Source of the DNA: Chrysophaeum taylorii
Lineage: Eukaryota > Sar > Pelagophyceae > Pelagomonadales > Pelagomonadaceae
Direction: 5' to 3'
Assembly (NCBI GenBank): GCA_029834535.1
Contig: JAQMWT010000164.1
Coordinates: 1-64,000 of the forward strand
DNA length: 64,000 nt
The position numbers and the translations under genes were made by a program. Position 1 is the first letter of the stretch, and every line of letters begins with the position of its first letter. Positions 1-64,000 of this stretch are shown one piece after another. The notes under the pieces were generated by a model, which saw only the letters and a list, made by a program, of their open reading frames with translations, did not search any database and was not told the DNA's origin.

Positions 1-298
1 CCTTATCAGGGGCAACCACTACTCCGTTTCCGGATGATGTCAGTGTTCTCTATACATCATCTTCCTTTTCCCGTGATGCATGTCACCCTGATTTCTATGA
101 TTTTCGCATTATCCTGATCATAAGCACAGCCGATCCTCAAGTTGAGAGGACCAGGCACGGATAAAGTTTTGTGTGGTGGTCGCGTGGCGGGAGAACGGCC
201 ATCCTCGTCCAGTGATCCCACCAAGCGGGCGGGGACGCGATCGGCGAGCCAGGATTCGAAGGCACGCCAGGTAGCCCCTAAATTCTCCTTACGCCACA
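1..298 (-). repeat. LTR copy of the Gypsy family, truncated by the window edge
   Basis: Reverse complement of the LTR seen at 24973-25310 and 34929-35266. It shares the blocks around the CCTGATAAGGGG, GTCACGGAAAAGGAAGATGA and CTTGAGGATCGGCTGTTGCT sequences and the terminal CGCCACA, which here ends at 298. It carries scattered substitutions and small indels. Its other terminus lies left of the window, so a solo LTR cannot be told from the end of a full element. It abuts GTGTGGGGAGCATGAAGG, the unit of the neighbouring minisatellite, so it probably inserted into that repeat. Confidence 0.8.
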
Positions 299-2018
299 GG
301 GGGTGTGGGGAGCATGAAGGATGTGGGTGGGTTTGTGGGGTAGGAGGGATGTGCCTGACGGGCGGAGATAAGTAGTTTGTTTGTCTTTAAATGTCGACTG
401 CTAAGAGGGAGGTGTGTGTGGGGAGCTAAGTAGTTTGTTTGTCATTAAATGTCAACTGCTAAGAGGGGGGTGTGTGTGGGGAACATGAAGGATGTGGGTG
501 GGTTTGTGGGGTAGGAGAGATGTGCCAAACAAACAAGTAGTTTGTTTGTCTTTAAATGTCGACTGCTAAGAGGGGGGTGTGTGTGGGGAGCATGAACAAA
601 AAGGATTGGGTGGGTTTGTGGGGTAGGAGGGATGTGGCAAACAAACAAATAGTTTGTTTGTCTTTAAATGTCGACTGCTAAGAGGGGGGTGTGTGTGGGG
701 AGCATGAAGGATGTGGGTGGGTTTGTGGGGTAGGAGGGATGTGGCAAACAAACAAATAGTTTGTTTGTCTTTAAATGTCGACTGCTAAGAGGGGGGTGTG
801 TGTGGGGAGCATGAAGGATGTGGGTGGGTTTGTCTTTAATTGTCGACTGCTGAGAGGGGGGTGTGTGTGGGGAGCATGAAGGTTGTGCGTGGGTTTGTGG
901 GGTAGGGGGGATGTGCCTGGGTGGGTTTGTCCCTCGATTTAGGGTAAGGATCATATAGGCCCACGAGCCAGCACCATTGATCCTCCAAGCCGTCTACGGC
1001 GACCTTGCAGACTGTTTCCACGACCCGCGGCGGCTCTTTCAGCACGCCATTCCACGCCCCGTCGAAACGATGTTGTCGATGCTGACAACGCGCGCATGAC
1101 CGCGGCCTTTTTTTCCCGGAGACGAGGCGTCGGAGTTCTTTTCGGCAGACTAGGTTGGGTCGGAAGACGACGCCTCGCTCTCAAGAGTCGAGTTTTGAAC
1201 TCCCTGACAACCAACGGCATGCTGACTTTGATCCAGAGCTTAAAGTCTTCGCAACCTCGACCCGTCGCACGGTGACTGCAACGGTACCAGATACATGATC
1301 GATCGTGTCGTTGTCACCGAGGCTCCTCCAACCTGTATCCCTTAAGGCCCGCCGACGCCAAACGATCACCAAGAGCCAGGGCCAGACCCCGCGCGAGGTC
1401 GGCGTCCTCTTGGCGAAGCCCGTCTTCTGCCACGTCCAGCTCTACGTGGCTCTCTGTCGATCGGCAACCCCTAGGATATCCTCTTCTGGGTCGACGACTC
1501 CACCCTACCCCACACGTGCTGCGCAATACCGATAAGCCCCCTCCCGGCTTCTACACGCGCACTGTAGGTGAACTATAACTGGGACCAGGTGAACTTACTG
1601 GAACCAGGTGAACTTACGGAGGTTAGAGATTGGGACCAGGCGAACTTACTGGGACCAAGTGAACTTACTGGGGTTTTTAGAGTAAACTCAGAGGTTAGCG
1701 GCGTGTGCGGATCAAAGCAGCTTAGATTGGCGGGGAAAGTTCGGGGAACTGGGACCAGGTGATGGTGGGGGATTACTGGGGTTTTTAGAGTAAACTCAGA
1801 GGTTAGCGGCGTGTGCGGATCAAAGCAGCTTAGATTGGCGGGGGTGAGAGCGACGAGTTCAAAGGAGGGGTGAGTGGATGTGAGCACGAGTGGGTTTACG
1901 CCGAACTTACTGGGGTTAGAGATTGGGACTAGGTGAACTTACTGGGACCAGGTGAACTTACTGGGGTTAGAGACTGGGACTAGGTGAATTTACTGGCGAA
2001 CTTACTGGCCTGCACTTG
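299..2018 (+). mobile_element. Helitron-like element copy 1 (5' end rearranged)
   Basis: From about 925 the sequence matches the modules at 44105, 45127, 46167 and 59186: CCCTCGATTTAGGGTAAGGATCA, then a decayed helicase-like coding remnant, then a 3' part rich in GGTGAACTTACTGGGACCA repeats, ending in GGCCTGCACTTG at 2018 followed by T. The 5' side consists of the minisatellite rather than the TCCTAACTACTAATCG terminus of the other copies, and an LTR copy interrupts it. Coding capacity is destroyed by stops and frameshifts. Confidence 0.65.
360..935. repeat. Minisatellite of about 107-110 bp (with 60-bp short units)
   Basis: Six units are anchored by TTTAAATGTCGACTGCTAAG-type cores near 381, 441, 548, 658, 768 and 830. 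They are separated by G-rich GTGTGTGGGGAGCATGAAGG and GGGTTTGTGGGGTAGGAGGG blocks. Spacing alternates between about 107-110 bp and about 60 bp. One unit also occurs, inverted, at 48280-48370 inside the inverted Helitron-like copy, so this minisatellite belongs to the 5' part of that repeat family. Short ORFs across it are low-complexity and not credible genes. Confidence 0.85.
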
Positions 2019-2149
2019 TATCAACAAACAGAATATAGGGGTGGGGACACCCGTGTGGTCAAGTCTCGAGCTCAAATGCGGCGCCGCAGTAGTGGAGAGA
2101 GCACACTTTGCCGGCTCTATGATCCTCTCTCTCTCTTTCGAGAGAGAGG

Positions 2150-3421
2150 TTACGTGTACTTGTAGGATAGGGGAGAGGGCACCAGCGTGGCGTAAGTGGG
2201 CGCGAGCGTGTCTCCTCGCGCAGAGAGCGCCCTCGTAGTATCACCGCGGTAGAAGAGGTCGTTGGCGGCGATCTGTTGGCGATGAAGGAGAACGTTCTGG
2301 GGGCTCGGGAGCGGCGGCAGGTCCCCTTTATCAAGAGAGGGGTGGTCGTCGTCGCTGAGCCACGGCGAGATCGACGTCGCCACGTCGTCGGGTTCGTTAA
2401 ACTGGAGAAAAGTGCCGTCCTGCGAGAAGGAGGCCAAAGTCGAGACGAGGTATGCCACTCCCCCCTGAAGGTCGGCGATGTTATAGAGGAGGCGACCATC
2501 ACGATCCTTGAGGTTGGTGCGGTCGAGCGACCACGCAGCGCCGAGCGAAGCGCGGTTGCGCACGAGTTCGCAGGCGGTAGCGTTGATCTCGCATAGGGAA
2601 AGAAAACTCGCACCGCCCTGGTCGGCGCGGTTACTGTCAAAAAGCACCTCCCTCATATTCAACGTTGAATTGACCGCGTTGACGGCGCCGCCGCGCGACG
2701 TCTCGCCGTCTGCAATTGCCACGTTGTCGAGGAACTCCGAGCCGTACGCGAAGCTGATCGCACCCCCCGTCGCTGCGAGCGCACCGCCCTGGCGCGCGGC
2801 ATTGCGCTCGAAAATGGTCCGAGCCCCGGTGACCTCGTGGCTAGTCCAGATTGCGCCGCCGTCTCGCAGCGCCGTGTTGTCGCGCAAAGCGACGTCGACG
2901 AGGAGGAGGTCGCCTCGTGCGTGGATCGCGCCGCCGAAATGCGCCAAGTTCAAAGCAAAGACCGTGTCGGTCGCTCGAAGCGATCCCATGAGACACACAG
3001 CACCGCCCGAGCTCGCGACGTTGGCGATGAACGCGCACCGCACGAGCTCGACGCGCGCGCCGGCCTCGACGAGCATCGCGCCGCCGCACTCCCGCGAAAA
3101 GCCGTGCTTGAACACGAGCTCTTCTGCAAGAACGTCACCGCCTATACCAACGCGAACAAGCCGGACGTTTTCGCCTTTGAGTTCCTTGCGCTCCTCGTCG
3201 AGCGTCGGCGGCGAGAGCGCGACCGTGCCCGCGACGTGCAGCGTCGATGTGAGCGTGAGATTCTTTCCTAGAAAAACGATGGCATCGCCGGCCCTCAAGG
3301 TGGCGTGGAGCTCGGCCTCCGCGAGGGCCATTGTCGCGGCCGCCGCGGGCACCACGAGCAGCAGCAGCAGCAGCACCCGCAACAGCATGGCCAAAAAAGT
3401 GGATCGATATGTTTCTTTCAT
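2150..3421 (-). CDS. Secreted Pmp-like beta-helix repeat protein
   Basis: About 423 residues from the ATG at 3421. A signal peptide is evident (leucine run LLRVLLLLLLVVPAAAA at about residues 13-29). The body holds about eight GGA[ILVMS] motifs and matching FxxN-type motifs (FIANVA, FALNLA, FERNAA, FLDNVA, FDSNRA). This is the paired signature of polymorphic-outer-membrane-protein (Pmp) repeats that form a parallel beta-helix. Such repeats are known from chlamydial adhesins and from many algal and protist secreted proteins; a cell-surface or extracellular role is inferred. The C-terminal 100 residues are low-complexity and lack an obvious membrane anchor. It is divergent from the DNA polymerase gene with only 125 bp between the two ATGs. 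The ATG at 3421 was chosen over one 30 nt upstream because it gives a cleaner leader; a start at 3388 (MLLRV) is also possible. The ligand is unknown. Confidence 0.7.
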   Translation of the reverse strand: MKETYRSTFLAMLLRVLLLLLLVVPAAAATMALAEAELHATLRAGDAIVFLGKNLTLTSTLHVAGTVALSPPTLDEERKELKGENVRLVRVGIGGDVLAEELVFKHGFSRECGGAMLVEAGARVELVRCAFIANVASSGGAVCLMGSLRATDTVFALNLAHFGGAIHARGDLLLVDVALRDNTALRDGGAIWTSHEVTGARTIFERNAARQGGALAATGGAISFAYGSEFLDNVAIADGETSRGGAVNAVNSTLNMREVLFDSNRADQGGASFLSLCEINATACELVRNRASLGAAWSLDRTNLKDRDGRLLYNIADLQGGVAYLVSTLASFSQDGTFLQFNEPDDVATSISPWLSDDDHPSLDKGDLPPLPSPQNVLLHRQQIAANDLFYRGDTTRALSARGDTLAPTYATLVPSPLSYKYT

Positions 3422-3546
3422 GCACCTCCAAAAGAACCGAACAATTACCAAAGCCAGGCCACGTCACGCATAAGGTTGTTCGAAGAGACTGCGAAGAACT
3501 GTTTTCTCTCGCAACCTATTCTAGAGAAAAAGAAGAAGACCCTCTC
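3422..3546. promoter_or_regulatory. Short divergent intergenic region (putative bidirectional promoter)
   Basis: 125 bp separate the ATG at 3421 (minus) from the ATG at 3547 (plus). Both genes must draw their core promoters from this stretch or from inside each other's 5' coding sequence. No TATA box is obvious. The role is inferred from spacing alone. Confidence 0.4.
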
Positions 3547-6500
3547 ATGGTTGCCCTCTTCGTCTTGGATGTGAGAACGCGCGGCGACGTGATCGAGTTG
3601 TTCGGGAAGGCCAACGGGCGGTGCGGGCGGGTGCGTGTGGAGGGGTTCCGGCCGCACTTTTACCTCGGACCGTTCAGTGGCGAACCGGAGGCGCTCGAGC
3701 AGGCGATCGCAGACCCCGAGGTGCGCGTCGAAGCAGTCGAACGATGGCCGTTCTGCGGGTACTACCGGTCGCGGACGCGGTTCGCGCGCATCAGCTACCC
3801 CGTATCAAAACCGCAGTCTGGTGTGGTCGCGGCGGTGAAAGGAAAGGGCGAAGTATGCGAGGTCGGGCTGAACCCGGTGCGTAGATTCTTGATCGAAGCC
3901 GAGTTGTCGGGCGGGTCGTGGGTAGAGCACCCCGACCGTGACACCGTGCGGTTCGAGGAGCTCAAGGCGCAGGATCTTGGGATTTTGCCGTCGCTGTCGA
4001 CGTTGTGCGTTTGGATCGAAGCCGAGAACGGCCGCGTAAAAATGATCGCGTGCGAGGGAATGGCGTCGACGGCGATAGCGCGGAAGGCCGAGGTCCAGAC
4101 GCTCGTGGCGTTCGAGACGCTGGTCCGACGCGTCGACCCCGACGTGCTCGTGACCTTCGACAACAGGTCGCTTGGCCTGGTGATCGATCGCTACAAGCAG
4201 CTCACGGGCCGGGGGATCAAGCTCGGCCGAGGCGACGAGGAGGCGAGGGTGAGGTCGGTGACGACGTATTCCAAGGACTGGATCCGGTCTCGCGCCGAGC
4301 GGCGGATGGCGTCTTCGAACAATCTCGAGACCCACCGGCTCTACGGGTGCGATGGGCGGGTAGCCGTGGACGTGTTGCGGTTCTTGTTAATGCGGCACGG
4401 GTCGACAAAGTTGACCGAGTATTCGTTTCGCGAGGCGGTCGCGGTCGTGCTCGACGAGGTCGATCTCGAGGCGCCGATGCTCGCGGCGTCGCGGTGCCGG
4501 TTGTTGCTGCGGATGGTCCAAAAGCTCAAGTGTGTCGCCGAAACTGTCGAGATGGCGCGAGTCACGGGCCTCGAATTGGACGTGATTATGTGGCAGGCGG
4601 CGTCTGTGAGGACCGAACAGCTTCTCCTGAAAGCGGGCAGGCGATTGGGATTTGCCATGCCGTTGAACGCGGTGCCCCCGTCGTTTTCTGTGCCGTGGCA
4701 CCAAGACACGACGCCATTTTTGTTCCACCCGTCCCCATTTCCGGAGCTCCAGAGCCATCAACAACGGCTCGTTTCGGCGGGTCTCATGGGCAACGCGCCC
4801 CGAGGCTCGGTCGGTCTCTATCGCGATCCGGTCGCGATCCTCGACTTCGCGTCGCTCTACCCGTCGATCTTCGTAGCTCACAACCTGTGTCACTCGACGT
4901 TGGTCGTCGACGACACGCAACACAAGGACCACGTGTGTCCGGGGATGGACCACGGCTTCGTAGGAAGGTCGGTCCGCGACGGCCTCGTCGCGCAGCTCTT
5001 GCGATCGTTGATGCGCGAGAGGCGCGCCGTCAAGGTTCGTCTGAAAGAACGTTACGACGAGTGCCTCGACGCGCGGCAGCTTTCGCTTAAGATGTGCGCC
5101 AACGCGACCTACGGGTACTGCGGGAGCACCGTCAGTAGCCTCGAAGCCAAGCCGCTCGCGGAGACGTGCCTGCGCTTTGGGAATTACTATTGTCGTCTCG
5201 CGATCCGCGCTATTCAAGCCGAGATTCCCGAGGCGCGAGTCGTGTACGCGCAGACAGACTCTGTCTTCGTCCTCTTGCCCGGCCGGTCCTACGACGAAGC
5301 TGTTCGCGTCGGCCAGCAATGCGCGGACCTCGTCACTTCGAAAACCCCCGATCCCCTCGCGCTCGAGTTCCAGCGCGTCCTCCAGCCGTTCGTCTTGCTG
5401 CACGTCAACCGGTACGCGGGGACCGAGCGCGGCTCGCTCCACGTCAAGGGGGTCGGCGTCGACCGGGGCTCGCCCCCCTTTGTGAGGCGCGTGCTGCGCA
5501 CGACGCTCGAAGCGGCCTTGGTCTCGAAGGACCTCGAATTAGCCAAGAGCGCGGCGCGTCGAGCGGTCGACGCGCTCTCGTCGGGCCGCGTCGACGTCGA
5601 CGACCTCGCGTTGGGCGCCTTCTTGTGGCGCCAGGACCACGAGGACCTCCAACAGATGGCAAACGGCAGGCGAACCAAGGCCGACGTCGACGCTCTACGG
5701 ACCCCCCACGTCGCCCTCGCCGTCCGCTTGCTCAAGCGCGGCTCCAACGCTCGGTTTCGACTCGGCGAGTTCGTAAAGGGAATCGTCTGCGCGGGCGCCC
5801 GCACCCAGACCGACGCGATGGAGACGCCGCACCGCGTCATTCGCGACAACATCCCCGTCGACCTCCGGCTCTACCTCGACAAGAAGCTCGCCCCCGACCT
5901 AACGCGCTTGCTGTCGCGCCTCGGCGTCGACGACCGCGAGATAAGAGCCATCCTCGCCCCGCGCGCGATCGCTCGAGGTCAGCTCAGTTGCGACGGCGCG
6001 GCGAGGTTGTTGGGCCTCTCGGAGGACGAAGAGCTGCGCCGCTCGACCGTCCGAGACCACTTCTTAGCGACGACGACGACGACGTCGACGACGATCCAGA
6101 GGCCCGCGTCGCGGGCCGACGTCCTCCGCGCGATTTCCCAGACCCGTAGATTCGAGAGACACTGGGCCGCGCTCGCCGCCGAACGCCATCGTAGAGCGGC
6201 GCGCGTCTTCGGACTGGACCCCGCGGCTCACGCAGGAGTGGCAGATCTCGCCGCGCCGCTAGCCAACCTTGCCAAGCACTTAGCCGACCTCCAACCCAAG
6301 GCCCACCCCCCTTTGACGCCCACCAGGCGCCGCAAGAATTCGTTGGAAAACGACGACGACGACGGCTATGCCTTCGCGACGCCCACCAAGGCTTCAAAGG
6401 TTGACGTCGATGACCCACCAACTGTCCAGACGACGACGCCGCCGCGGCGACTCGCCCCGCGCACGCCTCCCACCAAACCAGCGGTGGACCTCGAGGACGT

Positions 6501-6660
6501 GGTGAAGGACGATGAGGACCCTCCGTGGTCGTGTTCGCTCTGCACCTTCGTGCACTCGGGGTCGCAGGCGCGCTTCCTTCAGTGCGCCGTCTGCGGTACC
6601 GAACGCCTCTGTGAGGACCAACAACGCGCGACGTTGTCCGACGAAGACGACCGCGCATGA
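3547..6660 (+). CDS. Family-B DNA polymerase, REV3 (Pol zeta)-like or divergent Pol delta-like
   Basis: 1037 residues from ATG 3547 (upstream in-frame codons are not polymerase-like). Polymerase motif A DFASLYPSI is at about residue 433, motif B KMCANATYG at about 516, and motif C YAQTDS at about 567 in place of YGDTDS. The metal-binding second Asp of motif C is kept, while the Gly and first Asp are replaced. The 3'-5' exonuclease region (about residues 145-300) is degenerate: the Exo I DxE is WIE, and the Exo II and III aspartates are not evident. This fits an error-prone enzyme without proofreading. The VFVLLPG after motif C and the LLSRLGVD near the thumb resemble REV3; DFASLYPSI..AHNLC resembles Pol delta. 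Instead of the usual CysA/CysB pair, the C-terminus ends in one RanBP2-type finger (WSCSLCTF...LQCAVCG, about residues 995-1017). Expected role: nuclear translesion or repair synthesis. Shorter than typical REV3, which carries a long insert. Confidence 0.75.
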   Translation: MVALFVLDVRTRGDVIELFGKANGRCGRVRVEGFRPHFYLGPFSGEPEALEQAIADPEVRVEAVERWPFCGYYRSRTRFARISYPVSKPQSGVVAAVKGKGEVCEVGLNPVRRFLIEAELSGGSWVEHPDRDTVRFEELKAQDLGILPSLSTLCVWIEAENGRVKMIACEGMASTAIARKAEVQTLVAFETLVRRVDPDVLVTFDNRSLGLVIDRYKQLTGRGIKLGRGDEEARVRSVTTYSKDWIRSRAERRMASSNNLETHRLYGCDGRVAVDVLRFLLMRHGSTKLTEYSFREAVAVVLDEVDLEAPMLAASRCRLLLRMVQKLKCVAETVEMARVTGLELDVIMWQAASVRTEQLLLKAGRRLGFAMPLNAVPPSFSVPWHQDTTPFLFHPSPFPELQSHQQRLVSAGLMGNAPRGSVGLYRDPVAILDFASLYPSIFVAHNLCHSTLVVDDTQHKDHVCPGMDHGFVGRSVRDGLVAQLLRSLMRERRAVKVRLKERYDECLDARQLSLKMCANATYGYCGSTVSSLEAKPLAETCLRFGNYYCRLAIRAIQAEIPEARVVYAQTDSVFVLLPGRSYDEAVRVGQQCADLVTSKTPDPLALEFQRVLQPFVLLHVNRYAGTERGSLHVKGVGVDRGSPPFVRRVLRTTLEAALVSKDLELAKSAARRAVDALSSGRVDVDDLALGAFLWRQDHEDLQQMANGRRTKADVDALRTPHVALAVRLLKRGSNARFRLGEFVKGIVCAGARTQTDAMETPHRVIRDNIPVDLRLYLDKKLAPDLTRLLSRLGVDDREIRAILAPRAIARGQLSCDGAARLLGLSEDEELRRSTVRDHFLATTTTTSTTIQRPASRADVLRAISQTRRFERHWAALAAERHRRAARVFGLDPAAHAGVADLAAPLANLAKHLADLQPKAHPPLTPTRRRKNSLENDDDDGYAFATPTKASKVDVDDPPTVQTTTPPRRLAPRTPPTKPAVDLEDVVKDDEDPPWSCSLCTFVHSGSQARFLQCAVCGTERLCEDQQRATLSDEDDRA

Positions 6661-7649
6661 TATGATATGATGTCATGTCATGTCATGTCCCCCGGCGCCG
6701 AGGCCGCCGCGAGAAGGGGAGGTCCGTGCGCTGTGACTTGAAACCAGCGGCGTTTGAAGAGGATTCGTGCTTATTTGCAAGGTATCGAGCCCAACCCATA
6801 TAAACGCAAGCCCCTGTGGCGGGCGGGCGGACGGACGAACGGACAGAAAACGATGATGATGTGCGCCCTGTTTCTTTGTTTCCTTGTTTGTTTGTTTGTT
6901 TGTTGTCGAGGCCGACGAAGACACAAAGCGCTCCGTTCACAGGTTGCTTGCTTGTCGTCGACGTGTGCGCCCTCGATATTCAACCGTGCTGGCTATAGTG
7001 GTGGGCTCGAGAAGAAGCGTGCTCTGATCTACAAAGATGATTGTGTGGTTTCTTTCTCAAACGCCGTTTCCATCCAATCACGATTGGAGCTCTAGCGACG
7101 AAGATATTGAGAATAATGCTCGTGAGTTGCTTGCTCGAGGCCCACGGCTAGAGACCTCTATCAAACCTCGGGCTTCAAAAACTCCTCAAGTGTGCACACG
7201 TCGAACGGAAAGAAGATGCGTACTCTGTGGCATCTTGCGCCGGCCACTTACTTCGACGGCCATGTAAATATAAGCCCACGGATGCAGGTGGCTTCAATTT
7301 AAACAGCCATCTCGACTTCGCACCTGCGCCAGCAGCACCCGTGCCAAGGTAGTTCATCGAAGCGCGATGATAGAGCTTTCGGGTGGTGCCCCTTCCACCG
7401 GAAAGAAGGAAGGAAGGAAGGGAGAGAGGGAGGGAGGGAGGAAGGAAGGAATATCTCCCGGCCGGCAAGTCGCCGTCGTCGTCATCATCGTGGTCGTTGT
7501 CCCTCAGTTCACACTATCCAATGTGGACAACAACCAGAGTTCCCGCATCGCCTCTATCACGAGGCGCACTCTATATTTTAATCCGGCAAGGACGTATCTC
7601 CCCCCCTTTGACTGACTGACGCCGTGGTAGATAACACAAGTCACCTTAC
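6661..7649. other. Intergenic region with simple repeats
   Basis: Contains a TGATATGATATG/TCATG run at 6660-6690, a TTTG-rich run (6885-6905) and a GAAGGAAGGAAGG/GAGGGAGG purine tract (7404-7450). The short ORFs here are low-complexity and show no domain. This stretch holds the 3' ends of two converging genes (6660 plus, 7650 minus). I see nothing else in it. Confidence 0.5.
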
Positions 7650-8147
7650 TTACTGCTTGTTCGCCTGGGCCTGGAGCTCGGCAATGCGCTTCTCTTGGGC
7701 ATCAAGCTGGGCTTTGAGGGCCTCGATGTCGCCAGCGTCCTTGCCGAGCTGCTTTTGCGTCTCGATCTGCTGGCGCATGTAGGCCGCACGGCGCTGCTCG
7801 TCGACGATGGCATCGAGGAGGCTTAGGCCCAGGTAGGTTCCCGGCGACATTCCGCCGCCAAAGCCGTAGCCGTAGTAGGGCGAGGGCACGGGTACGGGAA
7901 CCGCCATGGGAGCGGCGTACCGGCGGATCGTGGTCGGGGCGCTTCGCGTAGGCGCGCGGGGGGCGCGGAACGACGACCCGCCCGCCCGGCCCCCCGACCG
8001 CGCCGCGAGCGCCGCAGTCGGCGAGGCGACGATCGCGGCGGCGAGAGCCGCACTCGCAGCCTTCTGGACGACCACCTTCTGGTTGACCTGGCTCACGGGC
8101 GGCCGAAGCGCAGCGCAAGAACACGCCAACAGGAACCACTTCAGCAT
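7650..8147 (-). CDS. Small, probably plastid-targeted protein with C-terminal coiled coil
   Basis: 165 residues, intact, ATG at 8147. The N-terminus MLKWFLLACSCAALRPP reads as a short ER signal peptide followed by a Ser/Ala/Lys/Arg-containing transit-like stretch, then the Ala-rich hydrophobic segment SAALAAAIVASPTAALAA. That is the pattern of tripartite targeting into a complex plastid and thylakoid. The middle is Arg/Ser/Gly-rich (ARSGGRAGGSSFRAPRAPTR), then a YYGYGFGGGMSPGTY Gly/Tyr segment. The last 60 residues (about 105-165) form a charged helix with heptad character (RQQIETQKQLGKDAGDIEAL). The overall plan resembles small uncharacterised plastid proteins with an SGGR.GGSSF motif. Function unknown; plastid location is inferred from the leader. 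Codon use matches the other host genes. Confidence 0.65.
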   Translation of the reverse strand: MLKWFLLACSCAALRPPVSQVNQKVVVQKAASAALAAAIVASPTAALAARSGGRAGGSSFRAPRAPTRSAPTTIRRYAAPMAVPVPVPSPYYGYGFGGGMSPGTYLGLSLLDAIVDEQRRAAYMRQQIETQKQLGKDAGDIEALKAQLDAQEKRIAELQAQANKQ

Positions 8148-8484
8148 CTTCTTCCTTCGATCAGCAGCTGCTCCGTTTCAACGGCTACGCATTTACGAAG
8201 CTCTTGGATCCGGAGTTCTAATCCTAAGCGTTATTATGAGTCACGCTGAGTCATCAAATTAACTTTTCAATCTAACTTTTACGCGTATCTTTGTGTCGGG
8301 AAGTCAGCGCAATGCCACGTCAGCGAGCGCAAAATGTTCTCTCTTTTTGCTGCAGCGACGGTCTAATTAGACACCGAAAAAGGCTGGTGGGAAATCGACG
8401 ACGTTGGCTTTGAAAGACGCGTTAGTGCGAGTCTAAATCTCGCTATCGAGAGCGAAGAACTCAACGCCGCGCTTTCTGAAGATC
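8148..8484. promoter_or_regulatory. Upstream region of the plastid-type gene
   Basis: AT-richer than its surroundings (for example 8255-8285) and without ORFs. It contains two near-identical TGAGTCA-type sites close to 8236-8252 (ATGAGTCACGCTGAGTCATC), which resemble bZIP/AP-1 half-palindromes. Regulatory function is only inferred. Confidence 0.3.
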
Positions 8485-8955
8485 TTGGTCCGACGCTTTG
8501 ACTGCACTACCACAAATATGCGGCTGGCCGAAGGCACTGGTCGTACTGCAGCAACCCCAGAAAGTTCACGGGTAAAGCCACCCGCCGTGATCCTTACCGA
8601 TGCGGCGGAAGCCACGGGACTTACCACCAGACCTGGGACTAGCTGGCTACATCGGCGTGGGCCATCCTCTCGGAGTTCGGCGCCGGGCGTCGAACCCAAG
8701 CCGCGCGCTTTGGAGGCCCCAGTCCACGCTGCGGCCCTAGACTCCGCCTCGGCCCCGGACTCCGCCATGGCCCTGGCCTCCACCGAGACCCACTTCGACC
8801 CACTGCCGAGCACCAACGCGAGGCGGGCTCAGTCGATGTCGAGCAAAGCACCGCCAAAGTCGGACGAGGAGAAAGACAACGCGCCGTCGCCAGCTCTGTA
8901 CCGGCAACCAAAGGTCGTCATGATAAAACGCAAGCTCGAAGCTGAGAATCACTGA
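8485..8955 (+). other. Doubtful 156-codon ORF, Pro/Ala/Ser-rich
   Basis: The frame is open but the product is low-complexity (Ser, Pro, Ala) and has no recognisable domain. A minus-strand frame of similar length (8433-8816) overlaps it, so the openness may simply reflect GC content. It is followed at 8968 by fragments of another unrecognised coding region. I list it as unresolved coding or pseudogene sequence. Confidence 0.25.
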
Positions 8956-8967
8956 ACGCGAGGCCGC

Positions 8968-10233
8968 GTGTGTCTGGCATCTCGAGTACGCGTACTGACT
9001 AACGGCCTGCCCAGTGCGCGGGGCGTAGGCTACTACTCGAGTACGCGAAAGAGGATGTCAAGACCAAGGTGCAGCAGGCTGAGGCCGAGTTGGCCCTCGT
9101 GCTCCACATGCCGTGGCTTGCTATTCGGCCGGCCTACCTCCCGGTCCTTCTCTAAGCGCCCCATCCGCCTCCTTAGCCTCTTCCTCGAGAACGACTTGCC
9201 GTCCGCGGTCTACTACATCCCCAGCCTCAATATGGACCCGTCCACCGCGCGCGACGTCCTGGCGCAGTTCCAGCGCGTGGCGATGCGCTACAACGCGCTG
9301 GGCTATTCGGGTGAGCTCCTCCAGGTCATTCACGACGTCGACAATCTCCGCGCGGATCGCCGCCGCATCCTCGACGAGAACCTGCCGAAGCTCGTGGGCG
9401 TGATCATCGAGTACATCCACGGCAAACTCGCCGAGAGCGTGACCACGCACAGAACTTCCACGATCGAGAGCATCAACATGCAGCATCATGCTTGCATGGA
9501 GAGCATCGAGCGCGGCGTCGAGCTTCAATACCTCATCACGAACCACGACGCACAACCCAACGCGACGTACCACAACCTGGATATTTCGGATCCGACAAGC
9601 TGATCAGCAGACTCGCTCGCCATATCCGTGGTGTCGTCGACCAGGCGATGAGAGCGACGGTGACGCTAGTCCAGAAGAATAATAAGAGGGGCGACACGGT
9701 GGGCGACGACTCGCGGCACGTCATCTCTGGCCTGGGTAGGAGGAGTTTCACGATCCCGAAGTGCTCGCTCCTAAGTGCTCGCTCCTAGACGAGGCCGCCA
9801 CCAACGAGAAGAAGAAAGAGAACGGCATTGGATCTAACGAGCGAAGCTCGTGAGCCTCCTCGAGAACGAGCTACCGACAAAAACGAGACCGAGGAAGCCG
9901 GCAAATAGATCCCACTCTCACAAATGGACCACGTCGCTCTCGTCGCTGCTCTGCGCCAATACGAGCACAACTTTGCGCCACCAGGCGAGCTGACGGGGCG
10001 CGAGTTTCTTGCGACGCTCCGCCCGCCGTAAGCTCGGCCCACATCTCAGCCGCAAACTCATCCAGGAGGCGAAGAAGGAAGGGTTCCCACAGCAAGGTGT
10101 GCGATCGATCGATCTCATGGGAAAAGGCGACTTCACAGGAATAGAAATCGTTGGGAACGAAGGCGTCTTTGTCAAGTATGACGAGCCCAGCGATACCGAT
10201 ACCATTTCCACCGACGACGCGATGGAGAGTTGA
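8968..10233 (+). pseudogene. Unrecognised decayed coding region with an internal duplication
   Basis: The best segment is about 9150-9603 (product region SLFLENDLPSAVYYIPSLNM through YLITNHDAQ), a charged helical protein with no domain I can name. A diverged second copy of its start lies at about 9850-10000 (LLENELPT, then MDHVALVAALRQYE, comparable to MDPSTARDVLAQFQR). Frames change several times between 8968 and 10233 and stops interrupt them. The region ends 60 bp before the Copia insertion. It may be the remnant of a host gene or an unrecognised transposon. No function can be proposed. Confidence 0.35.
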
Positions 10234-10295
10234 GTTCGATGAAATGAGCCGCAGGGTCTACAGTTCAATTATTACACTGTCAGCTTTTGCACTAT

Positions 10296-10391
10296 TGTGA
10301 GGAAGCTATGACACTTACCCCTGCACCACGTATCCAGTATCCTTACGTCTTTCTCTTATCGCTAGTCTAACGCCTTATTCCATTCGTAACA
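10296..10391 (+). repeat. Copia 5' LTR (96 bp)
   Basis: Starts TGTGAGG and ends GTAACA, with the TG...CA termini expected of an LTR. It is identical to the 3' LTR except for one extra C near 10381. It is preceded by the target duplication ACTAT. An LTR under 100 bp is very short, leaving little room for the usual U3 promoter. Confidence 0.92.
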
Positions 10392-10401
10392 TGGTAAGCA
10401 G

Positions 10402-11043
10402 GTGCTCGTCGACGACGACCTGAGCTTGCTTCGTGGCGACTTCTTCTCGGCTTCAGTTCATTGCTACGTGTTCGGTTCGTTATCGTTTATCATGTCCTCG
10501 ATCGAAATTAAGGATAGCAAGCTTTCGCAAAAACTCGATGCCTTCAGTGGTGAGCGACATCTTTTTCACCAATGGACCCGGCGCCTGGAAAACATGATCA
10601 TTTCCACCGGTGATCGCATTATCTTGACCACTGACACTTGGACTAGCATTTCCGCCTCTGGCTGCTCTGAATAAGAATTTGGTCTCAAGCAGCAACGCTG
10701 GTACAGTGCACTCTTCATGGCGCTACCAATGCATGATACTGATCGTGCGGATATCCGTGAAAACCGCGATATGAACTTCACGCGGCTTTACAAGCGCATT
10801 ACTGATGTTTACATGGGTCATGGAGATCGTGTCGCTCAGTCTGCAATTGCTTCACTGCATTCCTTTGTGTGCAACAATATCGATGAACTTGAGTCTTTTC
10901 TTAACAAGCTCATCACTGGTGTTCAAGTTGCTCGGCATCATCAAGATGTCCCTGATGCACATGCATTGCAATTGCTTCAGACGAAAATCCCCGACTCGAT
11001 CTTGTCTAAGGATCTCATTGCACTTGATCCTAATTGCGCACAT
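10402..11043 (+). pseudogene. Copia gag, N-terminal part (in-frame stop at 10672-10674)
   Basis: A Copia-type Gag start is recognisable: an MSSIEIKDSKLSQKLDAFSG-like opening at 10492, then a WTRRLENMI segment. The frame is interrupted by TAA at 10672 and continues in the same frame with KQQRWYSALFMALP and LYKRITDVYMGHGD, as in UBN2-type Gag. Near 11040 it shifts to the next frame. The capsid-like function is inferred from family position. Confidence 0.75.
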
Positions 11044-12275
11044 ATGATGGTTTCGTTGATCGCCTCCACAGTAAAGTTTTTGATTATCTTCAGACCAAGT
11101 CTGTGCACGTCCATGCTACGTTCCGTGAAAGTCCCCGTCATCGTGAACGTTCCAACTTTTACGGTCGCCATCTTTCTGATAAGCACTTTCATCGCTTCAA
11201 TGCTTTGTGCTCTCAACAACGTTCTAGCCCACGCCCCCCTTTTCGATCATCATTCCGTAACCCACCTTCATCTTCACGTGGTTTCCATCGCAAGCGCCAA
11301 CGCCATACTGATTTTTGTCACTTTTGTGGTATTCCTGGCCATCACCAGAAAGATTGTCATAAGCGCCAGCGCTATTTGCTCTCACAAGCCACCGCCCGCC
11401 CTCGGCATCAGCACCAATACCCACGTCGGTCACATTCCCAATACCCACCTCGGTCCAATCCCCAATACCCACCTAGGCCCCATCCACTCTTCTACCAACA
11501 CCATCTTTCCGCCCCCATTCTACCCTTGCCTCCATCTCAATCCTCTCCGCCGCTCCTTGCGTTGCCACCCTCCACCACACCCTCTGTCCCGCCTTCCACC
11601 GCTGTCACCCTTCCTGACCCATCCCTTTCTGCACCTACCTACCCGTCTTACAATTTCCATCTTCTTTCCATCTCCCCCTCCATTCACCAAGTCCTTTCCT
11701 CCACCAACGCCCTTACCGCTCTGCTCACGGCCCGTGAGCGCGACTACCTTCACAGCAACAACCTTCGCCTCGTTGCCTACGATACAGGTGCCAACGTCAA
11801 TCTGTTCAATTCCCCTGCTGGTTTCACTGACCTCGACAACACTCAACAGCACTCAATCACTTCTGCTATCGGCACTGGCTCTGTTTCTGGTTCTGGCACT
11901 GCTCACTTAACGTTCCCTTCAATTGGTCCTCTTGACAATCGTGGTCTTCCTTCTCCTGCACCCACTCTTTCCGCCCCTCGTGGTATACATGTCGCGTTCC
12001 CGCATACCCTCATCTCTCCTGGCCTTGGTGACAAACGGATTCTTTCGGATCATGCCCTTGAACAAGTTGGTTACGATTGCCACACCATTCAGGCCGTTGG
12101 CCCTGCTTATCCGCAACGTATTTTACGTCACCACCAAACGCATCACGTTATTCCCCTGCTTCGTCGCTGTGGTCTTCTTTTGATCGTCTGCTGGATCGGC
12201 AAATACGACCGCTGCGCCCTACGCGGACTACGTTTCACCTTTTGTAGCATTTTCTTCTTGCCCCCGTGTCCATGA
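11034..12275 (+). pseudogene. Copia gag C-terminus with CCHC knuckle, and aspartic protease
   Basis: The zinc knuckle CHFCGIPGHHQKDC (CX2CX4HX4C) is at about 11317-11360, followed by a long His/Pro/Ser-rich linker with tandem YPPRSNPQ-type units (about 11410-11490). The protease catalytic site reads AYDTGANVNLF at about 11778. The frame loses similarity after about 12180 and resumes in another frame at 12295. The proline/histidine linker is longer than is common in Copia elements. Confidence 0.82.
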
Positions 12276-12294
12276 TCCTTGTGCGTTTCCCGCT

Positions 12295-13980
12295 GTGTCT
12301 CAACGCACTCAACTTACCTTCGACCTTTGGCATGCTCGTCTTGGTCATTATAGTCCTCCCTATCTTCGGCGTTTGTCTTCTCTTGCTGTTGGCGCACCGT
12401 TTTCCCCGAGCTCCGCGTCGCTTTCTTTTTGTCCTGCTTGTGCTCTCGGTAAAATGCATGCTGCGCATGTTGGCCAACGTAAAGCTCATGCTTCCGCTTC
12501 CACTTCGTCTCCTTCCTCCGAGCCTTTGTCTCGCCCACGTGCCGTTGCGCCCTACCTTATTATCCACGCTGATCTCATGTTTGCCGGCGTCCCATCCTTC
12601 ATATATCAAGATCGCGCGATCCTCACGTTTGTCGATGATCATACGCGCCGCCGCACGCGTTACTTTGCTCCACGACACGGTGCCCTTACGAACGCTCGTC
12701 AACTCGAACTTTTTCTGTCTACCGTGGTTCGCCCATTCGGATATCGCATTGCCCTCATCTACACCGATCGTGACCGCTCCCTTATGGGCCAATTCGAAAC
12801 CTTCTGTCTGGGCAACAATATTGCACTTAGGCGCGCTCCGGAAGCACAGTCCAAAACTTCACAGGCGCACGCTTTTTCCGGTGTTGTGGAACGCTCTCAT
12901 CGCGCAACCGCTGATATTACTCGCACTCTTTTGGTACATGCGTACCGTCCACCTGATTTTTGGCGTTGGGCCATGGAAACGGCTGACTTCATCTCTGAGC
13001 GTATGCCAGATGCCTCTAATCCTGGATATATGACGCCATATGAAATGCTACATGAAACACTCCCGCGTGTCGATTTTCTTCGTGTTTGGGGCTGTCCTGC
13101 TGCAAGTCTTACTGGCGACAAATGGCCTACCAAAGCTATAGCCGGCATCTTCATTGGGTATCCCTCTGCAGGCCCTGGATATCGCATATTGCTTCAACGC
13201 CCCACAGGTCCTGTCATCCACACCTCGATTGATGTTGTTTTTGACGAAAATTTCGCTCTGCGTAAGTCACTGTCCACTCAACCCCTTCCTCCGTCTCTAG
13301 TGGATTCTCGTTTTCCTGACTTGTTTTATTACGACCCTCGTTTATCTTCGGCCGTAGCCGCCATATCGTCTGTTTTTGATGCTCCGGAGCCGGCCTTATC
13401 GGGACTGATCACCCCAGAGTCACTGCCTACACTATTACCGGCCAATACGAAACGTGCACCATTACGTCGTGCCAAACGGGGCCGACCGCGCAAAGTCGAC
13501 CAACGCGCGTTACAACAACCAACAAACTTTTTTACGGGCCATTCTGTTTCATCCTGTCACAATGTCGATACGGGCCATTCTGTTTCCTCCTGTCACGATG
13601 TTGATTCTGTTTCCTCTGTCGCTTCTGTTTCCCCCTGTAACTCTTTGTATGTCTCTTCTGTTAGTTTTCGTTTGTTAGTTCATTATGTCTTCCTTCCCCT
13701 TTGTTTAGCTAACACCCTTGTTGATCCCCATGCACACGTTTATTACTCTGCTTCTGAAGAAATGTCTCAATATTCCGACCTTGACGAAAATACTATTACT
13801 TCCACCCATTTACGTGAAGCTTTAGCTCCGACCAATCCTGAGCGTCCTGGCTGGTTGCAAGCCATCGCTAAAGAATACAGCTCTCTTGGTCAGCCTTGGT
13901 TGTTGGGATGTGATTCGCCTCCCTCAGACTTTTTCTGGCAACATTTGTACCCTCAAGTGGATCCTCCGCAAGAAGTATGA
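12295..13980 (+). pseudogene. Copia integrase region
   Basis: Opens with a GAG-pre-integrase segment (WHARLGH...CPACALGKMH; HHCC zinc site). The DDE core follows: Asp in IIHADLMF, Asp in IYTDRDRS (the usual TDNG is degenerate) and Glu in GVVERSHR. The RVWGCPA motif of Copia integrases follows at about 13085. A Ser/Val-rich repetitive stretch with two GHSVSSCH units lies at about 13540-13640. The frame ends at 13980, where the reverse transcriptase continues in a different frame. Confidence 0.85.
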
Positions 13981-15382
13981 CTCTGGCCGCTTCAAATCGT
14001 ACAAGGCCCGCCTTGTCGTCCGCGGTTACACCCAGGTTCACGGCATTGATTACCATGACACCTACTCACCGGTTGCCAACATCGTCACGATCCGTTTCTT
14101 TCTAACCTTTGTCGCTGTTCATGACTGGGATTTGCACAAGTTGGATGTCAGCTCCGCTTTTATTCAAGCTCCCATGGACGAAGACATCTATGTCTGGCCA
14201 CCCGAAGGCTATGCTCCTCGCCAACCCACCGATGGTTCCAAAATCGTTTACAAGCTCCGTCGCTCTTGGTATGGTTGCAAACAAGCTTGTCGCAATTGGT
14301 GGCTTTATTTGGAACGCTTCCTTCTCAATGATTGTGGCTTCGTCCGCGGATCTGGTGACACTTGCCATTACAAGCTCGTGCTCAATTCTACCGTTGTGCT
14401 CCGTCTCGTTTTGGTCGTTGATGATCTTCTTGTGGCGCACCCTCGTCATTGCATTGGCCATTACCAAGCCTTTTTCCTCCGTTTCCGCGCTTTCACTGAC
14501 GTCAATGAACTTGATCTCACCTCTTACGTTGGTCTTCGCATTACGCGTGATCGCCCTAGGAGAACCCTCACTCTTGACCAATCCCATGCTATCCGTGAAA
14601 TCCTTACCGAACATCGCTTCATCAACAGTAAACCCGAACTCACTCCCGCTCCCAAAGGTCTTCATCTTTCTGCGGCTGATTGTCCTACTCCTGGTTCTCC
14701 AGATCACATTTTCATGACACGCATCCCTTTTCGCCGTATTGTTGCCTGTGTCCTCTTCATCTCCATCATGACCCGCCCTGATATCACTTGGTCCGTCAAT
14801 CAGTGCGCGCGTTTTTCCCACAATCCTGGTAAACCCCACTGGCACGCTTTATCCCACACTCTGCGTTATCTCAACGGTTCTCAGGATCTTGCCCTTATTC
14901 TTGGTCGCGATTCTACCCTTCGTCTCTGTGGTTATTCCGACTCCAGCTGGGCCGACGACCCTGATGACCGCCACTCTACAACTGGTTTTTGCTTCCTTCT
15001 CGCGGGCTCTATGATAGCCTACTGCTCCCGCTCGCAATACTTACTTGCTCGCTCTTCTTTTGAAGCTGAATTGCTTGCTCTTTACGCTGCTACTGCTGAG
15101 CTCTCTTGGCTTCTCAAACTTTTTGATGACTTTGATCTCCCTCGTCACACAGTCCCAATGTATGTTGATAATAGCACCACCGTCACCCAAGTTCGTCTCC
15201 AATGTCTCACACGACGCACCCGCCATATAGACATTCGCTTTTACAGTACCGCCGAATATCATCGCAACCACATCATTGATCTCAAACACATACCCCGCCT
15301 TCACAATCTTAGCGACATTTTCACCCGCAGTACGGAAGCTCCTTCCTTCCTCCGGCTTCGTGCTCTTTACCTCACTTCGTGA
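13886..15382 (+). pseudogene. Copia reverse transcriptase and RNase H
   Basis: Reverse transcriptase (RVT_2 type) is recognisable from KARLVVRGYTQVHGIDY and KLDVSSAFIQAPMDEDIYV. The catalytic box is VVDDLLV in place of YVDDLL, and GFVRGSGDTCHY precedes it. RNase H follows with DSSWADDPDDRHSTTGF and SSFEAELLALYAATAE, and a C-terminal HIDIRFY segment typical of the family. The domain block is itself intact. It joins the integrase frame only through a frame change near 13960. Confidence 0.9.
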
Positions 15383-15429
15383 TCTTCGCCCTGATCTCTG
15401 TTGTTTTCTTGCCACAATGCCTCTGTGAC

Positions 15430-15553
15430 GTCTTCCTCAAAGCTTCTCCTCTGTGAGCGTCTCACTTACCCCCTTTTCCTTTTCTTTCTTTTTCCAGCAC
15501 CTGTGCGAGGACCTCACTTCCCCTTTTTCCTTTTCCTTCTTTTCCAGCACCTG
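15430..15553 (+). other. Pyrimidine-rich tandem repeat before the Copia 3' LTR
   Basis: Two copies of a roughly 55-bp unit rich in CCCCTTTTCCTTTTC and ending CCAGCACCTGTG(C/T)GAGG. The second copy runs into the LTR start at 15554. The first copy also ends in an LTR-like CTGTGCGAGG. The repeat probably arose by slippage at the element's 3' end. Confidence 0.6.
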
Positions 15554-15648
15554 TGTGAGGAAGCTATGACACTTACCCCTGCACCACGTATCCAGTATCC
15601 TTACGTCTTTCTCTTATCGCTAGTCTAACGCCTTATTCATTCGTAACA
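15554..15648 (+). repeat. Copia 3' LTR (95 bp)
   Basis: Matches the 5' LTR over its whole length apart from one missing C. It is followed directly by the target duplication ACTAT. Confidence 0.92.
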
Positions 15649-15737
15649 ACTATACTGTCGGGAACCGAGTCGGAACGTGTCAGAACTTCAAAACTTACGG
15701 GTCGCCGCGCGAGTTGTTTTCGGCCGCCGACGGCGCA

Positions 15738-17165
15738 ATGAAGGTTCGGGGTCTGCGCGTGCTAATGGCCGCGCACGGCGTGGAAGCGTTCTTGGTGCCG
15801 TCTGGGGACGCCCACGCGTCGGAGTATGTTGCCGCGCGCGCGTTTTGGCGGGGGAGTCGGCGAGCCTGTGCGAGGCGTTGGTGTGGCGGTATTTCAGCCA
15901 GGCCGCGGCGGAGCCCGGCCGTGGAAGCTGATAAGAATCGGACATGGTCGATTATTGCCGGAGAAGGATCGATGCGATCGGTATCGATCCGACGCGCCGG
16001 CTCGCCTCGGAGCTTCGGCTGAGCCTCGCGAAGACGAATTTGGTTGGTGTGGTTGCGACTGGAGCTGGAGGGGAACGCCCTGGACCAGATCGCTCTTCAA
16101 CCTCCGCGGCTCGGACATGGAGTGCGACCCGGTGTTTTGCTCTTACTCGGGAGAGCGCGATCCGCTGCCGGTTAGGGCGCGGTATTTCGGCCGCGCGTGG
16201 ACACTCCGAGCCTCCGTTTGGAAAGAAGATAGCCCTGGAACGAGCGATGATGGCCATGAAGCGCGAAGGGGCTGTCGCCCGTCGAGCGCTTCAAAGCCGT
16301 CAATAACGAGGCGGAGATGCGCGGGATCAAGGAGGCCAACGAGCGCGACGGCGCCGCGTTCCTTTTTCGCGTGGCTCCAAGACAACAACGTCAACGAGCT
16401 CGCTCGTTCTTCCGACAGCGCTTCGAGACTATAAGCGCGAGCGGTTCCAACGCCGCGATCATCCACTAGACCGACCCCGCCCCGATCGACAAAATTAAGG
16501 TTTATCCGTGCGACGCGGGCGCCCAGTACGTCGACGGCACGACCGACATCACCCGAACCCTCTAGTGCTCTCCCGCGACGCCCGACGCGGCTATACGCGC
16601 ATCCTCCAGGGTCACATCGACCTCGTGTCTTTCCCTTAGGCACGCCGGGCATCCAGCTCGACGCGATCGCGAGGGCCCCCTCGTGGCGAGACGGCCTCAA
16701 CTATCGGCATGGACACCTACCTCGACGTGCACGAGGGTCCCGCGGGCATCGGCGGCGGCGCGCTCGCCGCCTCGACCCTCTCCCTGGCGGCTAGACTTCC
16801 TTATCTCGAGGACACCAATCCGGGACACTACTTCTCCAACGAGCCCGGCTTCTAAACGATGGTCACTTTGGCATTCGAATCGAGTCCGACATGCTCGCCG
16901 TGCCCGTCGACGCGCGCTACAACTTTGGCGCTAGGCCATAATCTCAAATTTCACTATTGCACCCTCATCCCCAGGTGCCCCGCGCTCATCTACAAGGATA
17001 TCCTCACCACAACGCAGCTCGACTTTCTCAATGCCTACCACCGCACCTGCCGCGACACCATCCTTCTCATTCTTCATACCGCTACCGACGACAAATATGA
17101 CGACAACCGCGCGGCCGCCTGGCTCCTCCAGGTTGCCGAGCGAGCCCCTCTAATCGAATCGAATA
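15738..17165 (+). pseudogene. Decayed Xaa-Pro aminopeptidase (aminopeptidase P, M24B)
   Basis: Blocks of an APP1-type enzyme occur in order but in different frames. The N-terminal creatinase-like start (LRVLMAAHGVEAFLVPSGDA with HASEYVA) begins at 15738. LFNLRGSDMECDPVFCSYS is at about 16095, SNAAIIH at about 16446, and the metal-site block DAGAQYVDGTTDITRT at 16514-16561. GIQLDAIARAPSWRDGLNY is at about 16650, and NLKFHYCTLIPRC with a C-terminal helical part runs from about 16940 to 17165. At least five frame changes and stops separate them, and the HGTGHGVG and HEGP blocks are damaged. A working enzyme would be a cytosolic Mn-dependent peptidase removing an N-terminal residue before proline. 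No intact product is possible from this sequence. Confidence 0.85.
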
Positions 17166-17194
17166 TTATGCTATCAGCTGACTTATTAGAGTAA

Positions 17195-17640
17195 TCGATA
17201 CTTGCGACATTCTTTTTGGGTACTACTACGGGCTACGGGCAGGACGCCCGCAGGCGGCGTAGGGTCCGGACCTACCTACCACTACTACACTGGCGCGTCT
17301 GCATCGCTGGCGTCGTCGTCGTCGTCATCATCACCATCAAGGCGACCCGAGCGCCTGGATCGACGCTTTCCTCTTGCTTGCTTTCTTGAGAGGAAAAAAT
17401 CATCGCTCGCCGCCCTTCTCCCGAGATCCACGCGGTCCTCGCCGCTTCTTATACGTTATTTTTGACGAAATAAAAATGGCTCGTCGACTGCCCGCGTGGA
17501 ATATGATGATCTATATATCTGCTGCCACTTAAGTTGTTCATCCCGCCTTCAAGGCGGCCTGGTCCGTCTCGCCTCGTGCGTTCCGACAGCACCTCGGAGC
17601 ATTAAGTTTTGGGGGTATTGGCGCTGCTCGGCACTTACTG
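17195..17640. other. Intergenic spacer
   Basis: Short GTCGTC and GCC-rich stretches (17300-17330) and AT-rich sequence around 17455-17480 (TTATTTTTGACGAAATAAAAATGG). No gene is recognisable. Confidence 0.4.
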
Positions 17641-18599
17641 TTATTACGGTTTGCAACTCCCAGGCTCAAAGAGCCAGAACGGATGAGCGCAGGGAAACAA
17701 GGAAGCAGCAACAATACAAGGGAGATGAGCGCAGAGGGAAACAAGGATGAAAAAGCAAGAACGCAAAGGGAGGAAGAAGGGATCACGGCAAGAAGGAGTG
17801 GCGCATGGAGCTCAAAAAGAGGGCAAGGGGATAGAAGAGAAAGTAGCGGCAGGCGTGGCGACGACGAAAGACACGAGGAGACGACGCTAAACGACCGTTG
17901 ATGCCAGACCTCCCGAAAAGGCCTCTAAAATTTGGTCCGCCGCCAAATGTCGCGAGAACGCAAGGCAACCTCACGTCATCAGCATCAACGTCATAAGCAA
18001 CAAGGATGTCAATAAGCGCCGCCGGCAAACGACCGCGCAAATAAGCAGCGTTGGTGCCATATGCAACGGGAAGGACAGACGAACGTCGTGGTCGTAGATC
18101 ACGTGCAAGGGAAGTGTGGGAAGCAGATAGACGGAAAGTCGACCAGTCCCGTAAAGTCAAGCTGGCGAGTACAAGCGGGTGGAGCAACCGAGTAGGCACA
18201 TAACTCTTTCTCGCTGTCATCATGTGGAATGTGGGCATGAAGTCAGAAGATGGTGAAGGGACTCGGAAGGACCAGAGCGGCGACAACAGCGACATGTGTG
18301 ATGTCAGGGACAACATATCTCCGGGCAGCAGCGCACTGTCGGGTAGCTAATTGCGCCATGAGGGACTTAACCTGCGTGGTACGCGTCATGAATGACTTGC
18401 ACGGGCCGACAAAGGATGTCCGGAAGAACAAAAAGAGAGGATGGACATCGGCAGGCTCATAAGCACGAAGGCGCGCAAAACCAAGCTGCGTCAGTAACGT
18501 GGAGCAAATCCCATCAAACAGATGGCGCCGCTGGAAGGTGGAAAACCAATATCGGCCATGGCAGAAATGCGTGCAAGAAGGGTCATCCGCACCCGCTCC

Positions 18600-20060
18600 A
18601 CGCGTCGCAAGGCCATCAGCAAGATGTTGGAGAGACTCGACAAAGGTGAACTGGGAAGAAGATTTGCGACGTTCCGAGTGGCAACGCACCCACTTGAGGT
18701 GAAATGAACCAAAGTGTGCCGTTAATTTAGCGCAGAGTGAAGTGCGCAATCTCATCCCAATTATCGCTGGATGTGACTGGCACGCGCTGCGAAAGGCCAG
18801 AATGCGCGACCACAGCGCCTTTATTATCAAGGACAGCTTTCACAAGCAACCGAGGGAGTACATCACGAAGAGACCAAAGTGCAGCTTGTGCAGCATAAAT
18901 GCCCATGACCTCAGTACGATACGCAGATAGAGTTCCAGGACCGGGAGTGACCCGCAAAGTGGAAGCGTAGAGGTCAGCGTTGGAAATTCACTTCAGCAAG
19001 TGAACGTGAACCACTTCACCAGCCACGCAATTTTGGTGAAGTGATTTGAAGTGAACACGTCGCCCTACGTGGCTATCGTGAACCTTGGTGAAGTGAACGC
19101 CACATTTCTTTTTAACACCAGAGCCGGTCCCTACCGCGCCCCGTCAGTTCCGTGGCCCCCCGCCCGCTATTGCCTAGGTCTGGTACTCTTAGATTCATTC
19201 GCGTTTCGGGGCGAAGGAGGAGTCACGGTGGATGGTGCTCAGTGTTTCTTACTCTAGGCGATGTGAGCAACCTCGGTATCTTCGTCTTGTTCTTCCTTCC
19301 TCATCAGACCCCATACCCGCAGAGTCGTCGGGGATAGTGCTTCCGGCGTTTTTGAACTCGGTCTCGGCGAGGTCGCTATGCTTGATCCGGGCCGCCGCAA
19401 TGAAATTCTTCTTCATGCGCAGTAGGGCAACTTTGTCCGCCTCGTCCGCGCCGAGCAAGACGTTTCCCTGGTTTATCATCCAGTTTTGCCGGGCGTGTTC
19501 GACGTCAGCATCGACATCGGCCTTTTCTTGTGCTTCTCCTTCTGTTCCGCGTTTTCCTCCTCATCATCAACATTATCCTCCACCTCCAGGTAACGCGGCT
19601 CGATTTCGCTCATCAGACGGGGCCGTCGGCCGAATTGGATGAATATGAAGTGAACATTGGACTTCGGACAAAAAAAAACGGTGAAGTGAAGTGAAGTGAA
19701 GTGGACCAAATTCAGTGAACCTAGTGAAGTGAGCCCAGTGAATTCCCAACGCTGGTAGAGGTGTGGGGCGTCAGGATCGAAAATGGCCACAGCAGCTCCG
19801 CCCTTGCCTTTGGACACGGGTCCGTCGCTGGGCAGGTAGAGATGATCGGTAGGCGGTCTGGCAATCCAGCCATCACGTGCAGAACGAGGCGTGGCCCACG
19901 TAGGAAACCGGGCGGCGACAGTCGCAGGGTAGGTGCCCGAAACAAGGTCCGGGGGAGAGTGGAGGACGTTGGATGCTGGGATGGATCTGTAGCGGCGGGT
20001 ATGGAAACAAACAATTTCGATGCGCATTGCAGCGGGACTTAAAGGCAAAGAGAAGGGTTC
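18600..20060 (-). pseudogene. LINE RNase H domain, interrupted by insertion
   Basis: The first part ends at 19763 and contains SDGPVSKGKGGAAVAIFDP (first catalytic Asp). The second part begins at 18974 and contains SAYRTEVMGIYAAQAAL (Glu) and AVLDNKGAV (Asp), then WVRCHSER and LADGLA near 18650-18730. The parts join cleanly once the 780-bp element at 18975-19754 and one target duplication are disregarded. Confidence 0.75.
18975..19754. mobile_element. Non-autonomous hAT-like DNA transposon (780 bp)
   Basis: The ends are inverted repeats CAGCGTTGGAAATTCACTT on the left and, read inward from the right end, CAGCGTTGGGAATTCACT. The 8-bp direct duplication GTAGAGGT flanks it at 18967-18974 and 19755-19762. 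An 8-bp duplication with a CAGNG terminus is the hAT signature. Subterminal GTGAA/TTCAC motifs are abundant at both ends (18990-19100 and 19680-19745), like hAT transposase-binding repeats. The interior (about 19250-19640, minus) has a broken acidic/lysine-rich coding stretch with no transposase similarity I can see, possibly a captured gene fragment. Confidence 0.85.
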
Positions 20061-21925
20061 CTGATGAAACTCGCCCGCGAATCGGCGGCGTTTCACGGGA
20101 AGGCGACGCATACCGACGCGAGAGACCGTGATTGCCGTGGCTTTCGGGACAAACCATGCTGCAGGATCACGGTCAATTGACCAATCATAGGGAAGAACGC
20201 AAATAGGTCGGACGGCCTTCGGGGTCAAAGGGTACTGGTCGCCACCAGCGCAAAAAGGATGCGCGCGTTTCTGCTGCGGCCGGAGGATACAACCCTCGTA
20301 CCAAACCCCTTCGATTTTACGGTCAGCTGTGCCTGGATACAGCTCGGTGGTGTGTCCGGGAGTCGAATTCACAGACAAGCACATTATCACCACCCGTGTC
20401 TTGCACCTCAACTATGAGCAGGTGGCCGTCAAACACGCACAAGGCAACGTCACCACGGATGATTCCTGCCATGGCGCGATCAGCCCGAAATTCGGGCCAA
20501 ACAAGGCCGGCAGCATCCACATGAAGTAATTTCTTCAAGCGCGCGACGAACTAAGCAGGGTCAACCGCTGAAGGAGGAATACATGCGTCATGGCGGGTAT
20601 ATCCGTACGCCACGAGGAAGGAGGTGGACTGCAAGACCTCGTTCTCGTGGTACACCCGCAACAGCGAGCGCAAGATCGACGACAGTTCGATCAGCTGGAG
20701 CAGCGGTGCCAGGGAGCGGACCACCCCCAGTAAGTTGCACGTCATTTGCGCTGGACCATACGATGGTGCCCTCGACCCACCCGAAACGTGTGCGGTCCAG
20801 GTGATCGATTTGGCATTTGAAGCATGGCTGCATTCGAAGACAGGGGATCTGACGCCAAAACGCATTTCAGCCTGTCGAATGAGCGCCTCAATCAACCGTG
20901 TCGCGAGGCCACCCCGATGCAACAAACGCGCCATCTACCCCAGACGATCCGCATGAAATTTGTCAACCCAGGATGGTAATAAGCCTGTACCTCCGAGGGT
21001 TGCGGGTGTTTGTAATACAAAACCAAGCGATTGGTTCGTTCGCTCAAACGCGCTTGCTTCAAGAATAGAGACTCCACTTCACGTTGAAGTGAATCCACAA
21101 GGCGCTGTTCGAAACATTCAAACGAAAGCGATAGGCAAGCTTACTCCAGAGCACTTGTTCAGGAAGGTAGCGTGTGCTATCCGGAGATACCGGAACGGCG
21201 CGGAGCTTAGCCACAAAATTGTCGACAATGTGGCGAATTGAATCAGCATCGTCAAGATACTCGCTAGCAGGAGACCACTAGATCCCCAAGTACCGCACAC
21301 CGTGGTCAAAAGGAATAACAGGAAGTTCACAACATTTGGCTGATATAGGCCCAATGCGAGGCGGATCATCAACACCGAGCTGTAAGCGTGCATGGCGAAA
21401 TAACACGGTGGTATCGTTGAGCCAAGACCGCCAATTCTGTGCCGCGAGATCGAGGGGACCCTTGAAGCACTCGAGGCTCAGCGCTTTGGTTTTCGTGACG
21501 TTGAATCGGATTGCGAAGTACTCAAAAAAGAGGCTGCAAACATTGGCTCTAAGCCGCGACGCGTAGTCGATACCACAAAGCATCAACAACAAAGCATAAG
21601 CTGGCCGTGCCGCGAGCGGGGTCATGGGTGACAAGAGTGGGAACACAAGTAGAACCAAACTCAGGAGGGCGCCACAATCCCGCCCCCGTGACTTCGAGAT
21701 GGCCCTCGGGAACATGACAAGGGTTTGCATATCCGACAGTATAGAATAAAATGCCAACCAGTTACTAGGGGATTCGGATGCAACATGGGCTGTGCCGCCG
21801 GCAAAAGAAAAGAGAAGGACTCCTCGTCGACTCTCAAGAAGGATGTTGACGTGCCGCGCGCTGTGACCACCTGCGCCCGATTACCAACATCCTGTTGTAG
21901 GTAGTAGGTCGATAAGAGAAGTTAA

Positions 21926-22297
21926 TCAAAAGCGACGTAGGGCCATCTCCTTGCCTAACCAAACAGGAACACTATCGCAGGCCTTCGAAATGTCTTTGGC
22001 AACTGCAAGCAAGGGCACATGGTCCGCATAGGCTGGCCAATTAGATAAAGACACATCGATTGCAAGTGGCATCTGAACATCGCTACAAGCCCATGAGCCG
22101 TATTGCCCGGCATTGGAAAATTCGCAATTTTCCCAGATAGGTGCAATGCGGCCGAAGATCACCGCCCAGTAGGACTTCATTATGGTGTCCAACAGCGTGA
22201 TAGGACGCGACATCTCTTCGCTCGGATTGCCGGGGATCTTCGGGATTGGAACAACAGCCGCTCCTTTAACTACAGGAATATATGACGCGTAGCGCAA
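21926..22297 (-). pseudogene. LINE reverse transcriptase fragment (fingers/palm)
   Basis: Contains AAVVPIPKIPGNPSEEMSRP, then ITLLDTIMKSYWAVIFGRI, QYGSWACSD and the motif A block AKDISKACDSVP, all typical of non-LTR RT. The catalytic Asp of motif A is kept. The frame breaks on both sides and continues in pieces at 21278-21757 (FEYFAIRFNVTKTKALSLE, the thumb-side NxxKTK motif). Confidence 0.75.
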
Positions 22298-22587
22298 GCG
22301 GCATTGAGTAAACGCGAAAGGTCGTCGTGATACTCTGGATGAAGGCCTTTAACCATGTCAACCGTGGCACCAGAGAGGCCTGGCTGGTGTTTTGCCCGAA
22401 CGCCGCGTAGACCAGTAACGGTCCCACTCCTCTCGTGTAAGAGGAGCCACGACAATTGCATCGTGCGATTCATAAAGATTTGGCTTGCGGCGCAAATGGT
22501 CGAGTACAGGGGCGAACTTTGCTTTGGGGATACCCGCAGCTGCAAGTCGATATTGGAACCAGACGCCGCAATTTGTCGGCGTAGCTG

Positions 22588-23499
22588 TCATCCACGAGGG
22601 CCTGGGTCATCTAGAGCTGTTGTCTGGTACCAGAAAAGCCGTGAACCTCCGCCCATCCAGCTGTAGAAACGGCGGACCGAAACGCGGGCGACACCTGCTG
22701 GTTCGCTATGGATCCGCAGTTCGTTGGCGTCACGGGTGACGGTCGAAGCGCATTTGTCGCCCTTTCGGCCTCGCGCCATGACGGTACGAACCAGGTTACG
22801 AACACGAACGCAATCGGCCTTGTCGCGCTTTTTGGCGCGATCAATTAAAAGCTCCTGTTCTGCAGCGTGGAGCCGTGAGCGGTACTCCGAGTCCGCGTGA
22901 TTCAGCTGAAACTGCCACTGTGTGCGGTACTGATCAAGCCGGACTCGAGCGTCCGCACGTCGTTGACGGACGACGGCATCCGCGTCGTGGAGAGGGACCG
23001 ATGTGACCTCCATGAGCTCACCCACTTCTTGGAGGTCAAGGCCCAGGATGTTCCGCAGCGTACGGGCGTCCTCGCGTGCGAGTCGCGCAAACACGCGAGC
23101 GTGGTGACCGCGCCACCCTTTACCCGACATGATCAGCAAGGTACGTATGGCGCGTCGACGAGGACGTAGCTCGGTCGTAGCGTCTTGGACGCGCAGGCTG
23201 ACGTGGGACGCAAAACACCGGCGTCGTTTAGTCGCAACAGCAACAGCGGCGCCAGTCACACATCCCACAAGATCCGAGTACAAGGTATCAAGAACGGCAG
23301 TGTCGTCGGAACCGGTGAAAGAGCGGAGGCGTGTCATGAGGTTTGCTTCCACCCAGCGCTGAGATACGTAGTCCTTGTATAGATCCATAGCAACGTCGTC
23401 ATTGAGCCGGACGACGAAGGCAGTAGGATTGGGTGCCTTGGTAGGAGTCCGGAGCGCAGCTTCATCGACCCCAGGGACACTGTCCGGATTGAGCTCCAC
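22588..23499 (-). pseudogene. LINE ORF2 segment between endonuclease and reverse transcriptase
   Basis: 303 open codons, mostly Arg/Ala-rich helix. It runs from the end of the endonuclease (upstream HWPIAVELNPDS, the HxPI-type end at about 23515) to the RT entry (RVSVRRFYSWMGGGSRLF). Such linkers are characteristic of non-LTR retrotransposons, with a conserved layout and variable sequence. Confidence 0.6.
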
Positions 23500-24292
23500 G
23501 GCTATTGGCCAGTGTTCCGAGTTGGACGGTGGTCGGTCTCCAATTGAGTGGCCGGCAAGAACGCCCTCACGAACGAGAGAATGTTGCGCCGAGCCACAAA
23601 AAAGTTCATGTCGTTGGGAGCGGTGCAGCGTCGGAGGGTGGGGGTCGGGTTGTGACCACGGGTGAAATATAAACTCACCCTCGGGTCAATGGTACTCGCA
23701 CCGAGCGCATCAAATCAAGATGGTGTCGCTTGGGGTCGCCGGCGAGGTCAGTATCACGTGCCCCAGTGTTCCAGGCGGCGTTTTAGTCGCCCGCAGGCGC
23801 ACCCTGAATTTAAAGGTTCACGGTCGTCTTCTCGAGGTCGGTGCGGAGGACATCGTACACCGTCCAGGTGCCGCATTCAGAAGGCGCGGAGTTGTGTCTC
23901 TTGCTTACTACTACCAACTGCGCCGGCAAGCACGCGCCTCGGTGGGACGAGAAGAGCGAGGACGACAGAGCGGCAAGAAAGGAAGCAACGGAAGCGACAT
24001 CGGAGCTGACCGGCACAAGCTCTAAGGGCGGATAGCGCAACCGATGAGGTCGAAGGGTCGGAAGTGACCGCCCGCGAGTAACGACCGAGGACTGATCAAT
24101 CTCATCGCGGCAGAAGGCGGTGGACTGGGGCGGCCCATCGGGACGAAGGCGCCCGGGGGACCAATAGTTGCCGGAGCTCCTTGTCGAGCGCTTTCCACGC
24201 TCATCGGCGCGCATTGGACGGCGCATTGTGCCGCTTTCTTTGGGCAAACACTCACGTGCACAGACCGACCTATTTGGTCTTCGGGGGACAAG

Positions 24293-24310
24293 TTTTTTTT
24301 TTTTTTTTCT
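24293..24310. repeat. Poly-T tract
   Basis: A run of about 18 T followed by CTTTCTCGAG. It lies near the 5' side of the minus-strand LINE, so it is not that element's tail. It could be the tail of another, unseen minus-strand insertion or a simple repeat. Confidence 0.5.
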
Positions 24311-24461
24311 TTCTCGAGATTTGTGGACGATGCTAGCGGTAAGCGTCGTCTAGATCAACTCCTTGCGGGTGGCAGCGTGCTGTTCTGCGGCAGCGCGCCT
24401 CGCCCGAGATTATTCGAGATTATTCGGCGGCGGATCTTTGCGGACCCGCGGCCTTCGGCAC

Positions 24462-24801
24462 TGTGGCGTAAGGGAATTTATGCCTACCTGGCTCACCTTC
24501 AAATCTAGGCTCGCCGCTCGCGTCCGTGCCCTTGATCGAGTCACTGGACGTGGAAGGCCGTTCGCTCGCCACACAACCACAAACAACTTCCGTGCCTGGT
24601 CCTCACAAATTGAGGATCGGCTGTTGCTTTATGACTAAGATACTCTCGAACCACAGAAATCTTCAGGGTGACGTATGTCACGGAAAAGGAAGATGATGTC
24701 ATAGAGAAAACTGACATCATCAGAACGGAGCAGGGTGCCCCCTGATAAGGGGGGGGGGCTCTAGGAGGGGTAAGCCTTAGAAGGCGGGAGTTTCCGCCAC
24801 A
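24462..24801. repeat. Diverged solo LTR of the Gypsy family (340 bp)
   Basis: Aligns end to end with the LTR at 24973-25310: starts TGTGGCGTAAGG, ends TTTCCGCCACA. It has many substitutions, so it is older than the neighbouring copies. The flanking 5-mers do not match, so no target duplication is left or the ends are slightly misplaced. Confidence 0.82.
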
Positions 24802-24933
24802 GAGGCGCCTTCCATTGGGTTCGCATACCTCCTCTGCTTGAACTGCTGTCGGAATGTGTTGTCCAATCTTGGCTTTTGGATGGGAGCGCGCCCTCGCACC
24901 AGCGTCCGGAATGGGCGCGTCCGGATCAGTTCC

Positions 24934-24972
24934 TGTGGCGTAAGGAGAATTTTAGGGGCTACCTGGCGTGCC
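24934..24972. repeat. Left fragment of the older solo LTR hosting the Gypsy insertion
   Basis: 39 bp, from TGTGGCGTAAGGAGAATTTT to the target site GTGCC. Together with 35267-35570 it forms one complete LTR. The outer duplication GTTCC is at 24929-24933 and again at 35571-35575. Confidence 0.88.
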
Positions 24973-25310
24973 TGTGGCGTAAGGAGACTTTTAGGGGCTA
25001 CCTGGCGTGCCTTCGAATCCTGGCTCGCCGATCGCGTCCGTGCCTTTGGAGGGATCACTGGACGAGGATGGCCGTTCTCCCGCCACGCGACCACAAACAA
25101 CTCCTGCGCCTGGTCCTCTCAACTTGAGGATCGGCTGTTGCTTTATGATCAAGGATATATCGAAAATCAGAAATCAGGGTGACACATGTCACGGAAAAGG
25201 AAGATGATGTCATAGAAAACTCAGACATCATCGGAACGGAGTAGGGTGCCCCTGATAAGGGGGGGCCCTAGAAGAGGGGTAAGCCTTAGGAGGCGGGAGT
25301 TGCCGCCACA
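24973..25310 (-). repeat. Gypsy 3' LTR (338 bp)
   Basis: TGTGGCGTAAGG...GTTGCCGCCACA on the plus strand, with TGTGGC/GCCACA inverted termini. It has the same length as the 5' LTR, with about four substitutions between them. Confidence 0.93.
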
Positions 25311-25350
25311 GGACTTCCCTGGTAAGAATTCGAGCTGCCCCAGCGAGGTG

Positions 25351-26739
25351 CTAGCGCGAGGAACGCGGCTTCGCCTTACGAGCATCTCGTGAACGAATCT
25401 TCTGATAAACGCGGGTGATGATCGGTTCAGGAACTCGACCACTGCGTAAAGTAAACTTGGGGACCAACACGTCAATCTCGTGCGGAGCGAAATCCGTGAC
25501 ACAAGGAGTTGTGTTGGAGGAAATTCGGGACTTGTCGGTGAAACTTCGACCTTCAACGTCCTTGAATTCGGGCTTGAGCTTGCGGTGCGAAAGGTGAGAG
25601 GTCGGCTTGACATAAGCGACATCATCGTTCGGACCCAAATCGGAATAGAAATGTAGAGCAACACGATCATTTTGGTAATCGTAAGGCTCGTAAACTTCGG
25701 CAACATAAATCTTCTTGCGCCAATCAGAGCGCTTCCGGTTAGGAATCCGGAAAACAACAAACTTACCGTGCTGATAATCATCACGGAAGGTTTCTTCGGG
25801 TTTGCGGATGGTTTGATCAACGATCGGAGGTACCATTATCGGCGTGATCTGACTTACATGAACACGCCGCTCTTCGGGCGGAGAGTCGAGAGACTCAATC
25901 CTATAGGTGACCGGGGAGAGGCGTTCCTTGATAATAAACGGCCCTCGCCATTCCGGTCGAAGTTTGTTCTGAAGGAAAGGGATGTAGAGCAAAACGTGCG
26001 ATCCTTCCTTGTATTCAACATCAACATGATCAGCATTGTAAGCCAATCGCTGTTTCTTCAAAGCTTTATCACGAGCCTCGCGGACGATCTTTGTATAATA
26101 TTTCAATCGTTCGCGAGTCTCGGCGACTGCATCAGAGCGAGTCTTCGGCAATAATCGTGTATCAAAATCCATGAGCGTGTAGTCAGTCGGTAGCATCGGC
26201 TGACGGTTCAGGCGTAGCATAAAGGGAGAAATCTGCGTGCCTGGAATAAACTTGCGGTTATAGCAAAACGCAATATAATGGGCAAAGTCAGGCCAATCCG
26301 TGATGTTCCGGCCTTGAAGGCAAGCACGGAGGAAGGCCTTGATAAATCGGTTGACGCGCTCAGCCGGGTTCGACTGGGCATGATAAGGAATCGTAGTTTG
26401 GTATCGGGTGTTAAAGAGATGGCAGAACTCGCGCATCAACTTGTTCACGAACTCTTTACCGTTGTCGGTACGAATCATCTGGGGCAAGTAGCCCTTGAGG
26501 AGAATGTTAATGACAAAAGACTCGAGGACAGACTCAGCAGTCTTATCATTCAAAACATCCAGAATCAAGAAATGCGAGAACGGATCAAAAAATACTAGAA
26601 GATACGTCTCGGGACCAGCGCTGGGCAAGGGTCCAAATAAATCCATGCAAAGAACAGCACCATCACCATCGTAGACGGGCTGCTGCAAGAGTCCAGCTCG
26701 TTTCGGCTCAGGCGTACGAGCTTCTGACAAACTAAGCAT
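25351..26739 (-). CDS. Gypsy integrase core and C-terminal domain (frame-shifted from upstream pol)
   Basis: 462 open codons. The DDE catalytic core is visible: Asp in VLCMDLFGPLP, Asp in MIRTDNGKEF and Glu in SNPAERVNRF. A GPY/F module follows (RPEWRGPFIIKERLSPVTYR, about residues 265-285). After it comes a segment GKFVVFRIPNRKRSDW...VALHFYSDL, resembling chromo/BAH-like tails that guide some Gypsy integrases to chromatin; this last point is inference. The zinc-finger part lies in the next upstream ORF in another frame, with the change at about 26735. Confidence 0.87.
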   Translation of the reverse strand: MLSLSEARTPEPKRAGLLQQPVYDGDGAVLCMDLFGPLPSAGPETYLLVFFDPFSHFLILDVLNDKTAESVLESFVINILLKGYLPQMIRTDNGKEFVNKLMREFCHLFNTRYQTTIPYHAQSNPAERVNRFIKAFLRACLQGRNITDWPDFAHYIAFCYNRKFIPGTQISPFMLRLNRQPMLPTDYTLMDFDTRLLPKTRSDAVAETRERLKYYTKIVREARDKALKKQRLAYNADHVDVEYKEGSHVLLYIPFLQNKLRPEWRGPFIIKERLSPVTYRIESLDSPPEERRVHVSQITPIMVPPIVDQTIRKPEETFRDDYQHGKFVVFRIPNRKRSDWRKKIYVAEVYEPYDYQNDRVALHFYSDLGPNDDVAYVKPTSHLSHRKLKPEFKDVEGRSFTDKSRISSNTTPCVTDFAPHEIDVLVPKFTLRSGRVPEPIITRVYQKIRSRDARKAKPRSSR

Positions 26740-27509
26740 TCAGCAATGAAGACTCCAACTTCGTTCGACATGTGAGGCCACCAAAATCGTTCTTGGATAG
26801 CCTGGACGGTACTGTGACGTCCCATATGACCACCGTTAACCGGAGTGTCATGATAGAGTCGAATAATGCGTTTGCGCAACGTAGCAGGTGCAACAATCAT
26901 CGGGTGCGAATCAGCAGAAATGCGGTAAAGAACATCTTTAACGACTTCGAATCGGTCGTTCGCTCGAGAACGTCGCGGCGCCTGACCTTGGGCCATTCGG
27001 TAGCGAATATCCTCGTACGTAGCATCAGATTCTTGCTCACGTGCGATCTCAGCGAGCGTCATATTATCGGGTATCGTATCGATATACTCTTTGTAAGCGG
27101 CTGCGTCCTTGAAGATCTGTGGCTCATCACGCGCACGGTTCTTCCGACGTTGTCTCGTAGCGTGAGACGTAGCCAATTTCATCGGATCCTTTTCAGGGTC
27201 TTCGTCTTCGTCTTCCGGCAGTTCGGTCGTAATAAACGACATTATGAAGTGGCAGCCGGAGACGGGAAATCCTCGGTCATCAACAGGTCGGGGAAGCTCG
27301 TGGAACACTAAATAAGCGTGGTTCAAAGGTTCTCCAAACTCGTCAGTCTCGATGACATGATCTATCGGGTTGCGGGAGAGACAGTCAGGGATACTCATTC
27401 CCGGTGACTTTCCCGGCTTGTAACCAAGTTCAGGGTCAAAATTGGCGAGGCGCATCGCCCAACGAGCAAGCTGCCCAGACGAGTGCGTCGCCTTACGTAA
27501 AAACGTCAA
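26595..27509 (-). CDS. Gypsy RNase H end and integrase zinc-binding domain
   Basis: Begins with the end of RNase H and the tether (FLRKATHSSGQLARWAMRLA, then YKPGKSPGMSIPDCLSR). Later comes the H2C2 zinc finger of integrase (GGHMGRHSTVQAIQERFWWP and AECLVCQK). It follows the main pol ORF after a one-base frame change near 27515 and loses the frame again near 26735, after which its last 25 residues are non-homologous. The middle (about residues 85-160) is a charged spacer. Confidence 0.82.
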   Translation of the reverse strand: MTFLRKATHSSGQLARWAMRLANFDPELGYKPGKSPGMSIPDCLSRNPIDHVIETDEFGEPLNHAYLVFHELPRPVDDRGFPVSGCHFIMSFITTELPEDEDEDPEKDPMKLATSHATRQRRKNRARDEPQIFKDAAAYKEYIDTIPDNMTLAEIAREQESDATYEDIRYRMAQGQAPRRSRANDRFEVVKDVLYRISADSHPMIVAPATLRKRIIRLYHDTPVNGGHMGRHSTVQAIQERFWWPHMSNEVGVFIAECLVCQKLVRLSRNELDSCSSPSTMVMVLFFAWIYLDPCPALVPRRIF

Positions 27510-30500
27510 AATTTCGGTGATCGGTCTCCAAAACAGTCCGGTGCCCTTCGATGTAGGCTCGAAAGTGCTCTAGAGAAAGTATAACTGCCAGCAGCTCTAG
27601 CCGACGGGGCTCATAATTCCGCATCTCCTTCGGCACAGCTCGGCTCCAGTATTCAATTACTCGTTCTTCTCGAGTCACTCTTCCGGCATCGTCCTTGACT
27701 TCGACAATTTGGAAGAGATATGCTCCAAGTCCATCCTTGGAAGCATCGGATCGGATCTGAAAAGGCAGATCATAATCGGCGTGGTAGACTCCACGGGAAT
27801 CAACCAAAGCTTCAATAATCGTATTCCAAGCTTTCTGACACTCGGGCGTCCACTCAAACTTTACACCTTCGAGGCATAATCGTCTCAGCGGTTCCACAAT
27901 CTTCGAGTAGCCCTTCACATATCGCCGGCAGTAATTACTCATGCCGATGAAAGAGCGTATCTGGGTCTTCGGGGAAGTATTCGGTAAAGTACCTGGAATC
28001 GGCATCTTCTGCAGTGCTTCCAGCGTCTTCGGATTCGGCTTCAAGCCTTCTGGGGTAGAAATGTGTCCCAGAAATTCTATATCATCCTTGAGAAGGTGGA
28101 ACTTCGCGGTTCGACCGCTGTACCCTCTCTGTGCCAAGTGACACATCACTTCGATCAAAACTTGTAAATGTCGATGAAGATCGTCGGATCCCATCATAAT
28201 ATCGTCAACAAACGCAACCAAGTCTTGATACATCCATTTCGAAAGGTCGCTCGCCATTTGCTTGCAGAAAAGAGCTCCGGCCGTCTTCACACCTAGAGGT
28301 AATCGCAAGAAACTATGAGCGCCAAGTGGGCTAACCATCGTGACAGCGTCCTGCGCTGCCGGATCCAAACGAAGGTTGTGGTATCCCCATCTAATATCGA
28401 TGCATGTCCGCCATCGTCTCATCGCGAGAAAGGCTAAAGCATCATCTTGTCGAATGTTTGGCCAACTGTCATTGACCAATTGATCGTTGAGCTGACGTAA
28501 GTCAACTGCAGCACGGAACGCGTTTGACGTTCCAATCTCAGCTCCTTTCTTCGGAAGCATCAACACAGGAAAGCCCCAAGGTGATTTGGCCGGACGAATG
28601 ACTCCATCCCGGCACCACTCGCTGATCTGCTTGCGGAGACAATCGAGCTTCGCAGGCGTCAATCGGTAGGGCGTCATCTTAATCGGTCGCGGATTCGCGT
28701 CTTTGAATCGTAGAGACACAGGAGGCGAGTCCACAGGTCTCATAATCGGGTCGAAAAAGGCCCAAGAATATTGCACACAGTGACGGAGCATCAGTTTCGC
28801 CTCGTCGTCTAAGTGCGGATTGTCAGGAATTCCCAGCTCCTGCACAACCTTGTCAACTTCTTCCTTTGTAGGAATTTTAACTTTCATTGCTTCGTTGTTC
28901 TTGACATGCTCAGGAGTCTGCGGCAGTGGTGCACCCTCGGCATCGCGCGGCGCATCTCTCCATGGCACATCGAACTTTTTCTCGTATTTTAGTTTCACTT
29001 CCGGGTGGCTTTTGTTGATCCTCTCGCCTTTGACACGAACACTCGGCTCGCTCTTAATCTTCGGTTCCCGATCTCGCTCAGGATCTGGCGGAACGTCTAA
29101 ATTTAGTTGTCGGGGGGGCCCAGCAGAAGAAGCATGAGACGCCCCCGGCTCATCTGTTGCAGGCGGAATCAACGGTACCTCTGGAGGTTTCCATTTGGTG
29201 CGATCTTGAAGATCATCAGTCGACACCCATCTTATGACACGTGTGCGCGTGTTTAACAGCGGAACTTGTACGTGACGAAGGGTGGTTTCATCAATTTGTA
29301 AATAATAATCAAACGGTCGGTCTGCAGGACTCAACGCTGACGGCAAAGCTTCGCCGCTCAGGTGAAATTCCTTGGTCACAGAGTTGTGCAGATCGAGCAT
29401 TAATAAGGCCATCGTGTCAGGTGGCACGACGGACGCCAAGTGTTTCAACGAGGTCGTCCTGGCGAAGCCGGCCCAATCAAAATCAGGGGGCATCGTCAGC
29501 AACTCCGAAGTCATTTCCAGATTCAGAGATCTGTAATCGGAACGGTGCGGCCCTACGCGAAGCGGGACACGCGTAACAGTATAAGCTGCGTCTGTCGCGG
29601 CTCGTGATGATCCTAAATTGTTCATCTGAAGTAAATGTCGTTCGTCGGCGTAGCCAAGTGCGGCGGCGAACTTGTGCTGCATATTCTTGCAAGTCTTGGG
29701 AACTGCGCGCAAATGGAGCGGATGGCTGGAAACCAACAATCGCACGCGACAGCTCATCAAACTAGGAGTTATGTCGTAAAAATTGACGACGTAAACGTAA
29801 GGGTGCAAACGTGCAACGTAAGAAATAATCGAAGCCTCCTGCTCTATCAACCACATGAAGAAACCAGCCATCTTGCATAATTTCATCGTCCAGTGGGTAG
29901 CGGTGACTCCCTTCCCAACATCTCTGGAAGTCAAGTTGCACAGAGCGGAGTGTACGCAGGGTGGCGACGCGACACACATCGACGACGACCATTCCGCGTA
30001 GGGTAAATAAGATTCGATCAACCGTAAGGTTGTAACATAGCGACCACACAATGTGTGCTGCACCACAGGAATATTCGGAAAGTTCTTGTGGTGGATCTGG
30101 TTGGCGGTGTCCGACGCATCGAGTGCTAGCACGACTCGAAACGACGTCCCACACGTTTCGTTGGCTCGTTGGAGACCTAAAGTACTGCCTCCGGCTCCAC
30201 TGAACAGCATCACCACCTTGCGATAAGTGATTGGAAGCCATTGAACCTTTTCATATCGGCGGCGGATCTCCGCTTCGGTGATCTCGCGGCATTTCTTTTC
30301 ATCTTCTTCCGACCTTCGAGCGAAATCGTCGCTGCCTTCAGGTCGTTTGAGGGTGGACTTGTCCGTCATAGCGGTCATAGCGTCCTTCTGCACCGTGCTC
30401 AGCAGCATCGGCGGGGGAGATTCGTCGCATCGCGTCAAGTGACTAGCGACAGAAACGGTGAAAGAAAGGTTCCCCTTGTCGTATCCTTCTTCACATTCTT

Positions 30501-31986
30501 TCGTAAGTTCGTTGATCGTAGAGACGTTCAACTCATCTTCGTACCTAACGATATCACCAATCGCAAGGGCTTCGCCTTGAGTGACGATCGTCGGCACTTC
30601 TTCCGTGGCAGTAACTGCCACCCGAGCAGCGGACCGGTCGCGCTCTTCGCAAGAAGAACACATTCCTTCGACAACTCCCAACTGCTCGTTCTCAGCAAAC
30701 GTAGCGACGAAAACCTGTCCTTTTTCCATAGGCGACAAAATAACCGGTAGATTGTACGTTCGACCGGGCTCGATTTGAAGCGTGCGCGCGGCATAAGCGA
30801 TTACTTCTCGCGCGTCTTCTCCCGGAGCTGGGGAGAATTTGGTCGTAGCATGTCCCCGCGTAGCCATGGCTACCTTACGTTCCGGCGGCGGGCTTCGGAG
30901 ATCTTTAATCGTGCTCAAACGAGCATAAACTCGAGTCTTGACCAGGTCGAGACTCTGCCGAAAGGCATCGTGTTGATGATTGTAAATCGGTACGGTTATC
31001 GGATTTCGATCGTAAATAGACCGAAAGGTCACGATTGGTGCATCGACTCGTTCATCCTTAACTTTAATCTTCTTGCGCCCGTAGACGACTTGGGTTCGAC
31101 AAAAACAGATCCGATCATGGGGAAAATCCACGATGGCTCCTAAAATTCGTATATCGCGCCCCCCCAACAGGAACAAGTAATTCGTATCGGCTACAATAGC
31201 GACAATGGGGGCAGCGAAGTCGTCGGCGAAAGCGACCCGAAGGGCGATCCAACGATGGATCGTCGTCGTATTCAATCCTGATCCGTACAGCTTGCGCTTA
31301 ATCGGAAGTTCGCCTTCATCGAAAATCAACTGATCTTTGGTCAACTTTTTGACCATTTCTCGGCAAATATAAGAAACATCGGCCATTCCATCGACACCGA
31401 TGGTCGTCGAGAATTTCGGACCGTCACGATTCCTGTAGATGTGACAGGCCATAAACGTTAGAGAACCCGTATCTAAACAACTGAGGGTAATCAAATCATC
31501 TTCGATCGTCTTGCCGTCTCGCGGCGTCAACGAAGTGTGAGCACATCGGGCTCTGATTCGCTCATCTCCGGGGTTGGGCATCGATACCGCGGCTTGAGCT
31601 TTCGTATTATCTGTTGTTGGCTTCCTAGCCATAACGCTCGCGGCAGCCTCTTTATCTGGCGGCTTCCGCTCTTCCTCCAAGACAATCTCAGAGGGAATCA
31701 GTGTTGGTAAGGGATCCTGGTCTTCGTGGTTCACGGAAGCAAAGGACCCCTCCCATAAATCATTCATTTCGTCTTTCCAGAATGCATCTGTAAATCCATT
31801 CGTCGCCTGCTGATCCTCATCAGCATCGGCGATCGGTTCCGTGTCAGCTGCGGCTTTGAGTCTGCAGCTGCGCGGTTGTTCTGGTGTCTTCTTTAGCAAG
31901 AAATTCCGGGCTTTCGTCCACCAATCCTGCAGGTTCCACGTCTGCTCGTCTTCGTCACACATGAGAACGCTGCTAATCTTCTTCAT
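27493..31986 (-). CDS. Gypsy pol: protease, C5-cytosine methyltransferase, reverse transcriptase, RNase H
   Basis: 1497 codons from ATG 31986. Residues about 185-280: retropepsin-like fold with TTIGVDGMADVSYI where DSGA is expected, and LLGGRDI. Residues about 583-872 (plus 29370-30240): C5-MTase motifs in order: I FSGAGGSTLGLQRA, II VLALDASDTANQIHHKNFPN, IV ASPPCVHSAL with the catalytic Cys, VI-like IEQE, VIII-like SCRVRLLV, IX-like SLNLEMTSELLTMPPDF and X-like VVPPDTMALLM. Residues about 1085-1350: RT with the FVDDI active site (about 28205). RNase H follows (RSDASKDGLGAY, PRRLELLAVILSLEHF, ETDHRNF). The frame ends where RNase H passes into another frame. A methyltransferase in this position could modify element or host DNA; that role is inferred. 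Confidence 0.88.
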   Translation of the reverse strand: MKKISSVLMCDEDEQTWNLQDWWTKARNFLLKKTPEQPRSCRLKAAADTEPIADADEDQQATNGFTDAFWKDEMNDLWEGSFASVNHEDQDPLPTLIPSEIVLEEERKPPDKEAAASVMARKPTTDNTKAQAAVSMPNPGDERIRARCAHTSLTPRDGKTIEDDLITLSCLDTGSLTFMACHIYRNRDGPKFSTTIGVDGMADVSYICREMVKKLTKDQLIFDEGELPIKRKLYGSGLNTTTIHRWIALRVAFADDFAAPIVAIVADTNYLFLLGGRDIRILGAIVDFPHDRICFCRTQVVYGRKKIKVKDERVDAPIVTFRSIYDRNPITVPIYNHQHDAFRQSLDLVKTRVYARLSTIKDLRSPPPERKVAMATRGHATTKFSPAPGEDAREVIAYAARTLQIEPGRTYNLPVILSPMEKGQVFVATFAENEQLGVVEGMCSSCEERDRSAARVAVTATEEVPTIVTQGEALAIGDIVRYEDELNVSTINELTKECEEGYDKGNLSFTVSVASHLTRCDESPPPMLLSTVQKDAMTAMTDKSTLKRPEGSDDFARRSEEDEKKCREITEAEIRRRYEKVQWLPITYRKVVMLFSGAGGSTLGLQRANETCGTSFRVVLALDASDTANQIHHKNFPNIPVVQHTLCGRYVTTLRLIESYLPYAEWSSSMCVASPPCVHSALCNLTSRDVGKGVTATHWTMKLCKMAGFFMWLIEQEASIISYVARLHPYVYVVNFYDITPSLMSCRVRLLVSSHPLHLRAVPKTCKNMQHKFAAALGYADERHLLQMNNLGSSRAATDAAYTVTRVPLRVGPHRSDYRSLNLEMTSELLTMPPDFDWAGFARTTSLKHLASVVPPDTMALLMLDLHNSVTKEFHLSGEALPSALSPADRPFDYYLQIDETTLRHVQVPLLNTRTRVIRWVSTDDLQDRTKWKPPEVPLIPPATDEPGASHASSAGPPRQLNLDVPPDPERDREPKIKSEPSVRVKGERINKSHPEVKLKYEKKFDVPWRDAPRDAEGAPLPQTPEHVKNNEAMKVKIPTKEEVDKVVQELGIPDNPHLDDEAKLMLRHCVQYSWAFFDPIMRPVDSPPVSLRFKDANPRPIKMTPYRLTPAKLDCLRKQISEWCRDGVIRPAKSPWGFPVLMLPKKGAEIGTSNAFRAAVDLRQLNDQLVNDSWPNIRQDDALAFLAMRRWRTCIDIRWGYHNLRLDPAAQDAVTMVSPLGAHSFLRLPLGVKTAGALFCKQMASDLSKWMYQDLVAFVDDIMMGSDDLHRHLQVLIEVMCHLAQRGYSGRTAKFHLLKDDIEFLGHISTPEGLKPNPKTLEALQKMPIPGTLPNTSPKTQIRSFIGMSNYCRRYVKGYSKIVEPLRRLCLEGVKFEWTPECQKAWNTIIEALVDSRGVYHADYDLPFQIRSDASKDGLGAYLFQIVEVKDDAGRVTREERVIEYWSRAVPKEMRNYEPRRLELLAVILSLEHFRAYIEGHRTVLETDHRNFDVFT
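29370..30240 (-). other. Cytosine-5 DNA methyltransferase domain within Gypsy pol
   Basis: Sub-feature of the pol ORF, about 290 residues. Motif I (AdoMet-binding FSGAGG) is at about 30183-30206, the catalytic Pro-Cys (SPPC) at about 29960, and a motif IX-like block at about 29475-29530. The ENV of motif VI is EQE, keeping the Glu. The target-recognition region between motifs VIII and IX is about 65 residues, short compared with large DNMTs. Its frame is uninterrupted over the whole domain. Confidence 0.82.
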
Positions 31987-34463
31987 AAATCTATCCTTTT
32001 CTTCCGGCGGCGCGTATCCGTGTCTCGATCCGTAGTAATCGAAACCGTTTCGGGGGGGTCCGCAGGAAAAGATGGCGTCGTCCCCGACGTCAACTCTGTC
32101 GTAAAATCGTCGTCTGCAATACTCGCGCTTGTCATCGTCTCGTCAGTCGAATGCGCGCACGAGCTATCACTGCAGAAATTCATGTCTGGCTCACAGCCAG
32201 TTCGGTCGCCATCGGTCGTCTCTGGAGGGTCCAAAGATAAGCCGATGGCATCGAGGGCTTCCTCATCAAAAATAAACGGTGGGTCGTCCGTGGACGACTT
32301 GTCAAATAACGTTAACGCGGACACTGGTTCAAAAAGTGTAGCTTCTTCATCTTCCGAATCTGAATCGCCTTCCCAGTATCGTGGAGCTTCAAGTTCCTCG
32401 CTCGAATCTTCGAGCTCATCGCTCGACATCTGCTCATAAATCTGAGCTAAAGACCGACGATTGGTCAGCACGTCGTTGGGTGGCTCGTCCATCAGTGGGC
32501 GAGCGAGATCTTCGAATGCGGCCGCGGCAAGGGCGTCGGCTGCGTCGTCGGTGCGGGTGTCCGTGTTCGGGTACACCGTCACTCCTAATGGTAACTGTTG
32601 ACCGCAAGGGGTCGTAAATGCGAGCGTTGCGCTCAAAAAACTCAAATTATATTGGTGTCGGCCTTCGTCGTATTCGTCGTCGCGCGATCGGCGTCGTCTG
32701 TGCCGGCGCGAACTTCGACTGGGGCTCTTGTTATCTTTGTCTCTCTCTGGCGTCAGTTCGGCAGGTCCTAGTACCTCTGGATCGTCCCTGTAGGCGACTG
32801 GTGCTCCCAAGTCTATCCGAACCGGCTCAATCGTCTCGTCTATCGAAACATCGACGCCTTCGTCGTCTTCTTGCCAAAACTCCGACCAAACGTAAATTAA
32901 ATCTCGGTTGGCAAATAAATCCGTGCCTCGGGGTCGGAATTGTACTTCTTTCCGCTCTAGCGGTTTCTTCCTCAGGAAACATTGAGCTCGTATCCTTATC
33001 GTCGGTACGCTCATCTTCCTATTATCCATGCTGATCGTCCCATCCAAATTCGGTTCCGGGCGGCAGCTATACTCATCCCTCATAGTATGTTCGGGATCTT
33101 TCTTTATCACGTAGCCATCATCATATGCAGGCTGAAAATCTTTGAACTCTTCGTTCGTGAGTAATACGCCAGGGCTTTCACTGAGCTCCAAAGGCAGTTC
33201 ATGCGTTATAAGATTCTTCATCTCTTCCGCTTTCGTATTCATTTTCTCGGCCGTTTCACTCGGCCTCTCATCCACTCCATCGCTTTGAATATCGGCAATC
33301 GCCTCGTCACTAAAAATGTCGGCACACAAATTGTCTGCCATCGTCAAAGGGAATAAAACATCTGCAAAAACGTCTGCAGTCGGTTCGTCGGGGGGGGCTG
33401 CAAAAGAAGAAGGCGTCGTCCCCGACGTCATATCTGTCAAAAACTGGCCACCAAAGGGCACGTGACGTTCGATGGGTGTGTACTCAGGTGCGCGCTTATC
33501 ATTCGAGGTAATCCTCTGCGACGCATCGTCGATCGATCGTGGAGGCGACGTGCCATCCACTTGAATGTTCGGAGGTAAACTCATAGCATCGAGCGTAGCA
33601 GCGGCGGGTCCCTTACTTTGGGCGTCATCGGCTGCACGGGGCTCGTAAATCGGATTCACACATAACTCCGGCGCGTCGTCAAGACCGAGGGTTGTGTCAG
33701 CTGACGACAAATCATGTCGTGCCACCAACGGTGACACCGGGTTAGAAGCGATTGTCGGCTTCGATCCGTAGTTTAACGACGTTTCGGTCGAATTCTTCGA
33801 TTCTGTGGGGATTTTGGTTTGGGTGAGCTCCTTCGACTTGGATTGCTCTTGATCGTAGTTTAACGACGTTTCGGTCATCTCGGACGACTCGTCGTCGTCG
33901 TCGCGCGGCTTCCTAACTTTCGCTCGCGTTCGCGTGGGCGGCGGTACCTCCGAAGGTCGGAATTCTCCCTCGAGACTGTTCGCTCGCCTCGGGCGATTCG
34001 GCATACGCAATTCATCTCTTTCACGTGTCAACGCGCTTGCTTGATCTTGGAGGGCGTCTGCTCGAGCATTGGCCATACGCAGTTGCTCTCGCACAATTTT
34101 TATCTCCTTCCGGTGTAGCCGTTCTTTTCGTTCGTTCTCTTCCCCTATTTGTTTTAAAAGTCGTTCTTGCGCGCGTTCGTTCTCTTCGCGTAATGCCCGC
34201 AAGTGAGCCTCGTAGAACTCATTCATTTTCATTGCATCCGGGGGTTCTGCACGCGTTGACGGAGCTGTCGATCGTCCTCCCGCCGTTCTCTCCGTGGGCT
34301 TGCCGTAGTTGTAGTTTAGCTCTTCTTCCTCGTCAACTTCTGTATCGTGCTCTTCTTCATCGTCATCATTATCATCATCATCATTCCGCTCGTTCGTCTC
34401 ATCCTGACGGCTTGGCGGTTCTTCATATCGTAGCTGCTCGACGGCAGCATCATCGTCTTCCAT
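31983..34463 (-). CDS. Gypsy gag-position ORF, acidic and coiled-coil, no zinc knuckle seen
   Basis: 826 residues from ATG 34463. The N-terminus is highly acidic (a run of Asp/Glu at residues 25-50). A charged coiled coil follows at about residues 80-155 (LREENERAQERLLKQIGEEN; LTRERDEL). Next is an Arg/Ser/Thr-rich region with a repeated ETSLNYG/ESKNSTETSLNY element (about residues 196-232). The rest is acidic, with two copies of a DDF(T)-TSGTTPSF-PPDE/P-like block (about residues 345-360 and 800-810). I see no CCHC box or capsid motif, so the Gag assignment rests on position. Its stop overlaps the pol ATG as ATGA, a stop-start arrangement. Confidence 0.75.
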   Translation of the reverse strand: MEDDDAAVEQLRYEEPPSRQDETNERNDDDDNDDDEEEHDTEVDEEEELNYNYGKPTERTAGGRSTAPSTRAEPPDAMKMNEFYEAHLRALREENERAQERLLKQIGEENERKERLHRKEIKIVREQLRMANARADALQDQASALTRERDELRMPNRPRRANSLEGEFRPSEVPPPTRTRAKVRKPRDDDDESSEMTETSLNYDQEQSKSKELTQTKIPTESKNSTETSLNYGSKPTIASNPVSPLVARHDLSSADTTLGLDDAPELCVNPIYEPRAADDAQSKGPAAATLDAMSLPPNIQVDGTSPPRSIDDASQRITSNDKRAPEYTPIERHVPFGGQFLTDMTSGTTPSSFAAPPDEPTADVFADVLFPLTMADNLCADIFSDEAIADIQSDGVDERPSETAEKMNTKAEEMKNLITHELPLELSESPGVLLTNEEFKDFQPAYDDGYVIKKDPEHTMRDEYSCRPEPNLDGTISMDNRKMSVPTIRIRAQCFLRKKPLERKEVQFRPRGTDLFANRDLIYVWSEFWQEDDEGVDVSIDETIEPVRIDLGAPVAYRDDPEVLGPAELTPERDKDNKSPSRSSRRHRRRRSRDDEYDEGRHQYNLSFLSATLAFTTPCGQQLPLGVTVYPNTDTRTDDAADALAAAAFEDLARPLMDEPPNDVLTNRRSLAQIYEQMSSDELEDSSEELEAPRYWEGDSDSEDEEATLFEPVSALTLFDKSSTDDPPFIFDEEALDAIGLSLDPPETTDGDRTGCEPDMNFCSDSSCAHSTDETMTSASIADDDFTTELTSGTTPSFPADPPETVSITTDRDTDTRRRKKRIDL

Positions 34464-34928
34464 ATCGGCTCTGGCTCGTTCTAGTCGGCCGAGATCAGAG
34501 CGGGTCCAAAATGGTTGAGTCGTCGTCGTTCTCGTGCTCCTTCGGCTCTGGAACTTCTAATCGTCCACGACACGCGTAATATCGTCGTTGCGTGCGTCTT
34601 CCACCGACAAATCTATCCGTACGGTGGGCGGCAGAACTCGTCTCTGCCCGGCAAACAATGCCTTATCCGTGAGTTGCGATCTCACTCCGCTCGCCTGCGG
34701 CAGCGGTACCCGGGTTGCGCGTCGGTTAGCACCAAATCGCGCGTCGTCACTTCCGACGACTAACGTATCCGGCCGGGGAACTTTCCCACTGTAATGGTCC
34801 TTCTGGAATTCCTTGTCGGCGCGCTTGATCAGGGCGCGCACGGCTTGTCCGGACCGTGTAGAGAATGCAAGATGCACTAGTTCGCTGCGACCGATATAGT
34901 CGCTCGAATCTCGTATTCCTCCACCACC
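34464..34928 (-). other. Gypsy leader between 5' LTR and gag
   Basis: About 465 bp on the 5' side of the gag ATG. A 106-codon frame (34557-34877, minus) is open but has no recognisable domain. The stretch holds the primer-binding site and presumably the packaging signal; the latter is inferred. Confidence 0.5.
34904..34926 (-). other. Gypsy primer-binding site
   Basis: Two bases inside the 5' LTR, the minus strand reads TGGTGGAGGAATACGAGATT. The plus strand therefore looks like a tRNA 3' end: a TCGAATC T-loop-like piece, an acceptor strand and a terminal CCA. The match would extend past 20 nt, longer than the usual 12-18. Which tRNA is used cannot be told here. Confidence 0.6.
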
Positions 34929-35266
34929 TATGGCGTAAGGAGACTTTTAGGGGCTACCTGGCATGCCTTCGAATCCTGGCTCGCCGATCGCGTCCGTGCC
35001 CTTGGTGGGATCACTGGACGAGGATGGCCGTTCTCCCGCCACGCGACCACAAACAACTCCTGCGCCTGGTCCTCTCAACTTGAGGATCGGCTGTTGCTTT
35101 ATGATCAAGGATATATCGAAAATCAGAAATCAGGGTGACACATGTCACGGAAAAGGAAGATGATGTCATAGAAAACTCAGACATCATCGGAACGGAGTAG
35201 GGTGCCCCTGATAAGGGGGGGCCCTAGAAGAGGGGTAAGCCTTAGGAGGCGGGAGTTGCCGCCACA
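34929..35266 (-). repeat. Gypsy 5' LTR (338 bp)
   Basis: Same length and sequence as the LTR at 24973-25310 apart from about four substitutions, one of them in the terminal dinucleotide (TATGGC instead of TGTGGC on the plus strand, at 34930). Confidence 0.92.
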
Positions 35267-35570
35267 GTGCCTTCGAATCCTGGCTCGCCGATCGCGTCCG
35301 TGCCCTTGGTGGGATCACTGGACGAGGATGGCCGTTCTCCCGCCACGCGACCACAAACAACTCCCGCGCCTGGTCCTCTCAACTTGAGGACCGGCTGTTG
35401 CTTTATGATCAAGGATATATCGAAAATCGGAAATCAGGGTGACATGCGTCACGGAAAAGGAAGATGATGTCATAGAAAACTCTGACATCATCGGAACGGA
35501 GTAGGGTGCCCCTGATAAGGGGGGGGCCTAGAAGAGGGGTAAGCCTTAGGAGGCGGGAGTTGCCGCCACA
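35267..35570. repeat. Right fragment of the older solo LTR
   Basis: Begins with the target duplication GTGCC and continues TTCGAATCCTGG... to GCCGCCACA at 35570. It completes the LTR started at 24934-24972 and is followed by the outer duplication GTTCC. Confidence 0.9.
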
Positions 35571-36719
35571 GTTCCGATATGTTCGGCCGGCGCCGAGATC
35601 TCGCCCCGCATGGGAAAAGTTTAGGAAGTCCCAGTCGTCGCAGCCGAGGCCGTGCTCCGGCGCCTGGCTGTCAGAGACTCGCCCGCAAGTGCGCGTCAAA
35701 CCCGCGTACCGTCCCCGCGCCGCAGCGTGCGAGATTGCTGTAGTAGGCGGAGTGCTTGTTGAACCGAAAGAGTCCTTATGGTGGTGCGCCCGCCGGTGCC
35801 ATGGCTGGAAGCGTTGCAAGCGCGTTGTAGAACGCCAAATAGGCTTATTGAAGCGGCCTGACTTATTATTACGAAAGCCTCGTCCGTTATTTCGCGACCG
35901 TATCTGTCGACTACACTGCCCAGTTTTCTTTTTTTTTCTCGAGGGGCAAGCCCCCCGAACCCCGAGATTGGGGGGCTCTGAGATTGGGGGGCTTTGCCCC
36001 GCAAACCCCCCGCCGCCCCCCGGCCCCCCGCACCCCCCAGCGCTTGCGGACCAGAACTGCTTCTCTCTTCCGCTCCCATGACTTCTTCGTCATAAACCAT
36101 TTCTTAGTTGGCACGGTTCCGCTCGCTCGATTTCGGCGCCCGACTTCTCGATTTGCCGCCCGTGGGATCAGGAACGAATGGACCCTCTCGGCGGCGGCGG
36201 CGGCAAAATCAAAATCGCGTTCGAGCGCCGAGGCGGCGCCGATGACGCTGATGACGTCGTTTCTGGCTGTATCAAAAATTTAACGATATCAAAAATTTAA
36301 CCACCTGCCCAGATCTTGTAACACAGTTATTATTTTTAGTATGTAAAAAAAATCTTGAAGCGCTGGCTCTGTAAACAACACACGACGTATCATAAAGATT
36401 CTGCGGATCTGATGACGCTCTCCACACAGGATGGAACCAACCAAAATGGTGACGAACGAAAACGCGATGACTCAATATTCAGCTGTCCACGACGACGAAC
36501 GCACTCCTTCATTCTTGTGTTGTTTTTTTCTCCTCTCCCACACGACCTCCCTCCAAGAGCGTCCGTTGGTTGTGAAGTTGCCTAAATCTCTCACGTCCGT
36601 TATGTTCGACTGGGGTTCAACGAAGCATGTTCTGAGTTGGTATTGAATTTCCGGGCACAGAAGGGTGAACGGGGGTTCTGTTCTTGGGACAAAGTCATAG
36701 CGCCCAGGCGTCAAATAGA
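35571..36719. other. Intergenic region upstream of the b561 gene
   Basis: Contains the outer duplication GTTCC, unique sequence, then a strongly G/C-skewed block at about 35936-36050. That block has repeated GGGGGGCT runs, C-runs of five to seven and an inverted GGGCAAGCCCC/GGGGCTTTGCCCC pair. Two copies of ATCAAAAATTTAAC follow at about 36270-36300. ORFs of 60-190 codons overlap the block but are low-complexity. The promoter of the following gene should be in the last few hundred bases; no TATA box is obvious. Confidence 0.5.
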
Positions 36720-39700
36720 ATGGCAGTGGTGGGAGCGATGATGCTGCTCATGCTGGGTATCGTGGGGGCCCACCCCAACGACCTCGATTGCGACCGGGTG
36801 CTAGGCGTCGGAGAGACGATCATGTTTCAGACCTCCGAGGCAAGCACGGATCGATTTGGAATTTTCGAACGCAGCGGCGTCGAAATCTCCTGCGGCGGCA
36901 CGTATGTCGCCGGCGAGACGCTGACGGCCAAGCTCGACGACATCACCGATGCCGAGTACGTGATGGAACTGACCGGGGCGACCTTCACGGAGGAGTGCGA
37001 CGACGGCTGCGACACGTCGAGATGCGGCGACATCGCGCCGAGCGGCGACGGTCACGAGGTGACGGCGCCGACCGACGGCTCTGACATCACGTTGGTGATC
37101 GGGTGGGCCGCCGGCTTTAGCACCGTCTACATCACCGATACGTGTACCCTCACGGCAGAAGCCTCGGATGATCCCGCGACCGACGACCCCGCGACCGACG
37201 ACCCGGCGTTGGACGTGAGCAGTATTTTTGGTTACCTCGTCGACGTATTGTGTTGGGAGCTCGAAAACCACATTGCTGTGGATGGCGCCGACCTTCTTAA
37301 CAGTCCCGAGGATCACACGATCCACTGCATGCGCGACATCCAGGAATGCCGCGACAGCGGGTTTGGGGTTTTGGTGAAACAGGCGGACGGTACCTACGAT
37401 CTCGCGTACGCCTTCGACGAGGCTGGGAACGCGGCGGCGCTGGCGCTCGTCGACGAGACTGATCTCATCGACAACGTGACGGTGACGGTGTCGGGTGTGG
37501 AGACGGGGTCACTGGTCACCGATTTTTCGGTTCCCGAGTTAACGCAGGTCAGCATCCGGCTCCACGAGACGATCTCGCACACGGGCTTTCTCGTCGACAT
37601 CCTGTGCTGGGAGCTCGAAGGCCACGTGGCCATCGACGGCGCCGACCTCGACGAAAACCCCGAAGACCACTCGATCCACTGTATGCGCGATATCCAGGAA
37701 TGTCGCGAGAACGGCCACGGCATTCTCGAGCTCACCGAGGACGAGTGTGGCTACGATCTGGCTTACACCTTCGACTCGGCCGGCAGCGAGCTCGCCCTCG
37801 CGTACGTCGACGCCACCGACAAAATAGACAACGTCATCGTTACCGTCACGGGAGAGCGCGACTCCGATGGGATTATGTATGTGGAGACTTTGGTGGAAGA
37901 GAGCCATCAGATTCACGAGGGATACCTCGTCGATCTCTACTGCTGGAACCTCGAGGGTCACATCGCCTTCGACGGCGCCGACCTCGTCAACTCGCCCGAG
38001 GACCACTCGATCAAGTGCTTCACCGACGTCCCTCAATGCCGCGTCAACGGGTTTGGGCTGCTCCAAGACGAGGACGGCGACGGAAGGTACAACCTCACCT
38101 TCACTTTCGACTCGGGCTCTGACCAGACGGTCTTGAATTTCATCGACAACGCGACCATCGCCGACACGGTGTTCGTGCGCGTCGCCGGGACCCCGCAGGC
38201 AGCCGACGCGACGATTCTCGAAGACGTAAGCATCGACCTGGTGCCGCACGAGTGCGATGCTGTTGCCGCGGGGGATGATGTCACGGTTACCGGCTTTTTG
38301 GTGGATATCTTGTGTTGGGAGCTCGAAGACCATATTGCTGTGGACGGCGCCGACCTCCTCAACAGCCCCGAGGACCACGATCCACTGCATGCGCGATATC
38401 CAGGCCTGCCGCGACAGCGGGTTTGGGGTTTTGGTGAAGCAGGCGGACGGTACTTACGATCTTGCGTACGCCTTCGATGAGGCTGGGAACGCGGCGGCGC
38501 TGGCGCTCGTCGACGAGACTGATCTCATCGACAACGTGACTGTCACCGTGACGGCGACGGCTACGGGGTCCCTGGTCACAGATTTCTTGGTGCCCGAACT
38601 TACGACGGTTAGCATCCGGCTCCACGAGACGATCTCGCACACGGGCTTTCTCGTCGACATCCTGTGCTGGGAGCTCGAAGGCCACGTGGCCATCGACGGC
38701 GCCGACCTCGACGAAAACCCCGAAGACCACTCGATCCACTGTATGCGCGATATCCAGGAATGTCGCGAGAACGGCCACGGCATTCTCGAGCTCACCGAGG
38801 ACGAGTGTGGCTACGATCTGGCTTACACCTTCGACTCGGCCGGCAGCGAGCTCGCCCTCGCGTACGTCGACGCCACCGACAAAATAGACAACGTCATCGT
38901 TACCGTCACGGGAGAGCGCGACTCCGATGGGATTATGTATGTGGAGACTTTGGTGGAAGAGAGCCATCAGATTCACGAGGGATACCTCGTCGACCTCTAC
39001 TGCTGGAACCTCGAGGGTCACATCGCCTTCGACGGCGCCGACCTCGTCAACTCGCCCGAGGACCACTCGATCAAGTGCTTCACCGACGTCCCTCAATGCC
39101 GCGTCAACGGGTTTGGGCTGCTCCAAGACGAGGACGGCGACGGAAGGTACAACCTCACCTTCACTTTCGACTCGGGCTCTGACCAGACGGTCTTGAATTT
39201 CATCGACAACGCGACCATCGCCGACACGGTGTTCGTGCGCGTCGCCGGGACCCCGCAGGCAGCCGACGCGACGATTCTCGAAGACGTAAGCATCGACCTG
39301 GTGCCGCACGAGTGCGATGCTGTTGCCGCGGGGGATGATGTCACGGTTACCGGCTTTTTGGTGGATATCTTGTGTTGGGAGCTCGAAGACCATATTGCTG
39401 TGGACGGCGCCGACCTCCTCAACAGCCCCGAGGACCACACGATCCACTGCATGCGCGATATCCAGGCCTGCCGCGACAGCGGGTTTGGGGTTTTGGTGAA
39501 GCAGGCGGACGGTACTTACGATCTTGCGTACGCCTTCGATGAGGCTGGGAACGCGGCGGCGCTGGCGCTCGTCGACGAGACTGATCTCATCGACAACGTG
39601 ACTGTCACCGTGACGGCGACGGCTACGGGGTCCCTGGTCACAGATTTCTTGGTGCCCGAACTTACGACGGTTAGCATCCGGCTCCACGAGACGATCTCGC

Positions 39701-42156
39701 ACACGGGCTTTCTCGTCGACATCCTGTGCTGGGAGCTCGAAGGCCACGTGGCCATCGACGGCGCCGACCTCGACGAAAACCCCGAAGACCACTCGATCCA
39801 CTGTATGCGCGATATCCAGGAATGTCGCGAGAACGGCCACGGCATTCTCGAGCTCACCGAGGACGAGTGTGGCTACGATCTGGCTTACACCTTCGACTCG
39901 GCCGGCAGCGAGCTCGCCCTCGCGTACGTCGACGCCACCGACAAAATAGACAACGTCATCGTTACCGTCACGGGAGAGCGCGACTCCGATGGGATTATGT
40001 ATGTGGAGACTTTGGTAGAGGAGAGCTATCAGATTCACGAGGGATACCTCGTCGACCTCTACTGCTGGAATCTCGATGGTCACATCGCCTTCGACGGCGC
40101 CGACCTCGTCAACTCGCCCGAGGACCACACGATCAAGTGCTTCACCGACGTCCCTCAATGCCGCGTCAACGGGTTTGGGCTGCTCCAAGACGAGGACGGC
40201 GACGGAAGGTACAACCTCACCTTCACTTTCGACTCGGGCTCTGACCAGACGGTCTTGAATTTCATCGACAACGCGACCATCGCCGACACGGTGTTCGTGC
40301 GCGTCGCCGGCACCCCGCAGGCAGCCGACGCGACGATTCTCGAAGACGTGAGCGTCGACCTCGTCCCCCAATCCGGGTGCGACGCGAGCCTCGCGCCGAC
40401 TGCCACCGCGTGCAGCGCCTTTCCGTCGGACGACCCCGAATTCGAGCACATGGCGTCCCTCGACGCGAACGTACTCTTGTACTGGACGATCGAAACCGAA
40501 GGAGACGAGGACGACAGCTTCTATCCCGCCATCCGTGCGTCGGTCGCGAAAACCGGGGACGGATGGGTATCTCTCGGGTATTCGCTCGACGAGTTAATGG
40601 AAGGCAGCTTCGCGGTCCTGAGTACGGACGGCGCAGCCCCCGAGAAGTACGAACTCACGGGCCGAACGGTACCCGTGCTGATGGACGCCGAGTTCCAGAC
40701 TCTCGCGGACGCGACTACTTCGGTCGTCGACGGCAACTTGGTCGTGTCGTTTACCAAGACGCTCGCGGAAGCCGGGGAGGTGGAGATCGAGGCGTCGGGG
40801 ACCACCTGGGGCTACTTCTTGTTCGCGTACGGCGACGACTCGCTCGCGTACCACGTCGGCAGCCGCGGCGCGATCCAGATCGACCTCTCCCCCGTATGCG
40901 ACCCTTCGGCGACTCCTGCTCCCACGCCGGTCTCGGCGGCTCCCACGTCCGCGGCGACCTGCGAGTCCGACGACCCCGACTACGACTTTGCTCTGCCCAT
41001 CGACGGATCCTTCACCTTTTACTGGCGCGTCCTCGAGGACGGCGACGAGGAAGACGACTTTTACCCCGCGCTTCGGGGTCGGTTTCTCTTGGCGGGCGGC
41101 GGCTACGCCGCGCTGGCCACTTCGACCGATACGGCGATGCCGGGCTCGGACGCGATCATCGGCATCGACGACGCAGTCCCCGAAAAGTACGAGATCACGG
41201 GTCGCACGCTCGACTCGGTCTCGGCGCGATCGGCTTCGCAGCAAACCCTCGTCGACGCCTCGTGCTCTTCGATCGACATCGATGGCCAGTCCTACCTCGA
41301 CTGCCGCTTCGTCAAAGATATGGTCGAAGACGGCGAGATCGAAATCCTCGCCTCGGGCATGAACCAGTTTGTCTGGGCGCGCGGCTCGGGCTCCCTCGCG
41401 TACCACCAATCTGACCGCGGCGCCCTGACGTTGGACCTCTCCTCCTGCGCGGCCTCCGCCCAGTCGCTCAAACCCGTATCCTCGTCGGCCATCAGGATCC
41501 ATGGTCGTTTTATGATCGCCGCGTGGGCCTACTGCGCGCCCGTCGGGGTTATCTTCGCGCGCGCCAAGCACGCGGCCCTCCGCGCCGGCTTCTTCAAGAC
41601 CTGGCTCTACCTCCACATGTTCGTCCAGCTCATGGCCCTAATCATGACGGCCGTCGGCTTCGCCAAGGCCTACGAGGCGATCAAGGATGCCGACGTCGAC
41701 ATCGACCACCTCACCTACAGGCACCCCAAGCTCGGGGTTGGCGTCATGATCAGCGGCTGCGTCCAGCTCCTGATGGGCCTCCTCCGTCCGCACCCCCCTC
41801 ACAAGGGCGAGGCCAAGTCCATTCAGCGCTGGATCTTCGAGGGTTTGCACCGTCTCTTCGGCTACGGCGGTATCGTCCTCGGCGTGATCACCATGCTCTC
41901 GGGCATCGAGAAAGCCATGGAACTCGACCACATCGCCGCGCAACGTCCGTGGAACACTGCGGTCATCGCGCCCGTCGCGACCACTGTCTTCGTCCTCGTC
42001 GTCACCACCGTCTACATCTACTTGACCACGCCCGCGGCAGACACCTCCGAATCCTCGTCCTACGCCGACGTCGAAAAGGCTGTTGCCGAGAAGGTCGACG
42101 CGCCGCAGGAGGCCGAGATGGTCGAGGCCAAAAACAACGACGACAAGGGCGTGTAA
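36720..42156 (+). CDS. Secreted/membrane redox protein: nine tandem Cys/His domains, two DOMON domains, cytochrome b561 (one frameshift)
   Basis: Starts at ATG 36720 with a signal peptide (MAVVGAMMLLMLGIVGA). About 150 residues with a CGGTYVAGETL core follow, then nine copies of a roughly 115-residue domain: G[FY]LVD..CW.LE.H...DGADL..[NS]PEDH[ST]I.C......C..[NS]G.G followed by Y.L...FD.AG. Two DOMON domains follow (about 40430-40890 and 40970-41450, each with FYPA[IL]R and S.AYH...RGA). Last is a b561 core with four spaced His (RIHGRF, YLHMF, RHPKLG, LHRLF) and about five membrane spans. Known DOMON-b561 proteins move electrons across membranes from ascorbate-type donors; the repeats presumably bind metal or a cofactor. 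A 2-bp deletion at 38378, relative to two sister copies, breaks the frame (a first ORF to 38480, a second from 38257). It is either an assembly error or a real null. Confidence 0.85.
37218..38275 (+). repeat. Coding super-repeat unit 1 (domains A1-B1-C1)
   Basis: Three related but distinct domains, starting FGYLVDVLCW (A), HTGFLVDILCW (B) and HEGYLVDLYCW (C). Domain A of this unit is more diverged from A2/A3 than B1 and C1 are from their counterparts, marking it as the founding copy. Confidence 0.9.
38276..39335 (+). repeat. Coding super-repeat unit 2 (A2-B2-C2), with the 2-bp deletion
   Basis: Nearly identical to unit 3 including silent sites, with a period of 1062 bp once the deletion at 38378 (GACCACGATCC against GACCACACGATCC) is counted. 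Confidence 0.92.
39336..40375 (+). repeat. Coding super-repeat unit 3 (A3-B3-C3), intact
   Basis: Matches unit 2. C3 carries a few changes near its start (ESYQI, NLDGH) and leads into the DOMON part through a Cys-containing linker. Confidence 0.92.
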
Positions 42157-42731
42157 ACGTGTTGCCGCTTGGTATTGTGTGACCCGGGACCAACTCACGA
42201 GATAGACTGATTGATGTTCTCGTCGGCGCCCACCATCATCATCATCATCAATCATCCGCGCGCTGTGCCTGTCATGCATTTCTTCATCGTTGTGCTGATC
42301 CTTTTCTCCTGGTGTCATTGCCCGATCTCTGGCTTTCCTTGCCTCTCCAACAGTCGTCGTCACATCGTGCGCCCCTTGAAGCGACGCTTATCTTCTCTTC
42401 TCTTCGCGGGATCTCATCTCAACTCAACTCAGCTCAGCTCAGCTCAGCTCAGCTCACTCGCGAGGGGTGTTAACACCACGAACCTTCGATAAACAAACGC
42501 ATTGTGAATGAATAAGAGAAGAAGACTCCGGGCCTGTCTGGCTTTACATCCCATGTCGCGGCGTAAAAACACTTGTAGGAAAGTGATCCTATCTCAAGTC
42601 AATCTAATGAGCTGGGCTGGGCTGGGCTGCGCACCACCTGACTCAAGAATTAAAATACTACCGCGGGTGCAAAATGAGAATGTCTCAGAAGACGGTGGAA
42701 GCCCATCGTTCGTAGCGGGCGTATACTTATT
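42157..42731. other. Intergenic region between convergent genes
   Basis: Contains CATCATCATCATCAATCATC (about 42234) and a pentanucleotide run (CTCAACTCAACTCAGCTCAG, about 42416-42456). A GGGCTGGGCTGGGCTG run is at about 42612-42630. No domain-bearing ORF is present. It holds the 3' ends of the genes at 42156 and 42732. Confidence 0.5.
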
Positions 42732-43559
42732 TTAGTCATTACCGAGAGGTGGCCACGAAACCGCAAACTCGAATTCGAAGGGAGCCGTCAACAGGGCCGC
42801 CGATGAAGGGCGTCGTGGTCTCGCCTCAAGTTGCTCCTCGGCAGTCGCCGCTCGTGCGTCGTCGTCGCGCGGGTCGTTCGCCGCGTCGTCGTCGTCGTCA
42901 GCGGGCGATTCTACTAGGAACGTTTCTCGTTCGAAGTATTCAATTTGTCGATGAGAGGGTTCGCGGTCTGGAGTGAGGCTGACCGTCATCTGGGCGATGA
43001 AGGCGTCGACGTCATCCTCATCCTCGACGACCCTCTCCCTCACGCACCACGGGCACACGTAAGTCTTGCCCTCGAGCGGGTCGCACGCGCACGAAACGCA
43101 CAGGGGAGCATCGCAACAGGTCATTCGACGGCCTGACTCGTCGAGGTCTTTGTAGCAGATTGAACACTGGCTAGGTTCGCCCGTGGCCTCGGCGCAGGAC
43201 GTGTGGTCAAGGCTCGCGCGCATATCTTGGATCTGAGCTCGAGCGTCGGCGAGCTCGGCCTCGACGCGAAGACACGAGTTCGTCTTCCTTTCCACTTCAA
43301 GTTCGAGACGAACCAGATCCTCCATCAATACCTCGTTCTTGCTTTGCTGGCCGCGGGCGTGATTCTCGGCGTCGCGCAGGAGCTGCTTGAGCAGCAAATT
43401 CTCTTTCGTCAGCACGTCGTCGTCCTCGGCGAGAGTCGGCACGAAAACTCCGAGCCCGGCGCGGTCGCCGTTCTCGAAACGGACCCGAGATCTACGCCGC
43501 TGCCGACGCGCAGCCCCTTTGGTGTCGTACCGCGAGATGAGATCAGACACCCGCGGCAT
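42732..43559 (-). CDS. RING-type zinc-finger protein with coiled coil
   Basis: 275 residues from ATG 43559 (MPRVSDLISRY); upstream in-frame codons look non-coding. Residues 1-45: basic head with an RRQRRRSR cluster, possibly nuclear. About residues 48-120: heptad-rich coiled coil (LLKQLLRDAENH, LEVERKTNSCLRVEAELADA). About residues 130-180: a RING-like finger CSICYKDL...MTCCDAPLCVSCACDP...VCPWC, with C-x2-C, CC, LC-x2-C and C-x2-C pairs. The His of a classical RING is not evident, so it may be a C4C4 or U-box-like variant. The tail is acidic, Asp-rich. By family it could act as an E3 ubiquitin ligase with coiled-coil-mediated dimerisation; the substrate is unknown. It converges on the b561 gene. 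Confidence 0.65.
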   Translation of the reverse strand: MPRVSDLISRYDTKGAARRQRRRSRVRFENGDRAGLGVFVPTLAEDDDVLTKENLLLKQLLRDAENHARGQQSKNEVLMEDLVRLELEVERKTNSCLRVEAELADARAQIQDMRASLDHTSCAEATGEPSQCSICYKDLDESGRRMTCCDAPLCVSCACDPLEGKTYVCPWCVRERVVEDEDDVDAFIAQMTVSLTPDREPSHRQIEYFERETFLVESPADDDDDAANDPRDDDARAATAEEQLEARPRRPSSAALLTAPFEFEFAVSWPPLGND

Positions 43560-44104
43560 GCTTCCCCCTCGCCAGCACTCCGCTTCTTCCGTGCGTTCCG
43601 GAAAACGAGAATTTTTTGCTGTGACACAATTGACTTTTGCCTTGAACGGATCGTCAAATTTGCGGAGGATGGCGCGCGCCTTCCCTCGAAATAAAACAAA
43701 ATAAATCAATCAAACAATCCTCACTTTTTTTTTTTTTTCTCTCTCCGACCCCGCGACAGGCTGCTGTCACGAGGGAGCTCTCGTCAATCCATGTCGGCCG
43801 CCGCGAAGTTGCACCACCACGTCAGGTGTTGCTGTTTCTTTCTCCTTTCCATCGACTGGTTCCTCCGGGCCGCAGAGAACAACGACGCCGTTTTGTTCGT
43901 TCGTTCGTTCGTTTGTTTGTTTGTTAGGGTGTGTTTTGCAGCGTTGGCTTGTCACCGGCCAGGCGACGGATGCCCCGTTTTTTGACTCTTGCTGTTTTCA
44001 GCGCGTGCGCGCGAGACGTTCGAGCGACGAAGAGTGCGGGCGCCGCACGCTTCCATCTTCGTCGGACGTTAGCTGTTTGGGCCATTCATTCATTCATTCA
44101 TTCA
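43560..44104. other. Microsatellite-rich spacer
   Basis: T-run at 43724-43738, then TTCG/TTTG tetranucleotides at 43895-43923 and TTCA tetranucleotides at 44086-44104. The last A of the TTCA run is the insertion site of the Helitron-like array. The minus-strand gene's promoter must lie near 43560-43700. No other gene seen. Confidence 0.5.
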
Positions 44105-45126
44105 TCCTAACTACTAATCGACAGATGTTTGTCTGTCTGTCTGTTTGTTTGTCTGTCTGTCTGTTTGTCCCTCGATTTAGGGTAAGGATCAGGTAGGCGC
44201 GAGAGTAAGGATCAGGTAGGCGCGAGAGCCAGACAGTGATCCTCCAAGCCGTCTACGGCGACCTCGCAGACTATTTCCACGACCCGCGGCGGCTCTTTCA
44301 GCGCGCCATTCTCACGCCCCGTCGAAACGATGTTGTCGATGCTGACAACGCGCGCATGACCGCGGCCTTTTTCCCGGAGACGAGGCGTCGGAGTTCTTTT
44401 CGGCCGACTAGGTTGGGTCGGAAGACGACGCCTCGCTCTTTATAGTCGAGTTTTCGACTCCCTGACAACCAACGGCATGCTGACTTTGATCGCGAGGTTA
44501 AAGTCTTCGCAACCTCGACCCGTCGCACGGCCTCTGCAACGGTACCAGATACATGATCGATCGTGTCGTTGTCACCGAGGCTCCTCCAACCTGTATCCCG
44601 TAAGGCCCGCCGACGCCAAACGATCACCAAGAGCCAGGGCCAGACGCCCCGCGAGGTCGTCCTCTTGCCCAAGCCCGTCTTCTGCCACGTCCAGCTCGTG
44701 GCTCTCTGTCGATCGGCCCCGAATATGCTCTTCTGAGTCGACGACTCCACCCTACCTCACGTGCTGCGCAATACCGATAAGCCCCCTCCCGGCGTCTACA
44801 CGCGCACTGTAGGTGAACTTACGGGACCAGGTGAACTTACTGGGGTTTGAGATTGGGACTAGGTGAATATAGTGACCAGGTGAACTTAGGACCAGGTGAC
44901 ACAGGTTTTAGAGCAAAGGGATTTTAGAGTAAACTCACTCAAAGGTAGGCGGCGCGTGCGGATCAAAGCAGCTTAGATTGGCGGAGGCGAGAGCGACGAG
45001 CTCAAAGGAGTTGGTGTGAGCTAGGTGAACTTACTGACCAGGTGAACTTATATGAAACTTACTGGGACCAGGTGAACTTACTGGGGTTAGAGATTGGGAC
45101 TAGGTGAACTTACTGGCCTGCACTTG
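44105..45126 (+). mobile_element. Helitron-like copy 2 (array unit 1)
   Basis: Begins TCCTAACTACTAATCGACAG after an A and ends GGCCTGCACTTG. The interior reads, in scattered frames, RAILTPRRNDVVDADNARM (from about 44300) and LRNLDPS..CNGTRYMIDRVV-type sequence (about 44504-44560). These match the C-terminal part of PIF1-type Helitron helicases (ILTPRN..V...N and LRNLDP..GLCNGTR). The 3' third is GGTGAACTTACTGGGACCA-type repeats. No intact ORF. Confidence 0.72.
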
Positions 45127-46166
45127 TCCTAACTACTAATCGACAGATGTTTGTCTGTCTGTCTGTTTGTTTGTTTGTCTGTTTGTCCCTCGATTTAGGG
45201 TAAGGATCAGGTAGGCGCGAGTAAGGATCAGGTAGGCGCGAGAGCCAGACAGTGATCCTCCAAGCCGTCTACGGCGACCTCGCAGACTATTTCCACGACC
45301 CGCGGCGGCTCTTTCAGCGCGCCATTCTCACGCCCCGTCGAAACGATGTTGTCGATGCTGACAACGCGCGCATGACCGCGGCCTTTTTCCCGGAGACGAG
45401 GCGTCGGAGTTCTTTTCGGCTGACTAGGTTGGGTCGGAAGACGACGCCTCGCTCTTTACAGTCGAGTTTTCAACTCCCTGACAACCAACGGCATGCTGAC
45501 TTTGATCGCGAGCTTAAAGTCTTCGCAACCTCGACCCGTCGCACGGCCACTGCAACGGTACCAGATACATGATCGATCGTGTCGTTGTCACCGAGGCTCC
45601 TCCAACCTGTATCCCTTAAGGCCCGCCGACGCCAAACGATCAACAAGAGCCAGGGCCAGACGCCCCGCGAGGTCGGCGTCCTCTTGAAGCCCGTCTTCTG
45701 CCACGTCCAGCTCGTGGCTCTCTGTCGATCGGCAACCCGGGAGGATCCTCTCTTCTGAGTCGACGACTCCACCTACCCCACACGTGCTGCGCAATACCGA
45801 TAAGCCCCCTCCCGGCGTCTACACGCGCACTGTAGGTGAACTTACTGGGACCAGGTGAACTTACTGGGGTTTGAGATTGGGACTAGGTGAACTTGAGACC
45901 AGGTGAACTTGAGACCAGGTGTGGGGGGTTTTTAGAGTGAACGCAAAGGCGAGCGGCGTGTGCGGATCAAAGCAGCTTAGATTGGCGGAGGTGAGAGCGA
46001 CGAGCTCAGAAGGAGTGGGGTGAGTGGACGTGAGCACGAGTGGGCTTACGCCGAACTTACTGGGGTTAGAGATTGGGACTAGGTGAACTTACTGGGACCA
46101 GGTGAACTTACTGGGGTTAGAGTGGGACCAGGTGAACTTACTGGCGAACTTACTGGCCTGCACTTG
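45127..46166 (+). mobile_element. Helitron-like copy 3 (array unit 2, head-to-tail)
   Basis: Starts TCCTAACTAC directly after the CTTG end of the previous unit with no base between them. Same internal order, and the block SLRNLDPSHGHCNGTRYM is readable at about 45524-45575. Ends CACTTG at 46166. Confidence 0.75.
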
Positions 46167-47167
46167 TCTCTAACTACGAATCGACAGATGTTTGTCTGTC
46201 TGTCTGTTTGTCTGTCTGTTTGTCCCTCGATTTAGGGTAAGGATCAGGTAGGCGCGAGTAAGGATCAGGTAGGCGCGAGAGCCAGACAGTGATCCTCAAG
46301 CCGTCTACGGCGACCTCGCAGACTATTTCCACGACCCGCGGCGGCTCTTTCAGCGCGCCATTCTCACGCCCGTCGAAACGATGTTGTCGATGCTGACAAC
46401 GCGCGCATGACCGCGGCCTTTTTCCGGAGACGAGGCGTCGGAGTTCTTTTAGGCAGACTAGGTTGGGTCGGAAGACGACGCCTCGCTCTTTACAGTCGAG
46501 TTTTCGACTCCCTGACAACCAACGGCATGCTGACTTTGATCGCGAGCTTAAGGTCTTCGCAACCTCGACCCGTCGCACGGCCACTGCAACGGTACCAGAT
46601 ACATGATCGATCGTGTCGTGTCACCGAGGCTCCTCCAACCTGTATCCCTTAAGGCCCGCCGACGCCAAACGATCACCAAGAGCCAGGGCCAGACGCCCCG
46701 CGAGGTCGGCGTCCTCTCCCAAGCCCGTCTTCTGTCACGTCCAGCTCTACGTGGCTCTCTGTCGATCGGCAACCCCGGGATATGCTCTTCTGAGTCGACG
46801 ACTCCACCTACCCCCACGTGCTGCGCAATACCGATAAGCCCCCTCCCGGCGTCTACACGCGCACTGTAGGTGAACTTACTGGGACCAGGTGAACTTACTG
46901 GAACCAGGTGAACTTGCGGAGGTTAGAGATGGGACTAGGTGAAATTGGACCAGGTGAACTTACTGAGACCAAGTGAACTTACTGGGGTTTTAGAGTAAAC
47001 TCAAAGGTTAGCGGCGTGTGCGGATCAAAGCAGCTTAGATTGGCGGGGGTGACGGCGACGAGCTCGAAGGAAAGTGGATGTGAGCACGAGTGGGTTTACC
47101 CTGAATTTACTGGGGTTAGAGATTGGGACTAGGTGAACTTACTGGCGAACTTACTGGCCTGCACTTG
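46167..47167 (+). mobile_element. Helitron-like copy 4 (array unit 3, head-to-tail)
   Basis: Starts TCTCTAACTACGAATCGACAG directly at the previous CTTG. Small indels differ from the other copies. Ends GGCCTGCACTTG at 47167, followed by T and 31 bp of other sequence. Confidence 0.75.
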
Positions 47168-47198
47168 TTCATTATACTGCGTCATTTAAAAATTAAGA

Positions 47199-48416
47199 CA
47201 AGTGCAGGCCAGTAAGTTCACCTAGTCCCAATCTCTAACCCCAGTAAGTTCACCTAATCCCAGTAAGTTTCATATAAGTTCACCTGGTCAGTAAGTTCAC
47301 CTAGCTCACACCAACTCCTTTTGAGCTCGTCGCTCTCGCCTCCGCCAATCCAAGCTGCTTTGATCCGCACGCGCCGCCAACCTTTGAGTTTACTCTAAAA
47401 ACCCTTTACTCTAAAAACCCCAGTATGTTCACCTGGTCCCAGTTTCACCTGGTCACGCAGTTCACCTAGTCCCAATCTCCAACCCCAGTAAGTTCACCTG
47501 GCCCCAGTAAGTTCACCTACAGTGCGCGTGTAGACGCCGTGAGGGGGCTTATCGGTATTGCGCAGCACGTGTGGGGTAGGGTGGAGTCGTCGACCCAGAT
47601 GAGTATATCCTCGGGGATGCCGATCGACAAGCCACGTAGAGCTGGACGTGGCAGAAGACGGGCTTGGGAAAGAGGACGCCGACCTCGCGGGCGTCTGGCC
47701 CTGGCTCTTGTTGATCGTTTGGCGTCGGCGGGCCTTAAGGATCCAGGTTGGAGGAGCCTCGGTGACAACGACACGATCGATCATGTATCTGGTACCGTTG
47801 CAGTGGCCGTGCGACGGGTCGAGGTTGCAGACATTAAGCTCGCGATCAAAGTCAGCATTGGTGTCAGGAGTTGACTCTACTGTAAGAGCGAGGCGTCGTC
47901 TTCCGACCTAGTCAGCCGAAAAGAACTCCGACGTCTCTCCGGGAAAAAGGCCGCGGTCATGCGCGCGTTGTCAGCATCGACAACATCGTTTCGACGGGGC
48001 GTGAGAATGGCGCGCTGGCTAAAAGAGCCGCCGCGGGTCGTGGAAATAGTCTGCGAGGTCGCCGTAGACGGCTTGGGAGGATCACTGTCTGGCTCTCGTG
48101 CCTACCTGATCCTTACTCTCGCGCCTACCTGATCCTTACCCTAAATCGAGGGACAGACAGACAGACATACGTCCGGCGGCAGCATGCGTACGACCTACGG
48201 GCGGGGCCCGTCCTCTCTTCGCCTGCCCCACGCCTCGGCGATGACCCCGACTAGGTCCCGCGTACTTATCTCCGCCCGTCAGGCACATCCCTCATACCCC
48301 ACAAACCCACCCACATCCTTCATGCTCCCCACACACACCCCCCCCCTCTTAGCAGTCGACATTTAAAAACAGACAGACAGACAGACAGACAAACATCTGT
48401 CGATTAGTAGTTAGGA
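47199..48416 (-). mobile_element. Helitron-like copy 5, inverted relative to the array
   Basis: Starts CAAGTGCAGGCC at 47199 and ends CGATTAGTAGTTAGGA at 48416, the reverse complement of the termini above, and is followed by T. Its 5' part (about 48150-48370) holds sequence absent from units 2-4, including one unit of the minisatellite seen at 360-935. It is therefore closer to copy 1 and may represent the longer ancestral 5' end. Confidence 0.75.
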
Positions 48417-48631
48417 TTGGCTTGTTTTGAGAAACGTCCTTTGAAGAAGAAGAAGAAGAAGGAGAAGAAGTATAATAACCTATAGGAGACATTAAAAAAA
48501 GAATACAGAAGAAGAAGAAGAGGAGATTCGAAAGGAATGTAACGGACGTAGTGGCAAGGAGTGGATGAGATGACGTGATAGAGGGACGTTAGTGACTCTA
48601 CGACAACTGGAGGACCCTCCAGTTGCGAGTT
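48417..48631. promoter_or_regulatory. Short upstream region of the Ca2+ pump gene with GAA microsatellite
   Basis: Purine-rich: GAAGAAGAAGAAGAAGG near 48444-48465 and a second GAAGAAGAAGAAG near 48507. It is all that separates the inverted Helitron-like copy from the ATG at 48632. No defined promoter element is recognised. Confidence 0.4.
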
Positions 48632-51600
48632 ATGGAGCAGCAGCGGTCGACGAGCATGCGGAGCGTTGTGGTGGAGGAGGAGGTGCGCGGGGGGTACACG
48701 TTGTCGAAGGCGGGTCTATCGGACATGGTGAAGGACCAGCAGAAGGGATACTTGGAGGCGTTTGGAGGGGTGGAGGGCCTGGCGGTGGCCCTCGAGACGG
48801 ACGCGTGTCGCGGGTTGTCGAGCGATCCCGAAAATTTGGCGCGACGGAGGTTTCAGTTCGGGAGGAACTACATCGAGCCGCCGCGGATGAAGTCGTACGG
48901 GGAGCTTCTGCTGGAGGGTCTGGAAGACAACACGATTCGGGCGCTCATCGGATGCGCGGCGATATCTCTGGGGCTCGAGCTCAGCTTTGGGCACGACAAG
49001 CGGACGGGGTGGATCGAGGGGACGGTGATATTGCTGACCGTGATTGTGGTGTTGAACATCGGGGCGTCGATCGACTACTCCAAGGCGCGGGAGTTTCGTC
49101 GGCAACAACTGGAGCTGGAAAGCGGCGAGCTGGCGAACGCGGTGCGCGACGGGTCGACGGCCAAGGTGTCACCCAAGGAGATCGTGGTGGGGGATGTGGT
49201 GCGGGTGGCCGTCGGGGATATCATCGTCGCCGACGGGGTGTTGTTGGAGGGCGCGGACGTGAAGATGGACGAGAGCGCGTTGACGGGGGAGGCGGCCCTC
49301 GTGTCCAAGGACCCGCGAAAAGATCCTTTTTTGATGAGCGGGACTTCGGTGATGAGCGGGTCTGGGAAACTGATGAGCGTCGCGGTCGGGATAAACAGCG
49401 TCCAGGGCCGGATCTTCGAGGCCGTGCACGGCGGGGGGGAGGGGCCAAACACCACGACCACGAACGACAACAATTTGATCGGGAAGCTGGACAGGCTCGC
49501 GATCCAGATCGGGAAGGCAGGGTTGTACGTCGCGACGATCGCTTTGTTTTACATGTTGTTGCACTGGACCGTGACGCACCGGTATCGGGTGTGGAAGATG
49601 ACGTACCTGAACGAGCTGTTGAAGTTTTTTATTGCCGCGGTGACGATTTTGGTCGTGGCCGTGCCCGAAGGGCTGCCGCTGGCCGTCGCGCTGTCGCTGG
49701 CTATCACGATGGGCCGGCTGATGCACGAGAACAACCGCGTGAAGCACATGGACGCGTGCGAGACGATGGGTTCGGCGACGACTATTTGCAGCGACAAGAC
49801 GGGGACGCTGACGCAGAACAAGATGACGGTGGTGCGTCTGTGGGCGGCGGGAAATCTGTCGTCGGGGGAAGCGGAGATCGCGGGAGAATTGGTCCGAAAG
49901 AGCGAGTTTGCTGAGGTCTGGGGGGCGTCGGTGGCCCTGAACTCGGCCCCGACCTCGAGAGTGTCGAAGACCCCCCAGGGCTCGTGGAAATACGAGGGAA
50001 ACGCGACGGAATGCGCCCTCCTCAAGCTCGCGCACCTCTCGGGGATCGACGTGGCTTCGCGGCGCTCGAAGACGCCGCCCGGGGCCTCGGGGTTGGACTG
50101 GGGGGTCAAGGCCTTTCCTTTTTCTTCCGAGCGCAAGAAGATGAGCTGGGTGGTAAAAAACGAAAATGGTGGGTTCCGGCTCTTCACGAAGGGCGCGCCG
50201 CACGTCGTAGAATGCAGCTCGGCCCTCGACTCGGAGGGCCGGGTCGTCCCGCTCGACGAGGCGGCCTACGCGGAGACCATCCAGAGCTTCCAGAAGCAGG
50301 CGATGCGGACGCTCGCGTTGGCCTACCGAGACTTCGCGCAACCTCCCGCGGGCGGCTGGGAGGCGCCGGGCGTGTCGTCGTCGATGTCGCTCGAGGCCGA
50401 GACCGGGTTAACGCTCGTGTGCGTCGTCGGAATCGAAGATCCACTCCGGCCGACGGTGCGCCGCGCGATCCACGCGTGCAACCGCGCGGGCGTCGACGTC
50501 CGGATGTGCACGGGAGACGCGCTGGAGACGGCCGTCGCGATCGCCGCGCAGTGCGGGATTCTTCGTCCGCGCGATTTCGAGAACGACGTCCCCAAACCGG
50601 CCTTCGCGATGACGGGGGCCGAGTTTGACGAGCGGGTTCACGTGCTGGACCGCGACGCGCCGCCCGTCATGCGCCGCGGCGTCCAGGGTGGAGTTGTCGG
50701 CGAGTTCCTCAAGCCGCCGTTCCGGCGAGCCGAAGACGGCGACCGGATCCTCGATCAGGAGGCGTTCGACGCGATCTGGCCAAAACTAAGGGTATTGGCG
50801 CGATGTCAACCCCAAGACAAGCTGACGCTCGTCAACGGTCTCCGCGCATCCCGCGTCTTCTCCGACGCTGCGTATTGCGAACGCCTGCGTGCGACGCACG
50901 GGATAACGATATTCCCCGACCACCAGGTCGTCGCGGTCACGGGAGACGGCACGAACGACGCGCCGGCCCTCAAGGCTGCCAACGTCGGGTTTGCGATGGG
51001 CATTGTGGGGACAGACATCGCCAAACAAGCGTGCGACATCATTCTTCTGGACGACAACTTCGAGTCGACGGTAGCCGCGGTGAAGTGGGGGAGAAACGTC
51101 TTCGATTCTATCTCTAAATTCTGTCAATTCCAGCTCACCGTCAACATCTCCGCCGTGTTCGCCGCCTGCGTCGGCGCCATCTGTTACCGCGCTTCGCCAC
51201 TCAGCGCCGTCCAGATGCTCTGGGTCAACATGATCATGGACTCCCTCGCCTCGGTCGCCCTCGCCACGGAACCGCCGACCGACGCCCTCCTCCAACGACC
51301 TCCCTACGGCAGGCAGAGACCCATCATCACCCGAATTATGTGGCACAACATGATCGGCCAGGCTACGTACCAGCTCGCCGTCGTCTGTCTCCTCCTCTTC
51401 GCGCCCCCGCCCTTTCTCCGCCTCGACGAGAAGATCGTCCCCTTCCGATATACGGATCATCAGCACGAATTGATCGACAGAGGCAACCAGCACTTCACCG
51501 TCGTCTTCAACGCCTTCGTTCTCATGCAGTTATTCAACGAGCTCAACTCGCGCCGTCTCCAGAGCGTCGACCGCCTCAAGTCGTACTGGTCGGAATGGAA

Positions 51601-51928
51601 CGTCTTCGAAGGCATACACAAAAATCCGTTATTCGGCGCCGTCGTTATCTCCACCTTTGCCCTCCAAATCATCCTCGTCCAGACGGCCGGCCGCTTCTTC
51701 ACCGTCAGTCCTCTTTCCGCGTCCCAGTGGCTCTTCTGCGCATGCTTCGGTCTCGCGTCGCTCGCCGTCCAGTTCGTCATAAACGCTATCCTCGTCCTGT
51801 CCTCGGACAAAAGGCAATCGCCAACCTCCGCGAGCACGATCGAGCTCGTCCCGCTCACCGCCGCCGAGGCCGCCGAAGAAAAGTCCTCCGCCTCCGCTAC
51901 TATTACTTCTTCTTCCATGCTGCCGTGA
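48632..51928 (+). CDS. P-type IIB Ca2+-transporting ATPase (PMCA/ACA type)
   Basis: 1098 residues from ATG 48632 (MEQQRST). Exports Ca2+ across the plasma membrane or into an organelle at the cost of ATP. Visible marks: the actuator loop ESALTGEAAL; PEGLPLAVALSLA in the fourth membrane span (Ca2+ site); phosphorylation motif CSDKTGTLTQNKMTV with Asp388; nucleotide-site KGAPHVVE; hinge TGDGTNDAPALKAANVGFAM; and GIVGTDIAKQACDIILLDDN and WVNMIMDSLASVALATEPP in the sixth span. Ten membrane spans can be placed. NNRVKHMDACETMGSATTIC is typical of IIB rather than IIA (SERCA) pumps. The C-terminal tail is short (about 45 residues, Ser/Ala/Glu-rich) and shows no clear calmodulin-binding helix. Autoinhibition, if present, must use the N-terminus (residues about 15-35, YTLSKAGLSDMV) as in plant ACA pumps; that is inference. 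One uninterrupted exon. Confidence 0.95.
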   Translation: MEQQRSTSMRSVVVEEEVRGGYTLSKAGLSDMVKDQQKGYLEAFGGVEGLAVALETDACRGLSSDPENLARRRFQFGRNYIEPPRMKSYGELLLEGLEDNTIRALIGCAAISLGLELSFGHDKRTGWIEGTVILLTVIVVLNIGASIDYSKAREFRRQQLELESGELANAVRDGSTAKVSPKEIVVGDVVRVAVGDIIVADGVLLEGADVKMDESALTGEAALVSKDPRKDPFLMSGTSVMSGSGKLMSVAVGINSVQGRIFEAVHGGGEGPNTTTTNDNNLIGKLDRLAIQIGKAGLYVATIALFYMLLHWTVTHRYRVWKMTYLNELLKFFIAAVTILVVAVPEGLPLAVALSLAITMGRLMHENNRVKHMDACETMGSATTICSDKTGTLTQNKMTVVRLWAAGNLSSGEAEIAGELVRKSEFAEVWGASVALNSAPTSRVSKTPQGSWKYEGNATECALLKLAHLSGIDVASRRSKTPPGASGLDWGVKAFPFSSERKKMSWVVKNENGGFRLFTKGAPHVVECSSALDSEGRVVPLDEAAYAETIQSFQKQAMRTLALAYRDFAQPPAGGWEAPGVSSSMSLEAETGLTLVCVVGIEDPLRPTVRRAIHACNRAGVDVRMCTGDALETAVAIAAQCGILRPRDFENDVPKPAFAMTGAEFDERVHVLDRDAPPVMRRGVQGGVVGEFLKPPFRRAEDGDRILDQEAFDAIWPKLRVLARCQPQDKLTLVNGLRASRVFSDAAYCERLRATHGITIFPDHQVVAVTGDGTNDAPALKAANVGFAMGIVGTDIAKQACDIILLDDNFESTVAAVKWGRNVFDSISKFCQFQLTVNISAVFAACVGAICYRASPLSAVQMLWVNMIMDSLASVALATEPPTDALLQRPPYGRQRPIITRIMWHNMIGQATYQLAVVCLLLFAPPPFLRLDEKIVPFRYTDHQHELIDRGNQHFTVVFNAFVLMQLFNELNSRRLQSVDRLKSYWSEWNVFEGIHKNPLFGAVVISTFALQIILVQTAGRFFTVSPLSASQWLFCACFGLASLAVQFVINAILVLSSDKRQSPTSASTIELVPLTAAEAAEEKSSASATITSSSMLP

Positions 51929-52489
51929 GTCCTGCCCTTTCCCTTTTGCAGCGCACCTCTTCCCCGACACAGCGCGTTGCAACCTAACCGCACCGCCTCG
52001 CCGATGCACGATCGAGAAGACGCCCGCCTCGTCGTCCTCGAAATACCCGACGACCACTGATAACAACAACTCGATTCCATTGCATTGCATTCGAGAGATG
52101 CAGGCTGGTGGCGGCGCTCGATTCGATTTGATCTGATTATCGAAGAGAAGTAGTGCCCACTCTTTCACAAACGCCGCCCTCCTCGATTTCTTCGTTTCGT
52201 CCTTCCTCCTGTGGCGAGCAGACTCACCACTACAGTAAAAAAACAACTCTGTGATGTTTCTTTCTTTGTTGTTGCACTCGCTTCTCTGCGGGGGCCTACG
52301 TCCTTCCCGGACACTTCTCATGAGAATAAGGGGTCTCAGGAGTAGTAATTATCCTCCTATTTACCTAGCATCGGCCCCGACGAGCATGAGGTCGGTCGGT
52401 CGGTCGCATCAAAAATCGTCGTCGTCAAAATTATTCGCAACGGATTTTTCGTAGGACTTCTTCTTCTTCGGGGACGACGGACCGACCCT
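51929..52489. other. Intergenic region
   Basis: No domain-bearing ORF. Contains CATTGCATTGCATTCG (about 52077), GGTCGGTCGGTCG (about 52391) and a CTTCTTCTTCTTC run just before the next start. It carries the end of one gene and the promoter of the next, both on the plus strand. Confidence 0.45.
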
Positions 52490-55400
52490 ATGCTGTTGTG
52501 GTTGTTGTCACTCCTTCCACCCAGCGCCGCGCTGTGCGTCGACAAGAGCGAAAATGCGAGCGAGAGACTCGCGGGGGCCCGCATCATCGAGACGGCCCAC
52601 TTTGCACTCGGGCCCACGCGGCGCCAGGAGGTTGACCACGACTACGTGACCCTCGATGCCATCGCAAAGAGCATGATTGGCGGCAGCCTCCTCCAAGTAA
52701 TCTCGAATCCCGAGGTCCCGACGACAGCGGAAACGTCGCTCGTGTTCCGTGTCGCAGGAGCCGAGGTCTCGCGTGCCTCGGACGTCCTGGCGTGCCGAGG
52801 GCGCGGAAACGACAGACTCGAGAGAGCAGAAGTGGCGCGGGCCATTCGCGCGGGCGACTGCCAGCTCAAAAAGAGACTGGTACCGGCCGACGTGGCTTCT
52901 CGGGGCTGGTTGTGCCTACCGTCGGTCGACCGGCCGGCGCGCCGCAACGGCGGAACGCTCAACTTGATGGTAGGCTTGGTCTCGGCCAACGCGAGCAATA
53001 CGGTGCGCGTCGTGACGAAGCCACACTTTCGGAGCGGGTCCTGCGCCGCCGCGTACGCCTCCCTGCCAATGCGGGGGTGGGGCCTCGAGCAGCCCCACTC
53101 CCTTGCGTGTTCGCAGCCCTGTGCCGACGACGACGGGGCTGCTGCTGCTGCTGCTGCTGCTGCGAAGGAGACGACGTTCGACGTCGTCGTCGCGGCGTTC
53201 TCGCGAGCCGTCGCGCCGATGGTGGCGGGTATATTCGGGGCGCTGCCGCGGCGTCGCCGGCGGCGGTTGTGGTACTACAGCAAGGGCAAGAGCGTCCCCA
53301 AGAGCGTCCCCTGCGGCGGCGATCTGGAGGCTCTCCGAGCGCTCGTCGACGGACGGACGAGCGTGGCTATAGAAACGGGTCTCCCAAACGTCGGAGGCTG
53401 CGACCACACGTACCTGCTTCACATCGTGCGCCACTACGAGGATCTAGGGGATACGACTTTGTTCTTGAAGGACACGACGCTCGCACATCAGCACCTGGGG
53501 TCGATGGTGAACGTACTCGCGTTTTCGTCGCGGGAGTCGCGGCCCTCAAACTGGCTCGCGTGGTGCGCGCGGCGCGCGAGGGCGAGCTCGGCGGCCTTCG
53601 AGCTTCCCTTCTACACCTCCGAGCTGTGCTGGCGCTTCGGGATGAGGACATGCGGGGGTTCCAGAAGCTCCTCCTATCAGCACGCTCGCGTCCGGCCGCT
53701 CGGGCGCTGGCTCGAAGACCACGGGATACTGTCTAATGCGACGCTCTGGACGTGCCGGGGCGGTGCGTTTGCAGCGAGCGCGGCCGGCATCGCTTTGACC
53801 CCCCGCGCTCGGTACGAGGCGATGCTCGCCGAGCTCGAGGACGACTCAAACAACACGAGCAGCAGCGACAGCATCTCGAAGAAGAAGAAGAAGGAGAAGG
53901 AGAAGAAGAACAACAACAACAACAACAACAACGTCGAGGCGGGCCACTTTGTCGAGCGGGCGTGGTTCTCGGGACTATTTGGCGCCGGGAGATCTTGGAC
54001 GCGCACGGAGCGCACCAAGGTGGTCGTGTACTCGGGGGTGTTTATTGGTGGCACCAACGGTACCGACGCCAAGTGGCTCCGGGACACGCTGCAGCGGCCC
54101 CCTTCTCGGCGGGCGCGGGGGTCTTCTTTCCTTCCCGAGTTCGTGTTTCTGTCGGATAGTCCTATCGCGCGTCGCGTCGCCGCGCGCAAAGGGTGGACGG
54201 CGAGGCGGTCGAATGGCGACGACACAACGCTAAGGACGGCGCCGCACCGTCTCGCGGCGCTCGGCGCGTACGACGTGTCGGTCTTCGTCGAAATCGGGCT
54301 CCGAGTGGACCTCGAGGCGATCGCCCTGGCGATCGCGGAGGATATGGTCGCGAGCTCGGTTGCGGTTTCGGCGCGACGCGTGTGCTGCGGACCGCGGGAA
54401 AACCACCCGGTCGGGCTCGTGCGCGCGGCGCTGCTGCGGCGGCCCCGGCAGGCCAATGCCCTCCTACCCACGCTCCGCGCCTACGCCCGCGACCGGCTCC
54501 TCCGGCACGGCAGCTGGGAGGAGGCTGAAGGCATCGCGTCGACGTCGTGCGTTGCGCGTCGTCGCACCGACGCGGCCGCGTTGTTCTCCGAGGCGTGGCT
54601 CGCCGAAACCAGGGCTTCGGGGGGCGCCGACGCGCTGGCGCTCCACGTCCTGCGCAGCTCATCATCAAACCATTTTATTACTTTGACGTCGTCGCCCCTA
54701 GTCGCAGCCGCGCCGCTGCGGGCATTGCCGGCGCGCGAGTCGCCCGTGGTGCCTGCAGAGCGCGCGATAATACGAACGTGGGTCTTCGTCGCGACGGGAA
54801 ACTGCTCGGAACGGTGGGCGCGGCTCGCGCGGCGCGCCGTCCTGAGCGCCGAAAAGTACACGACCCTCGCGCGGCTGTGTATATTCTGGGGTACGCCAGA
54901 GGACCCGCTCGCGCGTTGGCTCGAGAAGCGTTCGCGAATCGTGTACCACGCCCGACCCGCGTGGACCCGATTCGTCGAAGAGGCCGTCTCGCTGCGCGGA
55001 ACCCAAAACGCCCGTCTCCACTCGCCTCTTTACGCTGCCTCCGAGAGCCTCGTCGCGACGTTTCTAAGGATCGACGTCGCGCTGATGGTGAATCCGGCGG
55101 TTTCCGGCGACCTCGTCCTCTACTCGGATACGGACGTACTTTTTCGCCGCGACGTCACCCTCGAAGATTTTGGCGGCGTCGTGCCCGAGTACTTTACGAT
55201 GGGGGCCGAGTCCGACCCGGAGGACACCGTCAGCGGGAACGCGGGGGTGATGCTCTTGAACTTGGGGGGCTTGAGGGCCACCTACGACGATTTCGTTGAC
55301 TTTGCGTTTAGCCGGGACAACGTCGACGCCGGCCTCTTTTACGGGGACGCGGGTCCCGGGGACCAGGGTGCCTTCCGTGCCTTTTACCGAGGCCGCTTCA

Positions 55401-55564
55401 CCGTCGTCCCTTGGCCCGCCTTCAACTGGAAGGCATACTGGCCGCCGCCGCCGCCGCCACAAAATGGAAACGACGTCGCCATAGTCCACTTCCACGGCCC
55501 CGACAAAGCCCGGGGACTACTACCACCACCACCACCGAGAAAAATCAAGCATCGTCGCAAGTAG
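52490..55564 (+). CDS. Three-domain secretory-pathway glycosyltransferase-like protein
   Basis: 1024 residues from ATG 52490, with signal peptide MLLWLLSLLPPSAALC. Region 1 (about residues 229-490) resembles DUF3431: WYYSKGKS, LPNVGGCDHTYLLHIVRHYE, TTLFLKD, then a Cys-aromatic end ERAWFSGLFG. Region 2 (about 511-690) resembles DUF616/TOD1-type transferases: VVVYSGVFIGGTNGTD, FVFLSDS, GWTARR, DVSVFVEIGLRVD. Region 3 (about 763-1010) is GT8-like: YSDTDVLF (DxD metal site, about residue 880), SGNAGVMLLNLGG, GPGDQGAFRAFY, NWKAYW, IVHFHGPDKA. All would face the Golgi/ER lumen and transfer sugars to glycans or cell-wall polymers; substrates are unknown. A low-complexity linker of Lys/Glu then Asn repeats sits at 53878-53935 between regions 1 and 2, and an Ala run at about 53140. 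Proline runs near the C-terminus. No break. Confidence 0.75.
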   Translation: MLLWLLSLLPPSAALCVDKSENASERLAGARIIETAHFALGPTRRQEVDHDYVTLDAIAKSMIGGSLLQVISNPEVPTTAETSLVFRVAGAEVSRASDVLACRGRGNDRLERAEVARAIRAGDCQLKKRLVPADVASRGWLCLPSVDRPARRNGGTLNLMVGLVSANASNTVRVVTKPHFRSGSCAAAYASLPMRGWGLEQPHSLACSQPCADDDGAAAAAAAAAKETTFDVVVAAFSRAVAPMVAGIFGALPRRRRRRLWYYSKGKSVPKSVPCGGDLEALRALVDGRTSVAIETGLPNVGGCDHTYLLHIVRHYEDLGDTTLFLKDTTLAHQHLGSMVNVLAFSSRESRPSNWLAWCARRARASSAAFELPFYTSELCWRFGMRTCGGSRSSSYQHARVRPLGRWLEDHGILSNATLWTCRGGAFAASAAGIALTPRARYEAMLAELEDDSNNTSSSDSISKKKKKEKEKKNNNNNNNNVEAGHFVERAWFSGLFGAGRSWTRTERTKVVVYSGVFIGGTNGTDAKWLRDTLQRPPSRRARGSSFLPEFVFLSDSPIARRVAARKGWTARRSNGDDTTLRTAPHRLAALGAYDVSVFVEIGLRVDLEAIALAIAEDMVASSVAVSARRVCCGPRENHPVGLVRAALLRRPRQANALLPTLRAYARDRLLRHGSWEEAEGIASTSCVARRRTDAAALFSEAWLAETRASGGADALALHVLRSSSSNHFITLTSSPLVAAAPLRALPARESPVVPAERAIIRTWVFVATGNCSERWARLARRAVLSAEKYTTLARLCIFWGTPEDPLARWLEKRSRIVYHARPAWTRFVEEAVSLRGTQNARLHSPLYAASESLVATFLRIDVALMVNPAVSGDLVLYSDTDVLFRRDVTLEDFGGVVPEYFTMGAESDPEDTVSGNAGVMLLNLGGLRATYDDFVDFAFSRDNVDAGLFYGDAGPGDQGAFRAFYRGRFTVVPWPAFNWKAYWPPPPPPQNGNDVAIVHFHGPDKARGLLPPPPPRKIKHRRK

Positions 55565-55620
55565 TCTCCTCGTGGGGCCGTGCGGCGCGTGCGACCACTG
55601 GCTCGCCGATTATAACGCTC

Positions 55621-57813
55621 CTACTCTGACGTAAAAGCGCGAGCGCGCGGCTTTTTGTTGGTGGTGTGGGAGGATTCGAGGGCAAGGGCCTTGCGCTTGG
55701 CGACGGCGATCGCATCCTCCGGGAAGCCCGCGAGCTTGGCGACCTGGATCCCGAAAGATTCCGAGCACGGTCCGGGCCTGACGTCGTACAAAAAAGTAAT
55801 ATCGCCGTCGTTTTCGGCCGTCGCCGCGACGTGCAGGTTCGCGACGTTAGGGTTGTGTTCCGAGAGGTCCGTGAGCTCGTGGAAGTGCGTGGCAAACAAG
55901 GCGACGCAGCCCCGACCCGCGAGGTAGTCGGCGATGGCCCACGCGAGCCCAAAGCCGTCGTAGGTCGAAGTGCCGCGGCCGAGCTCGTCGACGACGACGA
56001 GCGAATTTTTCGTCGCCGTATCTAGAATGGTCGCGGCGTCTAACATCTCGGCCATAAAAGTCGAAACCCCGCGGTGCAAGTTGTCTCCCGCGCCCACGCG
56101 CGCGAGGACGGCATCGAAGATACGGAGGTCGGCGCTCTCCGCGGGCACGAAGCTCCCGATTTGCGCCACGACCGCGATCGCCGCGATCGCTCGAATATAC
56201 GTCGACTTGCCTCCCATGTTCGGTCCGGTGACGATTGTTAGGGTGTGGTTGGAGAAATCGTAGTCGTTCGCAATGAAGCTCTCAACTTTGGTTTCGACGC
56301 ACGGGTGCCGCGCCCGGGAGAGCCTACAACACCCCCCGAACCGCGGTCGACAGTAGGGGCCTCCCGTCCCGAAGACGGCTGCCTGAGCCAGGCTCTGCTC
56401 GACGTCGAGGACCGCAACAACCCGGGCCACCGTCTCCAGGACCGGCGCGTAGGTCGCGGCGGTCGCCATCAGCTCCTCGGTCAGGGCTTTCGAGTCTTTC
56501 GCGTACTCTTGTTTGGCGCGCCGGTAGGCGTCCGTCGCTTTGGTCAGCGTCTCCGAGGTCAAGTAGACGCCGTTCTTGAGGTACGACAAAACACAAAACT
56601 CCTGAGCTTTCGAGAGTATCGTCTTTTCGTCGACGGGCTTGGGGCTCCGGAACACGAAACCCCGCTGGGTATCCTTTTCCAACTTGAGCTGCCACTTGGT
56701 CTTATCGTCGGGAAGCTGCTTGCGCAGCACGTTCGACGCCCAACTTTGGGCCGCGTCGAAATGGGCTTCGTCCACCGCGTCCCTCGCCTCGCGCATCGCG
56801 TTCGCCGACTCCTGGAGACTCGGGTCGATTTTGGCGTTGAGGAATATTTCCGGCAAAAACGACAGGTCGAGGGTCGCGACCGCCATCGCGTCGAGCCGTT
56901 CCAGCTCGGACGCGGGCTTCCTCAGCTCCTCGGCGTGCGCCGTCAGTCCGGGCAACACCTTCGAGGCGAACTGGTGAATCTTGTGGAGGTCCACCAAGGT
57001 CGCCGCCTTCTTCCGGAGCTTGGTCGCGTACTTGGCAACATCGGGCACGCCGTGGAGCTTCTCCCTGATCTCCTCGCGCTCGTCGGCCGCCTCGACCAAC
57101 GCCTCCACCCGATCCAATCTCTCCTCGATCTTCTTCGCGTCTACCAAAGGGCTCCGGAGCCGCCGTTCTAGCTCGCGGTGACCCATTGCGGTCTTCGTGT
57201 GGTCCAATACCCCCAGAATCGACGTCTCGTCGCCGTCGTCGAAGACGTTCGCGGCGCGCGCGGCCGCCGAGTCCAATCGCATCGCGTCGTCCGATCGACC
57301 CGCGACTAACTCGTATACAACATCCTCCTCCGCCTCGTCGTCGTCGTCGTCTAACAAAAGCCCCGCGGCCTCCAATGCGCACCCGACGCCCGTCACGGCG
57401 GCGTCGCTCTCGACGAGCCGATGGTCGAAGACCCCGCCCATCAGCCGCTCCAACGCCGCCTCGACCGCGCTTCTTCTCCGCGCCGCGCCCTTCGGCAGCT
57501 CCGACGCCTCGCACGACGTCTCGTGGCCCTCCATCATCTCTTCGAACTTGGGGTTCCCGCTCCACCGGATTCTCTGGGGACCGAACCGCACCACCAGCCG
57601 ATCCACGCGAAGCATGCTGCTCGTCTCGTCCTCCAATTCGTACACCACGATCTCCACGCGCTTCCGCATCACCACCTCGCCTTCCACCATCTCCTCGACG
57701 GTCTCGCCCGACCCCACCCGCACCACGCTCGATCGACCTTTCCCGACACACACCCCGCACACAACATCGTCCGACGCGGCCTCCGTCCTTCTCGTCGTTT
57801 TTCTTGCTGCCAT
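55621..57813 (-). CDS. MSH2: DNA mismatch repair ATPase MSH2, N-terminal domain absent
   Basis: 730 residues from ATG 57813; an in-frame TAA lies about 30 nt upstream. Recognises mismatches in the nucleus as a heterodimer with MSH6 or MSH3. The C-terminal ATPase is intact: Walker A TGPNMGGKSTYIRAIA (about residue 527), GDNLHRGVSTFMAEMLDAA, Walker B VVVDELGRGTSTYDGFGLAWAI (about residue 610) and FATHFHEL. The FGIQVAKLAGFP helix-turn-helix follows. The lever/clamp part is also recognisable (SILGVLDHTKTAMGHRELERRLRSPL). Typical MSH2 has about 930 residues; the missing 200 correspond to domain I (mismatch-contacting) and part of the connector. Either an upstream exon is separated by an intron or this lineage has a shortened protein. 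Assignment to MSH2 rather than MSH4/5 rests on the GVSTFMAEMLDAATIL and DELGRGTSTYDGFGLAWAI blocks. Confidence 0.92.
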   Translation of the reverse strand: MAARKTTRRTEAASDDVVCGVCVGKGRSSVVRVGSGETVEEMVEGEVVMRKRVEIVVYELEDETSSMLRVDRLVVRFGPQRIRWSGNPKFEEMMEGHETSCEASELPKGAARRRSAVEAALERLMGGVFDHRLVESDAAVTGVGCALEAAGLLLDDDDDEAEEDVVYELVAGRSDDAMRLDSAAARAANVFDDGDETSILGVLDHTKTAMGHRELERRLRSPLVDAKKIEERLDRVEALVEAADEREEIREKLHGVPDVAKYATKLRKKAATLVDLHKIHQFASKVLPGLTAHAEELRKPASELERLDAMAVATLDLSFLPEIFLNAKIDPSLQESANAMREARDAVDEAHFDAAQSWASNVLRKQLPDDKTKWQLKLEKDTQRGFVFRSPKPVDEKTILSKAQEFCVLSYLKNGVYLTSETLTKATDAYRRAKQEYAKDSKALTEELMATAATYAPVLETVARVVAVLDVEQSLAQAAVFGTGGPYCRPRFGGCCRLSRARHPCVETKVESFIANDYDFSNHTLTIVTGPNMGGKSTYIRAIAAIAVVAQIGSFVPAESADLRIFDAVLARVGAGDNLHRGVSTFMAEMLDAATILDTATKNSLVVVDELGRGTSTYDGFGLAWAIADYLAGRGCVALFATHFHELTDLSEHNPNVANLHVAATAENDGDITFLYDVRPGPCSESFGIQVAKLAGFPEDAIAVAKRKALALESSHTTNKKPRARAFTSE

Positions 57814-59185
57814 TTTTGAAACTGGTCTTACTTATTACGGTTATTAGGAGGAGCCTTTTTAAAGGTCGACGACCGCGCGCCCTACCTAACCTCCCTCTTC
57901 ATACTACTACTACATACAATCCCCCCGCTTTTTTCCTAGTCATAGTTGTGTCGTCATGCATCATCAGCCGCTCTCATCAACAACAACAACAACAACAACA
58001 ACAACATCCTGATGCTATGATACCCCCCACTATCGTACGCCATCATGCGAAGGGAGGGGCCTCTTCACGCCTGGTGCAAGCTAGCTCGCCTTACCACGTT
58101 TCTCAGTGTACCAACTGCTGCTTTTCACGGAGTTATTATCCCCAAGTGTGAGCTGTGGATGGAAAGAAATCCTCCCAATTTTTTCTTCAGAGGATGATAT
58201 GTCCGTTGCTGCAGCATATGGACAGTTGCTGTAAAAAAAAAGACGGACCAAAACAGTGGTGCGCCAGCCACACCGCAGGAGATGATTGTGTACTCCTCCT
58301 CGGAAACTTGCTGCTCGGCACTAATAAGTACCCTTCCCGAATAACAAAGGTGTTGTGTTGCTGCCAGTGAACACTTCTGCTCTTGACGTGTACGACAAAG
58401 CTCGACGACTCGATTCGTTCAAAGCTACCCGTTGCCAACGAGGAGGTCCCCGCGAAATTGGCGGCGGCTCGCCGTCCAGTAAAAAAGGAAGGAAGGAAGA
58501 CTCCGCGTCTTCATTAACATTTGACGCCGCAGTAGCGAGCCCTGTCTTCGAGGGAAACGCGGTGCTCCGAGCACCTCGAGCAGAGTCGGAGTCGGGGGTA
58601 CTTAAGGCCGCACGCGACGCGCGTATCGAGTCTAATGTCCGCGGGCCACCGAACTATCAACGGACCACATCGTGCGAACTCGGGTTTTCTCGGAATGGTT
58701 TTCCTCGGAGCTGGCTAACGGGAAGTAACGGCCGCCGAACATCCAGGATCCGCCGTAGGGCGATGGCCCGCGACTCGATGCCGTGGTTTTGGCCATTTTC
58801 AGGAAAGGAAAGGAAAGGTTGCCCGAGAATGAATCGCCGCCAGAAACCGCTGGTCGATTCCGGAACTACGACGCACGGAAGGTTGACCTCGAGCGCCTTT
58901 CCTTCGATGTCGAACAAGGTGATTTTGACGTCGCGAGCGAGCTTGAGCTCGTCGAGAGGACATTGAAGGTCGCGCGCAGCGGTAAGACGGAAATCTCGAG
59001 TTCTTCGGCTAAATCAGGCGTCATAATCTCGGCGGCGCAATTGTTGCCAACGAACAGGCGCACTATTTTCTGGCCCCTGCACTAGCCCCTCGAAGTTCAT
59101 CCGGAGAGACGACCGACCTCATGCTGGTGAAAAAACTTGTTGAGGGTTTACGGTGGTGACCAAAGTTATGACTTTTTCGTAATAA
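57814..59185. other. Region upstream of MSH2 without a secure gene
   Basis: Contains a CAACAACAACAACAACAACAAC run (about 57976-58005) and GGAAGGAAGGAAG (about 58485-58500). A frame of 203 codons on the plus strand (58355-58966) has no domain. On the minus strand, 59063-58657 in two frames reads CAAEIMTPDLAEELEI and FDIEGKALEVNLPCVVVPES. That looks like part of a retropepsin-like or clan AA fold from an old retroelement, but I cannot confirm it. If MSH2 has an upstream exon, its first 200 codons would have to lie here; I do not see them. Confidence 0.35.
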
Positions 59186-60234
59186 TCCTAACTACTAATC
59201 GACAGATGTTTGTCTGTTTGTCCCTCGATTTAGGGTAAGGATCAGGTAGGCGCGAGAGTAAGGATCAGGTAGGCGCGAGAGCCAGACAGTGATCCTCCAA
59301 GCCGTCTACGGCGACCTCGCAGACTATTTCCACGACCCGCGGCGGCTCTTTCAGCGCGCCATTCTCACGCCCCGTCGAAACGATGTTGTCGATGCTGACA
59401 ACGCGCGCATGACCGCGGCCTTTTTTTCCCGGAGACGAGGCGTCGGAGTTCTTTTCGGCTGACTAGGTTGGGTCGGAAGACGACGCCTCGCTCTTTACCT
59501 CGGCCTTTTTTTCCCGGAGACGAGGCGTCGGAGTTCTTTTCGGCTGACTAGGTTTTGTCGGAAGACGACGCCTCGCAACCTCGACCCGTCGCACGGCCAC
59601 TGCAACGGTACCAGATACATGATCGATCGTGTCGTTGTCACCGAGGCTCCTCCAACCTGTATCCCTTAAGGCCCGCCGACGCCAAACGATCACCAAGAGC
59701 CAGGGCCAGACGCCCCGCGAGGTCGGCGTCCTCTTGGCGAAGCCCGTCTTCTGCCACGTCCAGCTCCACGTGGCTCTCTGTCTATCGGCAACCCCGAGGA
59801 TATCCTCTTCTGAGTCGACGACTCCACCCTACCCCACACGTGCTGCGCAATACCGATAAGCCCCCTCCCGGCGTCTACACGCGCACTTTAGGTTAACTTA
59901 CTGGGACCAGGCGAACTTACTGGGGTTTGAGATTGGGACTAGGTGAACTTAGTGACCAGGTGAACTTACTGGGACCAAGTGAACTTACTGGGGTTTTTAG
60001 AGTGAACGCAAAGGCTAGCGGCGTGTACGGATCAAAGCGGCTTAGATTGGCGGAGGTGAGAGCGACGAGCTCGAAGGAGAGTGGGGTGAGTGGGTGTGAG
60101 CACGAGTGGGCTTACAGTGTAAGTTACACCGAACTTACTAGGGTTAGAGATTGGGACTAGGTGAACTTACTGGGACCAGGTGAACTTACTGGGGTTAGAG
60201 ATTGGGACTAGGTGAACTTACTGGCCTGCACTTG
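59186..60234 (+). mobile_element. Helitron-like copy 6 (single, complete ends)
   Basis: Starts TCCTAACTACTAATCGACAG after A59185 and ends GGCCTGCACTTG before T60235. It shows A|TC...CTTG|T boundaries as an isolated insertion. A short internal duplication (CGGCCTTTTTTTCCCGGAGACGAGGC block at about 59416 and 59502) replaces the segment that in other copies holds the SLTTNGMLTL coding remnant. Helicase-like remnants flank it. No intact ORF. Confidence 0.75.
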
Positions 60235-60298
60235 TAATAATAATAATAACCACCCACCCTCGCCTGATTATTTATTTTTTCTCTTGGAGAAAAAAAAA

Positions 60299-63200
60299 AT
60301 GGGGGCAGGCTCGAGCTCGAGCGAGGTGGTGCTGTCTGATGAAGAGGCCGCGGTCTGGCGGCGCGAACGCGATCGGATTTTGGTGTCGAGCAAGAGCGTG
60401 AGTTTGGGGGCGACGCTGAAGGATGACGGGGTTTACCACTTCGAGGGGCTGAACGAGGACGAGGTAAAGCGCGTTCGCGACGAACACGTGATTGCCCTCG
60501 CGCGGGATGTGGAGCGCGTGAACCTCGCGCTGTGCGAGGGCGTGACGGACGCGGCGATCGTGGCGGTGGCCGAGGCGTGCCCGGGACTGCGGGGGCTGAG
60601 CGTGGCGGGGTGCGAGCGCGTCTCGGATAAAGGACTGGAAGCCATCGCGGGCGGGTGCGAGGGCCTCGAGGAGCTGAACGTGGCGGGGTGCGTCGAGGTG
60701 ACCGACGCCGGGATCCTGGCGATCGCCGTCGGGTGCACGTCGCTCGAAAAGCTGAACGTGCGCGGGTGCGAGACCGGGGACGCGGGCTTGGAGGCGATCG
60801 CGTCGAGGTGCCCTCTCTTGTCTCAGCTCGACGCGTCCAACTGCGAGGAGGTAAGCGACGCGGGGCTCCTGGCCGTCGCGACGGGGTGCCCGATGTTGAA
60901 AAAGCTGGTGGTCTGGGGGTCGGAGCGGGTCACCGAAGAGGCCATCACCGGAATCGCGGCGGGGTGTCCGTTCTTGTCGCACTTGACGTTGGCGGGGTTG
61001 GCGTCGGCGGACGCGGCGCTCGAAGCCGTCGCGACGCGGTGCCCCAAGCTCGCGTCCCTGGTGGCGTGCGCCTGCCGCGTCCGCAAGCTTCCCGAGTTCG
61101 ACCGGCTTCCAGAATTGAAGATTTTGGATCTCAGACACAACGATATCAAAACGTTGCCGCGATCGATTTCTCGTCTCGAGCTGGACGCGTTTCGCGTAGA
61201 CCATAATCCCCTTCTCGAACGACCGCCGCCCGAAATTGCCGGGGACCTCGCGGCTGTCGGGCGGTACTATTCTTCGGAAGGCAATATCGTCGAGATGCCG
61301 TTGACGACGGTGGTGTTGCTCGGCTCCTCGGACGATCGGCAGCACCTCCCGTCGTCGCGATCTTTCGAGGGGTGCGCGGTCCACGACGCGCGCGGGCCGC
61401 ACGGCGGTCACGCGCCCTGTTTCTCGCCGTCGGCCGTGTATGTTGTTTCCGATCCTGATCCTATCGAGTACCTCGCGCTCGTCGACGCGCGGGCGCCGGG
61501 AGCGTTGGCGTTCGTGGTGACCGCGCGGGACGACGCGGACCTCGATTTCGTCGAGCTGGGCGAGTGGCGAGATCTCGCGGGCGAGCGATGGCGCGTCGAT
61601 CCGAGCAAGCTCAAGACGCTCAGGGTGGAAATCGTGCATTTTGGAAATCTGGTTGAGAAGATTCCGAAGCGTAGCGTTTGGCTTCCGAAATCGTGGGCCG
61701 ACGCCTGGAAAGGTCTCGGGACGGAACCGTACCGATCTCTCGTCGAGTCGGACGCTCTCGACCTCCTCGAAAAACGCGGCGGCGTTTTCGTAGCTGCGGG
61801 CCTCGTCTTCCTCGATACCGCGCTTGTTATGGAGAGCCTGCGATTGCTCGCGACGGCCCCGTTGGACGACTACGATCTCGGGGACGACGTCCCGAAGCGC
61901 GCGCGAGAGGACCTCGAGGACGGCGTGGCGGCGTTGAGCGAGAAGGGCGAGCTCGTCACGGGCGCCGCTCTGGCCGTCTTGTGGAAATCGATCGACCCAG
62001 CTCACTACCCCGCGCTCCTCGACGCTGCGATATCCCTCGGCGTCGTCTTCGGACCAAAGCCCTACGTCCTCTTTCGCCTTCCCGTCGCCGCGCCCGTAGA
62101 CTCGGACTCCGACGACCAAGGCCAGGGCCGCCGCTTGGACCTCGTGGCCGACTTTGGCGGCGGCGGCCCTCGTTGTCCTCGGGCTCTCGTGGAAAAATTC
62201 GCCGCTTGGGCGCACGACCTCGGGACGCCAATCGCCGCGTGGCGCCAAGGCGCTCTCGTCGTCTCCCAGAAGTGTAGGGTCAGAGTCTCCCGGAGCCGGC
62301 ACCGCCTCGTGGTCAGCGTCAGGCCCGACGCCAAGCGCGAGGCCTCGGCCTGGGCGATCCTCGACGCCAGCGTCGCGGCTCTCGGCGACATCTCGACTCG
62401 CTGGTTTCCGGGCGTCGAATACGAGTGCTTTCTCGTCTGTCCCAACTGCCTTTCTCACCTCTTTGGCTGGGATGCCGTCGAAGCCACCGAGTACTGCCCG
62501 AAATGCGGCGATCGCGTCGAAATCAAAAGAACGGATCCGGCTCCCTTTTTTTCGAAGAAAAAGCCAAACAAACAGCTCATTCTCCGACAGCTCGCCAATC
62601 TCGCGGGCCGCGTCGCGACGCGCAGACGTCGCCTCGTCGACCACAAACACTACCCGTCCCTCTTCTTCTTGCTCTCTTCTTCTTCTGAACAAGAAGAAAA
62701 CGAAGAAGAAGCTTCTTCTTCTTCTTCGAAATTTACGGTGGTATTTGTGTGCGAAAGGAGTCGTCGCTGCGTGCCCTACGCCGACCAAAACGGCTTCGAC
62801 TTCCACGTCGAGGACCTTGCCGCCTTCTGGGCTCGCTACGGCGCCATTATCAAGCTCGCCGCGGCCTTCCTGACCACCTCTCCCCCCGAGGACGACGACC
62901 GGTGCGTTCCCGCGAGACTACGCGACGACGTCTCATCCAAGTCGGGGGACATCATCCGAGACTACGCGCGCCGAATCGGCGGCGACATCGACGACGCGAT
63001 CAACATCAAGCCGGCAGACGGTCTCGACGGCATCGAAGCCCTCGACGACGCCAGAAAGGCCACGCTCCACAGACTCGGCCAAGCCTCGTACCGCGCCTTT
63101 GGCGCCTTCCTCGAGTCGGTCGGCTTTGACCTCAAATGCCTCCCGATGCGTCTCGTCCCCGACGACGACGACGGGAAGCTCATCTGGGTTGACGCCCGCG

Positions 63201-63442
63201 AACAACAACAACAACAACAACAACAACAAACGAAGAGACGCGACGACCACCAGAAGGACGACGACCACCAGAAGGACGACGAAAACTCGCGCGCGATGGT
63301 CGTCGCGCGCGCCAGAATGCTCCAGCCCACCCTCGTCCCCCACGAAGAGACCAAGTCCGACCTCGCCGACGCCCGCACCTTTGCGGCCTGGTGTGCGGCT
63401 CTCCCTTCGCTCTGTGCTGATGACCACTGTACCCTCCTCTAG
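60299..63442 (+). CDS. ROCO-like protein: LRR, degenerate Roc, COR, zinc ribbon
   Basis: 1047 residues from ATG 60299. The start MGAGSSSS fits an N-myristoylation site (Gly2, Ser6), suggesting membrane attachment. About residues 70-260: eight or so Cys-containing leucine-rich repeats of the AMN1/F-box type (CEGVTDAAIVAVAEACPGL). Two classical repeats follow (LKILDLRHNDIKTLP). About 331-450: the place of the Roc GTPase, starting MPLTTVVLLGSSDDRQHL, where the P-loop GxxxxGK[ST] is absent. About 461-597: COR-like (VWLPKSWADAW, LRLLATAPLDDYDL, VLFRLP). About 711-740: zinc ribbon CPNCLSHLF...YCPKCGD. The tail has Ser/Glu and poly-Gln runs (63201-63228) and two DDHQKDDDHQKDDE units. ROCO proteins act in signalling through GTP-driven COR dimerisation; without a P-loop this one may be a pseudo-GTPase scaffold. 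No kinase domain. Confidence 0.7.
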   Translation: MGAGSSSSEVVLSDEEAAVWRRERDRILVSSKSVSLGATLKDDGVYHFEGLNEDEVKRVRDEHVIALARDVERVNLALCEGVTDAAIVAVAEACPGLRGLSVAGCERVSDKGLEAIAGGCEGLEELNVAGCVEVTDAGILAIAVGCTSLEKLNVRGCETGDAGLEAIASRCPLLSQLDASNCEEVSDAGLLAVATGCPMLKKLVVWGSERVTEEAITGIAAGCPFLSHLTLAGLASADAALEAVATRCPKLASLVACACRVRKLPEFDRLPELKILDLRHNDIKTLPRSISRLELDAFRVDHNPLLERPPPEIAGDLAAVGRYYSSEGNIVEMPLTTVVLLGSSDDRQHLPSSRSFEGCAVHDARGPHGGHAPCFSPSAVYVVSDPDPIEYLALVDARAPGALAFVVTARDDADLDFVELGEWRDLAGERWRVDPSKLKTLRVEIVHFGNLVEKIPKRSVWLPKSWADAWKGLGTEPYRSLVESDALDLLEKRGGVFVAAGLVFLDTALVMESLRLLATAPLDDYDLGDDVPKRAREDLEDGVAALSEKGELVTGAALAVLWKSIDPAHYPALLDAAISLGVVFGPKPYVLFRLPVAAPVDSDSDDQGQGRRLDLVADFGGGGPRCPRALVEKFAAWAHDLGTPIAAWRQGALVVSQKCRVRVSRSRHRLVVSVRPDAKREASAWAILDASVAALGDISTRWFPGVEYECFLVCPNCLSHLFGWDAVEATEYCPKCGDRVEIKRTDPAPFFSKKKPNKQLILRQLANLAGRVATRRRRLVDHKHYPSLFFLLSSSSEQEENEEEASSSSSKFTVVFVCERSRRCVPYADQNGFDFHVEDLAAFWARYGAIIKLAAAFLTTSPPEDDDRCVPARLRDDVSSKSGDIIRDYARRIGGDIDDAINIKPADGLDGIEALDDARKATLHRLGQASYRAFGAFLESVGFDLKCLPMRLVPDDDDGKLIWVDAREQQQQQQQQQTKRRDDHQKDDDHQKDDENSRAMVVARARMLQPTLVPHEETKSDLADARTFAAWCAALPSLCADDHCTLL

Positions 63443-63471
63443 TTATTTTTCGAGGGTAAGAATAATAAGTG

Positions 63472-64000
63472 ATGTTGTTTCGGGCAAGGACGACAACGCT
63501 CTTGGTCTTCTTCTTCTTGACGCAGAGAGCGGCGTGGTGCGGTGTTGTTGTGCACCCCCTCGTCGCAAAGGAATCGCGCGAGTTTGAGCTGTGCGTGGAC
63601 GACATCGTGGTGGGAAAGACCCGGCAGAGCGTGCGGTGGGTCCCCGGCGAGGAAACAGGAGAAGCTGCTGCGCTGCGCGTAATAAAAACGAAGGACGAGG
63701 CGATCGGCGCCTTCCTCGAACACCGCGTGTCTCTCGCGATGATGATCCGGCGGGAGTTCCGGTTTGCGGCGCGCGAGCTTCTTTTCGAGCCGCGAGTGTT
63801 CTTCACGTCGTTGTCGTGCGGCGTCGACTCGGCGCTGGACCGGATCGGCTCGTGGCTCTTAGTCGACGGAAACACCTTCAACCCGTGGCGCGAGTCCGAC
63901 TGGGAATATTTCTTCGAGGATCGCCCCATCAAGGCAGCGGGCCTCGCCTGCGACGCGACGCGTTTTTTGGCGGATAACGGCCGCTTGGGCGATTTCGCGA
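63472..64000 (+). CDS. N-terminal part of a secreted or membrane protein, cut by the window edge
   Basis: Open from ATG 63472 to the window end (176 codons, no stop). The leader MLFRARTTLLVFFFLTQRAAWC is a typical signal peptide. The following sequence is mixed alpha/beta with a Glu/Arg-rich centre (AFLEHRVSLAMMIRREFRFA) and WLLVDGNTFNPWRESDWEYF. The frame is uninterrupted and codon use matches neighbouring genes. I do not recognise the family. It starts only 30 bp after the stop of the ROCO-like gene on the same strand, so its promoter must overlap that gene's 3' end. Confidence 0.6.
   Translation, partial: MLFRARTTTLLVFFFLTQRAAWCGVVVHPLVAKESREFELCVDDIVVGKTRQSVRWVPGEETGEAAALRVIKTKDEAIGAFLEHRVSLAMMIRREFRFAARELLFEPRVFFTSLSCGVDSALDRIGSWLLVDGNTFNPWRESDWEYFFEDRPIKAAGLACDATRFLADNGRLGDFA

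Follow-up and report, generated by a model that had tools for sequence, protein, structure and literature searches.

A cytosine-5 DNA methyltransferase (C5-MTase) domain was found to be built into the Pol polyprotein of a Ty3/Gypsy-type LTR retrotransposon in the window (the whole stretch of 64,000 nucleotides of Chrysophaeum taylorii DNA that was analysed). Both the identity of the domain and its conservation are solid. We consider it somewhat probable that an old Ty3/Gypsy clade took up one C5-MTase and kept it, and that the protein is a working enzyme acting on the element's own cDNA.

Structure of the element in the window

The whole element lies on the minus strand at 24973..35266 and was delimited by its LTR pair, a 5-bp duplication, comparison with the empty site and its domains. 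The 5' LTR (34929..35266, minus strand) and the 3' LTR (24973..25310, minus strand) are 338 bp each and identical at 334 of 338 positions; the 4 differing positions agree with the recent insertion claimed in an earlier note on this DNA, which was made from the sequence alone. The target-site duplication GTGCC is present on the left (24968..24972) and on the right (35267..35271), and together with the direct 338-bp LTRs it identifies the element as an LTR retrotransposon. When the flanks were joined without the element, the resulting empty site equalled the family LTR at 327 of 338 positions, so the element is inserted in an older LTR of its own family, split into pieces at 24934..24972 (minus strand, defined by comparing the empty site with the LTR) and 35272..35570 (minus strand). 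What looks like a tandem LTR at the element's 5' end results from this insertion, and true tandem LTRs were thereby ruled out. Another older LTR copy of this family lies at 24461-24802 and is approximately 83% identical to the LTRs of the element.

Along the minus strand the order is ORF1, protease-like stretch, MTase, reverse transcriptase (RT), RNase H, H2C2 domain, integrase core and p58-type end. ORF1 (31983..34463, 826 aa) occupies the gag position and has no Pfam match. The pol ORF (27493..31986, 1497 aa) contains an aspartic-protease-like stretch (31102..31395, from VDGMADVSY; recognised by eye, with no Pfam match), the MTase, the RT core (28060..28554; RVT_1, E 3e-12) and most of RNase H (27502..27852; RT_RNaseH_2, E 3.9e-22). 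The pol frame breaks off at the end of RNase H; the integrase H2C2 zinc-binding domain (26721..26888, E 5.8e-18) is in a different frame, and the pol frame is regained before the integrase core (rve, 26380..26661, E 1.4e-12), which is followed by the p58-type C-terminal domain (25852..25944, E 2.1e-6), all on the minus strand. Because the frame is lost and then regained, the window copy is not intact as sequenced, with mutation, sequencing error and recoding as possible sources. Open frames around the MTase domain reach 3067 aa in other copies, compared to 1549 in the window. The end of ORF1 and the beginning of pol share four bases (31983-31986), perhaps because of recoding at this place or because a frame has been lost.

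The Pfam domain order RT - RNase H - integrase fits Ty3/Gypsy, the upstream protease being placed by eye only. All 30 RT-region matches listed were RVT_1/RT_RNaseH proteins, most with integrase domains, and the RT tree was built without named reference elements. Ordinary nuclear-type genes surround the element, namely a family B DNA polymerase (3331-6660), a P-type cation ATPase (48623-51928) and a MutS homologue (55621-57813). At 37239-39737 three direct repeats, approximately 1060 bp apart and 74-91% alike, overlap a 1299-aa ORF with DOMON and cytochrome b561 domains.

Identity of the methyltransferase domain

The C5-MTase domain extends over pol residues ~585-877 (29356..30234, minus strand), as defined by profile, fold and alignment; residues 583-872 correspond to the coordinates of the domain as first noticed. 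The whole pol ORF screened against Pfam gave RT and RNase H, and PF00145 at E 5e-4 with 20 bits against a cut-off of 22, while the isolated domain (residues 571-910) matched PF00145 at E 1.4e-5 with 25.1 bits, above the 22-bit cut-off. This cut-off was passed by 11 of the 13 rows of the alignment of the domain alone (A1), and alignment of the MTase profile to PF00145 with hhalign gave E 5.6e-19. The earlier note had proposed a C5-MTase built into a Ty3/Gypsy polyprotein, to be judged by a significant family match, a predicted structure and sister copies; the observation is confirmed and its interpretation supported, the three checks having come out in its favour.

NCBIfam dcm was matched weakly by the isolated domain (E 0.0016, 18.2 bits, cut-off 100.65), and when the MTase region of the whole ORF was used as a protein query, none of 3074 candidates reached E<=1e-3. 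The closest full-length match of the MTase profile was a prokaryote-type PF00145 protein; its best PDB sequence matches were DNMT2-type tRNA methyltransferases (E 0.011, motif I only). In structure comparison with VIA-align, the predicted domain structure aligned with C5-MTase folds across nearly its entire length, the top-ranking folds being those of the DNA enzymes DNMT1, M.HaeIII and M.HhaI, and identities in the fold alignments with known C5-MTases were 10-18%. The Z of 20.4 obtained for DNMT3B does not discriminate for membership of the Dnmt3 clade.

The presumed catalytic residues (Cys107, Glu145, Arg177 and Arg179 in A1 numbering) are invariant in 13 of 13 A1 rows; in the window the corresponding motifs are at Cys677 (29956-29958), Glu715 (29842-29844) and R-x-R (29740-29748), all on the minus strand. 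The Cys of motif IV, the Glu of motif VI and the Arg pair of motif VIII were kept in 38 of 38 loci read, window copy included. The Pro before the catalytic Cys is present in 37 of 38 loci of the window family and is Ser or Asp in five relatives, motif VI is E-Q and not E-N in all A1 rows, the motif III acid is absent, and motif I is degraded in one relative (P0005). Because of these departures some clade members may be inactive. The stretch between motifs VIII and IX is short, which suggests a low sequence specificity.

Copies in the genome

The assembly holding the window (70.8 Mb, 697 contigs) was searched with the MTase protein, and at least 124 matches of 80-100% identity were found (124/124 scored, of 1039 candidates), placing the domain in at least 123 further places besides the window. 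Copy counts here and for the second family below are lower bounds (124/1039 and 68/830 candidates scored), and some contigs look like duplicates (C10/C297, C25/C521), which inflates them. The matched stretch was free of stops in 99 of the 124 copies and held stops in the other 25, stops only and not frameshifts being counted. Most copies (group A) are 92-100% identical to the window, a few are 86-91% and about twenty 80-83% identical. Eight divergent copies were read, seven of which (group B) are 79-82% identical and one (L056) 86%. L059, a more distant subfamily, likewise has the domain upstream of RT, with a single in-frame stop, and a locus chosen only by its RT (L058) also carries it. The RVT_1 matches on contigs C74 and C466 were considered as Gypsy elements lacking the MTase and rejected, being LINE-like by eye; neither MTase profile matched them. 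About eight RVT_1 matches, including the strongest of the genome, lie within ~46 kb on contig C696, which we guess to be an organelle genome with group II intron RTs.

Selection on the domain

Ratios of dN/dS were calculated by the Nei-Gojobori method on 38 of the 124 loci, made up of the 30 best matches (window included) and the 8 chosen divergent copies; loci covering less than half of a stretch were left out, and L056, whose domain holds stops, was treated separately. The set leans towards well-kept copies. For pairs joining group A to group B, where dS is near saturation, the ratio was 0.059 for the MTase (210 pairs), 0.042 for RT (189 pairs) and 0.119 for the linker, i.e. the stretch between MTase and RT (203 pairs). 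Within group A it was 0.175 for the MTase (435 pairs), 0.220 for RT (351), 0.404 for the linker (406) and 0.437 for the protease region (300); by pair medians the values were 0.169, 0.108, 0.328 and 0.375 respectively, RT then being tighter than the MTase. Group B gave 0.151 for the MTase, 0.330 for RT and 0.385 for the linker (21 pairs each). For the window against L056 the ratios were 0.239 (MTase), 0.079 (RT) and 0.251 (linker), the MTase here showing no more constraint than the linker. Taken together, the MTase is constrained at the protein level about as tightly as RT and more tightly than the linker.

Relatives and phylogeny

Among the 30 proteins listed by the RT-region search, five carry the domain before RT, one from the MMETSP marine microbial eukaryote transcriptomes (P0005) and four from metagenomes (P0007, P0008, P0009 and P0011), and their RTs are 45-56% identical to that of the window. 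A profile of the six MTase bearers matched only those six among 34 proteins (E<=10), and the MTase was found with one RT lineage in six sources. Four proteins (P0006, P0010, P0012 and P0013) end too soon upstream to show presence or absence of the domain. In the RT tree of 31 rows, one clade with 100/100 support (stem 1.07) unites the eight MTase bearers, P0006 and P0010; beyond this clade no profile match was found, e.g. in P0015 despite 1276 aa before its RT. The MTase tree (eight rows) and the RT tree share the forks that are well supported in both (A+B; P0007+P0008); the deep forks of the MTase tree are weak, and the MTase diverges faster than RT. A single acquisition on the stem of the clade is the simplest reading.

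P0006 is listed as a protein of a Planctomycetota MAG; its RT falls inside the clade, and it is probably a eukaryotic sequence in the bin. No confirmed relatives of the Gypsy MTase, or of the second MTase family described below, were obtained from viral contigs, and none were found in phage records.

Host genes and a second, Ty1/Copia family

When PF00145 was searched against the genome, a DNMT2-like gene (L001), a DNMT5-like gene (L002) and 55 other places were matched, both gene names being given by eye. A light-harvesting-like reading frame, also read by eye, adjoins the DNMT2-like gene. Derivation of the Gypsy MTase from either host gene was rejected, as profile similarity was absent or confined to motifs I-IV; great divergence could mask such an origin.

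Six of the 55 places were read (L003-L008) and all belong to one other retroelement family. In its members (L003-L008, L039-L048 and L057) an MTase-like domain lies between a protease-like stretch, seen by eye, and the integrase, and a search with one frame of the family gave at least 79 matches (68 scored of 830 candidates). PF00145 was matched by 6 of 7 rows, with E 6e-8 in L042; the same locus has an rve-like stretch (E 0.004, under its own cut-off), and L057, a piece overlapping it, has RVT_2 (E 5.8e-39). Judged from these matches, the order, integrase before an RVT_2-type RT, is that of Ty1/Copia. The Copia MTase keeps PC and ENV with an odd motif I, and among 10 loci the Cys was kept in 10, the Glu in 9 and the motif VIII Arg in 9. 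Its core is not specially conserved by dN/dS, because the core gave 0.220, the next two stretches 0.172 and 0.228, and the integrase 0.105. The Copia profile (A2) aligned with ordinary MTases along 162 columns (E 3e-5, probability 73), and the predicted structure of the domain was uninformative (pLDDT 29.5). That the A1 and A2 MTases are one shared domain was rejected at an hhalign probability of 0.1, the A2 profile being weak (Neff 1.2). A Copia-type element in the window (10717-15382; gag_pre-integrase, SH3_retrovirus, RVT_2) was matched by neither MTase profile; Copia-type elements without an MTase thus also exist in the genome.

The Copia family with its own MTase is the most surprising by-product of the analysis. 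It is conceivable, and we put it forward only tentatively, that Gypsy and Copia superfamilies independently took up and kept C5-MTases in one host under a pressure that bears, in such algae, on incoming cDNA or RNA with unmethylated cytosine, and that the old and widespread Gypsy clade, with its drifted motifs (Ser/Asp-Cys, Glu-Gln), would constitute a retroelement-specific C5-MTase family with a substrate of its own, perhaps particle cDNA or an RNA:DNA hybrid, that standard polyprotein annotation has missed.

Search for a methylation footprint

CpG observed/expected ratios were 1.31 for the element, 1.26 for the window and 1.18 and 1.32 for the flanks, and 1.28, 1.16 and 1.04 for group A, group B and Copia-MTase loci, respectively. 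Transitions were no more frequent at CpG sites (535/17935) than at other C/G sites (1183/35312), and C-to-T changes by sequence context gave no CpG excess in the window's group; they were raised at CT and CHG sites, a result not controlled for relatedness and set aside. A CpG footprint of self-methylation in this group was therefore rejected, with neither depletion nor transition excess. Stable CpG methylation of the copies is unsupported because the element's ratio is 1.31 against 1.26 and no transition excess was observed, and the result is evidence against CpG methylation that persists in group A copies, or at least against deamination in them. It may leave room for transient methylation of cDNA or for another target.

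Proposed function and alternatives

Cytosine methylation usually works against transposons. If an old, clade-wide MTase is selected like the adjoining polymerase, methylation would instead serve these elements. In the explanation we favour, an old Ty3/Gypsy clade of microbial eukaryotes would have acquired one C5-MTase before diversifying, most like prokaryote-type enzymes, which was placed before RT and has been retained since. The MTase would act within Pol, or after release by cutting from it, and would methylate cytosines of the element's fresh cDNA ahead of integration; incoming DNA would then be spared foreign treatment or editing, or new copies would begin in a chosen chromatin state. 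We infer action on cDNA from the position of the MTase beside RT in Pol, and methylation of the element's own cDNA is the likeliest mechanism.

An active enzyme could also work on RNA or on an RNA:DNA hybrid (genomic RNA, tRNA primer or replication intermediate) and so steer packaging, priming or stability. The motif I matches to DNMT2-type tRNA methyltransferases and the absent CpG footprint in DNA would suit such a target, and RNA methylation was raised by de Mendoza et al. for SymbioLINE-Dnmt (PMC5890265, in the text retrieved), but with DNA enzymes ranking first in the predicted fold alignment and a prokaryote-type protein as closest full-length match we regard it as rather unlikely. A comparably low probability is given to a domain whose catalysis is lost or lowered and which persists in Pol for a structural or binding role, in nucleic-acid binding, particle assembly or integration targeting. 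Ser/Asp-Cys in five relatives, E-Q for E-N, the missing motif III acid, faster divergence than RT and the lack of a footprint are consistent with this, whereas the invariant Cys, Glu and both Arg are not demanded by binding alone.

The enzyme could instead serve cell defence in an accessory way, methylating DNA other than the element's, namely host chromatin around the insertion site or that of competing elements or viruses. Such a role has been proposed in general for retrotransposon-encoded DNA methylases (PMC6338049, in the portion retrieved) and would agree with the high copy number; the location inside Pol favours a role in replication, and we hold this target to be very improbable. The whole-ORF Pfam score under the curated cut-off would be expected if the motifs resembled a C5-MTase by chance or came from a single fusion event in the window copy alone, a notion refuted by the copies and relatives, as well as by selection, profile and fold, and to which practically no weight is given.

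The compact 71-Mb genome with more than 100 copies is a place where the effect of methylation could be measured by nanopore sequencing. MTase domains in long polyproteins fall below ordinary annotation cut-offs, and the phenomenon may exceed the few published cases; the high DNMT counts of algal genomes may likewise be transposon-borne.

Comparison with known systems

The earlier note rightly stated that capture of DNA methyltransferases by retrotransposons has published precedents in a few lineages of algae and dinoflagellates, and one of these reports concerns a Gypsy element (PMC5890265). As far as the retrieved text of that paper goes, de Mendoza et al. (2018) described SymbioLINE-Dnmt, SymbioDIRS-Dnmt3 and KnitGypsy-Dnmt3, found purifying selection and suggested cDNA methylation, which was argued to precede integration for the Symbiodinium DIRS elements. 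In the retrieved parts of the other sources, a 2025 DNMT survey (PMC12344493) repeats these cases and mentions Copia and DIRS, one sentence of PMC6338049 refers to DAM-/DCM-encoding Ty3/Gypsy and DIRS elements in Stramenopiles, red and green algae and charophytes, none described individually, and according to PMC12477816 a DNA transposon of Ectocarpus carries an N4/N6-type methyltransferase; the text available from PMC9998398 and PMC3145265 contained no further C5-MTase-bearing element. Open-access literature searched by title yielded no C5-MTase-bearing Gypsy clade outside Klebsormidium and no described C5-MTase-bearing Copia family, which is no proof of absence.

Compared to DNMT1, DNMT3, DNMT5, M.HhaI and M.HaeIII, the window domain has E-Q for E-N, no motif III acid and a short VIII-IX stretch, and is located inside a retroelement Pol. 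Ty3/Gypsy elements without the MTase (P0015, P0019 and P0020) share RT, RNase H, integrase and their order, but are unmatched by the domain profile. With KnitGypsy-Dnmt3 of Klebsormidium nitens the element shares a C5-MTase in the Gypsy Pol ORF, many intronless copies, kept key residues and purifying selection; in the retrieved text (PMC5890265), however, that MTase groups with Dnmt3, whereas the clade of the window family shows Ser/Asp-Cys and E-Q variants, and it is described from one charophyte with a DIRS-like repeat arrangement, whereas the LTRs of the window element are ordinary and its relatives come from several sources. The 30 RT matches listed included no K. nitens protein. SymbioDIRS-Dnmt3 and SymbioLINE-Dnmt of Symbiodinium are likewise retroelement C5-MTases of high copy number under selection, and the MTase of SymbioDIRS-Dnmt3 is likewise part of Pol and, in yeast, methylates CG (PMC5890265, same text); they belong to other retroelement orders (tyrosine-recombinase and LINE) than the Gypsy element of the window. 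Retroelement C5-MTases are thus already known as a kind, to which the present Gypsy clade is an addition.
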